This document shows, one piece after another, positions 1-64,000 of a DNA stretch of 64,000 bases. Location: positions 5,603,501 through 5,667,500 of the forward strand of contig NZ_CP029562.1 of assembly GCF_004136315.1 (NCBI RefSeq), read 5' to 3'. Below the pieces are notes generated by a model that searched no databases, was not told the origin of the DNA, and saw only the letters and a list, made by a program, of their open reading frames with translations. The first letter of the stretch is position 1, and each line of letters begins with the position of its first letter. The position numbers were made by a program, and so were the translations under genes. The stretch comes from Mesorhizobium sp. Pch-S. Lineage in GTDB: Bacteria > Pseudomonadota > Alphaproteobacteria > Rhizobiales > Rhizobiaceae.

Positions 1-32
1 AGCTATTCGATCCGACTGCCGTTCGAGTTCTA

Positions 33-76
33 GGGCCGCAGATTTGCGGGTCAATTGGGCCGCAGAATTGCGGGTC
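33..76. repeat. Tandem palindromic operator-like repeats
   Basis: Two 20-bp near-identical direct repeats (33-52 and 57-76) lie 24 bp apart. Each contains a palindrome of the form CCGCA-N4-TGCGG (36-49 and 60-73). They sit about 90 bp upstream of the small gene at 164. Paired palindromes in a prophage intergenic region suggest a regulator binding site. No regulator can be assigned from this window. Confidence 0.5.
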
Positions 77-163
77 CAATATATAAAGCTGAATCTCTAA
101 AGGTTAGCTCTGTAGATATCATGCTCTGAGGGGAGTCTAGATAGCTCTAGCGAGAGAGGGGCA

Positions 164-370
164 ATGAAGGCAGTTGTGTTGGTGCTTCTGGTGATCATTG
201 GGTTCATGGCGAACCAACTCGTCGTGATCGAAAATCAGCGTTACGCATTGATGGTCGGGATGTGCAAAAGCGCAACGTTAGCGGTGCCCGATGCAAACTG
301 CCTCTCGCAGGTTCAGACTAGAACTTCCTGGCTGTGGCACCTGTACTACGGGCTGACATACCGACCCTGA
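164..370 (+). CDS. Small membrane-anchored protein, unknown
   Basis: A 68-residue protein with one hydrophobic N-terminal segment (residues 3-17, rich in V, L and I) and a short polar tail holding two cysteines. It is probably inserted in the inner membrane or exported. The start is supported by an upstream purine-rich stretch (gagagagggg) about 4 nt before the ATG. A hairpin terminator follows directly. I do not recognise the family. Confidence 0.55.
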   Translation: MKAVVLVLLVIIGFMANQLVVIENQRYALMVGMCKSATLAVPDANCLSQVQTRTSWLWHLYYGLTYRP

Positions 371-378
371 AACGAAAA

Positions 379-406
379 CCCCGGCCGGAGCCGGGGTCTT
401 GCTTTA
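379..406. terminator. Bidirectional hairpin terminator
   Basis: A 7-bp perfect GC stem (CCCCGGC / GCCGGGG, 379-385 with 390-396) with loop CGGA is followed by a T-containing tract on the plus strand. On the minus strand a TTTT run follows it. It separates the converging genes ending at 370 and 404. Confidence 0.7.
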
Positions 407-592
407 TTCGTTCACTTCTCGAAGCTTTCTCAATTCAGCTTCGAACGTTCGCTTAAACGCTCTTGAGGCTAACCCCACTGTTTTCCTGGTCGCTTGTTCC
501 AGTACGCGCTTCTGTTGAACTAACGAGTCACTTCGCTGCGATTTCGTGCGATTGCCGGTTACCGCTTCCCGGCGCTCAAGCATTGTTGACAT
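404..592 (-). CDS. Small basic protein downstream of the proteasome-like gene
   Basis: A 62-residue, strongly charged protein rich in Arg, Lys and Glu, probably helical. The ATG at 592 is preferred because GGAGG lies 6 nt upstream, inside the last codons of the preceding gene, with which it overlaps by 17 nt. That overlap implies translational coupling, so it may be a partner or regulator of the proteasome-like protein. No family is recognised. Confidence 0.55.
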   Translation of the reverse strand: MSTMLERREAVTGNRTKSQRSDSLVQQKRVLEQATRKTVGLASRAFKRTFEAELRKLREVNE

Positions 593-1862
593 CGGGTCCT
601 CCAGGATTTGCCTTGCGACTATGCTCATAAAAATACCCATTCACAAAGCGGAGATTTCGATCAGGATTGAAATAGTGCTTGCGTTTGATCCACACAAAAC
701 CATCTCCCTTAGAAATCACGGCCACGTCGATCGCGCCGCCTACCGTTTCCAACTCGCGGGAGACGCGACGTTGTAAAGAGGTCAAACTCACTAGAGATTC
801 CGCTAGGTTAGCGAGTTCGTCTTTTGGCAGGCTCATTGCCATCTCAATAATAGGTGACGCGAAGTACTCGCGGCGATGTCGTTCGTGGCCTTCCCAGAAC
901 GCATGGACGGCAGCTTGAGTTGCATTTTCGATGGCTGGAGCAACTTTGGCCAGATCCTCGTCCGAATGACCAAGTAACTTCGCGGCGTTAACTACGCTGT
1001 TGAGAATCAGTTCGCCAACGCTCTCATGGATTAGCATCGAGTAAGCTGGATCTATGCCTTGCATGAAGCGTTCAACCATGTCGGTTTGAGCGAACGGAAG
1101 AATTACCCCGCTGTCCCGACGTGTCATATCGTGCTTATGCGTTTCCGCAATTTTCAAGCGGCCGCCAAGAATGCCGTCGACGTCGAATGAAATGAGCGAC
1201 GGGAGCAGATCTCGTTCCCCGAAACCGGCAATAACCAGGCCGGTCGCCGCTGGGGATGCCAGCATTCTTCGGATTGATGTCTCGCATAATTTTCGAGCTA
1301 GTGCTTGGTGGCCCAGTGCATGTCGCATCATCCCATTCGAACATGCCGAGTCTAGAGTGCCGGAAATGCGAGCGCTGATTGGTCCCCATTCCGCTTCAGT
1401 CAGAAACTCGGGCGCCGCCTCAAGTTCCGCTATGTACGCTAGGGCGAATTGCTCAAACTGCTTCGCGAACTCTTCTTGGTTCCTTGTCCCTTGGAACGCC
1501 TCTTGGGACACATTGATCAACGACGACTGAGCTATGGCTACAGCTACAGCATCCTCGTCGGATTGACCAAAGGGGAAGAATTCCTTCAGGAATTTTGTGA
1601 AGTTGTCGGCCCAATCGAACACAGTTGGGAAAGAGACGTTTGGCGTCTTTCGTCTATATTCCTTGACGATCGTCTCCCAGGGAAAGCCGATAAATTCAGC
1701 GTTCCCATAAATCATCGCACCGACAGGCTCGGTTTTGGAAAGAGAGAACAGTTTATCGACAGTGTCGTAGGTTTTCTGCCTGCCGCTTTGCGTCAATGTA
1801 ACTTTGCTGTCAGTAGCCAGCGCTACCGCGCTTTTGTTAAGGATAGCGATTTCGGCTGTCAT
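576..1862 (-). CDS. Proteasome-like Ntn threonine hydrolase
   Basis: A 428-residue protein that begins Met-Thr. Removal of Met would expose Thr1, as in HslV and proteasome beta subunits. With Thr1 as residue 1, Asp falls exactly at position 17 (ALATDSKVT). A VDKL motif at about 34-37 matches HslV VKKV, placing Lys36 where catalytic Lys33 is expected, with a three-residue loop insertion. The following YGNAEFIGFPWETI resembles HslV GGTADAFTLFEL. The remaining roughly 350 residues form a largely helical extension absent from HslV. A longer start at 1904 would bury the threonine and is disfavoured; a GGGGGAG tract precedes 1862. It is coupled to the gene at 404-592. Likely a peptidase or amidase; the substrate is unknown. 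Confidence 0.75.
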   Translation of the reverse strand: MTAEIAILNKSAVALATDSKVTLTQSGRQKTYDTVDKLFSLSKTEPVGAMIYGNAEFIGFPWETIVKEYRRKTPNVSFPTVFDWADNFTKFLKEFFPFGQSDEDAVAVAIAQSSLINVSQEAFQGTRNQEEFAKQFEQFALAYIAELEAAPEFLTEAEWGPISARISGTLDSACSNGMMRHALGHQALARKLCETSIRRMLASPAATGLVIAGFGERDLLPSLISFDVDGILGGRLKIAETHKHDMTRRDSGVILPFAQTDMVERFMQGIDPAYSMLIHESVGELILNSVVNAAKLLGHSDEDLAKVAPAIENATQAAVHAFWEGHERHRREYFASPIIEMAMSLPKDELANLAESLVSLTSLQRRVSRELETVGGAIDVAVISKGDGFVWIKRKHYFNPDRNLRFVNGYFYEHSRKANPGGPDVNNA

Positions 1863-2151
1863 ACTCCCCCAAGCCCCTAATTCCCCTTGGAATGGGGTAA
1901 GCAATACTTGCTGAGTCGTCTAGTGCTGGTAGCCCAATGCACGGTTTTGGAGATAATTGACGTGCGTTCTTCGCATGTAACTTGCGGAGGAGAGATGTCG
2001 CGGGCGATTTGGAGTGGTGTTAACAACCAGCTACTTCCTGAAGGTACTTGTCAGGAGCCTCAGCGGGCGGACACCGGCACCCCTCGTTGACTCCCTGCGG
2101 CTAGGACGCGTTTCCTATCGGCCATCAACAACGATGCCGTGGGAGGCAACA

Positions 2152-2400
2152 ATGAGTGCAATGTTCGTAGTCCAGTCATTCTCCACCGGGAAGCGCGGCC
2201 AGCTCCAGGCCGACAGCCCGATCCAGGCTCAAAATACCAGCCACGCTCGATCAATGGCTCAGCGCCTCGCGGTCAGGAAAGCGCTTGTCGTGGCCTTCAT
2301 GCGTGAGGGTGATCCGAAAACTGGTGAATGGGACGATGCCAAGCTGATCGATGCGTTCGGCGAGATTCCCGACGAAGTACGTGAAATGGATCGGGTCTAG
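2152..2400 (+). CDS. Hypothetical protein, 82 residues
   Basis: The start ATG at 2152 has a clear ribosome site (gggaggcaac). The N-terminal half (FVVQSFSTGKRGQL...) and the pattern of A, R and Q residues resemble small rhizobial phage or plasmid proteins of unknown role. No transmembrane segment or metal motif is visible. It lies 17 bp upstream of the next gene, so the two are probably co-transcribed. Confidence 0.55.
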   Translation: MSAMFVVQSFSTGKRGQLQADSPIQAQNTSHARSMAQRLAVRKALVVAFMREGDPKTGEWDDAKLIDAFGEIPDEVREMDRV

Positions 2401-2417
2401 GCAGGTGAGGGCGGGGA

Positions 2418-2639
2418 ATGGCCATAAAGGTCAAGCGGCGCCGGAGTGCGCGAGACGCGACGATTGATCAGCTACGTTCGATCGCTGAAAGCGAAGCCGC
2501 GGCAAACATTGTCATGGCAAAAGTGCAGCAGGAGGCAGAACTGATCGCCCAGCGGATGGAGAAGATCCACGGAGGAGTTTGGAGTGTGGCGATCAATCAT
2601 CGCTCTTGTTTCGTCCTGATCGCCCGGGACGGCGATTGA
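2418..2639 (+). CDS. Hypothetical protein with IHGGxW motif
   Basis: A 73-residue protein: a basic N-terminus (KVKRRRSAR), a helical middle, then a short C-terminal module reading EKIHGGVW ... INHRSCFVLIARD. The same module (EIHGGTW ... VEHGANSEFVLIRP) ends the protein at 43315-43563, so the two are paralogous at the C-terminus. Its 3' end overlaps the convergent repressor gene by 47 bp. Function unknown. Confidence 0.6.
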   Translation: MAIKVKRRRSARDATIDQLRSIAESEAAANIVMAKVQQEAELIAQRMEKIHGGVWSVAINHRSCFVLIARDGD

Positions 2640-3033
2640 TCGCCTCCACCCTTTCGGTGATCAAGTCGACTACCTGATCAATGTGTTCGGCCTTCAGCTT
2701 CAAAACTTGGCCGAGAACCGCCCAAAGTTTTAAGACGACCTCGCTGACGGGCCTCTGCAATGGCTGGCGCATTTCAGGGGCCTGGGGATCGTCGAGATAG
2801 ACCAACTCGCCTTGGCTTAGGGCCCTGGCATCGACGTTCAAAAAGTCTGCGACAGCGAAGAAGTTGTTCGCAGAGATCGAATTCTGGCCGCTTTCCCAAT
2901 TGCCGACCGCGCCGACCGTTGTCCCGATCGCTTCGGCAATCTCACGCGATGACCCAATTTTGCGGTGCTCACGGGCCGCTTTGATCGCGGCACCGATCTT
3001 CACATTCAGAGGATCGCGCTCTTTGGTAGCCAT
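2593..3033 (-). CDS. CI-like phage repressor (HTH, XRE type)
   Basis: An HTH-XRE domain covers about residues 10-65 (SSREIAEAIGTTVGAVGNWE). The C-terminal part (about 90-140) is a short helical region, not a LexA/CI-type S24 peptidase, so RecA-stimulated self-cleavage is not expected. It diverges from a Cro-like gene across an operator-rich spacer, the layout of a lysogeny switch. ATG 3033 is chosen because a -10-like TACTTA abuts the alternative ATG at 3069; a start at 3069 would add 12 residues. Probable maintenance repressor of this prophage. Confidence 0.75.
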   Translation of the reverse strand: MATKERDPLNVKIGAAIKAAREHRKIGSSREIAEAIGTTVGAVGNWESGQNSISANNFFAVADFLNVDARALSQGELVYLDDPQAPEMRQPLQRPVSEVVLKLWAVLGQVLKLKAEHIDQVVDLITERVEAINRRPGRSGRNKSDD

Positions 3034-3062
3034 GAAACGCTTTTCGCAAGCGCTGCTTACAT

Positions 3063-3117
3063 TTTCCATTTAAGTATTGCTTGCAATCTGATTAAAGCTG
3101 TGCTTATAAACTCGGGC
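3063..3117. promoter_or_regulatory. CI/Cro divergent promoter and operators
   Basis: The spacer holds a perfect palindrome ATTGC-TT-GCAAT and flanking TGCTTA half-sites, which look like repressor operators. On the plus strand TTGCAA and TATAAA are separated by 18 bp. TATAAA ends only 7 nt before the cro ATG at 3118, so the cro mRNA may be leaderless or nearly so. On the minus strand TACTTA is the best -10 candidate for the repressor. Confidence 0.55.
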
Positions 3118-3336
3118 ATGAGCACGATCGATGTTCCCACTCCCCTTGATGAAGCAGTCGCAGCGGTTGGCGGTGCCAGTGCCCTTTCCAGGCATTTGCA
3201 GATCACGCCGCAGGCTGTTGTGCAGTGGAAGAAGTGCCCGGCAGATCGGGTGCTCGAAGTCGAGCGGCTGAGCGGGATTTCCCGCCATGCTCTCCGCCCC
3301 GACATCTTCGGTCCGGCACCGGAGCAGGCCGCATGA
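3118..3336 (+). CDS. Cro/YdaS-like DNA-binding protein
   Basis: A 72-residue protein with a helix-turn-helix: LDEAVAAVGGASALSRHL followed by ITPQAVVQWKK, the signature of the YdaS/Cro group. It sits opposite the repressor and is the first gene of the rightward operon. Expected to repress the lysogenic promoter and favour lytic growth. It overlaps the next gene by 4 nt (ATGA). Confidence 0.75.
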   Translation: MSTIDVPTPLDEAVAAVGGASALSRHLQITPQAVVQWKKCPADRVLEVERLSGISRHALRPDIFGPAPEQAA

Positions 3337-3509
3337 GTGAGATCATCTTTCTCATTCAAGCCGTGGCTTTGGCGGGATGCGCGATCAGCGTTCTGCTGAT
3401 GTCGATTGTCTTGCGGCGCTGTTTCGCTTCCGTCGAGCATATTCGGAACCGCAGTTTCACCTGCATTGACGAAGACGGCGGCATGAACAGGAAGAGGGTC
3501 TCGGAATGA
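3333..3509 (+). CDS. Small single-pass membrane protein
   Basis: A 58-residue protein whose first 30 residues form a hydrophobic segment (IIFLIQAVALAGCAISVLLM), followed by a charged cytosolic tail. Translation is coupled to cro by an ATGA overlap. Its 3' part overlaps the convergent gene 3356-3922 almost completely, which is unusual and lowers confidence. Function unknown. Confidence 0.45.
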   Translation: MSEIIFLIQAVALAGCAISVLLMSIVLRRCFASVEHIRNRSFTCIDEDGGMNRKRVSE

Positions 3510-3922
3510 CGGTCCGAGCTTCCCAGCCAGAGCTGATTGCCCTTCGTGCCGGCAGGAGCCACGGTGAGATATGTGGCAGCGTCGCTGGTCAGCTTTGCCG
3601 TCTCGGTCAAATCCAGCCGGACGATATCGTTTCCGGCACCGTCGTTCACCCTTGTAGCATCGAAGAAATTCACCAGTTTCGCTCCGCTCGGAGCCAACAG
3701 GGAAGCCTTGTCTGCTTTCCAGTGAACCGTCGATTGGTTGAGAACCTTTATCTCGACCAGGTACCAGTTCGGCGTGTCTTCGGGGGTGATTTCGACCGAG
3801 ATGGCCGGATAGTCTGCGTATTTTTGCTGGCGATAGACAAGCCAAGCAATGACACCAGCCCCGAGGGCGCCCACTGCGCCTATCACGCTCGCCCCAAGCG
3901 TTCCAACCGCAATCCAGTCCAT
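3356..3922 (-). CDS. Membrane-anchored cargo protein, unknown
   Basis: A 188-residue protein: an N-terminal transmembrane segment (about residues 5-27, rich in G, A and V) and an extramembrane domain of about 150 residues with many beta-type stretches. GGGAGG lies 6 nt before the ATG at 3922. The gene runs against the early operon, as expected for lysogenic cargo. It has the same layout (TM segment plus beta-rich domain, leftward, in the early operon) as 11204-11860, without clear sequence identity. Confidence 0.6.
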   Translation of the reverse strand: MDWIAVGTLGASVIGAVGALGAGVIAWLVYRQQKYADYPAISVEITPEDTPNWYLVEIKVLNQSTVHWKADKASLLAPSGAKLVNFFDATRVNDGAGNDIVRLDLTETAKLTSDAATYLTVAPAGTKGNQLWLGSSDRHSETLFLFMPPSSSMQVKLRFRICSTEAKQRRKTIDISRTLIAHPAKATA

Positions 3923-3987
3923 CGAATCCTCCCGGCCCTCGCATATCAAACCACGGCATCGGTGCGCCTCCAAGATCGAGGTGTCGC

Positions 3988-5277
3988 ATGATCACCTACC
4001 AGGACATCAAGTCCGGTGCGGCTTCGTTCACCAGCGCCGATCAGTTCAAGGGCCGGCATTCGGAAGACGTGAAGGACTGGGACCTCGAACCCACCGATAT
4101 CAAGCTCGACCAGTCGGCACAGCCACGCGAGAGCCTGAACAACGACCGTATCGCCGAATATGCGGAAGCCATGAAGGCAGGGGACCAGTTTCCGCCGCTG
4201 ACTGTATTCCACGATGGATCGACCTACTGGCTCGCCGACGGCTTCCATCGCCACTACGCCGCGCAGCATGCCGGACGGAAACACATTCGCTGCTATGTCC
4301 GCCAGGGCGGCTTGCGTGACGCGATCCTCTACAGCGTCGGCGCGAACGCGAAGCATGGGCTGGCGCGGTCGGATGAGGACAAGAAGCGCGCTGTGATGCG
4401 GCTGCTGGACGATCCCGAGTGGTCGCTGTGGTCGGACCGTGAAATCGCCCGCCGCTGCCACGTCAGTGACAAGACGGTCGCCAAATACCGTCCTGCCGTA
4501 TCTGCGGATGATCCGCAGATAGAGCGCAAGGTGCAGCGCGGCGGCACAGTCTACACCCAGAAGGTGCTCAATAAGCGCGCCACCGCCGCGCCAGCGTACC
4601 AAGAGGGTGGTGGCGAAAAGCAGGAAATCACCTCGCAAACCGTTGTCCAGAAAGGGGACGAGGGTGGTGCGCTGCCGGAAACACCGGTCGAGGAAATCAC
4701 CCCGCGCAACATCCGTGATGAACTCGTCGCCTTGTGGAGCGAAGCTAGCGCCGAAGACCGGAGCGGCTTCATCGCTCACCTGCGCGTCCTCGGCTATCGG
4801 ATCGAAGTCAACGCAGGAGGCGGCGATGTAGACCGCAGCGCGATGCGCGCCAGCAGCGCCGTGGAAGTCGGCGCAACCAATTCGCCCGATGGGGCAGACG
4901 AGACAGGCCGGTTCGAATCCGGCTCGCTGACCGAGATCTTGGTGAAACCGCAGGTTCGAGTCCTGCCCGGCACGCCTATTCAGGGTGCTAAGGGAGGCCC
5001 CACCGGTATGGGGTGGTCTGACGGCGTGGAAAGACACGCACCCAATTCCAATCCGCAACCGAACACCCCCTCGGAAGCGGAGAAGGCCGAGGCGGAAACC
5101 CCTCCAACCGTCTCGGCCGCCCCTTTCAACAACCCACGCTGTCAAAATCCAGAGACCTGTCATCTCGCCCATACTCGAAACGAGTGTTTCGACTGCAATT
5201 TGGCTTGGTCTAAGCGACCGAAGGACGAGCAGGTCAGGCTCTGGGCTGAGGCGGTACAAGCGGCGAGGGCAGCATGA
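3988..5277 (+). CDS. ParB/Srx-fold protein with HTH
   Basis: A 429-residue protein. Residues about 30-115 match a ParB N-terminal (Srx) fold: a Q-x-R strand (QSAQPRESL), a P-L-T-V-F strand and LADGFHRHYAA in the place of the ParB nucleotide-binding box. An HTH follows (SDREIARRCHVSDKTVAKYR, about 145-168). The C-terminal 200 residues are low complexity and end in a small Cys cluster (CQNPETCHLAH...ECFDC) that could bind zinc. GAGG precedes the ATG. It heads the early operon and probably binds DNA, perhaps as a regulator or nuclease. The low-complexity part is encoded by tRNA-like sequence, reported separately. Confidence 0.75.
   Translation: MITYQDIKSGAASFTSADQFKGRHSEDVKDWDLEPTDIKLDQSAQPRESLNNDRIAEYAEAMKAGDQFPPLTVFHDGSTYWLADGFHRHYAAQHAGRKHIRCYVRQGGLRDAILYSVGANAKHGLARSDEDKKRAVMRLLDDPEWSLWSDREIARRCHVSDKTVAKYRPAVSADDPQIERKVQRGGTVYTQKVLNKRATAAPAYQEGGGEKQEITSQTVVQKGDEGGALPETPVEEITPRNIRDELVALWSEASAEDRSGFIAHLRVLGYRIEVNAGGGDVDRSAMRASSAVEVGATNSPDGADETGRFESGSLTEILVKPQVRVLPGTPIQGAKGGPTGMGWSDGVERHAPNSNPQPNTPSEAEKAEAETPPTVSAAPFNNPRCQNPETCHLAHTRNECFDCNLAWSKRPKDEQVRLWAEAVQAARAA
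4905..4976 (+). other. Two tRNA T-arm-like hairpins inside the ParB-like gene
   Basis: Within codons of the ParB-like gene there are two near-perfect tRNA T-arms: a GCCGG stem with TTCGAAT loop (T-loop consensus at 4910-4920), and a GCAGG stem with TTCGAGT loop (4953-4963). The second is followed by a CCGGCAC-G-CC 3' end resembling an acceptor strand. The arms are only 43 bp apart, too close for two full cloverleaves, and I find no matching 5' acceptor strands. Confidence 0.5.
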
Positions 5278-5741
5278 TCAAGCGGTTGTCTAGCGAGGAA
5301 AAAGCGGAAATCGCCCGCCGATATCAGGCGGGTGAGACGAGCTTGGCTCTCGGAAGCGAGTACGGCATCCATCATGCCTTCGTGCGGACGATCTTCCAGC
5401 GTTCCGGTATGGGCAGAGATCGTGCAGAACGGTGCAGCAAACGAGCGGCCATCATCGCCGCTCTTGAAGCCGACAAAACCAAGACAGACAGCCGCGTCGC
5501 GATAGAGGTCGGATGTAGCCGCCCATACGTCTATCTGGTGCGGCAAAGCATCGGCATTTTTCGCAATCGAACCAGTAAGCATCTCTTGATCGAACTCTCC
5601 GATTGCAACGCGTTGCTGTTCCAGGAAGCGGCGCGCCGGCGCGGAATGGCTGTCACGCGACTTGCCGCCAAGATTCTCGACACAGTGGCGACAGAAGGCA
5701 TGTTCGATGCCGTTCTCGATGACGTCGAGGCCGCGGCATGA
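5274..5741 (+). CDS. HTH-containing hypothetical protein
   Basis: A 155-residue protein overlapping its neighbour by 4 nt. The N-terminal 50 residues (SSEEKAEIARRYQAGETSLALGSEYGIHHAFV) resemble a transposase-type/homeodomain-like HTH, and a second HTH-like stretch lies at about 65-95. The C-terminal 50 residues are helical. Probably a phage DNA-binding regulator; the target is unknown. Confidence 0.6.
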   Translation: MIKRLSSEEKAEIARRYQAGETSLALGSEYGIHHAFVRTIFQRSGMGRDRAERCSKRAAIIAALEADKTKTDSRVAIEVGCSRPYVYLVRQSIGIFRNRTSKHLLIELSDCNALLFQEAARRRGMAVTRLAAKILDTVATEGMFDAVLDDVEAAA

Positions 5742-6043
5742 CCTCCCTATCCGAAACTGCAGCCGAACTGATCCGCACCGATCCTGCATTGGCGAATGAG
5801 GTTGCGAGGCAACTGGCGCCGTCGGTGGGCGGCCTGACTGAGCGCCAAGCTGAAGCATTGGCCTTCATCCGCTCATATTCGGCAGAGCGCGGTGTCACGC
5901 CGACATTCTCGGAAATCATGAACGAGCTCGGGCTGCATTCAAAAGCCGGAGTGCATCGGATCCTGACCGCTCTTGAGGAGCGCGGGTTCATCGAGCGCAT
6001 GCCCAAACGGGCACGGGCTATCTCATTGAAGGCGGCAGCATGA
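5738..6043 (+). CDS. LexA-type winged-helix protein without peptidase
   Basis: A 101-residue protein. Residues about 35-95 reproduce the LexA DNA-binding domain: LTERQAEALAFIRSYSAERG, then PTFSEIMNELGLHSKAGVHR and ALEERGFIERMP. There is no S24 peptidase domain, so it is not LexA itself. It could compete at SOS-like operators or bind phage sites. It overlaps both neighbours by 4 nt. Confidence 0.7.
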   Translation: MTSLSETAAELIRTDPALANEVARQLAPSVGGLTERQAEALAFIRSYSAERGVTPTFSEIMNELGLHSKAGVHRILTALEERGFIERMPKRARAISLKAAA

Positions 6044-6210
6044 CGACCTTGGTCATCACCCATCTATTGGCCGTAGCAATCGGCGCTGTCGGGGCCGGGG
6101 CCTATGCGCGCCGCCAGATCGTGAAGATCAAGCGAGACGACCTTTCGTTTCGCGTGGCGCCGGTTGTTCTGCATTCCGTTGAAGACGCTGCGCGTCGGGT
6201 AGGGGCCTGA
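6040..6210 (+). CDS. Small membrane protein, 56 residues
   Basis: The ATG overlaps the upstream TGA (ATGA), so translation is probably coupled. An N-terminal hydrophobic helix (TLVITHLLAVAIGAVGAGAY) is followed by a basic tail. Length and position in the chain of overlapping genes support a real gene. Function unknown. Confidence 0.5.
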   Translation: MTTLVITHLLAVAIGAVGAGAYARRQIVKIKRDDLSFRVAPVVLHSVEDAARRVGA

Positions 6211-6515
6211 TGCGAACGGGTCATCATCATTGTGGGCCTGAGGCCTTCTCCCCATGGGGGAAGCAAATGCTTCTGCCCCGTATCGTCCAACCTCTTTCCG
6301 TATCCCTTGCCGGGGCCACGGAAATTCCAACTGCGCCGGCTTCCGACCTTCCAACTTCTGAAACTGGCGCATCGTTTACGACCTTCATTCCTGCCTTCGA
6401 CTTCCAGCCTCGGCGCCTTGGCGTGCGTGCTGGCTACGTCACCAACGTAGCCAAGGAAGGAACCCAGGATCATGGGGAATCGAACCCACAAACGCGGGGA
6501 ACAGCAAATGTCTAG
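6210..6515 (+). CDS. Hypothetical protein, low confidence
   Basis: A 101-residue reading frame whose ATG overlaps the previous TGA and whose end overlaps the next start by 8 nt, fitting the gene chain. The composition (many P, T and S, few charged residues) is unlike its neighbours and no domain is visible. It may instead be a spacer that happens to be open. Confidence 0.35.
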   Translation: MRTGHHHCGPEAFSPWGKQMLLPRIVQPLSVSLAGATEIPTAPASDLPTSETGASFTTFIPAFDFQPRRLGVRAGYVTNVAKEGTQDHGESNPQTRGTANV

Positions 6516-6918
6516 TGTCGCTGATGTCGAACGCGCCCGGGACTACGTCCGGCGCATCGGCGGACCGGGGAAGGGCGTCGCGATCATCGACGCCGCCTAC
6601 CGCCTGCTCGAGGACCTGTTTCCCCATGAGAGAAGCCCAAAGGATCAATGGACGCTGCGGCGGGTCCGATCCTTTTGGGAGCGTGACGCAGCTCACGTCA
6701 AATTCCGGGAAATGCTCGAACTGCATCACGCGGCGGCGCACGTGGTGGAAGAGAAAATTCGGCTCCAACACGCGAGGAAAGAACATGCCGCATTCATCAA
6801 GGAAACCACCTCTGTTCGTTCGCTCATTGAGTTTGAAGACGAGGCTTTCCTTAGCGATGCGCTTGCGGACCGTCGCGGCCTCGCTGGCCGAATGGATCGC
6901 CCCGGAATTGAGGGCTGA
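6508..6918 (+). CDS. Hypothetical phage protein, 136 residues
   Basis: A mostly helical, charged protein (SSVADVERARDYVRRIGGPG ...). The start at 6508 has GGGGA about 7 nt upstream; an in-frame ATG at 6472 would add 12 residues. No catalytic motif is recognised. It belongs to the early operon between small DNA-binding and cargo proteins. Confidence 0.55.
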   Translation: MSSVADVERARDYVRRIGGPGKGVAIIDAAYRLLEDLFPHERSPKDQWTLRRVRSFWERDAAHVKFREMLELHHAAAHVVEEKIRLQHARKEHAAFIKETTSVRSLIEFEDEAFLSDALADRRGLAGRMDRPGIEG

Positions 6919-6923
6919 TCCCG

Positions 6924-7157
6924 ATGAATGATCAAGCCAAGTTCTGGATGGTCTACGGCATCGGGCAGCAGCAGCCGACCGTCCGCCACAAGACATTCGT
7001 ATCTGCACGGACGGAAGCTACGCGTCTGGCTCGCTTCAATCCCGGCATCGACTTCTTCGTTCTCGAAACTGTCGGCTCCGCCCGGAAAGTCGATGTCGAT
7101 TTCACCGACATGCGCCGCGCCGACGAGCGCTGCATGGATGACGAAATCCCATTCTGA
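6924..7157 (+). CDS. Small hypothetical phage protein
   Basis: A 77-residue soluble protein (FWMVYGIGQQQPTVRHKTF ... RRADERCMDDEIPF). The acidic tail ending EIPF resembles C-terminal tips that bind partner proteins, as in SSB, but no OB-fold is visible, so this is only suggestive. It is followed by a good ribosome site (gaggag) for the next gene. Confidence 0.55.
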   Translation: MNDQAKFWMVYGIGQQQPTVRHKTFVSARTEATRLARFNPGIDFFVLETVGSARKVDVDFTDMRRADERCMDDEIPF

Positions 7158-7168
7158 GGAGAACACGC

Positions 7169-7723
7169 ATGGCAAAGAAACCAGCAAAGGCCGACCTTGG
7201 CCACAACAGCGAGCGCGAGCAGTGGGAGGAGCAGCAGTTCCTCAATGGCTTCCGCCAGATCAAAGAACACGAAGCCGACATGGCCGGCACGAAGGGCGAG
7301 ATGGCCGGCGTCTACAAGCGGCTGGAAAAGCTCGGCTTCACCAAGGCTGATTTCAAATGGGCGAAGGAACTCGAAGACGAGGACGCGCCCAAGATCATCG
7401 AGACCATGCGGCGTCGGCTGCGCATTGCGCGATTCTTCGGCCATGGCGTCTCGCGTCAGATCGAACTGTTTGAGAGCGATCGGACGCCTGCAGATGAACG
7501 CGCCTATGGCGAAGGTCTCGCCGCCGGCAAACTGCGCAAGGACAACGCCAATCCCTATGGCGCCGACAGCAAGCAGGGGCAGGCCTGGCAGCGCGGTTTC
7601 AACGAGGGAACGGAGTTCATCAACAAGGAACTCGCCGGCAAATTCGATGAGGACGGCGGTTCGGAACTGATCTCGGGCGCAGATCCGTTCGAGCCCGAGC
7701 CTGTCACGGAAGCTGCGGAGTAA
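7169..7723 (+). CDS. Protein with C-terminal RMF/CrpP-like motif
   Basis: A 184-residue protein. The N-terminal 100 residues are helical and charged, loosely like GapR-type small DNA-binding proteins (IKEHEADMAGTKGEMAGVYK). Residues about 112-150 contain AYGEGLAAG, then NPYG, then AWQRGFNEG, the spacing of the ribosome modulation factor/CrpP family. Good ribosome site (GAGGAG). In phages such domains are of uncertain function. It precedes a coiled-coil protein and the helicase-methyltransferase. Confidence 0.55.
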   Translation: MAKKPAKADLGHNSEREQWEEQQFLNGFRQIKEHEADMAGTKGEMAGVYKRLEKLGFTKADFKWAKELEDEDAPKIIETMRRRLRIARFFGHGVSRQIELFESDRTPADERAYGEGLAAGKLRKDNANPYGADSKQGQAWQRGFNEGTEFINKELAGKFDEDGGSELISGADPFEPEPVTEAAE

Positions 7724-7728
7724 CCCCC

Positions 7729-8076
7729 ATGGGCCTCATCCTCGACTTCTTTACCCGCAACTTCCCCGATGATGACATCGACGCTGGCTTTGAAGCCGAG
7801 GTCGAGAAGCATCTGACTGCGTTCCATCCGAAGTGCGAGCCGACCATGCTCGACAAGGCAGCAACCATCGTCACCGACACGCTGGAACATGCCCATACGC
7901 TGAAGGTGCGGCTGGAGCGCGAGATTGCCGAAAAGCAGGAGCTTCTGCGCCAGGCCAACGTCGTGATCGAGGTTTTCGGCCCGAACCTGATCAAGCTGGA
8001 GGAGCGGGTCGATCCGCCTGTCGCAATCGCATCGCGTGCCAAGCGCGGCAAGCCACAACTCGCAGCGGCGGAGTAG
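7729..8076 (+). CDS. Coiled-coil hypothetical protein
   Basis: A 115-residue protein with a long amphipathic helix at about residues 45-85 (DTLEHAHTLKVRLEREIAEK) that should form a coiled coil. No enzymatic motif is visible. It lies 5 bp after its upstream neighbour and 3 bp before the helicase-methyltransferase. Confidence 0.55.
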   Translation: MGLILDFFTRNFPDDDIDAGFEAEVEKHLTAFHPKCEPTMLDKAATIVTDTLEHAHTLKVRLEREIAEKQELLRQANVVIEVFGPNLIKLEERVDPPVAIASRAKRGKPQLAAAE

Positions 8077-8079
8077 GGC

Positions 8080-10608
8080 GTGTCCATCCATCCCGACTAT
8101 CAGCAGTTCCTTCAGGCGAAGATCAAGGTTGCGCCGGCAACCGGTTTCGAGATCGATGACGCCGAAATCAATCCCGACCTGGCGCCGCACTGCCGGGCCA
8201 TCGTGAAATGGGCGCTTGCTGGCGGCCGTCGCGGCATTTTCGCCGCCTTCGGCTTGCACAAAACCTCGATCCAGCTGGAGCTTATGCGCCTGATCGGCAA
8301 GTTCGTCGGCGGCCGTCGGCTGATCGTGCTGCCGCTGGGCGTCCGACATGAATTCTTCGACGAAGCGAAGGAGCGTTTCCGGGCAGAGTTTGCCATCGAA
8401 CTCCGTTTCGTCCGGCGCGACGACGAGGTGACCGATGACGATGTCATCCACGTCTGCAACTATGAGAGCGTTCGCGACGGCAAGATTGACCCCCGCCAGT
8501 TCGTCGCCGCGTCTCTCGACGAGGCAGCCATCCTTCGCGGGTACGGCACCAAGACCTATCAGACGTTCCTTCCGCTGTTCGAAGGCGTCCGCTTCAAGTT
8601 CGTTGCGACCGCAACGCCGTCACCGAACCGCACCAAGGAATTGATCCACTACGCGGGCTTCCTGCAGGTGATGGATACGGGTCAAGCGCTGACACGCTTC
8701 TTCCAGCGCAACAGCGAGCAGGCGAACGAGCTCACCCTCTATCCGCACAAGGAGGATGAATTCTGGCTGTGGGTAAATTCGTGGGCCGTGTTCCTTCAGT
8801 CGCCGGCAGATCTCGGCTTTTCGGATGAAGGTTATGTGCTGCCGGCCGTTACGGTGAACTGGCACGAAGTCGAGACGGATCACGCCGCGGCGGGCGTCGA
8901 TCGCGACGGGCAGGGGATCATGTTTAACGATCCAGGCGCCAGCGTCGTTCATGCCGCGCGGGAAAAGCGCGTCAGTCTCACCGCTCGCATAGCGAAGATG
9001 GTTTGCCTCATCGCCGAGGCACCCGAAGATCATCGTATCCTCTGGCATCACCTCGAGGCTGAGCGCGAAGCAATCGAGACGGCCGTTCCGAACGTGAATT
9101 CGATCTACGGCTCGCAGGACCTGGAGAAGAACGAAGCGTTCGCCGTCGGCTTCAAGGTGGGGAAGTTCCAATTCCTGGCGACCAAGCCGGAAATGTCGGG
9201 CGCCGGGTGCAACTTCCAGAAGCATTGCCACAAGGCGATCTTCGTCGGCATCGACGCCAAGTTCCACGACTTCATTCAAGCCGTCTATCGCATTGTGCGG
9301 TTCGGCCAGACCGAAGAGTGCACCATCGACATCATCTATTCGGAAGCTGAACGCGGTACCCGCCGCATTCTTGAAGAGAAGTGGGCCGAACACGACCGCA
9401 TGATGCTCCGGATGACTGAGATCATCCGCAAGTACGGCCTCGGCTCGTTGCCTGTGGAAAGCATTCTCAAGCGCTCCATCGGTGTCGCGCGCCGTGTCGA
9501 GACTGGCGAGCATTTCCACATCGCGCACAATGATTGCGTCGATGAAGCCAAGCATACGGAGGCGGAAAGCGTCGGGCTCGTCGTCACTTCGATCCCTTTC
9601 AGCAACCACTACGAATACACGGCCAGCTACAACGACTTCGGCCACACCGACAACAACCGCCATTTCTGGCAGCAGATGGATTTCCTCACTCCGGAGTTAT
9701 TCCGGATCCTGAAGCCGGGTCGCATCTACGCCTGCCACGTCAAAGACCGCATTCTGTTCGGCAATGTCACCGGGGCAGGCCTGCCAACAGTTTCGCCTTT
9801 CCATGCCGAGGCGATCTTCCACGGTATCCAGCATGGCTTCGACTATTGCGGGATGATCACCATCGACACCGATGTCGTGACGGAGAACAACGGCAACTAC
9901 CGGCTCGGCTACACGGAGATGCTGAAGGACGGCTCGAAAATGGGCGTCGGCTCTCCTGAATATCTCCTGCTGTTCCACAAACCCCAGACTGACCGCACCA
10001 AGGGATACGCGGACCAGCGGATATCGAAGGATCGCGAAGAGTACAGCCTGGCGCGCTGGCAGCTGGACGCCCATGCCCATTGGCGTTCGAGCGGCAATCG
10101 CCTGCTGACGCGTGACGAATGGCTCCAGATACCACCCAAGGCGGTACCGAAGGCCTTCAGGTCCTACAGCGAGGCCACGGTCTACGATCACGAAGATGTC
10201 GTTGCCATCGGCGAGGCTCTTCAGTCGAAAGACCGGCTGCCGACCGAATACATGGCGCTGGCGCCGGCGTCGCATTCGCCCTGGATATGGTCGGATGTGT
10301 TGCGGATGCTGACCCTCAACGGCAGTCAGTCGCAGCGGAACGTCGAGAAGCATATCTGCCCGCTGCAGTTCGACATCGTCGACCGCTGTATCGAGCGCTT
10401 CTCGGTTGCGGGCGACATAGTCTACGACCCGTTCGGCGGCCTGATGACGGTGCCATATCGAGCGATCCTCAAAGGGCGCCGCGGAATGGCGTCAGAGCTC
10501 AATGAGGTCTCATTCAAGGATGGGCTGCACTACTGTCGGGAAGCCGAGGCCAAACGTGCGGTGCCAGATCTCTTCGGGGCGCTGCAGGCGATTGGGGAGG
10601 CCGCCTGA
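8080..10608 (+). CDS. SNF2-like helicase fused to DNA methyltransferase
   Basis: An 842-residue protein with a GTG start. The N-terminal half is a superfamily 2 ATPase-like domain: a Walker A variant FGLHKTS (usual form GLGKT) at about residue 62, Walker B LDEAA at about 147, TATPSPNR motif III at about 183, and an R-x-V-R-F-G-Q motif VI. The C-terminal half is an N4/N6 amino-methyltransferase of circularly permuted type: TSIPF in the catalytic motif IV position (usually TSPPY) at about 507 and DPFGGLM (SAM motif I) near 785. Related combinations occur in phage P1 DarB, an anti-restriction protein. Probably modifies phage DNA. Both active-site motifs carry substitutions. Confidence 0.75.
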   Translation: MSIHPDYQQFLQAKIKVAPATGFEIDDAEINPDLAPHCRAIVKWALAGGRRGIFAAFGLHKTSIQLELMRLIGKFVGGRRLIVLPLGVRHEFFDEAKERFRAEFAIELRFVRRDDEVTDDDVIHVCNYESVRDGKIDPRQFVAASLDEAAILRGYGTKTYQTFLPLFEGVRFKFVATATPSPNRTKELIHYAGFLQVMDTGQALTRFFQRNSEQANELTLYPHKEDEFWLWVNSWAVFLQSPADLGFSDEGYVLPAVTVNWHEVETDHAAAGVDRDGQGIMFNDPGASVVHAAREKRVSLTARIAKMVCLIAEAPEDHRILWHHLEAEREAIETAVPNVNSIYGSQDLEKNEAFAVGFKVGKFQFLATKPEMSGAGCNFQKHCHKAIFVGIDAKFHDFIQAVYRIVRFGQTEECTIDIIYSEAERGTRRILEEKWAEHDRMMLRMTEIIRKYGLGSLPVESILKRSIGVARRVETGEHFHIAHNDCVDEAKHTEAESVGLVVTSIPFSNHYEYTASYNDFGHTDNNRHFWQQMDFLTPELFRILKPGRIYACHVKDRILFGNVTGAGLPTVSPFHAEAIFHGIQHGFDYCGMITIDTDVVTENNGNYRLGYTEMLKDGSKMGVGSPEYLLLFHKPQTDRTKGYADQRISKDREEYSLARWQLDAHAHWRSSGNRLLTRDEWLQIPPKAVPKAFRSYSEATVYDHEDVVAIGEALQSKDRLPTEYMALAPASHSPWIWSDVLRMLTLNGSQSQRNVEKHICPLQFDIVDRCIERFSVAGDIVYDPFGGLMTVPYRAILKGRRGMASELNEVSFKDGLHYCREAEAKRAVPDLFGALQAIGEAA

Positions 10609-11198
10609 TGCTCATACTTGGCCTTGACATCGCAACGACAACCGGCTTCGCCTGGTACGAGCCGGGATCGTCCCTCGCATCCATCAAGACCGGCACGATC
10701 AAAGCCGAAGGCGACAATGCCGAAGAAAAGGCTGCGTCTCTCGCCGTTCAGCTTCGGGAGCTTTTCTACGAGACCCGCACGGTTGACGGCCGGCTCGAAC
10801 GAAACCTCATCAAGCCCGACTTCGTCGCGATCGAGCAGCCGATGCGGAACGTGAAGTCGTTCCGGAAAGTGCGCCAGGATCTTGCCGGCGCCGTCGAGGA
10901 AGCGACGATCAACCCGAATGCGCTGCAGCTTGAGGGCTTGGTCTGTGCTGCCGTCGCGATCATCGCGGCCTACCGCATTCCATGGGAGACCATCCCGGCG
11001 GCAACCTGGCGCAAGCATTTCCTCGGCATGGGGCGCAATCCAGGATTCGATCGGGCGGCATGGAAGCGCGCCGCGGTTGAGCGCTGCCGGGCATTCAAGA
11101 TCGCGGTGAAGAACTCAGATGCTGCCGAGGCTGTCGGCATCTCAATCGCCGGTGAAGCCACGCAGACCTACCGCATGATGATGGCGAGGGCGGCCTGA
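10608..11198 (+). CDS. RuvC-like Holliday junction resolvase
   Basis: A 196-residue protein of the RNase H fold. It starts with GLDIATTTGFA (first acidic residue Asp7), has AIEQPM (second acidic residue) in the middle, and ends with SDAAEAVGI (third and fourth acidic region). This is the arrangement of phage RuvC-type crossover junction endonucleases, which resolve replicating or recombining DNA before packaging. It overlaps the helicase-methyltransferase stop codon by 1 nt. Confidence 0.8.
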   Translation: MLILGLDIATTTGFAWYEPGSSLASIKTGTIKAEGDNAEEKAASLAVQLRELFYETRTVDGRLERNLIKPDFVAIEQPMRNVKSFRKVRQDLAGAVEEATINPNALQLEGLVCAAVAIIAAYRIPWETIPAATWRKHFLGMGRNPGFDRAAWKRAAVERCRAFKIAVKNSDAAEAVGISIAGEATQTYRMMMARAA

Positions 11199-11203
11199 TG
11201 CAC

Positions 11204-11860
11204 CTACACCGCAGCTGGCGCCATATTCAACTTAGCCTCCAGTGTGACGACACGAGGCATTTCAGTTGGCATGAACAGGTCGACCGCAAAGACCACGCTG
11301 ATCTCTTCGTCGGCGACGCTTCGATCAACGGCGCTGACGTAGCCGAATATTTCGCCAAAGGGAGGGGCATCACTTCTGTTCTCCCATCCATCAATTCTGA
11401 CTATGCCACTGATGTTTGGGTCCATGTTGATGCCGACGGTCCTGTCGCCAAGGCCCACTTCTTTGAGCCCAACCTGAACAGGCACGTTCGACCAAGCGAC
11501 CCGAACCCGAAGAATGTCAGCCGAAACTCGGTTCCAGTTAACAATTCGAAGAGCGAAATCTTCAAGTCGGTCTTGCGGGTGTCTCGCTGTCAGTGTGGGC
11601 TTAGCATCGCCAAGAACAAAGTCGGTCTGTCGTCTTTGCTCACGAAGCTGGTCGTACAGCGCAAAGAGAGTAACGCCGGCTGCTACGGCAGCAGCCCAAC
11701 CGCTAAGTGCGCTCACCCATTCTCGAACGCAGTGCTCCTCTCCAGCAATGCACCACGAGTACTCACCCAAGACCGAAGATGCGATCCAATAGGCAGCGAA
11801 CCCGCCGACAAGCGGGCCAACGATAACGTTGAACCAGAAAATGAAACGGCGATCCCCCAT
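11204..11860 (-). CDS. Two-TM cargo membrane protein
   Basis: A 218-residue protein with hydrophobic segments at about residues 6-30 and 50-68, then a soluble domain of about 140 residues rich in beta-type stretches. It runs leftward inside the rightward early operon. Layout resembles the gene at 3356-3922. Possible superinfection exclusion or surface function, but nothing in the sequence proves it. Confidence 0.6.
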   Translation of the reverse strand: MGDRRFIFWFNVIVGPLVGGFAAYWIASSVLGEYSWCIAGEEHCVREWVSALSGWAAAVAAGVTLFALYDQLREQRRQTDFVLGDAKPTLTARHPQDRLEDFALRIVNWNRVSADILRVRVAWSNVPVQVGLKEVGLGDRTVGINMDPNISGIVRIDGWENRSDAPPFGEIFGYVSAVDRSVADEEISVVFAVDLFMPTEMPRVVTLEAKLNMAPAAV

Positions 11861-11931
11861 GAGCGGATGCGTAGCACGAGCTCGGCGATCTTGGCGAGGG
11901 CGGCCGCATGACTACGACCGCCCCGAATCGA

Positions 11932-12213
11932 TCAGACGTGATGATCTGGCCGGCCTTTGATGACAGGCGGCATCCATTCGTCGATGATCAGCCCCTTCTT
12001 CCTGGCAAAGGCAACAAAGAGGCCCCGCGCTGTCTCGGCGTCGACATCACCGGTCAATGCCGCTTTGCAGGCTCGAATGGCCGCACGCTGCTCAGGGCTG
12101 TTGCCGCAATACTCCATCGCGAACTGGTAGGCGTCGACAACGGAGTTGAGTTGACGCGGAAATCCCAGGCCTACCCATACGTGTATTGGTTCTTTGAAAG
12201 GCTGCGAAAGCAT
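11932..12213 (-). CDS. DUF982-family protein (copy 1)
   Basis: A 93-residue protein with the DUF982 layout: a short beta segment (VWVGLGFPRQL), helix SVVDAYQFAMEYC, then AAIRACKAALTGDV and AARGLFVAFA-type helix with KKGLI. DUF982 proteins are small, of unknown function and concentrated in rhizobia. Leftward, separate from the early operon; the first of three copies within 3.5 kb. Confidence 0.65.
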   Translation of the reverse strand: MLSQPFKEPIHVWVGLGFPRQLNSVVDAYQFAMEYCGNSPEQRAAIRACKAALTGDVDAETARGLFVAFARKKGLIIDEWMPPVIKGRPDHHV

Positions 12214-12234
12214 CGGAACCTCCCAACCATCTCG

Positions 12235-12531
12235 CTACGCCGGCACACCGTCGTCAGCCATCAGCGTCAACCGAGGCCGGAGCGACGGTGCTTCTGTGAG
12301 AATGCCGACAGATGTAGCGAAGCCGACGAACGCGTTCTTCGCCGCCTGGATTGGACGGCCTTCGTCGTACGCTCCTTCGCATGCATCAACAGCGGTAGAG
12401 TGAATGGTGCTGCGATTGTCTTCTGGCCAGTCGTAGAGAAAATCGAGGGCATCCTCCAGCCGCACGATCTCCTCAACCAGCCCTTCCGCGGTCTTCACGT
12501 AGACCGGTCCGGCAAACGTTTTATCGCTCAT
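12235..12531 (-). CDS. DUF982-family protein (copy 2)
   Basis: A 98-residue protein. It contains PVYVKTAEGLVEEIVRLEDA, LDFLYDWPEDNRS, ACEGAYDEGRP and AAKNAFVGFATSVGIL. The start at 12531 has GGAG 8 nt upstream. Clearly paralogous to 15077-15376 (both have DFLYxWPEDxR) and more distantly to 11932-12213. Function unknown. Confidence 0.75.
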   Translation of the reverse strand: MSDKTFAGPVYVKTAEGLVEEIVRLEDALDFLYDWPEDNRSTIHSTAVDACEGAYDEGRPIQAAKNAFVGFATSVGILTEAPSLRPRLTLMADDGVPA

Positions 12532-12653
12532 CGAAATCTCCAATGTTCCGAACGATTTCAGGTGTTTGAGGGATGGCCGCCCCATCGAGTGGCAGCGGCA
12601 TTCGCGGAATATGTGAAAGCTCTTTTTGAGCGTCAAGACCTGACGAGGATCGC

Positions 12654-15005
12654 GTGACCGTCACCAATATTGATATCGAGTTCCGGCACTTCCATCTGTT
12701 CTGCGGCCTTGGCGGTGGTGCCAAGGGCTTCAACAAGGGTACGGCGCGTGTCGGCAGCCTGAAGGCGCGGTTTCGCTGCATAGGCGGTATCGATGTCGAC
12801 CCGGCATCCATTCGCGATTTTTCCCGCGCTGCCAAGGTCGAAGGCACCGTTAGGGACCTCTTTGACGAGGATCAATATCGAGCGTTTCATGGTGAGGCAC
12901 CGCCTCCTGGATGGCGACCAGCGATGCCGGCTGATATCCGACGCGCGGCGCACGGCGAGCGGCCGCACGTCGTTTTCCTTTCCGCGCCATGTAAAGGTTT
13001 CTCGGGACTTCTACCTGAAAAGTCCTCGATGACCGACAAATATCAAGCACTGAACGGCCTGACACTTCGAGGCGTCTGGCTGATGCTTGAAGCTTGGAAG
13101 GACCATCCCGAGGGCTTACCCGAACTGATCATCTTCGAGAACGTCCCACGCATCATGACGCGCGGTAGGTTCCTTATCGATCAGATCGTCGCACTGCTTC
13201 GCGCTTATGGTTACGCCGTCGCCGAGACGACGCATGATTGCGGCGAAATAGGCGGCCTTGGCCAGAGCCGGAAGCGATACCTGCTTGTTGCCCGCCACGA
13301 AGCGAAGGTTCCTCCGTTCCTGTATGAGCCAGAAAAGCGGCGCCTACGCGGCGTCGGCGAAATCCTAGAACGGCTGCCTTTGCCGGGTGATCTCCGTGCC
13401 GGCCCAATGCACCGGTTGCCAGCTCTCCAGTGGAAGACATGGGTTCGCCTAGCCTTTGTTGAAGCCGGCTCCGACTGGCGCTCGCTGAACAAACTTGCGA
13501 TCGAGAATGGTTCCCTACGCGATTTCGGCATCATGCCGGATCACGAATGGCAGGCCGGCGTTTTGGGTGTTCGCCAATGGCTAGATACCAGCGGCGTCGT
13601 CGCGGGCCGTTCCAGCCCAACAAACGGCGCTTTCAGTGTTGCAGATCCTCGGCCCGAAAATTTCCCAGCCGATCGCGGCGGACTGCTCGGGGTCGGGAAA
13701 TGGGCGGAAACGGCATCCTTGATCACGTCCCAACGATCGCCGCAGCAAGGTCGCTACTCTGTTGCCGATCCGCGCTTCGTCGGTCGGGAAAACCAACAGT
13801 ACGGCGTTCGCCAGTGGGATCGCCCCTCGGGTGCCCTTACCTCACAAAGTACACCAGGCGGAGGCACGTTCTCGGTTGCCGACCCTCGTATGGAAGGCAA
13901 ACCGCGCTTCAATAACGTTTTCCGGATTGTGCCCTGGGCGGGAACTTCGCCTGCGGTTGCAGGGCCTGGAGGTCCAGCTGGCGGCTTGGCTGTTGCAGAT
14001 CCCCGCGCCGAGGCTGACGCCACATACCAGCAAACGAAGTATCGTGTAACGGGGTACAAGGAGCCGGCCGGAACCGTCATCGCAGCATCCACCACAGGCA
14101 ATGGCGCCTTCGCGGTCGCCGATCCAAGACCAGTCGACGATCTCCGTTCGGGTGCCCATGGCGTCCGGAAGTGGGGTGAGACTTCCGGAACAGTTCAGGG
14201 CGAAAGCCTGCCGTCGAATGGTGCCTTCGCAGTGGCCGACCCGAGGCCTGGCAAAGCGACGGAGGATTTGCAGGGCAATTGGTATGTAAACCCATTCGAC
14301 CAAGCTCCTCATGCTGTCGTCGGGAATCGAAAATCAGGTGCCAGCGCCGTCGCCGATCCTCGCCCCGGATACGGAGAAAACACCCACCAGAACATCCTAT
14401 CAGTCGGCGCATGGGAGAAGCACTCAAAGGCTGCAACAGGCGCAACGCATGTAGCCGGTGGCGCGCTGTCTGTTGCAGACCCGCGCCCTGCGGCTTTCGG
14501 TGACAAGCGAGAGAACTACCAGACAGGCGGCCACTATGGCGTGGTGCCATGGAAGGGTACGGCCTATGCCGTTCCAGGCTTCGCCAAGCATGATCGTGGC
14601 AATTGGTCCGTGGCCGATCCCCGAGAAACCGAAGCCGAGCCTCTATTTGAGCTGCCGAAACCCGATGACCGCCTCGTCGCAGTTATCCGTGCGCTCGACG
14701 GTACTTGGCACCGGCCGTTCACCACGCTCGAGCTCGCAGCGCTGCAAAGCCTGGTCGATCCAGATGAAGTTGCCGAAGGATATTCGCTCGACGGCCAGTC
14801 GGATTCGGCATGGCGTGAGCGTATTGGCAACGCGGTTCCGCCGGACGCTGCCGAAGCCATTGCTGGCGTCATGGGGACCACCCTGCTCCTGGCAATGACC
14901 GGTGAGACGTTCATGCTTTCCTCGCAGCCGATCTGGGTTCGTGAGATCGCGACGGCCTTGGCTACCGACCAGCGCGGTAACATTCCTTGGGAGGCGGCAG
15001 AGTGA
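12654..15005 (+). CDS. C5-cytosine DNA methyltransferase with repeat insertion
   Basis: A 783-residue protein with a GTG start. Motif I HLFCGLGGGAKGF (about 13-25), catalytic APCKGFSG (Cys at about 111), ENVPRI (about 161), QSRKRYLLVA (about 203) and RIGNAVPP (motif X, about 723) are all present, so it should methylate cytosine C5. Family members are usually 350-450 residues. The extra length is residues about 302-657, made of nine repeats ending in VADPR. The repeats replace or extend the target-recognition region. Probably protects phage DNA from restriction. Confidence 0.9.
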   Translation: MTVTNIDIEFRHFHLFCGLGGGAKGFNKGTARVGSLKARFRCIGGIDVDPASIRDFSRAAKVEGTVRDLFDEDQYRAFHGEAPPPGWRPAMPADIRRAAHGERPHVVFLSAPCKGFSGLLPEKSSMTDKYQALNGLTLRGVWLMLEAWKDHPEGLPELIIFENVPRIMTRGRFLIDQIVALLRAYGYAVAETTHDCGEIGGLGQSRKRYLLVARHEAKVPPFLYEPEKRRLRGVGEILERLPLPGDLRAGPMHRLPALQWKTWVRLAFVEAGSDWRSLNKLAIENGSLRDFGIMPDHEWQAGVLGVRQWLDTSGVVAGRSSPTNGAFSVADPRPENFPADRGGLLGVGKWAETASLITSQRSPQQGRYSVADPRFVGRENQQYGVRQWDRPSGALTSQSTPGGGTFSVADPRMEGKPRFNNVFRIVPWAGTSPAVAGPGGPAGGLAVADPRAEADATYQQTKYRVTGYKEPAGTVIAASTTGNGAFAVADPRPVDDLRSGAHGVRKWGETSGTVQGESLPSNGAFAVADPRPGKATEDLQGNWYVNPFDQAPHAVVGNRKSGASAVADPRPGYGENTHQNILSVGAWEKHSKAATGATHVAGGALSVADPRPAAFGDKRENYQTGGHYGVVPWKGTAYAVPGFAKHDRGNWSVADPRETEAEPLFELPKPDDRLVAVIRALDGTWHRPFTTLELAALQSLVDPDEVAEGYSLDGQSDSAWRERIGNAVPPDAAEAIAGVMGTTLLLAMTGETFMLSSQPIWVREIATALATDQRGNIPWEAAE
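13560..14624 (+). repeat. Nine VADPR-type repeats in the methyltransferase
   Basis: In-frame repeats of about 40 codons (range roughly 33-48). The consensus is a G-V-x-x-W start, a small P/S-x-G-x-V middle, a G-A-F/L turn and an SVADPR or AVADPR end. VADPR occurs first at 13638 and last at 14610, nine copies in all. The W-x-x-P-S-x-x-V part resembles the segment next to motif IX in C5 methyltransferases. Confidence 0.85.
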
Positions 15006-15076
15006 ACGCACAACTCCCAAACGTCATCGACATGACGGAGGAGGCCGCATTAAGCGGCCCCTCCTTCAAAGGATCG

Positions 15077-15376
15077 CTAAGCAGTGACGAGTCCACCGGA
15101 TCCTTGCTTGATCATCCACGGCTGGACCGCAGGTGCTTTCTCAAGGATGCCCTTTTTGACGCCAAAGGCGCGCATCGCGTCTCGGGCCACCTTGATCGGC
15201 TTAAGCCCATCATAAGCCATGAGGCACGTGCTCAGCGTGGTTTCGTAGATCGCATCACGCCTGTCTTCGGGCCATTCGTAGAGGAAGTCGATCGCGTCAT
15301 CGATGCTTTCGATCTCCCTCACAAGGTGCTTACCCTCCTTCAGATAGATGGGTCTGTCGAAGGTCGTCTTGCTCAT
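15077..15376 (-). CDS. DUF982-family protein (copy 3)
   Basis: A 99-residue protein: RPIYLKEGKHLVREIESIDD, DFLYEWPEDRRDAIY, CLMAYDGLKPIKVARDAMRA. The start at 15376 has GAGGAG upstream. Close paralogue of 12235-12531. It is wedged, leftward, between the methyltransferase and the helicase gene. A GC hairpin (GGCCGC-ATTAA-GCGGCC, 15045-15061) lies just beyond its 3' end. Confidence 0.75.
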   Translation of the reverse strand: MSKTTFDRPIYLKEGKHLVREIESIDDAIDFLYEWPEDRRDAIYETTLSTCLMAYDGLKPIKVARDAMRAFGVKKGILEKAPAVQPWMIKQGSGGLVTA

Positions 15377-15480
15377 ATTCTCCTCACTATTTGTCAGCAT
15401 TTTCAACGACTAAGCCGACTTTTCTCGCCGGCTATAGGAGATTTGAGAAAGAGATTGCGGCATTTCAAGGGGGCATTCGC

Positions 15481-16935
15481 ATGAACGCGCACTCCCGCGA
15501 TTTCACACCGGCCCGTGAGGCACCAAACAACATTGAGGCGGAACAGGCGCTATTGGGCGCGATCCTGGTCAACAACGATGCGTTTCATCGTGTGGCCGAC
15601 TTCCTCAAGGCTGCACACTTCTATGAGCCGCTGCACCGAAAAATCTATGACGTGGCATCTGAACGTATCCGGTCGGGCAACGCTGTTGATCCGATCCTGA
15701 TCAAATCCTTCCTGCCGGCCGGCGAGATGGTCGGCGAGTTGACCGTGGCGCAATACCTGGCGCGGCTTGCCGTCGAGGCCGTCACAGTCATCAACGCCGC
15801 GGACTACGGGCGCGCTGTCTATGACATGGCACAGCGCCGCAGCCTGATCATCATCGGCGAGGAGATGGTGAACGTCGCCTATGACGCGCCACCAGATATG
15901 CCGGCAATGCAAATCGGCCGCGACGCTGAGGCACAGATCATCGAGGCCTTTGCCGAAGCGCCGGATGACGACAACTGCAACGTTGAAGATATCGTCGACG
16001 ACATGGTTGCGGCGTTCTCGGCCATGGCGAAGAAGCCGGTGGTTCCACTGCCACTTCCTCAACTGCGGGAGACAATAGGCGGCGATATGGAGGGGGGCAT
16101 GCTCATAGGCATGCTGTCGGGCTCAGGTGAGGGCAAGACATCTCTCGCACTCCAGATCGTCGGCGAGGCGCTGGCGAATGGCCATCCCGTCATGATCCTG
16201 TCCTTCGATCAGTCGAAGCAGCAGATCATCGATCAGATCGTCAGCCAGCGGACGGGGATTGAGAACACCCGCATTCGCGACCGGACGATGATGGACAAGG
16301 AGAAGGTTCGGTATATCGAAGCGCTCGCCGATGTCAGGACAACACCGCTGCGGATTAGGAAGTGCAATGGCTCGTACGATACCGCGGGTCATCTGGTCAG
16401 CTATGTGAAGAGGACGCTGCTTCCGCTCTGCCGGAGGCTGGGCAAGACCGGCCTTGTCGTTGTCGATCACGCCCGCAAGGTATGTCCACGCGATCCCAAA
16501 GCGCATGAGGGGCGCATCGCTGCCGAGATCAACGGCGTCTTCAAGCACTTCGCCGATGAACATGGCCTGGTCTGGCTCAACCTTATGCAGAGATCGGCCT
16601 CAGGCGCCAAGCGCCGCAATCCTCGCCCAATCGATACCGACATCTTCGGCGGCGAGCAGGGCAGGGAGGATTATGACGCCGTCTTCTACCTCTACCGGGC
16701 GTGGAAGTACTGGCAGAACCAGATCAAGACTTCTGAGGACGATAAGGACGAAGACCGGATCAACGCTCGCTTCAATCGCGAGAAGTGGACCGAGGACCAG
16801 GCCGAAATCGGTGTCCTGAAATGGCGGTTCGGCGATCCGAACAAGCGCTATCGCGTCCGGTTCGAGGCGCAGTTCACCCGCTATGTCTCCATGCGCGAGG
16901 AGCCAGATCCTCAGCTTTTCGAGGAAACCCTCTGA
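15481..16935 (+). CDS. dnaB: DnaB-like replicative helicase
   Basis: A 484-residue protein. The N-terminal DnaB domain (NIEAEQALLGAILVNND) covers about residues 15-120. The C-terminal RecA-like ATPase has Walker A SGSGEGKTSLA at about 214-224, a Walker B-like LVVVDHARK at about 320, and QRSASGAKRR in the arginine-finger region. It should be a hexameric 5'-3' helicase at the phage replication fork. The start at 15481 has AGGGGG 8 nt upstream. No separate loader gene is evident, though the DnaA-C-like protein nearby may help at the origin. Confidence 0.85.
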   Translation: MNAHSRDFTPAREAPNNIEAEQALLGAILVNNDAFHRVADFLKAAHFYEPLHRKIYDVASERIRSGNAVDPILIKSFLPAGEMVGELTVAQYLARLAVEAVTVINAADYGRAVYDMAQRRSLIIIGEEMVNVAYDAPPDMPAMQIGRDAEAQIIEAFAEAPDDDNCNVEDIVDDMVAAFSAMAKKPVVPLPLPQLRETIGGDMEGGMLIGMLSGSGEGKTSLALQIVGEALANGHPVMILSFDQSKQQIIDQIVSQRTGIENTRIRDRTMMDKEKVRYIEALADVRTTPLRIRKCNGSYDTAGHLVSYVKRTLLPLCRRLGKTGLVVVDHARKVCPRDPKAHEGRIAAEINGVFKHFADEHGLVWLNLMQRSASGAKRRNPRPIDTDIFGGEQGREDYDAVFYLYRAWKYWQNQIKTSEDDKDEDRINARFNREKWTEDQAEIGVLKWRFGDPNKRYRVRFEAQFTRYVSMREEPDPQLFEETL

Positions 16936-17291
16936 TGGCCAACACACCCGACTTTCTCCCCGACTATTCGAGCATGCCGTTCAACGGCCGCTACAGGCCC
17001 CTTTTTAAGTTGTTCAGTACCGACAACTGGAAATTCGTCCGCGAGAACGGCACGCCAGTGGAGCGCGACACGGCGCACCAAGCCATCCAGGCGGCCAAGG
17101 ACTGTGTCAGGCGCATCCTTAACCCTGAAATCCGAGCCGAGCAGGCCGAGATCGTTGCTGACGTCCTAGGCGTCGAGGAATGGCGACGGGAGAGGGCGGC
17201 ACTGGCTGCAGGTAATCAGGAGGCGGTGCTTGGTGCGGTGATTGTCAAAGGCCGGCAGGTGAAAGTCGAGCGGGTGCGGAGGCGGGCATGA
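16935..17291 (+). CDS. Hypothetical phage protein, 118 residues
   Basis: The ATG overlaps the helicase stop codon by 1 nt. The protein is charged, with a helical C-terminal half (EIRAEQAEIVADVLGVEEWR). It often helps to see such a gene beside phage DnaB, but no known loader motif is present. Function unknown. Confidence 0.55.
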   Translation: MANTPDFLPDYSSMPFNGRYRPLFKLFSTDNWKFVRENGTPVERDTAHQAIQAAKDCVRRILNPEIRAEQAEIVADVLGVEEWRRERAALAAGNQEAVLGAVIVKGRQVKVERVRRRA

Positions 17292-17512
17292 CGGAGCTTT
17301 CCGCACCGCAAGAGATGCTGCTTGGCGATGTCGTTCGACACGGCGCCGAAGTCGCGTCCCGCAATGCCAAGCCGGTTAGAGCCCTGCTGGCGGCAGGGCT
17401 CGTAGCCAACGGCGGACCAAATCGTAAGGGGCAGATGGTTCTGGTTCCCACGCCAAAGGGCAGGGAAGAATGGAACCGCATCGCTTCTGCCCGTTTGAGG
17501 GCGCAGGCATGA
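17288..17512 (+). CDS. Small winged-helix-like hypothetical protein
   Basis: A 74-residue protein with the pattern helix, helix, hairpin (PVRALLAAGLVANGGPNRKG, MVLVPTPKGREEW), typical of a small winged-helix DNA-binding domain. It overlaps both neighbours by 4 nt. Confidence 0.55.
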   Translation: MTELSAPQEMLLGDVVRHGAEVASRNAKPVRALLAAGLVANGGPNRKGQMVLVPTPKGREEWNRIASARLRAQA

Positions 17513-17796
17513 GCTTCGTCACTCCCGCATCCCAGATCATCGCCGGCGCTCGACCGATCGTCATCCCTCGCACCGAAGCGCAGCAGATCATCGCGGACGT
17601 GGCTCATGAGCATGGCGTGACCTATGCCGAGGTGTTGTCGGCCAGCCGCGCGCGGAAGCTCGTCGTGGCCCGTTATGACGCTATGGCCGCCGTCTACCGC
17701 GCAAAGCCGCAACTTTCGCTTATGCAGATGGGTAAGATGTTCCGGCGCGATCCGAAGACCGTCTGGCATGGCTTGATGCGACGGGGGCTGAAGTGA
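17509..17796 (+). CDS. DnaA C-terminal domain-like protein
   Basis: A 95-residue protein. Residues about 35-90 match the DnaA domain IV pattern: helix ([20 protein letters not shown]), [27 protein letters not shown]. In DnaA this domain binds DnaA boxes. The AAA+ domain is missing. Probably recognises a phage or host origin, or acts as a regulator. Confidence 0.7.
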
Positions 17797-17975
17797 ACGT
17801 CCACCAGCCCGCAGCATCCCTACACGGCCTTGTCTGCCCGTCCTGCCAGTCGCCAGACCTGCGGACGCTGGAGACACGCCCTACCGCTGGTGGTGTCAAA
17901 CGGCGCCGGGAATGCGAGACATGCGGGCATCGGTTTACGACGGTGGAAAGGCTGAAGGAGCGGCCGGCGAAATGA
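17793..17975 (+). CDS. Zinc-ribbon protein, NrdR-N-like
   Basis: A 60-residue protein with [20 protein letters not shown], then [18 protein letters not shown]. This is the zinc ribbon of NrdR without its ATP-cone. It probably binds DNA or another protein. It overlaps its neighbours by 4 nt. Confidence 0.7.
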
Positions 17976-18412
17976 TCGATCCCCGCGTCCAGGCCCTGTG
18001 CGAGGAGTTCGAAGTCCGGATTGTGCCGAAGTCGGTATATCCGGGCCCGGGTGAGACGCGCGCCGTCGGTGCGCTGGCCAAGATCATCAATCGCCACGGC
18101 ATGGAACACGCGCGGCTCGTGATGACGACGCTGGCAGAAACCGAGAACAACAAGGCAGCGCTCGAGGCGGCTGTGTTCGGCGCTGCGTCCGATCTGATCC
18201 GGGCAAGGCCCGAGTGGGTCGAGGATACCTCCAAATGGCTGGCGGTGTGGGATCGGTGCCCGGTTGGCGAGTTGCAGGCCTTGACGCACGAATTGCGCGG
18301 CCACGTATCGATGCGCAGCGCGCTCGCCGGCCTTATCTACGAACGGCTGTGGCGTGCGTTTGGTCCGCGTTCCATTCAACCAGATCTCTATGACGACAGG
18401 CGGCGAGCATGA
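17972..18412 (+). CDS. Hypothetical phage protein, 146 residues
   Basis: Soluble, mixed alpha-beta protein ([20 protein letters not shown] ...). The pattern recurs in alphaproteobacterial prophages as far as I recall, but no function is known. The start overlaps the upstream TGA. Confidence 0.55.
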
Positions 18413-19131
18413 ACATCGGCGATATCGCGAACATCTTCATCCGAGCGGCCGAGATCGACCGCAACAGCCACGAGCACGTCGGGCCCCACGCTTTGCGAGC
18501 CCAACAGCTTCCCTATGTCCACGACCAGGCCGACAAGAACGGCTGGGGCAAGGCCAGGGAAAAGCGCGTCGTGAGGCGGGGCAAGCTCATCCAAGGCGAC
18601 TGGCTGGAGGAGGGCGACGATCCATTGGCGGCCGAGCGCAAAGCGTTCTTCGATCGAGTGGCGGCCATGCCGACTGCGGCTGAGATTACGCTTGTCGAAA
18701 GCCTGTTCGACTGGCTCCAGGCAACGGACGATGATGCCGAGCGCCGCGCGCTATGGGCATGGGCTCGTGCCAAGGCTGGCGGCAAGGCATTCCGTCGCTG
18801 GTGCTTCACTGTCGAAGGCATCCATCCCGAGACTGGTAGAAGGCGAAAAGATCGTGCCTTGGAGCGAATTTCGCGTCATCTTGCCGGGAAACAGCGTTTG
18901 CATGCACAAAACCCCGAAATCAGGGTGTTGTCATGCGGCCATGAAATCAGGGATGTTTCGGATACGATCGCCGAAGATGCGGGCAAACGAGACAACCTCA
19001 ATTCATGGCTGGCAGATGATGCCTTTGCACCGTTCATGAGCAACGAGCCACAGGCGGCTTTCTCCTGGGCGAAGAAGCGGAACGAGATGCGTCGGCAGCG
19101 CGAGGCGAAGCGCCAGAAGCAGGCGGCTTAG
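18409..19131 (+). CDS. Hypothetical phage protein with C-terminal HTH-like region
   Basis: A 240-residue protein. Residues about 85-160 (MPTAAEITLVESLFDWLQAT ... RKDRALERISRHLAG) resemble the HTH-bearing C-terminal part of phage DUF6362-type proteins. The last 25 residues are extremely basic. It is the last gene of the early operon. The family call is tentative. Confidence 0.5.
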   Translation: MNIGDIANIFIRAAEIDRNSHEHVGPHALRAQQLPYVHDQADKNGWGKAREKRVVRRGKLIQGDWLEEGDDPLAAERKAFFDRVAAMPTAAEITLVESLFDWLQATDDDAERRALWAWARAKAGGKAFRRWCFTVEGIHPETGRRRKDRALERISRHLAGKQRLHAQNPEIRVLSCGHEIRDVSDTIAEDAGKRDNLNSWLADDAFAPFMSNEPQAAFSWAKKRNEMRRQREAKRQKQAA

Positions 19132-19712
19132 CCCGGCAGCGGGGGAGTATGGACGAAAGCGTCATAAGTCCACCATGCGCCAACGCCGAAGGCGGCGAAT
19201 GACGCAAGGCCGAGCAAAATCACGACGACGTTGGCGACGAGTCCTGCCATCTTTGTGGCAGGTGTGTCGTATCCATAAAGCCATTGGGACAAGTACGTGC
19301 CTCCGGAAACCAATCCGGCGAGGAGTGTTCCAAAGACGAATGGCGCGAGGCAGCCGGCGAAAGTCGGGATAGATGATGATCGGATGCTGGCTAGGTGCCC
19401 GAGAAATGCCAGCAGAGCTACTGAAGCCCCTCCGTTTATCGTTGTCATGCTGCGGATGGCGTTCTGGCCCAGTGTGATCACGGAGCGGAACATTTCCAAG
19501 TCGGTGGCGTGGGCGAGTTTGATGTTCTCAACGTGCTGCGTGAGTTCTGCCTTATATCGTTCGAGCTCGGCCGGCGACGGGTTCGGTTCCGGTGATTGTT
19601 CTACCCTGGCGAGGTAGTTGATCAGATTCTCGGTGGTCACCGCCTCTAGGCCGTTGGCCTGCAATGTTTCAATTTCGGACTTCAGTCGTCCCGCAAACTC
19701 TCTGATCCCCAT
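19128..19712 (-). CDS. Membrane protein with N-terminal coiled region
   Basis: The first 90 residues are polar and helical. Three hydrophobic segments follow (at about 105-125, 130-150 and 165-190). The start at 19712 has GGAG 7 nt upstream; ATGs at 19718 and 19727 are also possible. Leftward cargo gene at the end of the early operon, overlapping its end by 4 bp. Function unknown. Confidence 0.6.
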   Translation of the reverse strand: MGIREFAGRLKSEIETLQANGLEAVTTENLINYLARVEQSPEPNPSPAELERYKAELTQHVENIKLAHATDLEMFRSVITLGQNAIRSMTTINGGASVALLAFLGHLASIRSSSIPTFAGCLAPFVFGTLLAGLVSGGTYLSQWLYGYDTPATKMAGLVANVVVILLGLASFAAFGVGAWWTYDAFVHTPPLPG

Positions 19713-19798
19713 GCCCATTCTCCCCAATGCCCGTCATGAGAGCTTCGCCCAGGCGTTGGCAAAGGGCAAGTCAGCGGGCCGGCGGTGAAGGGATTCGC

Positions 19799-20152
19799 CT
19801 AAAGCGCCTCGTTGAGGATCTGCTTCAGTCGCTGGGCAGAAGCTGATGGAAGATAAAACCCCATCCAACCGGCTCCTGGGTGCCTGATAGCCAGAACGAC
19901 GCCATCACGATCTGGCCCGGGAGTGATCTTCCAAAACGGATTGACCAGCGCGGTGATGGCGGCGTTGGGATCAAGATCCGTGGGGACCTCGTCGGTCATA
20001 TCCGCCCTTGCACGGATGAATGACGCGATGATCTCAGACAGTTCCTCGGGGCTGGTGAGGCTCCACGCTGTCATCTCTCCTGCTACATGGGTTTCAATCC
20101 GTGCCGCGCTACGATCGGGAGTGAGGCCGATGACGTACTCAGCTTTCTGCAT
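19799..20152 (-). CDS. Hypothetical protein, 117 residues
   Basis: Soluble alpha-beta protein (QKAEYVIGLTPDRSAARIET ...). It diverges from the terminase genes, so the spacer 20153-20209 should hold promoters for both directions. No family recognised. Confidence 0.5.
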   Translation of the reverse strand: MQKAEYVIGLTPDRSAARIETHVAGEMTAWSLTSPEELSEIIASFIRARADMTDEVPTDLDPNAAITALVNPFWKITPGPDRDGVVLAIRHPGAGWMGFYLPSASAQRLKQILNEAL

Positions 20153-20209
20153 CGGTGACCATCCATCGTTCGATTAGCCGCAACGTCGTCGAAGCAAAGG
20201 TAATCTCAC

Positions 20210-20635
20210 GTGACGCTCACTGACAAGCAGCAGCGCTTCGTCGCCGAGTACGTCATCGACTTGAACGCCACACAGGCCGCAATCCGGGCTGGATACGCAG
20301 CAAAGACGGCAAATCGCGAAGGGTCGCGGCTGCTGTCAAATGTAGACATCGCAGATGCGATCGCCCGAAAAGCGGCAGAGAAGGCCGCAGCGCTCGATCT
20401 AAGCGCGGAGAGGGTGCTCAAAGGTCTGTTTGAGGAGGCGACCCGTACCGGCGAGGGAAGCTCCCACGGTGCCCGTGTGTCGGCCTGGGGACTACTCGGA
20501 AAATACCATTCGCTGTTCACCGATAAGATCGAGGCGAGCGTTACCGCCGATGTGACAGTGACTGACGCAAGAGGACAGCTTGAATCTCTCATCGCTCGCC
20601 AGCTTGCCGCCGGAGGTAAGAAGCCAGGCGCTTAG
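20210..20635 (+). CDS. terS: Terminase small subunit
   Basis: A 141-residue protein with a GTG start. The N-terminus LTDKQQRFVAEYVIDLNATQ, then AAIRAGYAAKTANREGSRLL, is the terminase_2 signature (HTH that recognises the packaging site). The C-terminal half is helical and oligomerising in the family. It works with the large subunit immediately downstream. Confidence 0.9.
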   Translation: MTLTDKQQRFVAEYVIDLNATQAAIRAGYAAKTANREGSRLLSNVDIADAIARKAAEKAAALDLSAERVLKGLFEEATRTGEGSSHGARVSAWGLLGKYHSLFTDKIEASVTADVTVTDARGQLESLIARQLAAGGKKPGA

Positions 20636-21908
20636 CAGCCTGACCGATCAACAGTGCCGCGAACTTCTGCATGACTGGCGGTTTCTCGCCCGTCCAGAGC
20701 AACTGGAACCGGAAGGTGATTGGCAAACCTGGATGATCCTCGCCGGCCGCGGCTTCGGCAAGACGAGAACCGGCGCGGAGTGGACCCGAGAGCAGGTGAG
20801 GGCCGGTGCTACCAGGCTGCATCTCATCGCTCCGACGGCGTCCGACGCCCGCGATGTCATGGTGGAGGGCGAAAGCGGGTTGCTGGCGGTATGTTGGTCG
20901 GGAGACCGGACTTACGCCGGCGAGCCGATAGGCCGCCCATCCTATGAGCCATCCAAGCGCCGGCTGACGTGGGCCAATGGCGCCATTGCCACCCTGTTCT
21001 CAGCGGAGGAGCCAGAACGTCTTCGCGGTCCTCAGGCCGAAGCAATGTGGTGCGACGAGCTCGCGGCATGGAAGTATCTGCGCGAGACCTGGGACATGGC
21101 CATGTTCGGTCTTCGCCTCGGCGACCGACCGCGGACCTGCATCACCACCACACCGAAGCCGCTGAAGATCCTGCGTGAGATCATGCAGGACAAGCTCACG
21201 GTGGTGACGCGGGGCTCTACCTTCGCGAATTCTGCCAACCTTGCCCCGACCTTCCTCAAGGCGATCAAGGACAAATACGAAGGCACTCGCCTCGGCCGAC
21301 AGGAACTTGAAGCGGAAGTGCTGGAGGAAGCCGAGGGGGCTCTATGGAGCCGCGCCTTGGTCGAGCAGTCCCTGCTTAAGGGCGCGTTGCCCGAAATGAA
21401 GCGGATTGTCGTCGCAGTCGATCCGGCAGTGACTGCCAAAGAGGAAAGTGCGGAGAGTGGCATCATTGCAGCCGGATTGGGGCGAGATGACCGCGGATAC
21501 GTCCTGCAGGATGCATCGGGCCGCATGTCGCCAGGCAAATGGGCGGCAACCGCGGTGAGACTCTACCACGATCTCAAAGCCGACCGGATTGTGGCCGAGG
21601 GCAACCAGGGCGGTGATTTGGTCAAACATGCAATCCACACCATCGATGCCACCGTGCCAGTGACGATCGTCCACGCTTCTCGCGGCAAAGCAGCTCGAGC
21701 CGAACCTGTGGCCGCACTCTACGAACAGGGCAAGGTCAGCCACGTGAAAGGCCTAGCCGATCTCGAAGACCAGATGGTGAATTGGGAACCCCTTTCAGGG
21801 ATGCCTTCTCCCGATCGCCTCGACGCTGCAGTGTGGGCCTTAACTGCGCTGATGCTGACCCAAGTTGTGCCGACCGCGGTTGTCGGCACCTATCAAACCG
21901 CACGGTAG
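20580..21908 (+). CDS. terL: Terminase large subunit
   Basis: A 442-residue protein. Walker A LAGRGFGKTRTGAEW (about 53-67), Walker B MWCDELAAW (about 156-164), and a C-terminal RNase H-like nuclease with VAVDPAVT, EGNQGGD and DRLDAAVWAL. It is the motor and nuclease that packages DNA into the prohead. It starts at TTG 20580 (AGAGGA upstream), overlapping the small subunit by 56 nt. Confidence 0.92.
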   Translation: MNLSSLASLPPEVRSQALSSLTDQQCRELLHDWRFLARPEQLEPEGDWQTWMILAGRGFGKTRTGAEWTREQVRAGATRLHLIAPTASDARDVMVEGESGLLAVCWSGDRTYAGEPIGRPSYEPSKRRLTWANGAIATLFSAEEPERLRGPQAEAMWCDELAAWKYLRETWDMAMFGLRLGDRPRTCITTTPKPLKILREIMQDKLTVVTRGSTFANSANLAPTFLKAIKDKYEGTRLGRQELEAEVLEEAEGALWSRALVEQSLLKGALPEMKRIVVAVDPAVTAKEESAESGIIAAGLGRDDRGYVLQDASGRMSPGKWAATAVRLYHDLKADRIVAEGNQGGDLVKHAIHTIDATVPVTIVHASRGKAARAEPVAALYEQGKVSHVKGLADLEDQMVNWEPLSGMPSPDRLDAAVWALTALMLTQVVPTAVVGTYQTAR

Positions 21909-21910
21909 CC

Positions 21911-23434
21911 ATGGCACTCGAACCAAAGAACGATCCGTCGAACCCATCGGCGGATTACAAGGCTATGGCGCCTGATTGGGCGATGATTGCCGATATCCGC
22001 GCCGGCGCTCGCCGTGTGAAGGAGAAGGGCGAGCTCTACCTGCCTCGGTACGAGAACGAAGCTGTTTCGGCCTACAAGAAACGGCTGGAGGCGACGCCTT
22101 GGCGGCCTGAGTTTGTCGACGCGCTGCGCAATCTGTGCTCGAAGCCTTTCACTAAGGCTGTAGCGCTGCAGGGGACAGTGCCCGACGCGATCAAGGAGAT
22201 TGCTGAGGATATCGACGGGGAGGGCAACGACCTTCACAGCTTCGCCCGGGCTCAGTTCGTAGAAGGCGTGGCAGCCGGCGTGGTCGGCATCTACGTCACC
22301 TATCCAGACAGCGAGCCGGCTAAGACGGTTGCCGAGGAGAAGAAGGCCGGCACGCGCCCCTATTGGGTTCCGCTCCTCGCCGAGAACATCCTCGCTCTCT
22401 ACACGGTCAAGGTGAACGGGCGCGATCTGGTCCAGCATATCCGCCTTCGTGAATGCCATGTCGAGCGCGATGGCTACGCCGAGAAGGAAACGGAGCGGGT
22501 CCGCGTTATCGACATTGCGGCGCATGGCGCTTCGCCGACATGGGAGTTGTTTGAGAAGCAGGTCGACGCGACAACGAGGGATGTCACTTGGGTCTCGGTC
22601 GGCCGCGGCGCGATCACACTCGACCTGATCCCGATCGTCCTGTTCTTCACTGGTGAGCGCTCCGGCATCTATCGAGTGAAGCCGCCGCTGATCGACTTGG
22701 CGGTCATGCAGATGGAGATCTATCGCGCACTGAGCCGCGAGGATGAGATCCTGACCTTCGCCGGATCTCCGATGCTCAAGGCGAAGGGGATGAACCCGCC
22801 TGCGCCGACCACCGCTCCGGTCGTCGTGGATGGCAGGGAACGACTGGTCGAGACACCCGCGCCCCAGATCACCGTCGGGCCGAAGACTGTGCTCTTCGCC
22901 CCGCCAAGCGAAAACAACCAGGCTGATTGGGATTTCATCCAGCCTGATGCAGCCAACATCACAGCGGTATCGGAAAGCGTCGACAACAAGATCGACCACT
23001 TTCGACGGCTCGCGCTTCAGCCAGCCACTCGAAAGTCGGGCAATCTGGTCGCCACGGTATCCGCGATCGACGCCGCCAAGGCGCACAGCGCCGTCGAGGT
23101 CTGGGCAAACGGGCTGAAGGACGTGTTGGAGCAGGCCTTCGTCTTCACCTGCATGTGGATGAAGATCGCGACCACGGTCGAGGTCTCGGTGCATACCGAC
23201 TTCGGCATTGATGCCGGCGGCACCGATGAGACGGGCAATCTGCTCGAAGCCCGGAAGAATGGCGACCTGTCCCAGCGCACCCTGTGGGACGAAATGCAGC
23301 GCCGCGGCACGCTCGGGCCTCAGTTTGATCCTGAAGTGGAAGAGCAGCGCCTGCTCGAAGAAGTGCCCGGCGAAGACAGCCCCGACGATATTGAGGCTGC
23401 AACGACGCCTCGCAAGCCGGCAAACGCGGCCTGA
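21911..23434 (+). CDS. DUF4055 portal-like protein
   Basis: A 507-residue protein. The N-terminal DYKAMAPDWAMIADIRAGAR and KRLEATPWRPEFVDAL patterns and overall length match the DUF4055 family, which takes the portal position in phages with P22-like coats. It follows the terminase and precedes the scaffold and coat genes. Expected to form the dodecameric DNA gate. Confidence 0.8.
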   Translation: MALEPKNDPSNPSADYKAMAPDWAMIADIRAGARRVKEKGELYLPRYENEAVSAYKKRLEATPWRPEFVDALRNLCSKPFTKAVALQGTVPDAIKEIAEDIDGEGNDLHSFARAQFVEGVAAGVVGIYVTYPDSEPAKTVAEEKKAGTRPYWVPLLAENILALYTVKVNGRDLVQHIRLRECHVERDGYAEKETERVRVIDIAAHGASPTWELFEKQVDATTRDVTWVSVGRGAITLDLIPIVLFFTGERSGIYRVKPPLIDLAVMQMEIYRALSREDEILTFAGSPMLKAKGMNPPAPTTAPVVVDGRERLVETPAPQITVGPKTVLFAPPSENNQADWDFIQPDAANITAVSESVDNKIDHFRRLALQPATRKSGNLVATVSAIDAAKAHSAVEVWANGLKDVLEQAFVFTCMWMKIATTVEVSVHTDFGIDAGGTDETGNLLEARKNGDLSQRTLWDEMQRRGTLGPQFDPEVEEQRLLEEVPGEDSPDDIEAATTPRKPANAA

Positions 23435-23531
23435 TCAACACAAGTTTTGGATTTTGCCTGCCCAACGGATGTTTGGCGGGTGTTTCGGCGCGGATGCGCC
23501 ATAGCCGGGCGGATGCCCAGAAAGACCAGCA

Positions 23532-24332
23532 ATGAAACTGAAACTCGTGACTGTCGAAGGGAAGACCTACGCCGAGGTGCAGGACGGCAAGCCCGTCTTT
23601 GTCCATGACGACGGCAAAGAGGTCGCATTCGATGCTGTCGGTACCGTCGCCACGATCACAAGGCTGAATGGCGAGGCCAAGACGCACCGTGAGGCCAAGG
23701 AAGCCGCCGAGACCAAGCTGAAGGCCTTCGAAGGCATCGAGGACGGCGAGGCGGCCCGTGCTGCACTGGAAACGGTCAAGAACCTGGATGCCGGCAAGCT
23801 CATGGAAGCTGGCAAGGTCGAGGAACTGAAGGCCGGTATCAAGAAAGCAGCTGAGGAATCCGTCGCCGCTGCGAACAAGGCCAATGCCGAAGCGCTGGCC
23901 GCTGAGAAGGCGCGTGGTGACAAGCTGGAGCTCGCCCTCAACGGTGAGATGATCGGCGGCAGGTTTGCTCGCTCCCAGTATGTCGGCGACAAGCTCGTCC
24001 TGCCTGGTCCTGCCGCTCAGAAGGTCTTCGGCGATCATTTCAAGATCGAGGATGGCAAGGTCGTGGCGTACGACGCCGCCGGCAACAAGCTGTTCTCTCG
24101 CGCTAAGCCCGGCGAAATCGCCGAGTTCGATGAAGCCATGGAGATCCTGGTCGATGCTTATCCCTACAAGGACAGCATCCTGAAGGGTACCGGCCACAAA
24201 GGCGACGGTTCGCGCGGCAGCCAGGGCAATGGGCAGGGCGGCGCTAAGACCATGTCCCGGCAGGCATTCGATGCGCTCGATCCCGCGTCCAAGTCCGCAA
24301 AGATCAAAGAGGGCTACACCCTCACTGAATAG
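23532..24332 (+). CDS. Scaffold-like protein (DUF6651-like)
   Basis: A 266-residue protein: a short beta-rich N-terminal part, then a very Ala/Lys/Glu-rich helical region (about 50-140), a small globular stretch, and a Gly-rich linker before a basic tail. Position between portal and coat plus a helical, highly charged composition fit an internal scaffold. It should be absent from mature virions. Confidence 0.7.
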   Translation: MKLKLVTVEGKTYAEVQDGKPVFVHDDGKEVAFDAVGTVATITRLNGEAKTHREAKEAAETKLKAFEGIEDGEAARAALETVKNLDAGKLMEAGKVEELKAGIKKAAEESVAAANKANAEALAAEKARGDKLELALNGEMIGGRFARSQYVGDKLVLPGPAAQKVFGDHFKIEDGKVVAYDAAGNKLFSRAKPGEIAEFDEAMEILVDAYPYKDSILKGTGHKGDGSRGSQGNGQGGAKTMSRQAFDALDPASKSAKIKEGYTLTE

Positions 24333-24438
24333 CGTCCCCACGACGCTGTGACTGCCCCACGCGGATGCGGGACGGGGCGACCGGGCTGGATGGCCCAATT
24401 CCCCCAAACATCAATCCCAAATCTGAAAGGTAGCCACC

Positions 24439-25602
24439 ATGGGTAATACTCTGACGGGCCTCGTCCCGACTATCTACAACGCGCTGGACGTGGTTTCGCG
24501 CGAATTGGTCGGGCTCATCCCGGCTGTGACCTCGGACATGACCTATGCGCGCGCCGCAGTTGGTCAGACCGTCATGTCGCCGGTTACCCCGGCTGCAACG
24601 GCCACCGATATCACTCCGGCCGTGACGCCGCCGAACGATGGTGACCAGACCATCGGTAACGTGCCGATGACCATCACCAAAGCTCGCCGTGTCCCGATCC
24701 GCTGGAATGGCGAGGAAAAGCTCGGCCTCGACAACAACGGCGCCAGCTACAACACCATCCTTTCCAACCAGTTCCAGCAGGGCATGCGTACCTTGGTGAA
24801 CGAGGTGGAAGGCGATTTGGCCGCACTGCACACCAAGGCCTCTCGCGCTTACGGTACCCCGGGCACCGCGCCTTTCGGCACCCCTGCTGACCTGAGCGAT
24901 TCCGCAGGCGCTCTTCGCATCCTGGAGGAGAACGGTGCTCAGGGCCTCGACTTCCAGCTTGCCCTTGGCACCGCCGCCATGGCCAATCTGCGCGGCAAGC
25001 AGTCGGTACTGTTCAAGGTGAACGAAGCCGGCCGCGAAGACATGCTGCGAAACGGCATCACCGATCGCCTGCAGAACCTTGCGCTGCGCCAGTCGGCTCA
25101 GATCAAGACCTTCACGGCGGGTACCGGCGCAGCGGCCACCACCAACGCCACGGGCTATGCCGTCGGCGCCACTGCGATCACCCTGGCTTCGGCCGGCACC
25201 GGTACCATCCTCGCGGGCGATGTGATCAGCTTCGCTGGTGATACCAACAAGTACGTTGTAGCCGCAGGGGACACGGATGTGTCCAATGGCGGCGTCATCA
25301 CCATTGCAGCCCCTGGCCTGCAGAAGGCAATCCCGGCTGCGGCCACGGCGATTACGGTGTCTGCAACGGGCGCGCGCAACATGTTCTTCGCTCGCTCTGC
25401 CATCGCTCTGGCCACTCGCGCTCCGGCGCTGCCGCCGCAGGGTGACTCGGCCATCGATCGCATGATCGTGACCGATGCGCTGACCGGCCTGAGCTTCGAA
25501 GTCTCGATGTACGCCCAGTACCGCCAGATGCAGTACGAAGTCGCGCTGGCGTGGGGCTGCGCCGCAATCAAGCCTGAACATATCGGCCTGCTGCTCGGCT
25601 AA
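24439..25602 (+). CDS. Major capsid protein, P22 coat-like
   Basis: A 387-residue protein. The N-terminal TLTGLVPTIYNALDVVSREL and C-terminal DALTGLSFEVSMYAQYRQMQ match the P22 coat family. An Ala/Thr/Gly-rich stretch at about 225-310 is probably an inserted beta domain, as in P22 coat (I-domain). AGG lies upstream and a strong terminator follows the stop codon, fitting very high expression. Confidence 0.88.
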   Translation: MGNTLTGLVPTIYNALDVVSRELVGLIPAVTSDMTYARAAVGQTVMSPVTPAATATDITPAVTPPNDGDQTIGNVPMTITKARRVPIRWNGEEKLGLDNNGASYNTILSNQFQQGMRTLVNEVEGDLAALHTKASRAYGTPGTAPFGTPADLSDSAGALRILEENGAQGLDFQLALGTAAMANLRGKQSVLFKVNEAGREDMLRNGITDRLQNLALRQSAQIKTFTAGTGAAATTNATGYAVGATAITLASAGTGTILAGDVISFAGDTNKYVVAAGDTDVSNGGVITIAAPGLQKAIPAAATAITVSATGARNMFFARSAIALATRAPALPPQGDSAIDRMIVTDALTGLSFEVSMYAQYRQMQYEVALAWGCAAIKPEHIGLLLG

Positions 25603-25616
25603 GCCTTCCGTCATCG

Positions 25617-25650
25617 ACGGGCGCGCTTCGGTGCGCCCGTTCCTCTTTCA
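25617..25650 (+). terminator. Terminator after the coat gene
   Basis: A 10-bp stem (ACGGGCGCGC / GTGCGCCCGT, one G-T pair) with a TTCG tetraloop is followed by a pyrimidine tract (TCCTCTTTC). It lies 15 bp after the coat stop codon and may act as a partial terminator or mRNA stabiliser. Confidence 0.75.
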
Positions 25651-25665
25651 ATCAGGATCAACGAC

Positions 25666-25950
25666 ATGAAAACGATCAAGGTTCAGCCTTGGGGCGAAGA
25701 TCAGGGCGAGTACGTGCTGATCAACGAGGAAGACTTCGACGCCAAGTTCCACGAGCCCTTCGATGAAGGTGCGCAGCCGACCGACGCGCCGAAAATCGAA
25801 CTCGGTACCGACAGCGGCGAGGAGTTCAGCGACGAGCAGCTTCGCGACGCCATCGAAGCAGCTAGCGGTCAGCGTCCCCACCACATGACGGGTCGCGCCA
25901 AGCTGATTGCGCAATTCAACGAACTCAATGCAGAGGCGGCGGCCGAGTAG
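25666..25950 (+). CDS. Small acidic protein with HeH/LEM-like tail
   Basis: A 94-residue acidic protein. The C-terminal 40 residues (EEFSDEQLRDAIEAASGQRP then AKLIAQFNEL) fit an HeH/LEM-type two-helix DNA- or protein-binding motif common in phage head genes. It lies between coat and connector genes and is probably a head accessory protein. Confidence 0.6.
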   Translation: MKTIKVQPWGEDQGEYVLINEEDFDAKFHEPFDEGAQPTDAPKIELGTDSGEEFSDEQLRDAIEAASGQRPHHMTGRAKLIAQFNELNAEAAAE

Positions 25951-25963
25951 GGCCGAGTGAACT

Positions 25964-26488
25964 ATGCTCATCGTCGAGGATGGCTCCGGCCTTGCCAATG
26001 CAGAAAGCTACGTCAGCGTGAGCGATGCCGTGGCGTATGCCGCTGCGCGCGCGCTCACGTTCCCTGCAAGCCCCACCGACAAGGCTGAAGCAGCGCTGCG
26101 CCGTGCAACAGCCTACATCGACAACACCTATCGCACGCGGTTCCCAGGCCAGCGGAAGGAGTTCCGCCTGCAGGCTTTGGAATGGCCTCGCGTCGGCGTT
26201 GTCGACATGAACGGGTTTCCGGTCACGAGCGACGAGATCCCGGTCGAGATCGTCCGGGCCGCTTGTGAAGCAGCGGTACGTGAACTGGCAGCGCCTGGTT
26301 CGCTCACGCCAGACGTAACGCCCGGCAAGGTGAAGAAACGCGCCAAGGTTGGAGACATCGAGGTCGAATATGCGGTGGGTGGCGGTGGCGTTGCGAGCCA
26401 GCAGCCGATCTCGCCGATTATCGACGGGATACTCGCTGCGCTGATCGGCATAGGGCAACCGTTCACAGCTTCGGCGGTGCGCGGATGA
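25964..26488 (+). CDS. Head-tail connector, DnaT-like
   Basis: A 174-residue protein starting LIVEDGSGLANAESYVSVSD, followed by a helical stretch with ALRRATAYIDNTYRTRFPGQ. This is the pattern of the phage proteins often annotated DnaT-like ssDNA-binding; in this position they act as a head-tail adaptor. It overlaps the next gene by 4 nt. Confidence 0.75.
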   Translation: MLIVEDGSGLANAESYVSVSDAVAYAAARALTFPASPTDKAEAALRRATAYIDNTYRTRFPGQRKEFRLQALEWPRVGVVDMNGFPVTSDEIPVEIVRAACEAAVRELAAPGSLTPDVTPGKVKKRAKVGDIEVEYAVGGGGVASQQPISPIIDGILAALIGIGQPFTASAVRG

Positions 26489-26844
26489 CCGGCTTCTACG
26501 AAGAACTCCGCGGCGTGGCCGACGAACTGTTTGGCGAGTTCAAGCAGGGGAGCGTGCAACTCCGCCGCGTCACCACAACGCCGGGCCCGAACGAATGGGA
26601 CCCGCCGACTGAGACGACTGAGACGTGGGAACTGGGCGCAGCGGTGAAGCGTGTCGACCAGCGTTACGAGAATGGCATCTTGATCGTGCAGACCGGCGAC
26701 ATCGTGACGTTTGCCGTGCCGCCAGTGGCGCCGATCCTGAGCGACGGACTCGTCATCGACGGCACTCTTCGGGCGATCACCAGCCTGCGCCCTACGCCGT
26801 CAGCGGGCACTGTAGTGGCCTGGGAGGTGTTCTGTGCCGCCTAA
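26485..26844 (+). CDS. Head-closure-type protein
   Basis: A 119-residue, beta-rich protein (VQLRRVTTTPGPNEWDPPTE ...) of the size and position of head-tail stoppers. It follows the adaptor with a 4-nt overlap. The call is mainly positional. Confidence 0.6.
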   Translation: MTGFYEELRGVADELFGEFKQGSVQLRRVTTTPGPNEWDPPTETTETWELGAAVKRVDQRYENGILIVQTGDIVTFAVPPVAPILSDGLVIDGTLRAITSLRPTPSAGTVVAWEVFCAA

Positions 26845-26946
26845 GTAAGTGTGTAAAAGATGGCTTAGAATAGAGCCGATGATATTGCGGACTCACTTGG
26901 ATTTTGTTTACGTTACTGCGCGGAGAAAATTGCCAAGGGGGATTAG

Positions 26947-27675
26947 ATGTGTCGAGCGCTGGCTATTTGCTTAACTGTGGTAGTCGCTGGGTGTACAACT
27001 GGTGGAGATATGAATGATTTAACTCCGGTTGGGTACACAGCGCTTAACCCGACAAGCACTGGTGTTAAAGTTGGCCACCTTTATTTTGAAGGACCTGGTA
27101 AACGTCCAGCCTTCAAGACGGCAAACGGTAGGCTTTACAGTTCCCTATGCTACATAGATTTTGAAAAGACACCGCCGCTTATCGATATTGGAAAACACGT
27201 AGTTGATGAGGGTGTGAGCGTTTCCAAACTAGATACGAGCGACTCGGGTAACCTTAGCGGTTCCGGGTCAATACCAACTCTGGGCGCTGCAGCGGCCGGC
27301 GCTAGTGCGGGGGCCAAGAAAGGCTACGTTGTCGAGAACTTGCATGTATTCACTCTTGCCGGCGACGGCGACGTAGTGGTGCGCAAATCCATTAAGCCGA
27401 ATTGTCGTGATCAAATCCGAACCCTCAAAAGAGCAAACAAGAACGTTGTTCTCGCAACCGGTGCCACGCGTGCGGAAACGCTCTCTGAAACAAAGAGCTA
27501 CAGCCTGCAAGGGAACATAGGTGGGGAATTCAAGGTCAAGATCGGGAACGAAAAAAAGGCAGCTACCTTTCAAGTGGACACCGGGGAAAAACAAGGCGGA
27601 GGGTTCACACACGCAAAAACCCTGACCAGAAAAAATGTCTATCTTTCAGTTAAGCTAGACCGGTTTCAACAATAG
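26947..27675 (+). CDS. Cargo lipoprotein inserted in the head-tail operon
   Basis: A 242-residue protein with a short signal peptide and lipobox VVVAGC (Cys16), so it is probably an outer-membrane or inner-membrane lipoprotein. The mature part is beta-rich with a Gly/Ala/Ser segment at about 105-125. Base composition is visibly AT-richer than the flanking virion genes, and it interrupts an otherwise tightly packed operon. This fits a recently acquired lysogenic-conversion gene. Possible surface or exclusion function, unproven. Confidence 0.65.
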   Translation: MCRALAICLTVVVAGCTTGGDMNDLTPVGYTALNPTSTGVKVGHLYFEGPGKRPAFKTANGRLYSSLCYIDFEKTPPLIDIGKHVVDEGVSVSKLDTSDSGNLSGSGSIPTLGAAAAGASAGAKKGYVVENLHVFTLAGDGDVVVRKSIKPNCRDQIRTLKRANKNVVLATGATRAETLSETKSYSLQGNIGGEFKVKIGNEKKAATFQVDTGEKQGGGFTHAKTLTRKNVYLSVKLDRFQQ

Positions 27676-27704
27676 CGGGCAAAAGGCCTGCGCATGGCGG
27701 GCTC

Positions 27705-28745
27705 ATGCTCAAACGCTTATCACCTCGCGAGCGCTTCGAACAGCTTGTCGCGACATGGGAGCCGCTGCTTCGCGCCGCGTTCATTGAGGCGATCGACGAC
27801 ATTCGGTCGAACATCGTCTTGCGACGGATTGTAGAGCGGCTGGAACGCGCTGACATTGCCGGTGCAATCCGAGCCCTCAACCTCGAGGAGGCGGCATTCC
27901 GGCCGCTGGAAGAGGCCATCCGGCAGGCATTCAACGGTGGTGGCATTGCTGCGGTCGAGCAGATGCCTCAACTGCGTGAGCCCGATGGGCATCAGGTCGT
28001 AGTACGCTGGGATGCTCGCAACCTGGCAGCCGAGAATTGGCTGCGTGAGCACAGCGCCACGCTGGTCACGAACATCGTCGAGGATCAAAAGGTTGCGATC
28101 CTATCCGCTTTGGAGGAGGGGCTGTCCCGCGGCGATAACCCAACCAAGACAGCGCTGCAGGTCGTCGGACGGGTCAACCGGGTCACAGGGAAGCGCGAGG
28201 GCGGCGTGATCGGGCTCACCACAGCCCAAGCGGAGTATGTCGCCACAGCCCGACAGGAACTGTCCCTCGGTGAGCCCGATCAGCTGAGAAACTACCTATC
28301 GAGGAACCGCAGGGACAAGAGGTACGATCGCACTATCCTTGCGGCAATGAAGACGGGCGAGCCGCTGCCGACCGAGACCATCGATCGGATCACATCGAGG
28401 TACGCTGACGGGCTGTTGAAGCTTCGCGCCGACACGATCGCGTTGCATGAGACATTCGAAGCTCTGAACACCTCCAAAGAGATCGCGTTCCGCCAGCAGA
28501 TCGACAAGGGCAGGGTGCAGGCTCAGAACGTCACCAAGACATGGCGCCACACACCACAAGAGCATCCCCGAGCGCACCATGTGGCGATGAACGGCCAGAA
28601 AGTGCGGTTTGATCAGCCGTTCATGGCGCCGGATGGAACCGCAATCCCATATCCACATGCTCCCGGCGTTCCGGCGCGGCATACTCTCGGATGCAAGTGC
28701 TACTGCGATTTCCGAATTGATTTCGTCGCTGAACTGGTGCGCTGA
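27705..28745 (+). CDS. Minor head protein (phage head morphogenesis)
   Basis: A 346-residue protein. The C-terminal part has the Mu gpF/SPP1 gp7 signature: RADTIALHETFEALN, TWRHTPQEHPRAHHVAMNGQ and the closing Cys pair HTLGCKCYC. It is a minor head component, possibly escorting DNA ejection. It is separated from the other head genes by the lipoprotein cargo. Confidence 0.8.
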   Translation: MLKRLSPRERFEQLVATWEPLLRAAFIEAIDDIRSNIVLRRIVERLERADIAGAIRALNLEEAAFRPLEEAIRQAFNGGGIAAVEQMPQLREPDGHQVVVRWDARNLAAENWLREHSATLVTNIVEDQKVAILSALEEGLSRGDNPTKTALQVVGRVNRVTGKREGGVIGLTTAQAEYVATARQELSLGEPDQLRNYLSRNRRDKRYDRTILAAMKTGEPLPTETIDRITSRYADGLLKLRADTIALHETFEALNTSKEIAFRQQIDKGRVQAQNVTKTWRHTPQEHPRAHHVAMNGQKVRFDQPFMAPDGTAIPYPHAPGVPARHTLGCKCYCDFRIDFVAELVR

Positions 28746-28918
28746 TGGCTGAAATTGAAATCGTGTCGATCGATATCGACAGTCTTGATCTGGACGAGGA
28801 AACCAAGGCGCTTTTCATCTCTTGCCTTCCAAAAGAGCCGGTCGACTGGTCGAAGATACTCACCGAGGAGAGGATAGCTGAGGCGATGATCGCCGCTGAT
28901 CTGGTGAGGGTGCAGTAG
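28745..28918 (+). CDS. Small acidic hypothetical protein
   Basis: A 57-residue acidic protein (EIEIVSIDIDSLDLDEETKA). Its ATG overlaps the preceding TGA and its stop overlaps the next GTG start. The tight packing supports a real virion-module gene. Function unknown. Confidence 0.6.
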   Translation: MAEIEIVSIDIDSLDLDEETKALFISCLPKEPVDWSKILTEERIAEAMIAADLVRVQ

Positions 28919-29367
28919 TGGCCTCGTTCAGCGCGCAAGTTGGAGCATGGGCGGCCAAGGTCGACGGGGCCCTGGAGGCTGTTTTCAAGGAGAGCGCTCA
29001 GGAACTGGTCAACACCATGGATCAGCTTCTCGTGGACATGGTCTACAAGGGGCCGCCGTCTCCAAACTACAACCGAACCGGATTCCTACGGGCTTCGCTG
29101 ATGGCGTCGACTACCGCGATGCCTCAACTGACGCGGGACAATCCTGGTGTACCCGTCCCGGCTGACCTTGGCGACGTGATCTTGGTAATTGCTGGCGCTG
29201 ATCTGGGCGATACCATCTACCTGGGCGTCACCGCCTCCTATGGCGCGATGGTGCACTATGGCGCGAGAGGACAGGCCCCACGTCCGTGGGTCACTCTCGC
29301 CGCGCAACGCTGGACGGCAATCGTTGCGACGAAGGCCTCGGAGGTTAGATCAAGGCTTGGCTTGTAG
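28918..29367 (+). CDS. HK97 gp10-like neck/tail completion protein
   Basis: A 149-residue protein with a GTG start. The pattern NYNRTGFLRASLMAS, then YGAMVHYGARGQAPRPWV, is the HK97 gp10 signature. It is expected at the head-tail joint. Its last 18 bp overlap the convergent gene 29350-29805. Confidence 0.75.
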   Translation: MASFSAQVGAWAAKVDGALEAVFKESAQELVNTMDQLLVDMVYKGPPSPNYNRTGFLRASLMASTTAMPQLTRDNPGVPVPADLGDVILVIAGADLGDTIYLGVTASYGAMVHYGARGQAPRPWVTLAAQRWTAIVATKASEVRSRLGL

Positions 29368-29805
29368 CTCGGCTGCGTTTCCTCGGAGGTATTTCTCGAA
29401 ATGCTCCCGTTGTGATGCTTTACCGTTGCAAACTTTGAGCATTATCGGATTGACGAGCCTAAGCACCTTCCCGATGGTAACCTTGTCGGCCTGGTTGTTC
29501 TTCTTGTTGTGTACGTCAGCCCAAAAAATCCGTTCCCATTTCGTCGCTGAGGCTCCTAATTCGTAATATTCGATGGCGTTGATCGTCGAATTCCTGCTCG
29601 CATCTTTAAACACTGCCACCAACTTGGTTTTTCGACCCGCCGAGTTTTGAGCGAGCAATTCGAAAACTCCACTGTTGGTGTGAGGGCACTTCAGGTCGAA
29701 CGGCTTGAGTTTTTCGGCGGGATCGACCCACTCCTTGGACTCTGCTCGTGCGTTGGTGCCAACGGTAGCAATGGCCACCAACAGAGCCGTGAGAATTTTT
29801 CTCAT
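29350..29805 (-). CDS. Secreted cargo protein (paralogue 1)
   Basis: A 151-residue protein with a Sec signal peptide (KILTALLVAIATVGTNARA, cleavage after ARA). The mature part holds two cysteines that could form a disulfide (LKCPHT and LKVCNG). It aligns through most of its length with 49856-50293: CP-H/T...VFELLAQNSAGR and DKVTIGKVLRLVNP...REHFEKY. Leftward inside the virion operon, so it is probably expressed in the lysogen. Periplasmic function unknown. Confidence 0.7.
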   Translation of the reverse strand: MRKILTALLVAIATVGTNARAESKEWVDPAEKLKPFDLKCPHTNSGVFELLAQNSAGRKTKLVAVFKDASRNSTINAIEYYELGASATKWERIFWADVHNKKNNQADKVTIGKVLRLVNPIMLKVCNGKASQREHFEKYLRGNAAELQAKP

Positions 29806-29870
29806 AATCGCATGCCCCCGAAATCCCGTCCCTAACTCGGGAAATTATCAAACCTCGTAGGTCTCACAAC

Positions 29871-30284
29871 GTGCCATCCATCGAAACATCGATCTGGCTC
29901 GCTCTGAAGGCGAGGGTGGAAGCGCTTGTGCTATCGCCTACGCTCCCCATCGCATGGCCGAACCTGAGCTTCACCAAGCCGGCCACGGGCTATCTCCGCG
30001 TCACCCACGTCTCAAACGTCAACCGGCGGCTGTTTCTCGGATCGACGGACCCGCATCAGCGGCTTGGCCTCCTGCAGGTCGACGTATTCGGCAAGAAAAA
30101 CGAGAACATAGCCGTTGCGGTTGAAGTGGCGGGTAAGGTGGCTGCGCACTTCCCAACTGATCTCCGGATGCGCTTCGGTGACGTCACAGTTCGCGTCACC
30201 ACCGCGCCGACGGTTGCCCAGTCGCTCGATGATGACACGCACGTTATGCTGCCGGTGACCGTGCCCTATGAGTGCTTCGCTTAG
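29871..30284 (+). CDS. Tail terminator-like protein (DUF4128-like)
   Basis: A 137-residue alpha-beta protein with features of the tail terminator family: N-terminal helix (SIWLALKARVEALV), then RLGLLQVDVFGKK and a long helix. It sits just upstream of the tail tube. It should cap the growing tail. Confidence 0.7.
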   Translation: MPSIETSIWLALKARVEALVLSPTLPIAWPNLSFTKPATGYLRVTHVSNVNRRLFLGSTDPHQRLGLLQVDVFGKKNENIAVAVEVAGKVAAHFPTDLRMRFGDVTVRVTTAPTVAQSLDDDTHVMLPVTVPYECFA

Positions 30285-30529
30285 CCTCGGGAGCGGGACT
30301 TCCACCAACAAAAGACACCCCAAATTGTCGTAAGCGCCAGAACCAAACAGGCGGCGAGTAGGACCAAACCGGTGACTGCGAGGCTGCTGCCCCACCCAAT
30401 GAAGGGGGCGTTGCACTGGAAGCCGCCGAACCCGAAGGCGCAGTAGCTGCTGGTTATCTCGTCCATCCAGATCGCCCCCAGCAGGGCGACAGCAAGCAAA
30501 GACAGACTGATGGACGGGAAGCGGCGCAT
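30281..30529 (-). CDS. Small two-TM cargo membrane protein
   Basis: An 82-residue protein with hydrophobic segments at about residues 6-22 and 45-75. ATG 30529 is used; a TTG at 30550 would add seven residues. It is the third cargo gene inserted in the structural operon and is leftward. Function unknown. Confidence 0.5.
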   Translation of the reverse strand: MRRFPSISLSLLAVALLGAIWMDEITSSYCAFGFGGFQCNAPFIGWGSSLAVTGLVLLAACLVLALTTIWGVFCWWKSRSRG

Positions 30530-30633
30530 CTCCCGCTCATAGCACCACAAAGCAGTGCCCGGCCATCAGGACGGCAACTTCACGCCTAACCGCCCTTCGG
30601 CAAGGCAATCCCACAACTTGAAAGGAGACCGCC

Positions 30634-31364
30634 ATGAGCGACTTGTTCGCCGTTGCTGGCGCGAAATTCTACATCGGCGCTGCCGCCATGGCTGCGCCTT
30701 CGACTGATGTTGCGGCGGCGGATTTTGCTGCCGTGACCTGGACTGAAGTTGTCGACTGGACCCAGTGCGGCCAGATCGGCGACACCGCTGCACTCATCAC
30801 GACCCAGGTGATCAGCCGTGGCCGTGACGTGAAGCAGAAGGGCACGCGCAATGCGGGCTCGATGCAGAACGTCTTCGCGATCAACTCCAGCGATCCGGGC
30901 CAAATCGCTCTGATCGCAGCGGAAAAGACCCGCAACAACTATCCCTTCAAGATCCAGTGGGATGACGCACCGGGTGCCGTGCCGTTCGCCGCCACGATCA
31001 CGATCGCGAGCCCGGGTGTCATCACCAAGGTTGCGCACGGCCTGACTGCGGTCGTGAGGTCGTTTTCTCGACCACTGGTGCCCTGCCGACCGGCCTTGTC
31101 GCCGGCACCAAGTACTACGTGAAGACGACGCCCGACGCCGACACCTTCACAGTCTCGGCGACGCTCGGCGGCGCTGCAATCGCCACTACCGGCACCCAGA
31201 GCGGCACCCATACGGTGACACCGACGCCGCTCGGCACAGTGAACTACTGGATCGGTCTCGTGATGTCGGCACAGCAGGCCGGTGGCGGCCCGAACACCGT
31301 GCGCAGCCTCAACGCCAACGTCGAGGTGAACACCAACGTCGTGACCGTCAACCCGACCGTCTGA
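30634..31364 (+). CDS. Major tail tube protein with Ig-like insert and frameshift
   Basis: The gene starts with AGG before ATG 30634. The first 125 residues are tail-tube-like (SDLFAVAGAKFYIG ... VVDWTQCGQIGDTA). A beta-sandwich insert follows (ATITIASPGVITKVAHGL ... SGTHTVTP), then a tube C-terminal strand set (NYWIGLVMSAQQAGGGPNTV ... NVVTVNPTV). The frame breaks near 31050: frame 0 ends at 31122, but the insert and tube C-terminus continue in the -1 frame to 31364. One extra G would give GLTAGREVVFSTTG and restore it. Either a real mutation, a sequencing error or a recoding event. The tube core needs the C-terminal part. Confidence 0.7.
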
Positions 31365-31376
31365 GGATAGCCAAGC

Positions 31377-31733
31377 ATGAGCAAGAAGACACACATCGGC
31401 GCCGGTAATGTCGAGATCGAGCTCGACGGCGAAACCTGCACGCTGAAGCCGTCGTTGCAGGCCTGTCAGGCGCTGTCACGGATGCGAGGCGGCATCAACA
31501 ACACGGTGCGCGCTGTTGGCGATCTCGACTTCGACGCGATGGTCACCGTGATCGGTCTCGGCCTCGGCCTTTCCAGCAAAGAACTCAAAGACTTGCCGGA
31601 GAGAGTTTACGAGACGGGTTTGCCTGAACTCTCTGGTCCGCTGATCCGATATCTCTCCAATGTCGCCAACGGGGGCAAGCCGTTCGACAATGGAGGGTCG
31701 GACAAAGACCAGGGAAACGCGGAGAGCCGCTGA
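31377..31733 (+). CDS. Tail assembly chaperone (gpG-like)
   Basis: A 118-residue protein (VEIELDGETCTLKPSLQACQ ...) located between tail tube and tape measure, the position of lambda gpG. Its frame-0 product ends at 31733. A canonical G GGA AAC slippery heptamer lies five codons before the stop and would give a longer -1 product with the T-like domain. It should coat the tape measure during tail assembly. Confidence 0.8.
   Translation: MSKKTHIGAGNVEIELDGETCTLKPSLQACQALSRMRGGINNTVRAVGDLDFDAMVTVIGLGLGLSSKELKDLPERVYETGLPELSGPLIRYLSNVANGGKPFDNGGSDKDQGNAESR
31712..31718 (+). promoter_or_regulatory. -1 ribosomal frameshift slippery site
   Basis: The heptamer GGGAAAC lies in the exact X XXY YYZ phase of frame 0 (codons GGA at 31713 and AAC at 31716). 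A 4-bp hairpin GCGG-AGAG-CCGC (31719-31730) begins one base later. A -1 slip joins the upstream frame to the frame encoding 31718-31963. Confidence 0.88.
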
Positions 31734-31963
31734 GCCCTGCGGAATACTATGACCATCTGGCCGAGATAGCGCTCGGCTGGATGGGCTGGACCGAAGAGCA
31801 GGCGCTCCGCACCGATGTGAACGCGATTGTCGTAGCCCATGACGGCCGCAAGGCGATGCTCGCTGCCATCTTCGGTGGCGGGGAAGAGGAAGACGTGCCT
31901 CCCGAGCCCGAAAAGCTTCCCGAAATGACGCCGGCTCTTTTCCGGGCAATGTTTGCGAGATGA
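31718..31963 (+). CDS. Tail assembly chaperone extension (gpT-like), -1 frame
   Basis: It has no good start of its own; it is read by -1 frameshifting from the gene at 31377, giving a fusion of about 195 residues. The extension reads RGEPLSPAEYYDHLAEIALG then GWTEEQALRTDVNAIVVAHD, a pattern common to T-like extensions in alphaproteobacterial phages. It stops 3 bp before the tape measure start. An internal ATG at 31781 exists but would lose the PAEYY region. Confidence 0.8.
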   Translation, partial: RGEPLSPAEYYDHLAEIALGWMGWTEEQALRTDVNAIVVAHDGRKAMLAAIFGGGEEEDVPPEPEKLPEMTPALFRAMFAR

Positions 31964-31966
31964 TCC

Positions 31967-34900
31967 ATGCCCATTGCTGATCTTGGCATTTCGGTACGGT
32001 CCGGTGAGGTAAAACAGGCCACAGGTGACCTCGACCGCCTGACCTCCTCGTCGACTAAGGCGGATGCGGCTATCGAACGTCTTGGCCGCTCGTCGGCAAC
32101 GGCCAATGCGGACTTCGGCAGGGTCTCGGCCGGCGTAGAGCAGGCCAATGCGGCCCTGACCCGTCTCGTAGCACTCGGCGAGCAGAGCAACGCAGCACTG
32201 TCTCGCATCGCCTCTGGCAGCGTCGTCGCTCGGGACGGACTGCGCCAGGTCGCGCGTGAGGCCGACAACACCATCACCCGCGTCCGCGCCATGAACGACA
32301 ACATGGCTCAGTTCCGCCGTCAGAACTTGACCTATCAGTTGTTCGATGTCGGGCAGATGGCAGCGCTTGGCCAGAACCCAGCGATGACGCTGATGCAGCA
32401 GGGTCCGCAGATTGCGCAGCTCTATGCCGGGCAGGGAGGTGTCAACGCTGCGCTCAGGGACGCCGGCACGCTCGCAGGCGGACTTATCACCAAGCTTTGG
32501 CCCGTCGGCATCGCGGCGGCGGCTGGTGGCCTCGCTATTCGTGGCCTGCAAAGCGACATCGAGAAGGCGACTGGCAAGACGATCGAGTTTGGCGACGCGG
32601 CGGCCGGCGCTTTCCGCGCAATCAAGGAGGATATCACCGCCCAACTGAAGCCCGTGATCGACGACGTCTCACCTTGGTTCAGTGCGGCTTGGGATACGGT
32701 CGGCGGTGGCGCGGTAACCGCGGCGGAAACGATCATCAACAGCTTCCACGCAGCCTATGTCGACGTCGAATATCTCTGGAGCCAATTCCCCAACATGATG
32801 GGCTCGCTCGTCACCAAAGGTCTGAACGCCATGGTTGGCGGCATCCAGACCATGATCCAGACCGGCGCGACCTACATCGATGCGTTCCTGGAGAAGATCA
32901 ACGCTGCACTGGAAAAGGCGGATGCGCTGTTCCCCGGTGGTGGGTATCGGCTCGGTACGATCGGCAAGATCGACTTCGGTCCGCCACTGCCAGATCCGTA
33001 TTCGGACAGCCTGAGCAAGGCCACCGAGGAGCGGAACCGGCGCGTCAACGAGATCATGACCAGCACACCGCTGCGCGACTATTACAGGACGCTGCGTGAT
33101 CGTGTTGGCGGGGATTTGCACTTCAACCTGCCCACGGGTGGCACAGGCAGTCCAATCCCGCTGCCCAACTTCCGCGGCGTCGACGACATCCCAGGTGATC
33201 AGGAATACCTGCAGGACTTCCAGAAGAAGAACGAGGTCAGGATCAGGCAGCTTGAAGACCAGAAGAATGCACTCGGCCTGACCGGTGCCGCGCTTGAGGC
33301 CTTCCGCGTCCAGCAGGAGGCAGTGAACTCGGCTCTCTCGGCCAACATCGAGTTGACGCCGGAACAGCTTGAACTGATCAAGAAGCAGGCCGCTGCCTAT
33401 GGCGAGATGGCCGAGGCATTGGCGAAGGCGAAGCTGGCGAAGGATCTCGCCTTTGAGCGTGATCAACTCGGCCGTAGCGATGTCGAACAGGCGGTTGCGG
33501 CCACACTGAAGCAGTACGGACTTGGCGAAGATCTCAACGGCCCGGAAGCTGCGATCATCCGTTCCAACGAGTTGCTGAAGAAGCAGGTCGATCTCTGGAA
33601 GGATGTCCGCAAGGGCGGCATGGACGCCTATTCCGACATCTTCGACCTGGCATTCGACGGCTTCGACAACTGGCAGGAACGTCTCAGCGACATCGCCAAG
33701 GACATGGCGAAGAACATCTTCGACTTGTCGGTCAAGAACCCGTTCCTGAACGAGCAGTATGGCGCCAACCTCCCGACGATGAACCAGACCGGTGGCATTG
33801 GCGGCTTCTTCGCTACCATGCTCGGGATGACGCCGAACCCGGCCATCAATGCCCTTGGAACGCAGAGCGTTGGCGCGATGACTGTCAATGCGGCCTCGGT
33901 GGTCGTGATGGGTTCTATCGGGGTCGGCGGCGCCGATGGTGTTTTGAACCGCGTCTTCTCGCCGGCAAACAGCAATGGCCTGAAGGCGTCCGACTATGCG
34001 CCGATGTCGTTGTCAGGCATCGGTTCGCCAGGCTCGCTAGGAAGCAATGCGCCATACAACGTCGCGAACGCTACCAGCTTCATCAAGCAGTACGCCTCTG
34101 CGATCGGCATAGATCCGGATATCGCGCTCAAGGTGGCGCGGTCCGAGGGGCTTGGCGCCGGCATTTGGCAGAGCAACTACAGCAAGGGTGGTTTCCGCGA
34201 GCCTTCGTTCGGACCGTTCCAGCTTTTGAAGGGCGGGCAGGGCACCGGCTTCGGAACAGGTCTCGGCAACCGGTTCATGCAACAAACCGGCCTTGACCCG
34301 GCTGATCCGGCGAATTGGCAAAAGTCGACGGCGTTCGCGCTAGATCAGGCCAAGGCTGGCGGCTGGGGACCTTGGTATGGTGCCAAGAACCAGGGCATCA
34401 CCGGCTTCATGGGGATTGATCGCAGTGCCGAGAAGGCAACTGCTGCCCTCGACAATCTGAGCACGGGCACGGTTGATGCCGGGAAGGGCCTCAATGCCTT
34501 TGGTGGCGGCATGGGCAAGCTAGGCAACGCGCTGAGCCAGTTCCCAGGAGCTCCGGGAGGCGGCGGAGGTGGTTTTCTTGGCGGCCTCGGCAAGATGCTC
34601 GGTGGCGGCCTGAACTCGCTCTTCAGCGGCACTAAAGCGTTCAGCTGGCTCTCGGCCAATCCGGGCGGATCAATCGGCCTCTTTGCCGACGGCACCGAGA
34701 ATGCTCCTGCAGGTTGGGCATGGGTAGGTGAGGAAGGCCCGGAATTGCGCAAGCTTCGTGCCGGCGATGTCATCCGGTCTAATCCGCGCTCTATGGAGAT
34801 GATGGCCAACGCTCGAGGCATCGGTCCATCAAAGACCGAGATGCACTTCCACAACGCTCCGCCTGTGCTTCACCAGCAGGAGGAAGATGACGGCGAAGGT

Positions 34901-35020
34901 GGAAAGCGCATGGACATCTGGTTTGAGCAGCAGACCGCCAAGGCGACCTCGCGTCGAGGCAGTGCGGCGAACAAGGCCTTGGCTAGCATGGGCCTCACCC
35001 GGCCAATGAAGGTGCGCTGA
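31967..35020 (+). CDS. Tape measure protein with lysozyme-like domain
   Basis: A 1017-residue protein. The N-terminal 120 residues and later stretches are helical heptads (VKQATGDLDRLTSSSTKADA ...). Hydrophobic segments lie at about 170-190 and a Gly-rich part at about 840-900. Residues about 695-800 contain IDPDIALKVARSEG and FGPFQL, the pattern of a lysozyme/transglycosylase-type domain that could open peptidoglycan during DNA entry. The size predicts a tail length of roughly 150 nm by the usual 1.5 A per residue rule. Confidence 0.85.
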   Translation: MPIADLGISVRSGEVKQATGDLDRLTSSSTKADAAIERLGRSSATANADFGRVSAGVEQANAALTRLVALGEQSNAALSRIASGSVVARDGLRQVAREADNTITRVRAMNDNMAQFRRQNLTYQLFDVGQMAALGQNPAMTLMQQGPQIAQLYAGQGGVNAALRDAGTLAGGLITKLWPVGIAAAAGGLAIRGLQSDIEKATGKTIEFGDAAAGAFRAIKEDITAQLKPVIDDVSPWFSAAWDTVGGGAVTAAETIINSFHAAYVDVEYLWSQFPNMMGSLVTKGLNAMVGGIQTMIQTGATYIDAFLEKINAALEKADALFPGGGYRLGTIGKIDFGPPLPDPYSDSLSKATEERNRRVNEIMTSTPLRDYYRTLRDRVGGDLHFNLPTGGTGSPIPLPNFRGVDDIPGDQEYLQDFQKKNEVRIRQLEDQKNALGLTGAALEAFRVQQEAVNSALSANIELTPEQLELIKKQAAAYGEMAEALAKAKLAKDLAFERDQLGRSDVEQAVAATLKQYGLGEDLNGPEAAIIRSNELLKKQVDLWKDVRKGGMDAYSDIFDLAFDGFDNWQERLSDIAKDMAKNIFDLSVKNPFLNEQYGANLPTMNQTGGIGGFFATMLGMTPNPAINALGTQSVGAMTVNAASVVVMGSIGVGGADGVLNRVFSPANSNGLKASDYAPMSLSGIGSPGSLGSNAPYNVANATSFIKQYASAIGIDPDIALKVARSEGLGAGIWQSNYSKGGFREPSFGPFQLLKGGQGTGFGTGLGNRFMQQTGLDPADPANWQKSTAFALDQAKAGGWGPWYGAKNQGITGFMGIDRSAEKATAALDNLSTGTVDAGKGLNAFGGGMGKLGNALSQFPGAPGGGGGGFLGGLGKMLGGGLNSLFSGTKAFSWLSANPGGSIGLFADGTENAPAGWAWVGEEGPELRKLRAGDVIRSNPRSMEMMANARGIGPSKTEMHFHNAPPVLHQQEEDDGEGGKRMDIWFEQQTAKATSRRGSAANKALASMGLTRPMKVR

Positions 35021-35439
35021 TGGCTTTGCCTGTCTATCCTGCCGAACTGCCAATCCCCTTGCGTGACGACTATCGCATCGCGCGCGGCGAGGGGCGGTTC
35101 AATTCCAAGACCGATGCCGGTCCCGGCAACATCCGGGGTCGGTTTTCATCCGTTGTCGACAACGTCAACTTTTCAACGATGCTGGACGCCACCCAGCGCG
35201 GCCGCTTCGACTGGTTCTACACCCAGGAGACGAAGAAGGGCGCGTTTCCCTTCCTCATGGCGAACCATTCCGAAGACGCCATGTGCTGGCTCGATGAAAA
35301 CGAGCAGCCGCTGCTATTTGAGGACGGAACGCCCGTGCTGCTCACCGAGACGTGGTTGGTGCAGTTCAATGGCCTGCCGAACTATCTGCCGCACGATATC
35401 TATTGGAACGTGTCGTTCACGCTGATGGTGATGCCATGA
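35020..35439 (+). CDS. Minor tail protein (tail tip)
   Basis: A 139-residue protein (LPVYPAELPIPLRDDYRIAR ...) in the position of lambda gpM-type minor tail proteins. Starts 1 nt before the end of the tape measure gene. Assigned by position and pattern. Confidence 0.65.
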   Translation: MALPVYPAELPIPLRDDYRIARGEGRFNSKTDAGPGNIRGRFSSVVDNVNFSTMLDATQRGRFDWFYTQETKKGAFPFLMANHSEDAMCWLDENEQPLLFEDGTPVLLTETWLVQFNGLPNYLPHDIYWNVSFTLMVMP

Positions 35440-35963
35440 GCCGCACGATATCGCTAAATGCGGCAAAGCAGATCGATGCGATGGCGACTGATGCCGTTGC
35501 GGTCTTTCTGGTCATCATCGAACACATCGACCTTGAGGCGCCGCTGCGGATCTCGTCGGACGATGCGGTGAGGCTGTCTGTGGAGCCGCTGACCTACGGC
35601 ACGCTGTCGACCTATGGCTCGATCGATGGCTCGGCCAAGCCGTTTTATTTCACCGGCATGCAGGTGATCCCGCCTGACGACGAGGAAGACGTCGAGCCAA
35701 CAGCAACGCTCGTCGTCGATGTGCTGGACGCGGATATCGTCGGTCTCCTTACTTCTACGACGATCGCTGCGACGGGGCGCATAGCCATCGTTATGGCCGA
35801 CACGCCAAACCTGGTCGAGATCGAAACTGTCAATTTGACGCTGAAGAGCGCGAACGGCGACTGGGGGCAGGTGGCTCTGAAGCTGTCGATGAAAGACCTC
35901 TATGACGAGCCATATCCGGCAACGCGGATGTCGAAGGAACGCTTTCCGGGGCTGCATCGATGA
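35436..35963 (+). CDS. Minor tail protein (DUF1833-like)
   Basis: A 175-residue beta-rich protein (VFLVIIEHIDLEAPLRISSD ...) at the place of lambda gpL. The start at 35436 overlaps the upstream gene by 4 nt. It is probably part of the tail tip hub. Confidence 0.65.
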   Translation: MSRTISLNAAKQIDAMATDAVAVFLVIIEHIDLEAPLRISSDDAVRLSVEPLTYGTLSTYGSIDGSAKPFYFTGMQVIPPDDEEDVEPTATLVVDVLDADIVGLLTSTTIAATGRIAIVMADTPNLVEIETVNLTLKSANGDWGQVALKLSMKDLYDEPYPATRMSKERFPGLHR

Positions 35964-36358
35964 ATTGGGCCGCTCCGTATGTTGGCATTCCCGATCTGGC
36001 TAAGGGCCGGTCATCGGTGGGCGCGGACTGCTGGGGGCTTGCGATGCTCGTGTATCAGGGCGTGCTCGGCATCGAATTGCCCGACTATGCCGCTGAATAT
36101 CTGGACGATCGCGACCATGCCGAGATCGGTGCGATCGCACGCCGAGAGAAGGTCGCGGCGCGCTGGCGCTTGGTCGCAAAGCCGAAGGAATTCGACCTCC
36201 TGCTGTTCTCCGTCGCTCGCCATGACAGTCATGTCGGCATCCATGTAGGGCCGGGCCAGATGCTTCACGTCGTCAAAGACGACTATTCCAAAATTGGTCG
36301 CTTCGACACCGCGCCATGGGCCGGTCGCTTCGTCGGCGCTTACCGCTGGGTCGGATAG
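35960..36358 (+). CDS. NlpC/P60 tail peptidase (gpK-like)
   Basis: A 132-residue protein with catalytic Cys24 (GADCWGLAM) and His91 (DSHVGIHVG), the NlpC/P60 dyad. In lambda the equivalent is gpK. It probably cleaves peptidoglycan cross-links during infection. It overlaps the upstream gene by 4 nt. Confidence 0.85.
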   Translation: MNWAAPYVGIPDLAKGRSSVGADCWGLAMLVYQGVLGIELPDYAAEYLDDRDHAEIGAIARREKVAARWRLVAKPKEFDLLLFSVARHDSHVGIHVGPGQMLHVVKDDYSKIGRFDTAPWAGRFVGAYRWVG

Positions 36359-36364
36359 GAATTC

Positions 36365-39300
36365 ATGATCGATCTGACGAATTCGGCAGGCGTGCCAGTC
36401 ACGCTGGCCCCCTTTGCCATGGACCTAGACAGAGGGCGCGAGGAGATCGTCGTGCCGGCCGGCCTGACAGTGGCAGAGATCGTCGCATTGGTGCTGCCAG
36501 AATTTCCCGAGGCAGCGCTTCCGCGAGTTCGCGTCACGCTTGTAGCTTCGACTGGCAAGGCATTCATTCGACAAGCCAATTGGCGCTTGGTTAGGCCTTA
36601 TCCCAGCACCAATGTGGTCATCACCATCGGGGCCGGGGCGGGCGCTCTGACGCTGCTGGTGCAGGTCGCGGCCTCCGCTATCTCGAATGCCCTTGGCGGC
36701 GCTCTGGCGGGCACGCTGGGCCTAAGCGCGGCTACCTGGGCCTCCATCATCGGCTTCGGCATCACGGCGATCGGCGGCATCCTGATCAACGCGTTGTTCC
36801 AGCCGAAAAAGCAGAGCAACAAGGACAAGGATAGCTTCGTCATCGACAGCTGGCAGAACGAGTACCGCCAGGACGAGCCGATCCCTGTGCCTCTTGGCGA
36901 AATCAGGCATTCGCCGCCCTTCGCCGCGTCGTCCTATATCGAGGTGGTCGGCGATGTTCTCTACAACCGGGCCATCTTCTGCCACGGCCTTGGCCAACAG
37001 GAGCTTTGGGATCACCGTATCGGCGATACCTCGATTAACGATTACGACGAGTTCCAGATCGAACACCGCGGCGCGGTTGGATATCCGGATAGCTCTGTGC
37101 CGTTCACGCTCTACACCCAGCAGGTGATCGAGGATTCGATCGGTACCGATCTCGTCTGGGAGTGGGCCCGCGACGATGCCGGCACCATGCTGCCCGACGA
37201 GTCGATGCAGCCTCAGAAGACGATCAAGCGAACGACAGGCCTCAACGCCACGCACGCAATCGTCATCCTTCAGTTCCCGCAAGGGCTGGGAAAGATCACG
37301 AAGAAAGGAAAGCGCCAGGAAGAGACCGCAACTTTCAACGTGGCAATCCGGAAGGCGGGCACTGCCACGGTCATACCGCAGCCAGCCATTTCGATCACGA
37401 ACAGGAAGTTCGCAGGCTTCTATCGAGCGGTTCGTATCGATTTCCCATCGCGAGGTGCATGGGAAGTCCAGATCACGCGGACCAGCATTTCGGAACCTCG
37501 AGATGACTGGGACGATTCCTTCGCCCTGACCTGCACATGGGTGGTCTTGCAGACGTTCCGGCCGGAGTACCCGTGCAATACTTCGACGCCGCTGTGCCTC
37601 ACTGCAATGCGGGTCAAGGCGACGCACCAGATGAATGGCCAGGTGCAGACCTACAACTGCATGTCGCGCCGTGTCACCGATGGCTTCGGGCAGGGCTGGC
37701 CAACCAACATCCCGCGCAACCCGGCGATATCCGCCCTTTACGCGTTGACCGGACCAGGCCTCACCAAGCCGGAACCGTCGAGCAGGATCAACTGGGCCGC
37801 CTTTACTGAATGGCGCGACTATTGCAGCCTCAAAGGGCTGAAGTTCGATCTGGTCATCGGCAACCGGCAATCTCTTGAAGACACGTTGAAGATGATCGGC
37901 GCTGCCGGTCGCGCCTCGATCTATTTCGACGGGACATGGTGGACCGTCATCGTCGACAAGCCGCGCACCGTTCCGATTGATGTCATCACACCGAGGAATG
38001 CCTCAAACATCAAATTCGAGGTGGCCTACGCCGATCTCCCCGACGCGCTGCGCATCAAGTTCCAGGACAGCACCAACAACTTCCAGCCGGCCGAGCGTGT
38101 TGTGAGGCGCCCTGGTTTCGCTGGCACGGTCATGACGACGGAAGCCATGGAGATGCCGGGAAAGACCGATCCTGACGAGATCTATCGCGAGGCGGTTCGC
38201 CGCTTCTACGAACTGCAGTTCCGAAACGTCGCATACAGCGCCACACAGGATGGCATCGCGCGCTCGGCGACACGCGGGGACCTTGTCCAAGCCTCGAAGG
38301 ACATCTTGCGTAGGACGATGGCCTCGGCCCGGGTGAAGGCGGTTCGCGGCAACCTGATCGAAGTCGACGAGGTCTGGCAGATCAAGGCTGGTGTATCCTA
38401 CGCCGTTGGTTTCCGCGTGCTTGGAGACGAAGGCAATCCGCTCGGTCAACATGTCGTGCGCCAGATCACGTCAGTTCCAGGCGATGTTCGCACATTCGTT
38501 CTGACTGGTGACGGCCTCGCACCCGAAACCGGCACGATCATCATGCTCGGCGAGTATGGTTCGGAAAGCATTCCGCTTATCCTCACCGGCATCCAGCGCC
38601 GCGACGACGGTGGATCTGATCTGACCCTCCTGCCATCGGCGCCAGAGATCGATGAGCTCACGGATGCCATCGTCATCCCCGCATGGGATAGCAAGGTCGG
38701 CGATGTGGTCGACCAGTCGGGCATTGTCCCCGACGCTCCGAAGATCGTCTGGGTTCGCTACGATGCAGGCACATCGAAGACGCTTGTTCGGCTGGAGCCG
38801 GCGCCGACCAACGTCGTGGAACTGGCGAGCTTCACCCTTCGACATCGACTGGCCGGATCGCCCACATGGTTGACGGCGTCCTCGTCGGTGTCCAGCGCCA
38901 GCGTGGAGCTTACCGGATATTCAACCGGCTCTCATATCGAACTGCAGGCACAGGCAACGTCAGCTTGGGGAACACCTGGGACGTGGGGGGTGATCATATC
39001 TGTGATCATTGACGGAACGTCTCTGCCATCGTCTCTCCCGGCAGCCAGCATCCAGATCATTGGCAAGCTCGGTCAGGCTGAAATCACTTTCGCAACCGGG
39101 CCTGACCCGAACACGGAAGAAGTCAGGATCTATCGGGATGGCGTCGCATTGTCGGCTACAGTTCCAGTTTCGCCCAACGGAACTTTCGGGCGCATCGACG
39201 GAGATTCCACGCGCGTCACGCTGGTGACCAACGGCACATTCGACGCTGACGCGAATTGGACCAAGGGAACGGGCTGGGCGATCGCGGCTGGTAAAGCCAC

Positions 39301-39676
39301 AAAGACCGCAGGAACAGCATCCGACCTCAGCCAGGCCGTTACGATGACAGCCGGCAAGGTATACCGCGGCGCTGCGACTGTGTCCGGTAGAACAGCAGGC
39401 ACCGTCACGCCGAAGCTGACCGGCGGCGCAACTGTATCTGGGTTGGCCGTCTCTGCGAACGGGCAGTTCCTGTTCCGGCTGACCGCCGGCACATCGCCAA
39501 CGACACTTGTGTTCTCAGCCGACAGCACGTTCAACGGCTCGATCGACGACGTCGTTCTTTTCGAAGAGACGGCGGCGTGCCTTTCACAAGGCGGCCATAC
39601 CTACAAGCTCGAGCCGTTGAACGCTGACGGCTTGGCCGGCCCGCAGTCAGCCGACATCACCCGCACGGTCATCTGA
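36365..39676 (+). CDS. Tail tip protein J-like (host specificity)
   Basis: A 1103-residue protein. Residues about 75-150 are hydrophobic (lambda gpI-like part fused in front: ALTLLVQVAASAISNALGGA). Then PIPVPLGEIRHSPPFAASSY and LFCHGLGQ-like text typical of J family members, and C-terminal fibronectin-type and beta-sandwich domains (NGTFDADANWTKGTGWAI). It forms the tail tip and usually carries host receptor specificity at the C-terminus. Confidence 0.82.
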   Translation: MIDLTNSAGVPVTLAPFAMDLDRGREEIVVPAGLTVAEIVALVLPEFPEAALPRVRVTLVASTGKAFIRQANWRLVRPYPSTNVVITIGAGAGALTLLVQVAASAISNALGGALAGTLGLSAATWASIIGFGITAIGGILINALFQPKKQSNKDKDSFVIDSWQNEYRQDEPIPVPLGEIRHSPPFAASSYIEVVGDVLYNRAIFCHGLGQQELWDHRIGDTSINDYDEFQIEHRGAVGYPDSSVPFTLYTQQVIEDSIGTDLVWEWARDDAGTMLPDESMQPQKTIKRTTGLNATHAIVILQFPQGLGKITKKGKRQEETATFNVAIRKAGTATVIPQPAISITNRKFAGFYRAVRIDFPSRGAWEVQITRTSISEPRDDWDDSFALTCTWVVLQTFRPEYPCNTSTPLCLTAMRVKATHQMNGQVQTYNCMSRRVTDGFGQGWPTNIPRNPAISALYALTGPGLTKPEPSSRINWAAFTEWRDYCSLKGLKFDLVIGNRQSLEDTLKMIGAAGRASIYFDGTWWTVIVDKPRTVPIDVITPRNASNIKFEVAYADLPDALRIKFQDSTNNFQPAERVVRRPGFAGTVMTTEAMEMPGKTDPDEIYREAVRRFYELQFRNVAYSATQDGIARSATRGDLVQASKDILRRTMASARVKAVRGNLIEVDEVWQIKAGVSYAVGFRVLGDEGNPLGQHVVRQITSVPGDVRTFVLTGDGLAPETGTIIMLGEYGSESIPLILTGIQRRDDGGSDLTLLPSAPEIDELTDAIVIPAWDSKVGDVVDQSGIVPDAPKIVWVRYDAGTSKTLVRLEPAPTNVVELASFTLRHRLAGSPTWLTASSSVSSASVELTGYSTGSHIELQAQATSAWGTPGTWGVIISVIIDGTSLPSSLPAASIQIIGKLGQAEITFATGPDPNTEEVRIYRDGVALSATVPVSPNGTFGRIDGDSTRVTLVTNGTFDADANWTKGTGWAIAAGKATKTAGTASDLSQAVTMTAGKVYRGAATVSGRTAGTVTPKLTGGATVSGLAVSANGQFLFRLTAGTSPTTLVFSADSTFNGSIDDVVLFEETAACLSQGGHTYKLEPLNADGLAGPQSADITRTVI

Positions 39677-39702
39677 CCAGCTTCTGAACATCGAGGATCA
39701 TC

Positions 39703-41997
39703 ATGAGCATTGATGGCATTCGCGCCGTCGATAAGGAGCCTTTGGCTGCTTTCGACTTCCTCTTCGGCATGTCCATTGCCAATGGACAGCGTGTCGGTCC
39801 GCGACCAGTCGGCGCGCAGGACGTTGCTGTCCAGATTGGAAGTGCTTTGCCACTTGGCGCGGTGAAAGCCTACCCATCTGTGGCCGCGATGAATGCGGAT
39901 ACTGCCCCGGCCGCTGGTACGCTGGCTTATGCCGAGGGCAAGACTTACCGCAAGACGGCAGCATCGGGTTCCGCGGGGTGGGAAGTCTTCCTGGACTTCA
40001 TTCCGGGGGCGCAGCTGATCAGTGCCCCTGTGACGGGTGGCACCTCAAACGCGGTTCTTGCTACTTCGGCATCGCCAGTGTCAGCTGTGGCCTACAAGCA
40101 ACTGATCCTTGTCGGTCCGTTTTCGGCTGCCAACCCGACTGCGGGCATGACGGTATCGATCAATGGCGAAGCGCCGCGCGCCTTGGTGACAAACACGGGT
40201 GATCCCATACCGCCGAACTATGTTCGCACCAAAATGTCCGCGCTTGTGGTGCTCGACGCCGACGGCAAGTACCGCCTGTTCAGCTACGGCGATGCGTCTG
40301 CGATTCAGGCGGCGGCAGAAGCGGCAAAGCTCGCTGCTGAAGCTGCGCGGGACACAACGCTGGCGGCGCTTTCATCGGTGTTGGCTCCGAGGGCGACACG
40401 TGCGTTGGCTATTGCTGACAATCCGGGCGCTTCGCCCGATCCGGAATATTATGATGTTGCATACTACGATGCGACCTATCAGCCAGGATCCGGCGCCCGA
40501 TATCGGAAACGCGCTTCAACCCCCGGCACCCCGGATGCGTTTCGCAATCGTGGCGGAACTGGTTCGTGGTACAGCATCGACACAGCGGAAAAGACCCCGC
40601 AAATGTTCGGTGTTTGTGGGGTCGGCGGCGATGACAGCGCGGTGTTTTCCGCGCTCAACACTTCTGGCCTCACCGGTACCATTTACATTCCCGATGGCAC
40701 CTACATTCTGGAGAATGTCACATTCCGACGTTCCGTTTGTGGTGCAGGCCCCGGGCGTACCATCCTGAAACATAAGGCGAATTCTACCACGGTAGCCTTC
40801 CAGATAATCGGAAGTTCGCCAACCATTTCGAATTTGACGATTGACGGCGACAAGGCAAATCAGCCGAACAGACCAACACTCATGACTGCCAATGGTGGTG
40901 ACTTCACATTTGAAAATGTGAATTTTCTGAACAGCGTCTATACCGCAATCCATCTCCAGAACTTTGTTACTGCTATCTTCCGTGGCTGCATCTGGCGTGG
41001 AATGGCTTATCACGGTGGCACAACTGGACAACAAACCATGTGTGCGTTGCTGGAGGCAACAGACAAGGCGCTGGCCATCTTCGATGGATGCAAGTTCATC
41101 AATGTCGGTTCTCCTAGCCTCAGCGCTCCGGGCGGCGTCCTCGCTACGCACAAAAGCGTATCCCTGATTTTTCGAGGGAATTACTTTTACCGGATTGGAC
41201 AAGGGGCCGCGTCAAATTTCATTGGGTGCATCGATGCCTATCAAGAGGGTATCGACAACGTGATCGTCGGAAACATCTTCGAGGAGATTTGCTACTCAGC
41301 GGTCAAGCTGTCCTCTTCGAAGCAAAATCTCGTGGCCGACAATATCATTGATGGCTTTGACAGCGGCGGGAGTACCGCGATCCCTGCCATCGTTGTCGCC
41401 TTCCGACCAACCGACCAAATAACTCAGAAAGTCTCCGTAAAGGGGAACGTGATCGGCGGCACAATTGGTGCCGGCAAGTCCGGCATCGAGGTCTACGGCG
41501 CTAGCGGCAACAGCATTCAGAACGTGCAGATCGAAGGCAACATTGTTACGACGCCGGGCACTTCGATACTCGTACAGTTTGCGAACGTCGTTAAAATCTT
41601 GAACAATGATGTCAAATCAACGACTGCAACCAATCCAATTCGCATGGCAAATTTGGCCAGCGCGTCGATCGATATCAACGGAAATACCATCCGGGATTCG
41701 GTCGGCATCCCTATCGACGTAACTGCCGCCGACGGCTGTGCTGGGTCGATCGTGTCAGCATGTGGAAACACATTGATTGGTGGATCTTTGGCTGTTCCAA
41801 TCCGCATGGACGGGATCGCCCGTGCGAAGGTCAACGATAACACGATGACCGGATTTGGAACCGCATCGGTGCGTCTTTATAATATCGTCGGGAATGGTGT
41901 AGTGGTGGGCAATATGACCGATGGGGCCATTACCCTAGACACAGCTGGGACTACGGCCGGGAAGATCAAAGACTTAGGTAACACTTGGAATGCGTAG
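39703..41997 (+). CDS. Tail spike with right-handed beta-helix
   Basis: A 764-residue protein. The N-terminal 60 residues probably bind the tail. Residues about 200-230 are an Ala-rich helix (AIQAAAEAAKLAAEAARDTT). From about 300 to the end there are repeating short beta turns with N and G ladders (NVTFRRSVCGAGPGRT, NIFEEICYSAVKLSSS), as in pectate lyase-type spikes. It is likely to bind or cut surface polysaccharide. Base composition falls to lower GC in the helix part. Confidence 0.8.
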   Translation: MSIDGIRAVDKEPLAAFDFLFGMSIANGQRVGPRPVGAQDVAVQIGSALPLGAVKAYPSVAAMNADTAPAAGTLAYAEGKTYRKTAASGSAGWEVFLDFIPGAQLISAPVTGGTSNAVLATSASPVSAVAYKQLILVGPFSAANPTAGMTVSINGEAPRALVTNTGDPIPPNYVRTKMSALVVLDADGKYRLFSYGDASAIQAAAEAAKLAAEAARDTTLAALSSVLAPRATRALAIADNPGASPDPEYYDVAYYDATYQPGSGARYRKRASTPGTPDAFRNRGGTGSWYSIDTAEKTPQMFGVCGVGGDDSAVFSALNTSGLTGTIYIPDGTYILENVTFRRSVCGAGPGRTILKHKANSTTVAFQIIGSSPTISNLTIDGDKANQPNRPTLMTANGGDFTFENVNFLNSVYTAIHLQNFVTAIFRGCIWRGMAYHGGTTGQQTMCALLEATDKALAIFDGCKFINVGSPSLSAPGGVLATHKSVSLIFRGNYFYRIGQGAASNFIGCIDAYQEGIDNVIVGNIFEEICYSAVKLSSSKQNLVADNIIDGFDSGGSTAIPAIVVAFRPTDQITQKVSVKGNVIGGTIGAGKSGIEVYGASGNSIQNVQIEGNIVTTPGTSILVQFANVVKILNNDVKSTTATNPIRMANLASASIDINGNTIRDSVGIPIDVTAADGCAGSIVSACGNTLIGGSLAVPIRMDGIARAKVNDNTMTGFGTASVRLYNIVGNGVVVGNMTDGAITLDTAGTTAGKIKDLGNTWNA

Positions 41998-42024
41998 GCC
42001 GGCAAAATCGAGGAATTCGACTGT

Positions 42025-42174
42025 TTAGTACGCAGAAGTCGTTTTGACGGTATGCGTTGCCTTACCGTCAATCTGCGAAACCAAATGCGGCTCTTCTCGG
42101 AGCATCGAAGTCAAAATCGTCGCGCCGAGCGCGAGTGTGATGGCCAGAAAAACAAACAGAGTGTGCCTGAGCAT
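42025..42174 (-). CDS. Small single-TM protein, 49 residues
   Basis: The product is MLRHTLFVFLAITLALGATI... with one hydrophobic helix and a polar tail. The ribosome site is weak. It lies leftward in the gap after the tail spike. Length and a clean signal-anchor pattern support it, but it could be chance. Confidence 0.4.
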   Translation of the reverse strand: MLRHTLFVFLAITLALGATILTSMLREEPHLVSQIDGKATHTVKTTSAY

Positions 42175-42365
42175 AGCTATTCGTCTCGGTGGAGATGATG
42201 CCGCATTTTAGCCCTTGTGAGGCGTTGGGTCTTTTGGCTTCATCGACGCAGGAGGTTGAGGGCGTGACGTTACTTTCGACGTTGCAGTGTTCACGCCGGC
42301 CTTTTCCTGGAAACCTCCAGAAATTGGTCGGATAGAGATATGTGTGCTTTGTTTAACGGCGCTGC

Positions 42366-43016
42366 TCACGATTTTGCTCCGTTGGTTATGTTCTCGCTGG
42401 TCGCAGGGAACTCGATATGAAGTCCCTCCGTCTTACGAGATATATAAACCCGAGGCGTCTCGAAAAGAAGATCACCCTCGAAGTTGAAAACTTGCACACG
42501 TACAAGAGCGAGTTCGCGTAGTCGTCCGGACTCGGAGAATGCATTTACCCATCCTGCGTAGACGATCTTGTTCTCAAAATCGCGGACGTGGACATACTCC
42601 GCAGCCGCGTCGCCAGAGTTGAAAACGAAATCCCAGACGTCCTCGTCGCCGTATGATTTCGTCGCCTTTATGGTCTGAAGGATGCGCGCCATCAATTTCC
42701 AGTTTATGGCGTACATCCAAAGAACGCTCAGTACCAGGCCGATGCATGTGGCGACGGCAATTTGGATGGCTATTGCGCGGGTGATAACATTCGCTTTGTC
42801 GACTTGTGTAAAATCGACGAACGTAAACTCGTGGCCGACCGCCCAGAACACCACATACGTCACCACGTAGCTGGCAAGTCCGAATAGCAGTGTCCTCGCA
42901 AGGTATTCGACTTGGGTTGGCTTGGTCTTGGATGCGAACTTCGTTTCAAGGTGCGTCCAGAGAACGCCAGGGAGCAACAAAATCGCCAATTGGATCAGGA
43001 ATGGGCTAGGGGTCAT
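42366..43016 (-). CDS. DUF6338-like membrane protein
   Basis: A 216-residue protein with N-terminal hydrophobic segments at about 5-20, 40-65 and 80-105, then a cytosolic domain with LQTIKATKSYGDEDVWDFVF and EFENKIVYAGWVNAFSES-like text typical of DUF6338. It overlaps the RHH gene by 4 nt (ATGA), so both are one leftward operon. Function unknown. Confidence 0.65.
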   Translation of the reverse strand: MTPSPFLIQLAILLLPGVLWTHLETKFASKTKPTQVEYLARTLLFGLASYVVTYVVFWAVGHEFTFVDFTQVDKANVITRAIAIQIAVATCIGLVLSVLWMYAINWKLMARILQTIKATKSYGDEDVWDFVFNSGDAAAEYVHVRDFENKIVYAGWVNAFSESGRLRELALVRVQVFNFEGDLLFETPRVYISRKTEGLHIEFPATSENITNGAKS

Positions 43017-43198
43017 TCGCCAGCCTTGAGATATCCGTGGCTGATGAGCCAATCCCGCAAGATACGGCGTATTACTTCCGGCCGAGATTCTTCTTTGAGA
43101 TCGCGCGCGGCGTCTTCAAGCGGGACCATCAACTCCGGCTGCAGCCTTACCATTATAGGGAGGCCGGTGGCACTTGGGCGCTTGCGTGGCGTTTTCAT
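43013..43198 (-). CDS. Ribbon-helix-helix regulator
   Basis: A 61-residue protein with a beta strand (GLPIMVRLQPEL) followed by two helices (MVPLEDAARDLKEESRPEVI and RRILRDWLISHG), the RHH/CopG layout. It faces the Tat-protein operon across a spacer with two TGATATCA palindromes. Predicted to repress its own operon and possibly the divergent one. Confidence 0.7.
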   Translation of the reverse strand: MKTPRKRPSATGLPIMVRLQPELMVPLEDAARDLKEESRPEVIRRILRDWLISHGYLKAGE

Positions 43199-43240
43199 GA
43201 TATCACGAGTTGACTGACTGATTGTTTGGTGATATCACGA
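43198..43240. promoter_or_regulatory. Paired TGATATCACGA operators and promoter
   Basis: TGATATCACGA occurs at 43198-43208 and 43230-43240, 32 bp apart (about three helical turns). Each has the palindrome TGATATCA. On the plus strand TTGACT (43210-43215) and TATCAC (43233-43238) are 17 bp apart and would drive the operon at 43315. The second site covers that -10. Confidence 0.6.
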
Positions 43241-43314
43241 AATAGTCGGGCCGGAAAGAGGTTGCAGCCTCAATCCAGCCCTAACCGAAACGAAGATCTC
43301 TGGAGGATCATCGA

Positions 43315-43563
43315 ATGGCTGCGAACGCCAATAGCACAACTGCGCCCGCGATTGCGACACTGGCAATTCAGGCTAACGCGGTTTCTGAAACCAAGACAAA
43401 GACCGTCCTGAAACTGGCCGATACCGTTGCCGCGTTGATGCAGGAAATCCACGGGGGAACTTGGCGAGCGTTCGTCGAACACGGCGCAAACTCCGAGTTT
43501 GTGCTGATCCGTCCTCTCAATGAGAAGGCGATCTCCAAGCCCAAGCGCGGCGAGGTGGCGTGA
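43315..43563 (+). CDS. IHGGxW-motif protein, paralogue of 2418-2639
   Basis: An 82-residue protein: a low-complexity Ala/Asn/Thr N-terminus, helix VLKLADTVAALMQEIHGG, then TWRAFVEHGANSEFVLIRP. The C-terminal module matches the one in 2418-2639. Ribosome site GGAGG upstream. It heads the operon of Tat-signal proteins. Function unknown. Confidence 0.65.
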   Translation: MAANANSTTAPAIATLAIQANAVSETKTKTVLKLADTVAALMQEIHGGTWRAFVEHGANSEFVLIRPLNEKAISKPKRGEVA

Positions 43564-43877
43564 TGGGCGACCTTACTCGTCGGCTCTTTCTTCGCCATTC
43601 CCTCGCTGTCGGCGCAACTGCATCCGTTGCCGTGCCTGCATCGAGCGGAGCAACAGCACCGAGACCGGTGCGAGACGTTATCGAAGAACTGGAGGGCCTA
43701 ATCGCCCAACAGACCGGTGTGCGCTGGTCGGTGTTTCTCGCTGCCAACGAAGCGATTGTTATAGACGACCACCCGAGGATGCCGACGATCGCTTTTGGTC
43801 GCCGGGATGACGCCGAATTCTGGAGCAACAAGTACGGCGTGCTCGGGCTTCCGAACTACGGTTGGAGGGTGTTGTGA
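43563..43877 (+). CDS. Small Tat-signal protein 1
   Basis: A 104-residue protein with a twin-arginine signal: TRRLFLRHSLAVG followed by a hydrophobic Ala/Val stretch and an A-x-A site near residue 30. The mature part is about 70 residues (RDVIEELEGLIAQQTGVRWS). Start ATG overlaps the upstream TGA. Expected in the periplasm as a folded protein; no cofactor motif seen. Confidence 0.65.
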   Translation: MGDLTRRLFLRHSLAVGATASVAVPASSGATAPRPVRDVIEELEGLIAQQTGVRWSVFLAANEAIVIDDHPRMPTIAFGRRDDAEFWSNKYGVLGLPNYGWRVL

Positions 43878-44197
43878 TGAACAAACTCACTCGCCGTTCC
43901 ATGGTGAAAGCCATTCCGGCCTGCGGCATGGCGGCTATCGTGCCGAGTGCAGCAACAGCTATTGGTCCCGACAACTCTGTTTTGGAGGCGATCTCAGAAT
44001 GGCGCGCCGCCTACCGCCTCGCTGAAACGACGAATGCGGCGTGGCGAAAGAGCGAGAAATCCAGAAAGATTTTCCCTGGCTTTTCTACGCCCGAGGGTGA
44101 CGTCGCTTACGACGCGGCCGTCGCAGAAAGCAAGGCACGCAACAAACTGCTTTGGGCCATTCTAGGCGAACAACCCGCCTTTGTGATCTCGGCGTGA
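43877..44197 (+). CDS. Small Tat-signal protein 2
   Basis: A 106-residue protein with LTRRSMVKAIPACGMAAIVP and an A-x-A site (ATA) near residue 28. The mature part is helical (VLEAISEWRAAYRLAETTNA). The signal is clearly paralogous to the one at 44210. Translation is coupled to the gene upstream by overlap. Confidence 0.7.
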   Translation: MNKLTRRSMVKAIPACGMAAIVPSAATAIGPDNSVLEAISEWRAAYRLAETTNAAWRKSEKSRKIFPGFSTPEGDVAYDAAVAESKARNKLLWAILGEQPAFVISA

Positions 44198-44209
44198 TTG
44201 GAGGCGATG

Positions 44210-44632
44210 ATGGCAAAAATCACCCGTCGCACTATCATGAAATCGATCCCCACCTACGGGTTGGCGGCTGTCGTTCCGGCCACTGCTGCGGCCATGGATA
44301 GTCCAGATCGCCAGTTGCTGGCCCTCGGCGTCGAATTCGAAGCGAGGTGGAGCGCGGAACGCGCTGTCTATGAGGCGGAAAAGGGACAGGACACTCACGA
44401 ATCGGACGAGCGTTGCAACGCAGCCGCTAGGCAGACGCGGGAAGTTGTCGAGTTGATGACTGGCCATACCGCAAAGACGTTGGCCGGCTATCGTTTGCTG
44501 GCGCGCGCCTACGTTTGGTGTCGTGGCGAAAATCCCGATCAACCGATGGCTGTCTCTTTGGATGGCCCTTACGACACAACCGACAAAGCCATCAGATCCA
44601 ATCTGATCAACAGCCTGCTCGGCCACATCTGA
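44210..44632 (+). CDS. Small Tat-signal protein 3
   Basis: A 140-residue protein with ITRRTIMKSIPTYGLAAVVP and an AAA cleavage region. The mature part is helical, with RWSAERAVYEAEKGQDTH. GGAGG sits 5 nt before ATG 44210. Third member of the tandem set; function unknown. Confidence 0.7.
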   Translation: MAKITRRTIMKSIPTYGLAAVVPATAAAMDSPDRQLLALGVEFEARWSAERAVYEAEKGQDTHESDERCNAAARQTREVVELMTGHTAKTLAGYRLLARAYVWCRGENPDQPMAVSLDGPYDTTDKAIRSNLINSLLGHI

Positions 44633-44758
44633 ACAACTGAATTCCCCGCTGCCATGGGGATGTAACGCGAACGACGAGCTTCTTCGGCTCCGGCGTTCGT
44701 GAAAGCGAACCCCAGTGCGTTACCGGGCTTGGCAGGCCGGACGCCGAAGGAGACCAAA

Positions 44759-45427
44759 ATGCCAATCGCAAAAAAGAATGCGGCACCGCTGTCCGATGCG
44801 GGGATAGAGTTGCCACCGCTGATGATCGACCTCCTGCAGGTAACCCTGATCGGGGATAGCCCACTCATTGTTCATGCTTGGTCCGCCAAGGCCAAGAAGG
44901 AAATGCTCGACAAGCAGATGAAGGTGGCCAAGCCGGCGAAAGAGGCCAAGGACCCGCGTGCCGACTTTGAGGCAAGCATGTACCGTCTGGCTGACGGCGG
45001 CTACGGTTTCCCATCGGTAGCGTTCAAGAACGCCGCTGTCACGGCCGGCACTTCAGTTGCCGGGCTCACTAAGATCCAGGCACGGCAGGCATTTCACATT
45101 CTCGGAGAGGACGCCGATATCGAAGGTGCTTTCGAGGGGGCAATCTCTCGGGTCAATCTCGTTCGTATCGAAGGCGGTGAGCCGACGATGCGCGAAGATA
45201 TGGTTCGAGTTGGTATGGGAACTGCGGATCTCAGGTATCGACCCGAGTTCACAAACTGGAAAACCACCATTCTGGTGCGCTTCAATCGCAACGTGTTGAG
45301 CGAGGCGCAAATCCTCAACCTTCTCAATGTCGCTGGTTTCGCCGTCGGCGTAGGTGAGTGGCGGCCGGAGAAAGACGGTCAGTATGGAATGTTCCATGTG
45401 GCCACCGAAAAGGATCTGGCCCCATGA
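44759..45427 (+). CDS. Conserved phage protein of unknown function, 222 residues
   Basis: It contains LIVHAWSAKAKKEML, GFPSVAFKNAAVTAGTSVAG, REDMVRVGMGTADLRYRPEF and FAVGVGEWRPEKDGQYGMF. I recall this pattern from many temperate phages, always without a known role. It pairs with the next gene by a 4-nt overlap. The beta-rich, Gly-containing layout is reminiscent of RAMP-like folds, which I do not claim. Confidence 0.7.
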   Translation: MPIAKKNAAPLSDAGIELPPLMIDLLQVTLIGDSPLIVHAWSAKAKKEMLDKQMKVAKPAKEAKDPRADFEASMYRLADGGYGFPSVAFKNAAVTAGTSVAGLTKIQARQAFHILGEDADIEGAFEGAISRVNLVRIEGGEPTMREDMVRVGMGTADLRYRPEFTNWKTTILVRFNRNVLSEAQILNLLNVAGFAVGVGEWRPEKDGQYGMFHVATEKDLAP

Positions 45428-45948
45428 CCGCAAAGGCAAAGAATGCACCGAAAATAATCGGCTTTGAGTTTGCGCCAGGAGCTAGGTTCCAATCTGGCGA
45501 TCATCCCGACGCCAACGAAGTCGGGCGGCATATGGAGATGCTGCGGGAGACGTATAGGGGAGAGTTGACCCCCGACGACGTTCTGACGGATGCGGCCAAT
45601 CCAAATAGCCCACTTCATTCCTTCTTCGAGTGGGATGACACGGAGGCGGCTCGGCTTCATCGTTTGGCACAAGCTCGCGGCCTCATTCGGGCAGTGGTTG
45701 CCGTCTATAAACAGCCGGAACAACCTGTGCGGCGCATGCGAGCGTACGTTCATATCAACGAACCCGGAACCCCTCACTATCGAGAGGTTGGGCACGCAAT
45801 GTCGGTCAAATCGACCCGCGATATCGTCCTGAAAACTGCGTGGCGAGAATTCCAGCAATGGCGCCAACGCTATAAGGACCTGAAAGAGTTCGCCGACCTC
45901 TTTGAGGTTGCGGATGAAATCGGCCAAAAGCTGCTTCAAAAGCAGTGA
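45424..45948 (+). CDS. Partner of the conserved phage protein
   Basis: A 174-residue protein: SPLHSFFEWDDTEAARLHRL, then RAYVHINEPGTPHYREV and a helical, charged tail. The gene is translationally coupled to 44759-45427 and this pair seems to travel together. A GC hairpin and a G-rich repeat tract follow. Function unknown. Confidence 0.65.
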   Translation: MTAKAKNAPKIIGFEFAPGARFQSGDHPDANEVGRHMEMLRETYRGELTPDDVLTDAANPNSPLHSFFEWDDTEAARLHRLAQARGLIRAVVAVYKQPEQPVRRMRAYVHINEPGTPHYREVGHAMSVKSTRDIVLKTAWREFQQWRQRYKDLKEFADLFEVADEIGQKLLQKQ

Positions 45949-45976
45949 AATGCGCGGAGCCGGATGCCCGTCCGGC

Positions 45977-46035
45977 TGGCGAGGATCAAGGTATGGCAGG
46001 CAAGGCAAGTAATGGTTGGGTAAGTCAAGTCTAGG
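45977..46035 (+). repeat. Short G-rich tandem repeat tract
   Basis: About 60 bp of degenerate 5-6 nt units related to GGCAAG and GGTTAG (ggcaggcaaggcaagtaatgg, then gggtaagtcaagtctaggtt). It lies between a GC hairpin (45959-45976) and the terminator at 46085. Not a coding region. Confidence 0.5.
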
Positions 46036-46084
46036 TTAGGCCCGGCGAGACTCTCTTCGGCAGGAATAGGGCCAACTGCAATTT

Positions 46085-46110
46085 AGGCGGCTTTCAGGCC
46101 GCCTTTTTCT
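46085..46110 (+). terminator. Rho-independent terminator before lysis cassette
   Basis: A 7-bp stem AGGCGGC / GCCGCCT with TTTCAG loop, followed by TTTTCT. It closes the 44759-45948 unit. The endolysin gene begins 20 bp later, so lysis genes may need antitermination or their own promoter. Confidence 0.85.
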
Positions 46111-46129
46111 TATCTTGAAAGGACAATCC

Positions 46130-46960
46130 ATGACGAACGTGCTCCCAGGCACGGCGACTGCTGCCGTGCGCGACAAATTCTGGGTCTACCGCCCGATGCT
46201 CGATCTCATCGGCCGCTCTGAGGGCACCGACAAGGGGCGGGGCTATAACGAGACCCTTGGCTATGGCGCCTACACCGGCGGCGACGTGGATCTCGTGAGC
46301 ATGACGCTCGACCAGATCGACGCGTTGCAGACGAAGATGCTGGCGAACCGGAGGAACAAGCTGAAGTCTTCGGCGCTCGGCCGGTACCAGATCATCCGCA
46401 CCACGCTCCGCACGATGCGTCAGCAGCTTGGGCTCACCGGCCGGGAGAAGTTCGACGCCGACATGCAGGACCGTCTGGCCTGCTATCTCCTCGGCCAGCG
46501 CGGCATCGACAAGTGGCTCGCTGACCGGCTGAAGCTGGAAACCCTCATCGGCAATCTGGCGCAGGAGTGGGCATCAATCCCGAAGCCGAACGGAAAGGGG
46601 CATTACGAGGGGCAGAACGCCGGCGTGTCCGTGTCCATGGTCAAGGCTGCACTCGCTGAGGTCGCACGCCGTCACGCCGAGGGTCTGCCGAAGGTCGTCG
46701 AGAAGGTGCCTGTCACGGTCGAAACGCCAGTCGTGCCGAAGGAGGTCGACAAGGAGGTGAAGAAGAAGACCGGGCTGTGGGGCTGGCTGACTACGATCTT
46801 CGGCAGCGGCGGCGCTGGTCTCGCCGGGTTCCTCGGCGCCGACTGGCAGACCGTCCTCGCTATCGGTGCGGTCGCCCTGGGCGTGCTTCTCCTCCTCATC
46901 CTGCTTCGCCGACAGATCATCGGGGCGGTGCAGGACATCCGCGGCGCAGTCGAGGGCTGA
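46130..46960 (+). CDS. Endolysin, lambda R-like with C-terminal TM
   Basis: A 276-residue protein. Residues about 18-165 match the lambda R transglycosylase pattern: RSEGTDKGRGY (catalytic Glu31), GYGAYTGGD, SSALGRYQII, WASIPKPNGKGHYEGQ. The C-terminus has a Pro/Val/Lys linker and two hydrophobic segments (about 220-265), so it may be anchored in the membrane. AGGA precedes the ATG. Confidence 0.85.
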   Translation: MTNVLPGTATAAVRDKFWVYRPMLDLIGRSEGTDKGRGYNETLGYGAYTGGDVDLVSMTLDQIDALQTKMLANRRNKLKSSALGRYQIIRTTLRTMRQQLGLTGREKFDADMQDRLACYLLGQRGIDKWLADRLKLETLIGNLAQEWASIPKPNGKGHYEGQNAGVSVSMVKAALAEVARRHAEGLPKVVEKVPVTVETPVVPKEVDKEVKKKTGLWGWLTTIFGSGGAGLAGFLGADWQTVLAIGAVALGVLLLLILLRRQIIGAVQDIRGAVEG

Positions 46961-46962
46961 CC

Positions 46963-47214
46963 ATGTGGGCCTTCCTCACCTCCAGGCTCGGGGTGTCCAT
47001 CATTTGCGGATTGGCCGTTACCGCCATCCTCGGCTGGACCCACTACGAGATGTACGAGACAGGCCGAGCCTATGAGCGCTCGGCCATGCTCAACCGATCC
47101 GTGATCATTCTCCGCGAAAGGAGCAAAACCGATGCCGCAGTTTCTGCGATGGATGATGCTGGGCTGTGCGCTGCTCTCGGTGGCCGCATGTCAGACGCCG
47201 GCTCCTGTGAGTGA
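46963..47214 (+). CDS. Inner-membrane spanin-like protein (Rz-like)
   Basis: An 83-residue protein with one N-terminal transmembrane segment (VSIICGLAVTAILGW) and a periplasmic helix. Its 3' part overlaps the Rz1-like lipoprotein gene in another frame by 83 bp. This arrangement and position after the endolysin suggest an i-spanin. It is shorter than typical Rz. Confidence 0.65.
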   Translation: MWAFLTSRLGVSIICGLAVTAILGWTHYEMYETGRAYERSAMLNRSVIILRERSKTDAAVSAMDDAGLCAALGGRMSDAGSCE

Positions 47215-47344
47215 GTGCGACGGTTGGGCAAAGCTGAAGCCGAGCGCCGATACCCGTCGCGAGATCATCGCCAAGGATCGGCCGTTCGCTGAGCAGGTGG
47301 CGAGCCACAATCAATTCGGCGCTAAGCGCGGGTGCTGGAAATAG
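47132..47344 (+). CDS. Outer-membrane spanin-like lipoprotein (Rz1-like)
   Basis: A 70-residue protein with a lipoprotein signal and lipobox SVAAC (Cys20), a short Pro-containing stretch (QTPAPV) and a polar tail. It begins inside the Rz-like gene in the +1 frame. The two should span the envelope and fuse membranes at lysis. Confidence 0.7.
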   Translation: MPQFLRWMMLGCALLSVAACQTPAPVSECDGWAKLKPSADTRREIIAKDRPFAEQVASHNQFGAKRGCWK

Positions 47345-47350
47345 GGGCAC

Positions 47351-47785
47351 ATGGTGAGCGACATGACCAGATCAGAGCAGATCGTAAATAGCGTCATCAT
47401 CACGGCTATAGCCAGGGTGGCAATGGTGTTCGCCTTGCCGGCGATCTATGCGGCGTTCCAACTCTATTCGAGCCTACAGGCGGCCACGCTCGACCGCATG
47501 AAAACCGACCTCACCAGCCAGATCCTGGCCGCTCAGGCCGTGGCTTCAAGTGCGCAGTCCTCGGCATCGGACGCGTCGACAGCGACGGTTGGTCTATCTA
47601 CGCGCCTCACTGCAGTAGAGACCAAGCAGTCGGAAGCGGCGACGTCGAATGAGAAGTTCCAGACGGCCACGCTCAATCGCCTGGATAGAGTTCAGGATTC
47701 GATTGTCGGGCTCTCCAACACAGTGGCTGCTCTGACGGCTACCCTTCAAGCCGTTGTTGACGAGAAGCGTCGGCGGCCACCGTGA
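47351..47785 (+). CDS. Holin-like membrane protein with coiled coil
   Basis: A 144-residue protein with an N-terminal hydrophobic segment (about 15-38, VIITAIARVAMVFALPAIYA) and a long Ala/Ser/Thr coiled coil, ending in basic residues (EKRRRPP). The position in the lysis cassette suggests a holin or antiholin role. No family is recognised, so this is positional. Confidence 0.5.
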   Translation: MVSDMTRSEQIVNSVIITAIARVAMVFALPAIYAAFQLYSSLQAATLDRMKTDLTSQILAAQAVASSAQSSASDASTATVGLSTRLTAVETKQSEAATSNEKFQTATLNRLDRVQDSIVGLSNTVAALTATLQAVVDEKRRRPP

Positions 47786-47857
47786 CACTTGCGCTCGCCA
47801 CATTGGCCTCCTATCTCGCTTGCCGCACTCGCTTTCGTCGAGCGCGCCTCAGGTAAC

Positions 47858-47890
47858 GCCCGCTCCGGTTCGCCGGGGCGGGCTTTTTTT
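47858..47890 (+). terminator. Strong terminator after lysis cassette
   Basis: An 11-bp stem GCCCGCTCCGG / CCGGGGCGGGC with a TTCG tetraloop (47869-47872) is followed by seven T residues. It should end the late transcript. Confidence 0.92.
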
Positions 47891-47951
47891 GCGTTAGGCT
47901 GGCGCTTCATGCTCAGCCTTTCTCGCAGTCTTATGGGGTCGAAATATTCGG

Positions 47952-48446
47952 CTATTGGCCTCTAGAATCATCAGTGAGGGCGTCTAATGGCTTTCCGTTC
48001 AAAGTTGCGCCCTCAAAACGGCAGTTCGTGAACGCGACGCCTGCCAGGTCAATATTGTCGAAGCGGCTCCCAGAGAGGTTCACGTCATTGACATTCCAAT
48101 TACGCATGTCGACGTCGTTGAATGTTGCGGCTGAGAGATTCACTTGATCAAACATCGCTCTTGAGAAGTTGACGTCGAGGAACTTGGACTCCGATAGGTT
48201 GGCGTCGCTCGCGTCCAATTTTTCGGCCGTCTTGTGAAGTTCGATTACGTCGCCCAGCACTGAAAATGACAAGCGCTTGTCCGTGCTGTCTCTACCGATC
48301 GTTGCGGATAATCTGTTCCAATCTTTCATACCGAATTGCTTTGCGATGAGTTCGAGACACTCGCTGTGGGACAGGTCAATTTGGCGAGCGCTGAGGTTCT
48401 CGCGCAAGGATTTTGCCATGCTCTTGATGCTTGCAGAGCTAAACAT
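47952..48446 (-). CDS. Pentapeptide-repeat cargo protein
   Basis: A 164-residue protein. The N-terminal helical domain (SLRENLSARQIDLSHSECLE, KQFGMKDWNRLSA) is of the kind often labelled glyoxalase-superfamily. The C-terminal half has pentapeptide repeats A(D/N)LXX (SDANLSESKFLDVNFSRAMF). Pentapeptide domains form right-handed beta-helices that can mimic DNA. Leftward and just past the late terminator, so expressed independently. Function unknown. Confidence 0.7.
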   Translation of the reverse strand: MFSSASIKSMAKSLRENLSARQIDLSHSECLELIAKQFGMKDWNRLSATIGRDSTDKRLSFSVLGDVIELHKTAEKLDASDANLSESKFLDVNFSRAMFDQVNLSAATFNDVDMRNWNVNDVNLSGSRFDNIDLAGVAFTNCRFEGATLNGKPLDALTDDSRGQ

Positions 48447-49121
48447 TCCAGTTCCTCAAGGACAATCTGAACGTCAGGGCTCGCGTTGCTGACTGATTGT
48501 CTCAGGCTGGATGTTGGCCGAGATCAAATGTGCATTCACCAATCCGAATTCGGTGCGAGCAGCGGGCTGCACAGCCCTTCCGCCAAGATACACATCCAAA
48601 ACACATCTTCAACTGGAAAAAGACCAGGTAACCACTTGTGGAGATGGCCGGCGAGCCCAAATTGATTGAGTTATCACGGGGAGCGTTCGGCCGTTGAGCC
48701 TCTGGAACCGGCCCGGCATGCGTTGCAGACACACCAGACCGGCCCGGATCGCCAATGGAGAGAGTCGATCAGCGTCATAAAAACCGGGAAGGCGGGTTGC
48801 CGTTCCAAATTGATGCTGCAAAAAAAGCGCCGCCCGGGAGAATGGAGCGGCGCAAGTCACAGGTTGGAGCGTCTATAGAAACGGACTGCGCGGCTCGCGG
48901 TTCGAAAAATCCACTCGGCAGAAACGTAATACCCGGCCGTTGCGGCCAGATGCGAACATTTAGTCGCTTGATGATTTCGGCCCCGAATTAGTGCGGCCGG
49001 CTGGTGTTTACTAACTCACCCGGAGGCAAATTCCAGCCGACCGCAGCGCCGAAGCGCCCTGAGACGATATCAGGGCGAAACACGGTTGGCGACTCAGCCG
49101 AAACGGACTTAGACCGGCGAC
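48447..49121. other. Non-coding stretch, no convincing gene
   Basis: No reading frame here has both a ribosome site and protein-like composition. It holds a minus-strand terminator (48820-48853) and a perfect 8-bp hairpin with a 7-nt loop (CGCCCTGA / TCAGGGCG, 49055-49077) just upstream of the gene at 49122. It may encode a small RNA or be remains of a deleted gene. Confidence 0.5.
48820..48853 (-). terminator. Orphan terminator reading leftward
   Basis: On the minus strand a GCGCCGC / GCGGCGC stem (48827-48833 with 48847-48853) is followed by seven T residues (48820-48826). No coding gene ends near it on that strand. Confidence 0.75.
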
Positions 49122-49343
49122 ATGAAAGCGACCGTTGATCCCGAAACCCGCACGTTCACTCTCTTAGCCGACGGCAAGGGTAGTAGGTGGATTGGACAAT
49201 ATCCGATCGCGGACTATGAAAAGTGGGTGAGGTTCTACGCAGAACAACAGGAACGCTATGCGCCGCACGCGCAGTCTTATCAGCCTGCCGTTGATGCCTT
49301 GGCGAGCATTGCTGACCAGATTCGCCTTTTGCGAGGCTGCTAG
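49122..49343 (+). CDS. Hypothetical protein, 73 residues
   Basis: A small soluble protein (VDPETRTFTLLADGKGSRWI ...). It lies after a perfect hairpin and converges with 49345-49539 with one base between. No ribosome site stands out. Function unknown. Confidence 0.45.
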   Translation: MKATVDPETRTFTLLADGKGSRWIGQYPIADYEKWVRFYAEQQERYAPHAQSYQPAVDALASIADQIRLLRGC

Positions 49344-49344
49344 C

Positions 49345-49539
49345 CTATCGCACGTCCAAGTAGGCCGCTTTCGGATCGTATGGCACGACCTTCGTAATGC
49401 GATCCCAATCGCAGGGGATCTTGGTTCGCTGGCCGTTTATGTCGACCGTGAATATCCCCATGTCATCCCACACGTCGATGACGGATACCTCGATCGTAAC
49501 CTTGTCGCCCGTTTTGAGCTTGCGTGCTTTCTTGGCCAT
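49345..49539 (-). CDS. Small beta-rich hypothetical protein
   Basis: A 64-residue protein (KVTIEVSVIDVWDDMGIFTV ...) with a basic N-terminus, resembling a small beta barrel. The ribosome site AAGGGGGAAC is good. It is the last gene of the leftward operon that begins at 51626. Confidence 0.55.
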   Translation of the reverse strand: MAKKARKLKTGDKVTIEVSVIDVWDDMGIFTVDINGQRTKIPCDWDRITKVVPYDPKAAYLDVR

Positions 49540-49569
49540 GTTCCCCCTTATGCTGGCCTGAGTTATTCA

Positions 49570-49815
49570 TCACGGCGGCGGAAGGCGCATGCGCGCCCGC
49601 ATGATAGCTAACTCTGTCTCGAGCTCGGCGTTGGCTTCATTGGTCAGATCATTGGCAGAGAGCAGGGCTACGAAAGCGGCGCGGATTTCCTCGCGCGTCC
49701 AGCCTACCGCCGTCAGTTCGTCGAAGAGAATTTCAAACCCGGGCGTAAGCGCTTCCTGGCAGTCGATCTGCCTGTCTGGATATGGATCCTGGCGCTTTGG
49801 CGGATTGAACCACAT
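49570..49815 (-). CDS. Hypothetical protein, 81 residues
   Basis: A helical protein (GFEILFDELTAVGWTREEIR, AAFVALLSANDLTNEANAEL). It is a member of the leftward set. No family recognised. Confidence 0.5.
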   Translation of the reverse strand: MWFNPPKRQDPYPDRQIDCQEALTPGFEILFDELTAVGWTREEIRAAFVALLSANDLTNEANAELETELAIMRARMRLPPP

Positions 49816-49855
49816 GGCGGCACTGTATCGCCAATTGTAAGCCGGTCAACGGATG

Positions 49856-50293
49856 CTAGTGACCCTTGGTCTTATAGACGTTCCAGAAATGCTCTCGCTT
49901 GTCTTCGTTGGGTTCCAGGCAGAATTTCATGTGAGGTTCCTGGATCAGATTCAAGACGTTTTTTGCCACATCTGCCTTGTCGGGATCGCTCGAACCGACT
50001 GGCGCTTCATAGAAATCCTGAAAGGCGCCATCGGCTTCGGCCGCTCCTAAAAACACCGTTTGGGGTCGGGTCTCATTGTAGACGACCTTCAATCGTTCGC
50101 GAGCGCCGAGCGCATTTTTACTGATAAGTTCAAACACAGCCCGCTCAGACGTTGGGCAAGTTATCTTTTCTGGAAAAAAGTCAGGAGCTTGGCTTTCAGC
50201 GCGCACATCGCCATCGAACCACGCCAACAGCAGGCTTGTGCAGAGCGAAGTGCCGATTAGTCGCCATTTTTCGGCAACACCTGCGCTACTCAT
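49856..50293 (-). CDS. Secreted cargo protein (paralogue 2)
   Basis: A 145-residue protein with an N-terminal hydrophobic signal (LIGTSLCTSLLLAW ... DVRAES). The mature part has CPTSERAVFELISKNALGAR and VLNLIQEPHMKFCLEPNE...REHFWNVY, parallel to 29350-29805. Two cysteines in matching places suggest a disulfide. The ATG overlaps the previous TGA. Periplasmic role unknown. Confidence 0.7.
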   Translation of the reverse strand: MSSAGVAEKWRLIGTSLCTSLLLAWFDGDVRAESQAPDFFPEKITCPTSERAVFELISKNALGARERLKVVYNETRPQTVFLGAAEADGAFQDFYEAPVGSSDPDKADVAKNVLNLIQEPHMKFCLEPNEDKREHFWNVYKTKGH

Positions 50294-50487
50294 TGATATG
50301 CTCGCCCGCGAACGAGATGGATAGGACTGTCTCCAATATCCTCGAGCCGCTGTTGCAGTTCGCTGTTAAGGACGATCATCTCTTTCAGCGCCTTCATGAC
50401 GTCGCCTTTGTGATAGGCCACAAACTTGTCAGCCACACGCTGCAGTTCGGCTTCCTGCCTGGCATCGAGGCGAACTATCCGGTTCAT
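50290..50487 (-). CDS. Small helical hypothetical protein
   Basis: A 65-residue protein (RQEAELQRVADKFVAYHKGD, VMKALKEMIVLNSELQQRLE). GGAGG lies 6 nt upstream, at the end of the SRAP gene. Linked to SRAP and to the secreted protein by 9-nt spacing and a 4-nt overlap. Confidence 0.6.
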   Translation of the reverse strand: MNRIVRLDARQEAELQRVADKFVAYHKGDVMKALKEMIVLNSELQQRLEDIGDSPIHLVRGRAYQ

Positions 50488-50496
50488 GCGAACCTC

Positions 50497-51198
50497 CTAG
50501 AACAGCGATCCTTGCGCCGCTGATTGCGGGTATTTGATCTGGGTTGCAGGCTTGTCGACGATGACCAGGGCGTCGTCTGGCGCCGGCCGCTGCAAGCCCT
50601 TGGCTTCCGACCACTGCGCATTCATCCAGACGTCTGCTTCCTCGGGCGTCGTGATGATGACGGGCATGGCCTTCTCGTGGATAGGCTTGATGAGCGCATT
50701 CGGGTTGGTGGTGAGAAAGCCGAAAAGCTCGAAGTCCTGCGGGCCATCCTTGACCTTCCTGACCCCATGCCAAGGCGTCCAGACGCCTGCGAAGAAGAAC
50801 AGCGGGCGATCCTCGCCGTGGGCGAACCAGAAATTGCGCTGGATGCCTGTTTCCGGATCCTTGTCGCCAGGGGTGGGGCTCGGCTCGGCAAAGCTCGTCA
50901 CCGGGACAAGGCAGCGGTTCTCCACGCCTAGATACTGCTGCCAGTGCTTGTAGCTCGTGCTGCGAACGTTTGTGGTGCCGTAATCGGCTTTGCCCGTCAC
51001 GCGCTCTGGCGGGGTCGGCATGCCCCATTGCATCGGAACCACTTCGCGTCCGCCATCGGCGTCTTTGCGAACCACTGGTGCAAGGAAATTAGGATAGACG
51101 TCACGCGACGGCTCATTGAAGCCCGTGAGGTCGCGCAGCGCCCGCGTCCAATCGAGCACCGCCTGTTGTGTCGTTGTCAGGTTGTAGAGATTGCACAT
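50497..51198 (-). CDS. SRAP domain protein (YedK/HMCES-like)
   Basis: A 233-residue protein. Cys2 (after Met removal the N-terminal nucleophile), TTNVRST in the place of N-A-R, SFAEP in the place of F-Y-E-W, and IHEKAMPVII with the conserved His follow the YedK order. These proteins form a covalent thiazolidine bond with abasic sites in single-stranded DNA. The gene is in an operon headed by an SOS box. Some active-site neighbours differ (A in place of Y before Glu). Confidence 0.85.
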   Translation of the reverse strand: MCNLYNLTTTQQAVLDWTRALRDLTGFNEPSRDVYPNFLAPVVRKDADGGREVVPMQWGMPTPPERVTGKADYGTTNVRSTSYKHWQQYLGVENRCLVPVTSFAEPSPTPGDKDPETGIQRNFWFAHGEDRPLFFFAGVWTPWHGVRKVKDGPQDFELFGFLTTNPNALIKPIHEKAMPVIITTPEEADVWMNAQWSEAKGLQRPAPDDALVIVDKPATQIKYPQSAAQGSLF

Positions 51199-51203
51199 TC
51201 AGT

Positions 51204-51626
51204 TCACGGCTTTCCGGCTCTCAGCCAGTTTTCATAAGCGACCTGCTGTTCTGGCGTGAACTCTAGATCATCATCGTCGTCGTCGCCATGCGCGGCGTAG
51301 AGCGCGGCCTTGGCCTCGTCATCCATGACAAATTCAAGCTCGACCTCCGGGCGAAGGCGATCTGCTGGCCAATCTGCGCAGCATGCCTCAATTGCGGCTT
51401 GCTCGGCCTGATCCCATAGCGCAGCGTTCTTCGCGTCCTCGTCGGTGAAGTCAGGGTCATTTTCAGGGAAGCCGCGCATGTCCCAGCCCTCACGCGCAAA
51501 GTGTCCATCTGCTGCGTCGCTGGGATGGACACCCGCTTTGATCAAAACTGCTGCTGCCGCCTCCAGGCCGCGCATCTCTTCAGCTTCGGTCGCGCCTTCC
51601 ACATGGAGTTGCAGGAACATCTTCAT
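51204..51626 (-). CDS. Hypothetical acidic protein, first gene of SOS operon
   Basis: A 140-residue, strongly acidic protein with an Asp run near the C-terminus (HGDDDDDDLEF). The pattern LQLHVEGATEAEEMRGLEAA resembles phage hypothetical proteins. Ribosome site AGGAGG. It lies just downstream of the SOS box and 5 bp before SRAP. Confidence 0.6.
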   Translation of the reverse strand: MKMFLQLHVEGATEAEEMRGLEAAAAVLIKAGVHPSDAADGHFAREGWDMRGFPENDPDFTDEDAKNAALWDQAEQAAIEACCADWPADRLRPEVELEFVMDDEAKAALYAAHGDDDDDDLEFTPEQQVAYENWLRAGKP

Positions 51627-51659
51627 TGCAGCCTCCTTTGTACCCGCTATTCACACAGT

Positions 51660-51674
51660 GAACAAAAAAGGAAC
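51660..51674 (-). promoter_or_regulatory. SOS box (LexA operator, alphaproteobacterial type)
   Basis: GAAC-N7-GAAC at 51660-51674 (GTTC-N7-GTTC on the minus strand) is the direct-repeat LexA site of alphaproteobacteria. A TTGACT -35-like hexamer lies just upstream of it on the minus strand. It precedes the operon 51626 to 49345. Confidence 0.75.
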
Positions 51675-51730
51675 AAAAGAGTCAAGCCAACCCTTGACGA
51701 CGTAGGAATTTGGTCCTTTTTCATAGGGTC

Positions 51731-52057
51731 ATGCCCGAACCATATTGGCCGAAACGCAAGGGTGCTTACAGCCTTTCGCACGCGCGAGAGCACTATGAGG
51801 TTGCCCGGATATGGTGCCGGTACTGCCAGACGGAACGACACTTCCTGCTTGAGGATTTGAAGCAGCTATTTGGGGATGTGGAGTGCGACGACGTGGTTCT
51901 TCAACCTGGTTGGCGATGCGTTCAGTGCCGCAAGGAAGGAACCCTGAAGTTCGAATTGGTTCAGCCGTCGGCGCAGGACCGGCAGAAACTCGTTCTCAGG
52001 CGGATCAAGCACATCTGGTATGTACGCAAGGTCGAATGGTGGGACGAGCAGCCATGA
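51731..52057 (+). CDS. Zinc-ribbon hypothetical protein
   Basis: A 108-residue protein with CRYCQTERHF and CVQCRKEG, a likely zinc ribbon, and a Trp-rich tail. The ribosome site is weak. It diverges from the SOS operon and overlaps the next gene by 4 nt. Confidence 0.55.
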   Translation: MPEPYWPKRKGAYSLSHAREHYEVARIWCRYCQTERHFLLEDLKQLFGDVECDDVVLQPGWRCVQCRKEGTLKFELVQPSAQDRQKLVLRRIKHIWYVRKVEWWDEQP

Positions 52058-52401
52058 AGTTCCATCTGCCGGAAATCACGTACCCTCTGTCGATTGGCAC
52101 CATCGGCATCATCCTGGCCACCGGGCACGAGATCATGGCTCATTGTTGCACGAACGGTTGCCGACATGATGGTCGGCTCAATCTGGTCCGGATAGCCAAG
52201 AAGTCTCCGCTCGGACTGGGGCAGGGCACGTTACGGCATGAGATCCTGCCGTATGTTTTCTGCCCGGTCTGCCGTGAAGCCGGGCGAGATGATAAGAACC
52301 TGACATTCACGCTATGCACACCAGAGGCGCATTGCAGGTGGCCGAAGGCGGAACACGATCGGAACGAGGCAGCCAAGAGAGCGCGAGGCGGAGAGAACTG
52401 A
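52054..52401 (+). CDS. Cysteine-rich hypothetical protein
   Basis: A 115-residue protein with CCTNGCRHDGRLN, FCPVCREAG and a final C-T-P region, suggesting a zinc-binding fold. It forms a run of coupled genes with its neighbours. Function unknown. Confidence 0.55.
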   Translation: MKFHLPEITYPLSIGTIGIILATGHEIMAHCCTNGCRHDGRLNLVRIAKKSPLGLGQGTLRHEILPYVFCPVCREAGRDDKNLTFTLCTPEAHCRWPKAEHDRNEAAKRARGGEN

Positions 52402-52688
52402 TGGTCGACCTGCAAACCGCGATGCTGTCTGCATACCCGGAAGCCAAGGTCATCGTCGACTGCGATCAGTGCGTCGTCCACGCGAAATACGACAAGCTCG
52501 AGATGTTGGAAGTTGGCGGAGATCGACCGTTGTCGGTGCTGCTCGCAGAGATTGTCAGGCGCAAGGGCTGCACACTGAAGGAACTAATCCCTGCCTACGA
52601 CAAGTGCCGTGCCATCTATTCCAATCTGCCGGCGGATAAACCGGCCGCGCCGCCGAATGCCTACGCCAAAGCCAAGGGGCAGTTCTGA
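52401..52688 (+). CDS. Hypothetical protein, 95 residues
   Basis: The start at 52401 has GGAGA 7 nt upstream. The protein (VDLQTAMLSAYPEAKVIVDC ...) is mixed alpha-beta. Function unknown. Its end overlaps the next gene by 1 nt. Confidence 0.55.
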   Translation: MVDLQTAMLSAYPEAKVIVDCDQCVVHAKYDKLEMLEVGGDRPLSVLLAEIVRRKGCTLKELIPAYDKCRAIYSNLPADKPAAPPNAYAKAKGQF

Positions 52689-52969
52689 TGAAATCTCCTA
52701 TCAAAATCTCTGCCGCAGCAAGGGCGCGATTAGTCATCGATATGCAGCCATGGAGAGCCAAAGCGGGTGTGGAGCTAATTCCCGCAATTGTTTGGGAAAA
52801 ATCTGAGGTCTCAATCGGAGCGTTCAAAGAGACTGAACGACACGAGATCCTTGCGAGAATACGAAGCGACAACGGATACGAGTATGTGCTTTGCACCGCG
52901 GATGAGGATGCCGAGGGGGTTGTCGGCAAGACGCTGGACTACCAGGACGGGAAGTACGTTCTTGTCTGA
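52688..52969 (+). CDS. Hypothetical protein, 93 residues
   Basis: A beta-rich small protein (PIKISAAARARLVIDMQPWR ...). Position suggests the end of the run 51731-52969. I do not recognise it. Confidence 0.55.
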   Translation: MKSPIKISAAARARLVIDMQPWRAKAGVELIPAIVWEKSEVSIGAFKETERHEILARIRSDNGYEYVLCTADEDAEGVVGKTLDYQDGKYVLV

Positions 52970-53092
52970 TGGTGAGGATTTTTGCGCCACGTATCTGCTG
53001 CCGGAGAAGCTGGCCGCGTCGCCTAGATAGCGCCTCCAATTTATATTTCGACTTCAATTCCACCAAAAATCCAACTCCTATGGAGAACAGGC

Positions 53093-54895
53093 ATGCTTAT
53101 GGTTGCGAGTGTTTCGACGCTTACCGATTTGCAGGCGCTTAATCCGTCAACATACACTTCCGCGATAGTGACGGGGGCGGTCGCTCGAAACGGCACGTTT
53201 GTGTGGAATTCGTCGAACCTATCCGCCTCTGTGTCTCAAGACACCATGCAAGGCATCTTCGTTCCACCTTCGACGGACACCACCGGAGCAAGCGGCGCAT
53301 GGGTTCGCCAGTTTCACGACGAGATTTTTGCGGCCTGGTTTGGCGCTATTGGCGACGATGTCACCAACGACACCGCAGCTTGGCAGTGCGCCCTCAAATT
53401 TGCTGCGGGCAGAACACTTTGTGGAGAGCAGGGTAAGACATACAACCTAACCGCCGAGTTGGAGTTGCCAGACGGATGCACGTTGGCCCTGTGCAAGTCG
53501 CGGTTGAATTTCCGTATTTCGGGATCGGTGCGATGCGTTGTTCCTGGAAACAACTGCCGCGTCTACAATGGCACCATCAAGAATTTTGGAACGACACCGG
53601 GCATCCCAGGCGACTTTCAGTGCCCGATCGCGATCGGCAAGTTCACCGCGAACGTCTCGGTGGCAAACGTCCATGTCTTCAACATGACGATTGAGAGTGA
53701 CTGGGTTGAAGGCAACGGCATCATCATCACCGCTGCGTCGAACAATATCCTGATCGAGAACATCAAATTCCCAAACAGCCCAATGTTCTGCCCGGTGCTA
53801 GCTCACTGGGGAGGAACGGCCGCGGGTACCGGGCACCCATATGACGTCATCATCAGGAACATAACTTGCGGCAACATAAACCCGGCGGGATATCTGATTT
53901 CTCTCGCGGCTGCTTACAACGTGCTCGTTGAGAACGTGAAGGGTGGCACCTGCTACTATGGCTTCCACAACTATGCCGGCGACTTCACCAACATGTATGC
54001 GTCGGCTGATGTTAAACCCCTTGTCGGCAAGAGCATCGTCGCACGCAATATCGTAGCCATGGATGTGCAAAACGCAGGAATTTGGGTCGACGGGCAGAGC
54101 TTCAATCCCAACCTGACCAACCCGCCGGCTGTCCCTCTGGAAATGGATGGCATCATTGAAAGCTGTCGTTTCTATGGAGCCGGGGCGGTAAACCAGTCAC
54201 CTGAACCAACGGCAGTCTGGGGCGCTAAACTTGCGAACTGCAGAGATCTCGAAATTAGAAACAATCATTTCGAGTGGTTTCAATATGGGGTTGTCCCTGC
54301 TGGTCCTACCGAGCGCGTCTACCTCATTGGCAATCTGATCCGGTCATGTAAGTCAAACGGTATTGCAGTCGGCCATTCGACCTATCCGCCTGTCGACTGG
54401 GTGATCGAGAGGAACGCTCTGCAAGGAAACAACCGCGCGGGCTACACAACTGACGACGGCGCGGCCATTTTGGTTACGTCTTCCTACAACACCAAAATCC
54501 TGGGCAACCGGATCGGCTTTGCCGGCTCCGAGTTCTCGTATTTTGGAATTCGGGTCGCTGCCTCTGCCGTTTCGCCAGTGCTTTGCGACAACTGGGTCAA
54601 CAAGCTGGCTGCAAACGGTGTTGCCTATTCGATCGGGGTGTTGACGTCTTACGATATCAACGCGAGCGGCAGTAATAACAGAGCCGCCGCAGGTATCGCT
54701 CTCTGGGGAGGTACAACATTGTTCAACAGCCTTGCAGGCCCGAGAGAAGGCGTTGCGGTCCAGGGGGCGGCGCCAACTGCCGGCACGTGGAACGCTGGAG
54801 ACCGGCTGTACAGCCGAACGCCGACCTCCACTCTTATCGGGTACGTTTGCACAACAGGAGGCTCGCCTGGCACTTGGCGGTCATTTGGTAGCTGA
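53093..54895 (+). CDS. Second beta-helix spike-like protein
   Basis: A 600-residue protein. GAIGDDVTNDTAAWQCAL (about residues 84-101) is the start motif of the pectate lyase-like beta-helix. Repeating strands follow with NNILIENIKFPNS and NVLVENVKGGT patterns. The C-terminus (PTAGTWNAGDRLYSR and GSPGTWRSFG) is the tail-spike-type closing motif. It lacks the long N-terminal virion-binding region seen in 39703-41997. It lies beside the right prophage end, far from other virion genes. GGAG lies 7 nt before the ATG. Confidence 0.75.
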   Translation: MLMVASVSTLTDLQALNPSTYTSAIVTGAVARNGTFVWNSSNLSASVSQDTMQGIFVPPSTDTTGASGAWVRQFHDEIFAAWFGAIGDDVTNDTAAWQCALKFAAGRTLCGEQGKTYNLTAELELPDGCTLALCKSRLNFRISGSVRCVVPGNNCRVYNGTIKNFGTTPGIPGDFQCPIAIGKFTANVSVANVHVFNMTIESDWVEGNGIIITAASNNILIENIKFPNSPMFCPVLAHWGGTAAGTGHPYDVIIRNITCGNINPAGYLISLAAAYNVLVENVKGGTCYYGFHNYAGDFTNMYASADVKPLVGKSIVARNIVAMDVQNAGIWVDGQSFNPNLTNPPAVPLEMDGIIESCRFYGAGAVNQSPEPTAVWGAKLANCRDLEIRNNHFEWFQYGVVPAGPTERVYLIGNLIRSCKSNGIAVGHSTYPPVDWVIERNALQGNNRAGYTTDDGAAILVTSSYNTKILGNRIGFAGSEFSYFGIRVAASAVSPVLCDNWVNKLAANGVAYSIGVLTSYDINASGSNNRAAAGIALWGGTTLFNSLAGPREGVAVQGAAPTAGTWNAGDRLYSRTPTSTLIGYVCTTGGSPGTWRSFGS

Positions 54896-54939
54896 GCGTC
54901 TCCAAATGGACCGGCAGACACCTTGAGGTCGAAGGCCGG

Positions 54940-55044
54940 CTAAAACAGTCCCCACACCCATTCGCCCGCCAGGAATAGCGCGAACGCAACCAGCCATAGC
55001 GGGAGCATCCATAGTCCGTTGGTGAAGCTGCGGGGCAGGCGCAT
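54940..55044 (-). CDS. Very small membrane protein, 34 residues
   Basis: The product MRLPRSFTNGLWMLPLWLVA... has a hydrophobic core of about 20 residues and several Trp. No clear ribosome site. It lies between the second spike and the prophage end. Small, so low confidence. Confidence 0.35.
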   Translation of the reverse strand: MRLPRSFTNGLWMLPLWLVAFALFLAGEWVWGLF

Positions 55045-55163
55045 GACGGTATTTCAGACCAAAAACTGCGACGATGCAAAATCTGCCACGGAAATTACCA
55101 CGGCACATCAACCCTGTTAGGGTAAGCGATTGTGAAGTTTGCAGAAATCTCGGCTGGAACCTT

Positions 55164-55205
55164 TGATCCCAAATCAGGTGCGCTACCAGGCTGCGCTACA
55201 CTCCG
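55164..55205 (-). other. 5' half of tRNA-Pro(TGG), prophage junction
   Basis: Read on the minus strand from 55205: acceptor strand CGGAGTG, D-stem GCGC / GCGC, anticodon stem CCTGA, loop TTTGGGA with anticodon TGG. Homology to tRNA-Pro stops after TCA, where TCAGG is expected but TCAAA is found. The rest of the tRNA is missing here. This is the likely right attachment junction of the prophage. Confidence 0.7.
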
Positions 55206-55332
55206 AGGCCGCGTGTTGCCTAGTGGGTCGCACGCCGCAAAGCAAGCCCTAAAACCATTGGTCTTGCGGTTATTTCCATTGCGCAGTAAGCACCGGGGAG
55301 GAAACGGCGCGCAGCCGAGCAACGAGGTCTCC

Positions 55333-55638
55333 ATGTCCGCACGCATATTCAGCCCAGCCAAGACAGCGATGCAGTCGGGCAAGGCCAGAACCGGCAACTG
55401 GGTGCTTGAATTCGATCCGGAAAAGCCGCGCAAGATCGATCCGCTGATGGGTTACACCACCTCCGGTGACATGAAGAGCCAGATTCGGCTCTCCTTTGAG
55501 ACGCGCGAAGAAGCGGTCGCCTATGCCGAGAAGCAGGGGCTGGCGTTCCGCGTCGAGGAACCGAAGGAAAGCAAGCGCCGGCAGATTTCCTATTCGGACA
55601 ATTTCCGCTATGACCGCCGCACGCCTTGGACACATTGA
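55333..55638 (+). CDS. NDUFS4-like ETC complex I subunit
   Basis: A 101-residue protein: ARIFSPAKTAMQSGKARTG, WVLEFDPEKPRKIDPLMGY, EEAVAYAEKQGLAFRV, ending YSDNFRYDRR. This is the alphaproteobacterial homologue of the mitochondrial complex I accessory subunit NDUFS4 (18 kDa). Host gene, just outside the prophage; it supports the alphaproteobacterial assignment. Confidence 0.9.
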   Translation: MSARIFSPAKTAMQSGKARTGNWVLEFDPEKPRKIDPLMGYTTSGDMKSQIRLSFETREEAVAYAEKQGLAFRVEEPKESKRRQISYSDNFRYDRRTPWTH

Positions 55639-55711
55639 CTGATGATTGTTGGCTGCGAACGCAGTCGACTGCCGTTTTTTGATTCTGCTGCCCCAATCCG
55701 GGGCAGCCTGC

Positions 55712-55788
55712 GGTCCCGTAGCTCAGCTGGATAGAGCACCGGCCTTCTAAGCCGATGGTCACAGGTTCGAATCCTGTCGGGATCGCCA
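55712..55788 (+). tRNA. tRNA-Arg(TCT)
   Basis: A 77-nt gene with encoded CCA. Acceptor GGTCCCG / CGGGATC, D-arm GCTC...GAGC, anticodon loop CTTCTAA (anticodon TCT), T-arm ACAGG-TTCGAAT-CCTGT. The outermost anticodon stem pair is a C-A mismatch; all other stems pair. Confidence 0.95.
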
Positions 55789-55838
55789 ATAATTTCAAAA
55801 CATTACGTGCTGCTTTGAGGTTTTAGAGGCCCCCAGCC

Positions 55839-56060
55839 TTAGGGCCACTTTTTCCCTTTCAGCCCCTTCGGCTTCATCCCGTCCGCGGTCTCCATGAACT
55901 GAGCCACGGTATCGACCCATGCCGCCGTCTTCGGAGGTATTTCCGCTTCCTCGGTCAGCCATGCCTCGACCAGCGACACATCACAGCCCAGCGCCTGCGC
56001 CAGGGTTTCAGGCGACCAGCGGACAATCGACAGACATTCTTCGAGCCGTTCAGGTGTCAT
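55839..56060 (-). CDS. Small HTH-like host protein
   Basis: A 73-residue protein: MTPERLEECLSIVRWSPETL then AQALGCDVSLVEAWLTEEAE, an XRE-like helix-turn-helix. The short start at 56060 is chosen because upstream residues are low-complexity and shared with no domain. Function unknown. Confidence 0.6.
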   Translation of the reverse strand: MTPERLEECLSIVRWSPETLAQALGCDVSLVEAWLTEEAEIPPKTAAWVDTVAQFMETADGMKPKGLKGKKWP

Positions 56061-56094
56061 CGCAAGGTGTCGTCCTGTTTCATCCGTGGCTTCC

Positions 56095-56433
56095 TCAATT
56101 CGAAACCGCCTGCAGTTCCTTCGGCAGGGGCTGACTGGAGCATCGCATATGCATGTCGCGGGCAATCTGCTTGCGCTGCTTGTCCTGATGTTCCTTGATG
56201 GCGAGCGCAATCCCGATTCCGTACGGGCCAAGCAAGAGGCCAGGTGCCAGCTTACGGGTCTCTTTCTCCTTGGCTTCAAAAGCCACAGCAGTCGCTCGAA
56301 CCTGTTGACACTGCTTCGATCGCCATTTGGGATCTTTGGTCGAGAGCGTGGCTGCGTAATTGGTCGGGGATGTCGCGCAGGCGGAAACGAGTGCCATCAG
56401 CAGGACTGCTGTTCCCGTCCATATTCGATCCAT
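56095..56433 (-). CDS. Host lipoprotein, unknown
   Basis: A 112-residue protein with a signal peptide and lipobox LVSAC (Cys19), then a polar domain with CQQ and MRCS cysteines and a Gly-rich hydrophobic stretch (LLLGPYGIGIALAI). Function unknown. Confidence 0.65.
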   Translation of the reverse strand: MDRIWTGTAVLLMALVSACATSPTNYAATLSTKDPKWRSKQCQQVRATAVAFEAKEKETRKLAPGLLLGPYGIGIALAIKEHQDKQRKQIARDMHMRCSSQPLPKELQAVSN

Positions 56434-56904
56434 TGCCAGATGGTCTCCACGTGTTCAGCCGTTGACCTTCGGCCAGGCAATCCGTTGCGTTTCTCAGGCG
56501 CGATGGCCGTGAGGGTCGTGCCATCACACCGGATGCCGGCTGTGGCGACCATCGATACCCTAAGCGGGTTTCGGAATGGCCCACAAGCGCCAATGGCCTC
56601 GAATTATGAAAAGGCAGGCTAATGGTCCAGACCGTCTTCGGGGCGTGTCCGCCGGCCGAACCGTCCTATAGTGGCGCGGCCCCCGCTTTGCGGTAACAAC
56701 CATGGGCCGACCTGATCGCTGTCCGTTTCAGATAGAGGGATGATCGGCCATTGCAGCTGGATTGTTGTTGCTGCCTGGCCAGCCCCAGTGCGAGATCAAG
56801 CGTCTCTGTGCTGGAGGTCTGCTTCCGGGGAAGGCACGGTTCGAAGCCGATCAAGAGCCGGCTTCGCGTAGCAACAAGCAGAGCGTCTACCTTTCCATGA
56901 CCAT
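56434..56904. other. Intergenic region without a clear gene
   Basis: I see no reading frame here with both a ribosome site and protein-like composition, no RNA gene and no clear terminator. Confidence 0.5.
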
Positions 56905-57144
56905 TTATGCGGCGTCGGAAGAGCGCTTCTTCTTTTCCAGCCTCTTCTTCTCCAGTTCCCGCTTCCTGACGATTTCGCTCAGGATCTGGTGGGCAGCTTC
57001 CGCTTCGCGCTTGCTGAGCCCGGCAAGAAGCTGATTGGCAAAAACCACGGGCTGGTCGGTCTCGTTGTCCCACACCGACCACAGGTCGGTTGGCTCCAGC
57101 ACTAGCTCAAAACGTTCCTTCACAATCGCCTCCGTTTTCCCCAC
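56905..57144 (-). CDS. Small coiled-coil host protein
   Basis: A 79-residue protein with a Trp-containing N-terminal part (PTDLWSVWDNETDQPVVFAN) and a charged helical tail rich in Lys, Arg and Glu. An AT-rich 120-bp spacer upstream should hold its promoter. Family unknown. Confidence 0.55.
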   Translation of the reverse strand: MGKTEAIVKERFELVLEPTDLWSVWDNETDQPVVFANQLLAGLSKREAEAAHQILSEIVRKRELEKKRLEKKKRSSDAA

Positions 57145-57266
57145 GCCCTGGCATGGCGAGAGTGGTGCGCGATTCTGATCAATGAAACATGAGTAAAATC
57201 AGTATGATAAGATTAGAATTTTATTGAATGATCGAGTTTGCGGTCAATTTGACCCGGCAATGTCGA

Positions 57267-58397
57267 TCATTGGCTAAAGATCAGTGAAACAAATCCGCCT
57301 GCATGGCGCTCCAGCCGGCCGGCAAGGTCGAGCTCCAGCAGAATCATTGCGACCTGAGCGGGGTGCAGACCGGTATGGCGGATGATTTCATCAATATTTA
57401 CAGGGGCTTGCCCAAGCGTTTCGACAACCCGTTGGCGCTCCCTGTCGCCGGGTGGGGCCGTCGTCGAAAATTCAGGCGGTTCCTCCACAGGAATGTTCGG
57501 TACGAACCGCGTGCCGATCAGAGGTGTCAGTGCGTTAAGTATGTCCGCTGTTTCGGTGACGAGAGTGGCGCCATCCTTAATGAGAGCATTCGTGCCTCGA
57601 GCGCGTGGATCGAGCGGCGAGCCCGGGACCGCAAAGACAAGTCGTCCCATTTCCGTGGCCAGCCGCGCGCTGATCAGTGATCCCGACCGCTCGGCGGCTT
57701 CCACGACGACGAGCCCGAGTGAAGCACCGGCCACCAGCCGGTTGCGGCGTGGAAAATCCTGGGCGCGGGGCTGCCAACCGAACGGCATTTCGGAAATCAC
57801 GGCGCCGCGCTCGACGATCTCATCGATGAGTCCGGCATTTTCGGGCGGATAGGGTTGATCCAGTCCGCCCGCCAGCACAGCAACCGTGCCCGTGAGAAGA
57901 CTGCTCTGATGAGCGGCGGTATCGATGCCGCGTGCAAGGCCGGAGACAATTCCATAGCCTTCTCGACCAAGTTCGTTCGCAAGCAGACGTGCCATCTTGA
58001 TGCCGGCGAGCGAGGCATTGCGCGCACCGACAATGGCGACTGCCGGCACCGTAAACACCGCGCCAATGCCTTTCATGGCGAGTACGGGCGGTGGGTGATC
58101 CATCTGCTTGAGCAGCGATGGATAGTCTGGCTCTCCAATGCAGACAAAACGCGCGCCTACGCGCCTTGCGGCTTGCATCTCAGCCTCGATCTCGGCGATG
58201 GCCGGGATCCTGACCGTACGGCTGGCGCCGCCGGAAATCGTCAGTTCAGGCAAGACCTCGAGTGCTGCTTCGGCTGAACCGAAGCGGTTGACGAGTGAAC
58301 GAAACGAAGCCGGTCCGACATTCGGTGTGCGGATCAGGCGCAGCCAGTTCAGCCGTTGCCGGTCGCTGAGGCGCAACCCGGCAACTGGCTTGCTCAC
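57267..58397 (-). CDS. dprA: DNA processing protein DprA
   Basis: A 376-residue protein. The N-terminal helical SAM-like region ([20 protein letters not shown]) is followed by the Rossmann-type DprA core: [50 protein letters not shown] and PRRNRLVAG. The C-terminal winged helix is at about 310-375. It loads RecA on incoming single-stranded DNA. GTG 58397 overlaps the plsY stop (GTGA). Confidence 0.92.
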
Positions 58398-58981
58398 CCT
58401 TTTGCCCCGATCCTGCCCTCTGTTCCGGCCCTCAGTCGCTCGATGTTGGCGCGGTGCTTGTAGAAGATCAGCACGCTCATCAGCGCGAACGCCAGCGCAT
58501 ATTGCGCGTGGCCGAAGAAGAACAGCGCCACGGGTACGACGATGCAGGCGACAAGTGCTGCCAGGGACGAATAACGGAACAACACCGCCATCGCGAGCCA
58601 GACGGCAGCAAAGATCAGAGCTACCTGCCAGGCAAGGCCGATCAGGACGCCGAGATAGGTGGCAACACCTTTGCCGCCCTTGAAGCCAAGCCAGACCGGG
58701 AAGATGTGTCCGATGAAGGCACCAGCGCCAGCCAGTGCCCCAGCTTCCGTGCCGTACCGCGCGAAGACCAATGCCGGGATCGTGCCTTTCAGCGCATCGA
58801 GGACCAGCGTTGCAGCGGCCAGACCCTTGTTGCCGGTGCGCAGCACGTTGGTGGCGCCGATGTTGCCGGAGCCGATGCTGCGCACATCGCCGAGACCGGC
58901 GGCGCGGGTCAGAAGCAGGCCGAAAGGGATCGATCCGCACAGATAACCGATGATCGGCGCGAGAATGGAAATCAGCTGCAT
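58394..58981 (-). CDS. plsY: Glycerol-3-phosphate acyltransferase PlsY
   Basis: A 195-residue polytopic protein. [35 protein letters not shown] and [12 protein letters not shown] are the three PlsY motifs. It transfers acyl from acyl-phosphate to glycerol-3-phosphate, the first step of phospholipid synthesis, in the inner membrane. Coupled to dprA. Confidence 0.95.
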
Positions 58982-59014
58982 TGCTCCCCCGTTGCCTCGC
59001 GCCTCCGGAGGCCG

Positions 59015-60301
59015 CTAGGCGGAAAACACTGTGCGGCCCGCGACCAGTGTTTGCAAGACCTTGCCTTGAAGACGCGCGCCTTCGAAACAGGTGTTCTTCG
59101 AGCGCGAACGAATGCCGGCTTCGCTCACGATCCAGGGCTCGTCGAGGTCGACGAGAATGAGATCCGCGGGTGCGCCGGGCTTCAGCGTGCCGCCGGGCAA
59201 GCCAAACAATCGGGCAGGGGCCGTCGAAAGCACCTCGACCAGCCTCAAGAGCGACAGATCCTCGTTGTGATAGAGGCGCAGGGCGACGGAAAGCAGCGTT
59301 TCGAGCCCGACGGCACCAGCTGCCGCATCCGCGAACGGCAGGCGCTTGGTGTCGACATCCTGCGGGTCGTGCGAGGAAACGGTGATATCGATCGTGCCAT
59401 CCTTCAACGCCTCGATCATGGCCAGCCGGTCTTCTTCAAGGCGCAGAGGCGGCGCCAGACGGAAGAAGGTGCGGTATTGCCCGACGTCGTTTTCGTTGAG
59501 CGCCAGATTGTGGATGGCGACACCCGCCGTCACCTTGGCGCCGTCCGCCTTGGCACGGGCAATCGCGGCGGCCGATATCGCTGTCGAAATCTTGGCGGCG
59601 TGGTAGTTGCCTTTGGTCAGTCGGGCGAGCGCCAGATCGCGCTCCAGCGGAATCAGTTCAGCTTCGCGCGGAATGCCGGACAGGCCGAGCCAGCTGGCAT
59701 AAAGCCCCTCGTTCATCACACCGGCCGAAGCGAGGTCCGCATCCTGCGTCTCATGCGCGATCACCGCGCCGAAGTCGCGGGCGTAGGTGAGCGCCCGCCG
59801 CATCACCAGCGCATTGGCTATGGTGTGACGGCCGTCGGTGAAGGCAACGGCGCCGGCCTCGCGCAGCAGGCCGAATTCGGTCATCTCGCGGCCGTGCAGG
59901 CCCTTGGTAACCGCTGCCGCAGGGAAAACATTGACACTTGCCGTTTCACGGGCGGTGCGAAGCACGAACTCCACCAGTGCCACCGTGTCGATCGTCGGAT
60001 CGGTATCGGGCATCATGACCAGCGAGGTGATGCCGCCGGCTGCCGCCGCCTGGCTTGCCGAGTGGATGGTTTCGCGGTGTTCGCCACCGGGTTCACCGAT
60101 GAAAACGCGCGAATCGATCAGGCCGGGAAGGATCGCCTTGCCGGCGCAGTCGACGAGTTTCGCTCCTTCGGGGATGCCTTGGTTCAGGGCGTCAGCGCCG
60201 GCGGCTGCGATCGTCCTGCCGTCAACGATGACGGTGCCGATTTCATCGATGCCGCGTGAAGGGTCGACGATGCGGGCACGCTGAAAAACCGTCATGGTCA
60301 T
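59015..60301 (-). CDS. pyrC: Dihydroorotase-like protein, metal site lost
   Basis: A 428-residue amidohydrolase-fold protein. The overall length, [10 protein letters not shown] and [17 protein letters not shown] match dihydroorotase. The usual D-x-H-x-H metal motif is replaced by DSRVFIGEP, and the late T-D-H-A-P-H motif by SSHDPQD. So it is probably an inactive dihydroorotase (PyrC'/PyrX type), which in other bacteria is a structural partner of aspartate transcarbamoylase. It overlaps pyrB by 4 nt. An active pyrC should be elsewhere. Confidence 0.85.
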
Positions 60302-61263
60302 GCGCCGCGTCCTTCCTGGTTGCGACGCGGGTCGAGCAGCGCTTCCATCACCGCCATGCGCACGGCGACGCCCATCTCGACCTGTTCCTGGATGACGCTC
60401 TGCGGCCCGTCTGCAACCTCGGAAGCAATCTCCACGCCGCGGTTCATCGGTCCCGGGTGCATAACCAGCGCGTCGTCCTTGGCAGCCTTCAGCTTTTCGG
60501 CGTCAAGGCCGAAATAGCGGAAGTATTCACGCACCGAAGGCACGAAGGCACCCTCCATGCGCTCACGCTGCAGGCGAAGCATCATGACGACATCGGCATC
60601 CTTCAAACCTTCGGCCATGGAGCGGGCCACGATGACGCCCATGCGCTCGATGCCGGAAGGCAGCAGCGTCGAAGGTGCGACCACGCGCACCTGGGCGCCT
60701 AATGCATTCAGCAGGATGATGTTGGAGCGCGCGACACGCGAATGCAGGATGTCACCACAGATCGCCACGATCAGCTTTGACAGCGGGCCCTTGGCGCGGC
60801 GGATGGTGAGTGCGTCGAGCAGCGCCTGGGTGGGATGCTCATGCGTACCGTCGCCGGCATTGACCACCGAACATCCGACTTTCTGTGCCAGCAGTGCCGC
60901 AGCGCCCGCCGACTGGTGACGGATGATCAGGATGTCGGGGCGCATCGCGTTCAACGTGATCGCGGTGTCGATCAGCGTCTCGCCCTTTTTCACCGAGGAC
61001 GATGCGACCGACATGTTCATGACGTCGGCGCCGAGCCTTTTTCCGGCAAGTTCGAAGGAGGACTGCGTGCGCGTCGATGCTTCGTAGAACAGGTTGATCT
61101 GGGTACGCCCGCGCAGCGTCGAGGTCTTCTTCTCGGACTGGCGCGAAATCGCCACTGCGCGGTCGGCGCGGTCCAGAAGAATCTCGATGTCGGCGGGGGA
61201 AAGGTCGCTTATGCCCAGAAGATGGCGGTGCGGAAACAGCGGAAGGGACGAAGCGTCTGTCAT
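60298..61263 (-). CDS. pyrB: Aspartate carbamoyltransferase catalytic subunit
   Basis: A 321-residue protein. [20 protein letters not shown] is the carbamoyl phosphate loop, HPTQALLD the second signature, and [15 protein letters not shown] the aspartate domain loop. Catalyses carbamoyl phosphate plus aspartate to carbamoyl aspartate. First gene of the leftward pyrB-pyrC'-plsY-dprA unit. Confidence 0.95.
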
Positions 61264-61428
61264 CTCAAGGCGCTGCTATAGGGCGGGCGCGGGCTACCCG
61301 CAAGCGCCTCAATCGGAAAGCGCATCTTTCCACCGGTATTTTCATCGCCTCTACGCGACAGCTTCGTTATAAACCCGGCAGCGGTTCCGGATTCGAGCAG
61401 CAAACGGAACCGATGTGAAAGGGAAAGC

Positions 61429-63060
61429 GTGGCCGACGACGTGATGAACCAGCCGCCACCACTTGCCGGTGGCAATGCCTGGCGAGGTGATCCACTGCTG
61501 ATCCAGCTGGCGGAGCGATTCTCGGAGCCGGTGCGCAAGGACCTGGATCAGCTCGGCCGTTTCGTGCTGACCCAGGAAGCGCAGGATCTGGCGCGGCTCG
61601 TCAACATCGAAACGCCAAAGCTCAGGACCCATGACCGGCAGGGGCGGCGTATCGACCTGGTGGAATTCCATCCGGCCTATCACGCACTGATGCGCCGTTC
61701 GGTTGCCAACGGTCTGCACTCTTCCGTGTGGGAAAACGGTGAAACCGAGATCGGTCGTCGCCATCAGGTGCGCGCAGCCCGGTTCTACCTGACGGCGGAA
61801 CTTGAGACCGGCCACCTGTGCCCGATCACCATGACCAACGCTTCGCTTGCAGCCCTGATGGCCAATCCGAAGATCTTCCGGGAGTGGGCACCGCGGGTCA
61901 CCACGCGGAAGTACGACCAGGCGCAGAAGCCGCCTGTCGAGAAGACCGGCCTGACGCTCGGCATGGGCATGACCGAAAAACAGGGCGGCACCGATGTCCG
62001 CGCCAATGTCACCAAGGCAGAGCGCGCAGGTTCCAGCGGCTTTTACCGCCTGTCCGGACACAAATGGTTCATGTCGGCGCCGATGTCGGATGCCTTCCTG
62101 GTGCTGGCACAGGCTTCGGAAGGACTGTCCTGCTTCCTGGTGCCGCGTATTCTCGGCGATGGTTCAGGCAATGGCTTCCGCTTCCAGCGCCTGAAGGACA
62201 AACTCGGCAACCGCTCCAACGCTTCCTCGGAGGTCGAGTTCGAGAATGCCATTGGCGAGATGGTTGGCGAACCGGGACAAGGCATCAAGACCATCATGGA
62301 CATGGTCACGCTGACCCGCCTGGACTGCGCGGTCGCTTCCGCCGCGATCATGCGTGCGGGGCTGGCAGAAGCCGTTCACCATGCACGCCATCGCAAGGTG
62401 TTTGGCGCGAATCTGATCGATCAATCGCTGATGCAGCGCGTTCTAGCTGACATGGCGCTCGACGTCGCAGCGGCAACTGCACTGTCGTTTCGCCTGGCGC
62501 GATCCTTTGACGAGGCGGCGGCGGACCGGGGTGAGGCGGCTTTCGCAAGAGCCATGACGCCCGTTGTAAAATATTGGGTCTGCAAGATTGCACCCTCGTT
62601 GCTTTACGAGGCGATGGAGTGCCTGGGTGGCAACGGATATGTCGAGGAAGCACCGCTGGCGCGCTATTACCGGGAGGCGCCGGTCAACGCCATCTGGGAA
62701 GGTTCCGGCAATGTCATGGCGCTGGACGTTTTGCGCGTGCTTGGACGGGCGCCGGCCCTGTTCGAGGAAGTGCTGGCGGGTATCGACCGTGATCTCGGTG
62801 CCAACGGACATGGCACGATCAGTGTTCTGAAGGCTGCCATGCAGGTGGCTTCGACGGATGAAGGCTCCGCCCGGTTGCTGACGGAGCAACTGGCTCTGGC
62901 TGCTGCTGCGGCGGAATTGAAGCGACTGGGGGCGGGGCGGATCGCCGATGCCTTCATAGAAACGCGGCTGGCCGGGCAATGGCGCAACACCTACGGCATG
63001 CTCGATTCACGCCACGATGCTCGCATGATCTTGGACACGCTTTATCCGGTGACCAGCTAG
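61429..63060 (+). CDS. aidB: AidB-like acyl-CoA dehydrogenase
   Basis: A 543-residue protein with a GTG start. It has the length and pattern of AidB (541 residues in E. coli): NQPPPLAGGNAW at the N-terminus, MGMTEKQGGTDVRAN (FAD loop), LSGHKWFMSAPMSDAFLV, and AMECLGGNGYVEE with NAIWEGSGNVMALDVLR. AidB is linked to the adaptive response to alkylation and has weak isovaleryl-CoA dehydrogenase activity. The gene diverges from pyrB. Confidence 0.88.
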   Translation: MADDVMNQPPPLAGGNAWRGDPLLIQLAERFSEPVRKDLDQLGRFVLTQEAQDLARLVNIETPKLRTHDRQGRRIDLVEFHPAYHALMRRSVANGLHSSVWENGETEIGRRHQVRAARFYLTAELETGHLCPITMTNASLAALMANPKIFREWAPRVTTRKYDQAQKPPVEKTGLTLGMGMTEKQGGTDVRANVTKAERAGSSGFYRLSGHKWFMSAPMSDAFLVLAQASEGLSCFLVPRILGDGSGNGFRFQRLKDKLGNRSNASSEVEFENAIGEMVGEPGQGIKTIMDMVTLTRLDCAVASAAIMRAGLAEAVHHARHRKVFGANLIDQSLMQRVLADMALDVAAATALSFRLARSFDEAAADRGEAAFARAMTPVVKYWVCKIAPSLLYEAMECLGGNGYVEEAPLARYYREAPVNAIWEGSGNVMALDVLRVLGRAPALFEEVLAGIDRDLGANGHGTISVLKAAMQVASTDEGSARLLTEQLALAAAAAELKRLGAGRIADAFIETRLAGQWRNTYGMLDSRHDARMILDTLYPVTS

Positions 63061-63346
63061 AGCAATTGCCGCCTGGCGACCCGCGCAACACATGACCTCG
63101 CGTCCGCCTAATGCAGAACGGGCAATCCGTTATCCACAGGAAGGCATCCAGCTTCCGGCTGTTAACCCTAACAAATGGTTTCCATTGCGATCGCGGGCGG
63201 CAAGTCCCACTGTCTTTATTCGATTGCAGGAAGACCATGCGCCATACACCGCAACTGCTCGCAAGCCTTAGGAGAACCGCCAGCCAGGCGGTCGTGGCTC
63301 GCGCATGCGCGGATTTCTGGGGCCTTGTGGCAGGAAGGGCGGGCTG

Positions 63347-63688
63347 ATGCGCGCCTTGCTGCTGTTGTGGATCGCACCGCTTGTTCTGTTCTGGGGCTGG
63401 TACTTCCTGTCGCTCAACGACATGAATTTCGGCTACGTCATGCTCAGCCGCCAACTGCATGACCTGATTTTCCAGCTTTATGGCGAGATGCTCGGCATCG
63501 ATCCTGCACTGATCCCGGGCATGATCGCCAAGGCCTGCGTCTTTGATTCCTTCCTGGTGGCGGGCATTGTCGCTTTCCGTCGCCGCCGCCAGATTTCTGC
63601 TTGGTGGCACCGGCAACGCTCCGTTCGGCCACCACTCAACCGGATCGAGCGAGTGTCCTCAGACGGTCCAAGGCTCCCTGCAGAATAA
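63347..63688 (+). CDS. Small membrane protein (DUF6105-like)
   Basis: A 113-residue protein with an N-terminal transmembrane segment ([20 protein letters not shown]), then [20 protein letters not shown] and a second hydrophobic stretch, and a basic tail. It recurs next to ruvX in related genomes as I recall. Its end overlaps ruvX by 53 bp, tail to tail. Confidence 0.7.
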
Positions 63689-64000
63689 AGGCGGCAGCGG
63701 CGGAATCGATGCGGGTTTCGCGTTTGCGGCGCGAGACATCCATCTCGAGCAGCACACGCTCCGCCGCAACGGTCGACAGCCGCTCATCCCAGAAAATGAA
63801 GGGCAGCGGCTGAGCGGTGCCATGTTGCGCACGAAGGCGCGCGACTTCTGCGCTCGCGGCCCTTCGGATCCGTCCATGTTGACGGGCAGGCCGATAACGA
63901 TCGCGACGACATTGTCCCTGGCGAGAAGACCAAGCAAGGCAGCGGCGTCGATCGAGAACTTCTTGCGCATGATCACGGGGCGGGGGTGTGCGAAGGAAAG
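63636..64000 (-). CDS. ruvX: RuvX/YqgF Holliday junction resolvase, partial, frameshifted
   Basis: Only the C-terminal part is in the window. Minus-strand translation from 64000 gives [16 protein letters not shown], the RuvX signature. After NMA (near 63820) the frame breaks; in another frame it continues [40 protein letters not shown] to a TGA at 63636. One missing base explains both parts. RuvX is usually needed (16S rRNA 5' end maturation), so an assembly error is likely. Confidence 0.8.

Follow-up and report, generated by a model that had tools for sequence, protein, structure and literature searches.

The locus and its prophage setting

The window is the whole stretch of DNA analysed here, 64,000 nucleotides of Mesorhizobium sp. 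Pch-S (contig NZ_CP029562.1, positions 5,603,501 to 5,667,500). Its start falls inside a prophage. Close to that start, a gene for a proteasome-like hydrolase and a gene for a small basic protein form a unit that ends in a terminator-like hairpin and contains no ATPase gene. The features of the window that matter to the argument are:

377..397, either strand: terminator-like hairpin directly after the partner gene, from a hairpin search
404..592, minus strand: gene for the cognate small basic partner, 62 residues (own Shine-Dalgarno site, conserved position, selection)
576..1862, minus strand: gene for a PMI-4-type proteasome-like Ntn hydrolase, 428 residues (open reading frame; in PHROGs, phrog_5990, function unknown, E 6.6e-96)
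2593..3069, minus strand: XRE/repressor-like transcription regulator (phrog_8, phrog_4), lying upstream of the module and sharing its strand
20580..39676, plus strand: siphovirus-like late region, which shows that the element is a prophage
20580-21908, plus strand: terminase
21782-23434, plus strand: portal
24439-25602, plus strand: major head protein
31967-35020, plus strand: tape measure
36365-39676, plus strand: tail fibre J

The initial annotation placed the enzyme gene in the early or lysogeny region of a prophage, and the surroundings agree on both sides. To the left, about 9-10 kb before the window start, an integrase gene (L003:8051-9118) adjoins a tRNA-Pro (L003:7852-7928), which is a possible attachment site; to the right lie the repressor-like gene and the late region. 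An IMG/VR contig of 66,884 bases bears the same enzyme gene at 100% identity. The window also holds a DNA-methyltransferase-like phage protein of 783 residues (12654-15005, plus strand) and, far to the right, a tRNA-Arg (55712-55788).

Between positions 300 and 2700 there are 7 terminator-like sites, against 2.8 +/- 2.1 in shuffled sequences, and the one at 377-397 has the stem richest in G-C. A 34-base stretch over this hairpin (369-402) recurs elsewhere in the genome at 88% identity (G000:C1:2976799-2976832).

The enzyme: catalytic residues, predicted fold and family

The translated enzyme begins MTAEIAIL, so that Met1 is followed directly by the nucleophile Thr2; the Asp17 and Lys36 that were first picked out by counting from Thr1 are Asp18 and Lys37 of the full chain. 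All three hold up across the family. In an alignment of 251 distinct homologues, Lys37 is found in 251 of 251 and Thr2 in all 246 that have a residue there; Asp18 is likewise present in 251 of 251, a figure that is partly selected because the loci were fetched by patterns that include the AADS motif. A further 120 database relatives were gathered through shared five-residue words, independently of that pattern.

In the predicted structure, a proteasome-like core spans residues 2-396 and is assembled from three segments (about 2-75, 200-270 and 345-396), separated by two helical insertions (about 81-198 and 272-344). The first insertion sits between helix 62-72 and strand 207-213, the second between helices 260-268 and 347-367, the H3/H4 site. 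Strands 28-40 and 47-53 follow each other with no helix between them, and the core is followed by just one short helix, 404-416. The chain carries the C-terminal tail WIKRKHYF at residues 391-398, and its segment YGNAEFIGF (residues 52-60) loosely resembles the GGTADAF motif of HslV. The model thus gives the enzyme a proteasome-beta fold with an N-terminal Thr nucleophile, and the proposal of a proteasome-like Ntn hydrolase stands, carried by this predicted fold and the conserved Thr, Asp and Lys. The helical C-terminal extension of about 350 residues that accompanied that proposal was mistaken: the extra helices are inserted within the core.

In a viral structure library, the best match to the first model is a siphovirus protein labelled 'Proteasome beta type-2 subunit' (E 0.049). 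HslV and connectase are missing among the structure matches listed, which does not count against either. In Pfam, NCBIfam and PADLOC the enzyme has no match above the cut-offs, and no HslV or proteasome model is hit in Pfam or NCBIfam. The Pfam domain NNH1, a helical domain of bacterial NACHT proteins, aligns to residues 111-207 below its threshold (E 1.4e-5; 25.7 bits for a 27-bit cut-off); this match was rejected as a probable helix resemblance; P0001 is the one protein among the 120 relatives that carries NNH1.

Self-compartmentalising peptidases of this kind had been taken to be rarely described in phage lysogeny regions, but the family already has a name. Fuchs, Alva and Lupas (2021) gave names to 22 new families of proteasome-like proteins, of which PMI-4, for proteasome homologue with multiple insertions 4, has the most sequences (PMC8665760). 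Its members have insertions after the first helices and between H3 and H4, lack a propeptide, and range over a large number of bacterial phyla, the Euryarchaeota and phages, the last of these being marked in their Table 1 (PMC8665760). The window enzyme fits PMI-4 on all features compared: the equivalents of Thr1, Asp17 and Lys33, a long insertion after H1/H2 at the pore-loop site, the H3-H4 insertion and the distribution. The comparison is with the published description of the family, whose reference protein is HDY66466.1.

A conserved partner gene

The partner reading frame overlaps the last 17 nt of the enzyme gene and has its own GGAGG five bases before the ATG. Its product has a net charge of +7; that of the enzyme is -11. 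A survey of the DNA downstream of the enzyme began with 168 loci, not dereplicated, of which 154 have a recognisable enzyme reading frame and 147 have sufficient downstream DNA. A reading frame of 35-100 residues (median 58) starts no more than 60 nt from the enzyme stop in 144 of the 147, compared with 390 of 907 other long-ORF ends (43%). Under a stricter rule, which asks for an ATG and a Shine-Dalgarno-like site, the figures are 105 of 147 enzyme ends and 70 of 907 other ends in the same loci.

Relatives of the window-type partner were also found among 5.8 billion proteins. Thirty clusters, of 140 candidates, match at E <= 0.001, and all 30 are 56-74 residues long; for 17 of them the longest contig has exactly the same size as that of an enzyme relative (21 of the 120 compared), and in one case partner and enzyme relatives carry neighbouring locus tags. 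A small gene is annotated directly 3' of the enzyme in 5 of 14 inspected phage and plasmid records (a Porphyromonas phage, a Providencia phage, the Streptococcus satellites Javan103 and Javan468, and an Enterococcus plasmid). Of the other nine, two end at the enzyme stop and seven have no annotated small gene, several of these having an unannotated reading frame.

The substitution pattern indicates that the partner is under purifying selection. In the ten closest partner pairs, non-synonymous differences amount to 0.11-0.23 per site, against 0.42-0.78 for synonymous ones; the median pN/pS for the full set of 179 pairs, in which synonymous sites are saturated, is 0.51. The partner reading frame is a real protein and not a chance one, and the suggestion of a 62-residue basic protein overlapping the enzyme end is upheld by its charge, its overlap, its enriched position in relatives and this selection.

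Partner and enzyme travel together. Among the 39 members of the largest partner cluster, similarity between partners tracks similarity between enzymes (r 0.70, a value reached by 0 of 2000 permutations), and mean identity is 0.23 for the partner and 0.42 for the enzyme; the pair is thus co-inherited, with the partner changing faster. The 144 partners fall into 64 clusters, a divergence that leaves a common origin of them all no more than possible; as the loose survey rule also accepts a frame at 43% of the other gene ends, chance frames may be among them. Net charge is positive in 119 of the 144, and enzyme and partner charges are uncorrelated across loci (r -0.12). A short aromatic motif is kept in each of the four largest clusters (YFP, FNP, DFF and YFNIP) and is absent from the cluster of the window.

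The main partner-type profile has no credible match within the 251 enzymes that would indicate an enzyme-partner fusion. Searched against 297 genomes of the order for stand-alone copies, the window-type profile, which is narrow and also misses the partners in the other enzyme-bearing genomes, returned its own copy and one weak match (E 0.008, with an internal stop). A Pfam match of the partner-containing frame to TPR-S (E 0.058) was rejected as chance.

The C-terminal tail and the partner

The presence of the partner was compared with that of the C-terminal tail, defined by the pattern [RHK][KR]x[YF]F, in enzymes dereplicated at 90% (167 enzymes, 161 with downstream DNA); a partner was counted as a reading frame of 35-110 residues starting between -70 and +60. 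Such a frame follows 144 of 151 tail-bearing enzymes and 0 of 10 tail-less ones (Fisher p 8e-12); the tail is thus present in each of the 144 enzymes with a partner. The zero among tail-less enzymes is in part post hoc, for the tail pattern was broadened once the misses of an earlier, narrower one (134 of 140 with the tail, 10 of 21 without) had been examined. On the tree the tail state changes just twice, which yields two independent pairs, too few for significance, and the link between tail and partner is for this reason suggestive and not independent evidence.

In the comparison with the narrower pattern, twelve loci were dropped because they had no pattern or were short or broken, among them the tail-less L176, whose sole candidate frame starts at -80, outside the rule. 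Seven enzymes with the tail are not followed by such a frame: in L187, L205, L090 and L170 a candidate lies just outside the rule, and L022, L212 and L148 have none nearby. The tail-less relatives with no rule-passing frame are L172, L174, L175, L177-L180, L242, L245 and L247, and several of them start MTSE.

Carriers and neighbouring genes

With 4787 of 8000 scored candidates reaching E <= 0.001, the enzyme family is a large one; in genomes its distribution is patchy. It is found in 173 viral-contig stretches, in 13 of 50,697 phage records, seven of which are Streptococcus phage satellites, and in 10 of 72,556 plasmids, in one of which the match is partial. Six satellites have the end of the enzyme gene no more than 0.2 kb from the end of the record; in the seventh, Javan421, the distance is 3.1 kb. 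Among the overlapping genome sets, the enzyme occurs in 15 of 289 genomes of the class (E <= 1e-10) and, at E <= 1e-20, in 8 of the 398 genomes from the phylum and in 8 of the 297 from the order; it is absent from all eight other genomes of the genus listed. Archaeal and bacterial chromosomes carry it too, and the loci include Bacillus, Bacteroidales, Planctomycetota, Nostocales, Actinomycetes, Methanosarcinales and others, as well as phages. The gene appears to be broken, by a frame change or inner stop, in L159, L194, L231, L181/L184 and L252. Four integrase queries against the fetched DNA gave matches at 1 of the 69 viral loci and at 2 of the 72 from genomes, which is uninformative on proximity.

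No third gene is widely recurrent beside the module (413/419 neighbour ORFs, 42 genome loci, Pfam), the commonest family being HTH_3 with 4 members in one set. Nor does any AAA+ unfoldase family recur among the neighbours, over all families with at least two members and the singletons among the matches listed. The neighbour scans give no general defence-island setting, housekeeping families being common there. PADLOC on 267/413 neighbours gave 57 and 120 families, with 1-3 members apiece among the matches listed and without a control set; those listed include restriction-modification, Mads, DISARM methylase, PbeA, viperin-like, Dnd/Ssp and candidate PDC families. No family of PADLOC-DB 2.0.0 matches the enzyme or the 78-residue frame that contains the partner. 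In L016, L071 and L124 a similar transposase-like frame of 290-304 residues lies 206-230 nt 3' of the enzyme stop, and DEIWS occurs in two of the three printed starts of these frames.

At five loci (L186, L191, L194, L187 and L145) an operon of multi-ubiquitin, ThiF and DUF6527 genes lies within about 2 kb of the module. The first three are related Rhizobium plasmids that share one island, the enzyme gene of L194 being frame-broken. L187 (4361-9437) and L145 (4412-9353) share a block common to a Mesorhizobium plasmid and another genome, in which the three genes lie on one strand, divergent from an uncharacterised gene and the enzyme. Of the 10 enzyme plasmids, 7 were inspected and 4 show this neighbourhood; DUF6527 is also near the module in L138, and one neighbour set of 129 ORFs has 3 ThiF and 2 DUF6527 matches. 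Among the 297 genomes of the order, DUF6527 is present in 27 and the enzyme in 8, and the two coincide in just one, on different contigs. A general link between the enzyme and ubiquitin-like systems was accordingly rejected as a rule.

A proposed mobile two-gene module

The reading we favour, with roughly even confidence, is a mobile two-gene accessory module in which a PMI-4-type hydrolase and a small protein that binds it act against competing elements. Methionine aminopeptidase acts well on chains with Thr in the penultimate position, and the host cell's enzyme would remove Met1 to expose Thr2, which with Asp18 and Lys37 would form the catalytic centre. Since one insertion faces the pore and the other the ring-ring contact of the beta fold, a double ring of the HslV or proteasome kind is unlikely. 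The partner, its translation started near the enzyme stop, is a small, mostly basic and fast-evolving protein that most likely binds its own enzyme, with the C-terminal RKHYF tail as or near the probable docking site, and most likely completes or steers the active complex. As the unit has no ATPase gene, its putative peptidase activity is probably directed at one specific protein or at targets that are unfolded beforehand. Given its carriers, which are prophages, phage satellites, plasmids and a scattering of chromosomes, the likeliest role is a benefit to the element or its host against other phages or competing elements, and so defence. The initial suggestion that the enzyme acts on proteins of the host or of superinfecting phages gains no support from these results.

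A bolder version, which we think improbable, makes the module a proteasome-type immune unit spread by phages, satellites and plasmids, in which the partner sets assembly or target and which on some plasmids joins multi-ubiquitin, E1 (ThiF) and DUF6527 as a bacterial counterpart of the ubiquitin-proteasome system.

The pair could instead behave like a toxin-antitoxin system, a harmful protease silenced by the partner and released on phage infection or loss of the element. Two genes on mobile elements, an acidic enzyme beside a basic partner, fast evolution of the partner and patchy distribution all suit this account. Most toxin-antitoxin pairs, however, place the antitoxin first, whereas here the enzyme precedes the partner, and the ten tail-less relatives persist with no rule-passing partner frame; we consider it unlikely.

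Quite unlikely, too, is a connectase-like transferase or processing enzyme with the partner as its substrate, cut or joined at the aromatic motif. Connectase does show that the fold is capable of such a reaction (PMC8665760), and four clusters keep a motif; yet that motif varies between clusters and is missing from the window's, and PMI-4 lacks the S3/S4 insertion that is the signature of connectase (PMC8665760).

That the enzyme is a self-compartmentalising protease like HslV, as initially proposed, the partner being a minor cap or unrelated, seems highly doubtful: fold and catalytic residues would allow it, but insertions as large as these, at the pore site and at the ring-ring site, are expected to hinder ring assembly (PMC8665760), no AAA+ unfoldase family with at least two members recurs nearby, and the partner is conserved. 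A protease of the phage life cycle (head maturation, lysis or control of induction) rather than an accessory gene is a very remote prospect, for although the gene has lysis genes beside it in phage records from Providencia, Stenotrophomonas and Streptococcus, lies between portal/adaptor and neck/tail genes in the Porphyromonas phage and is near the repressor in the window, its position varies among phages, few phage records carry it, and it is also found on plasmids and on archaeal and bacterial chromosomes.

For the favoured accessory module, the conserved partner gene offers a direct handle on PMI-4, since the enzyme can be expressed with its partner instead of by itself. Should the partner prove to govern assembly or the choice of target, this would be a new, ATPase-free regulation of an enzyme of the proteasome fold, and through its spread by satellites and prophages the proteolytic action of a proteasome relative would join the known means of phage-host conflict.

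Comparison with known systems

Measured against the 20S proteasome beta subunit, the window enzyme is twice as long, owing to its inserted helices, and is encoded with a 62-residue partner; no alpha subunit is seen beside it. HslV shares the catalytic residues of the Ntn core but is compact and free of insertions, whereas the window enzyme has two large ones. Anbu, at about 235 residues, lacks the two inserted helical blocks, and its long C-terminal H5 coiled coil has no match in the window enzyme, which has the short helix 404-416 and the insertions instead. Connectase, a monomeric protein ligase of proteasome fold (PMC8665760), is likewise proteasome-like with insertions that alter assembly, but it has a two-helix S3/S4 insertion, its signature element, and lacks H1/H2, while the insertions here lie elsewhere and helix 62-72 is present.

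The closest likeness is to PMI-4, in the core residues, both insertion sites, the missing propeptide and the range over phages and many phyla. Insertions of this sort may prevent ring assembly, according to Fuchs et al. (2021), whose survey of genomic context gave no hint of function for PMI-4 and reported no partner (PMC8665760). Among the open-licence papers searched, preprint servers excluded, no title or abstract ties the family to defence against phages or to any small partner protein. The enzyme family has thus been known since 2021, and the partner module was not found in print within that literature; what sets the present picture apart from the published account of PMI-4 is the conserved small partner gene together with the C-terminal RKxYF tail.
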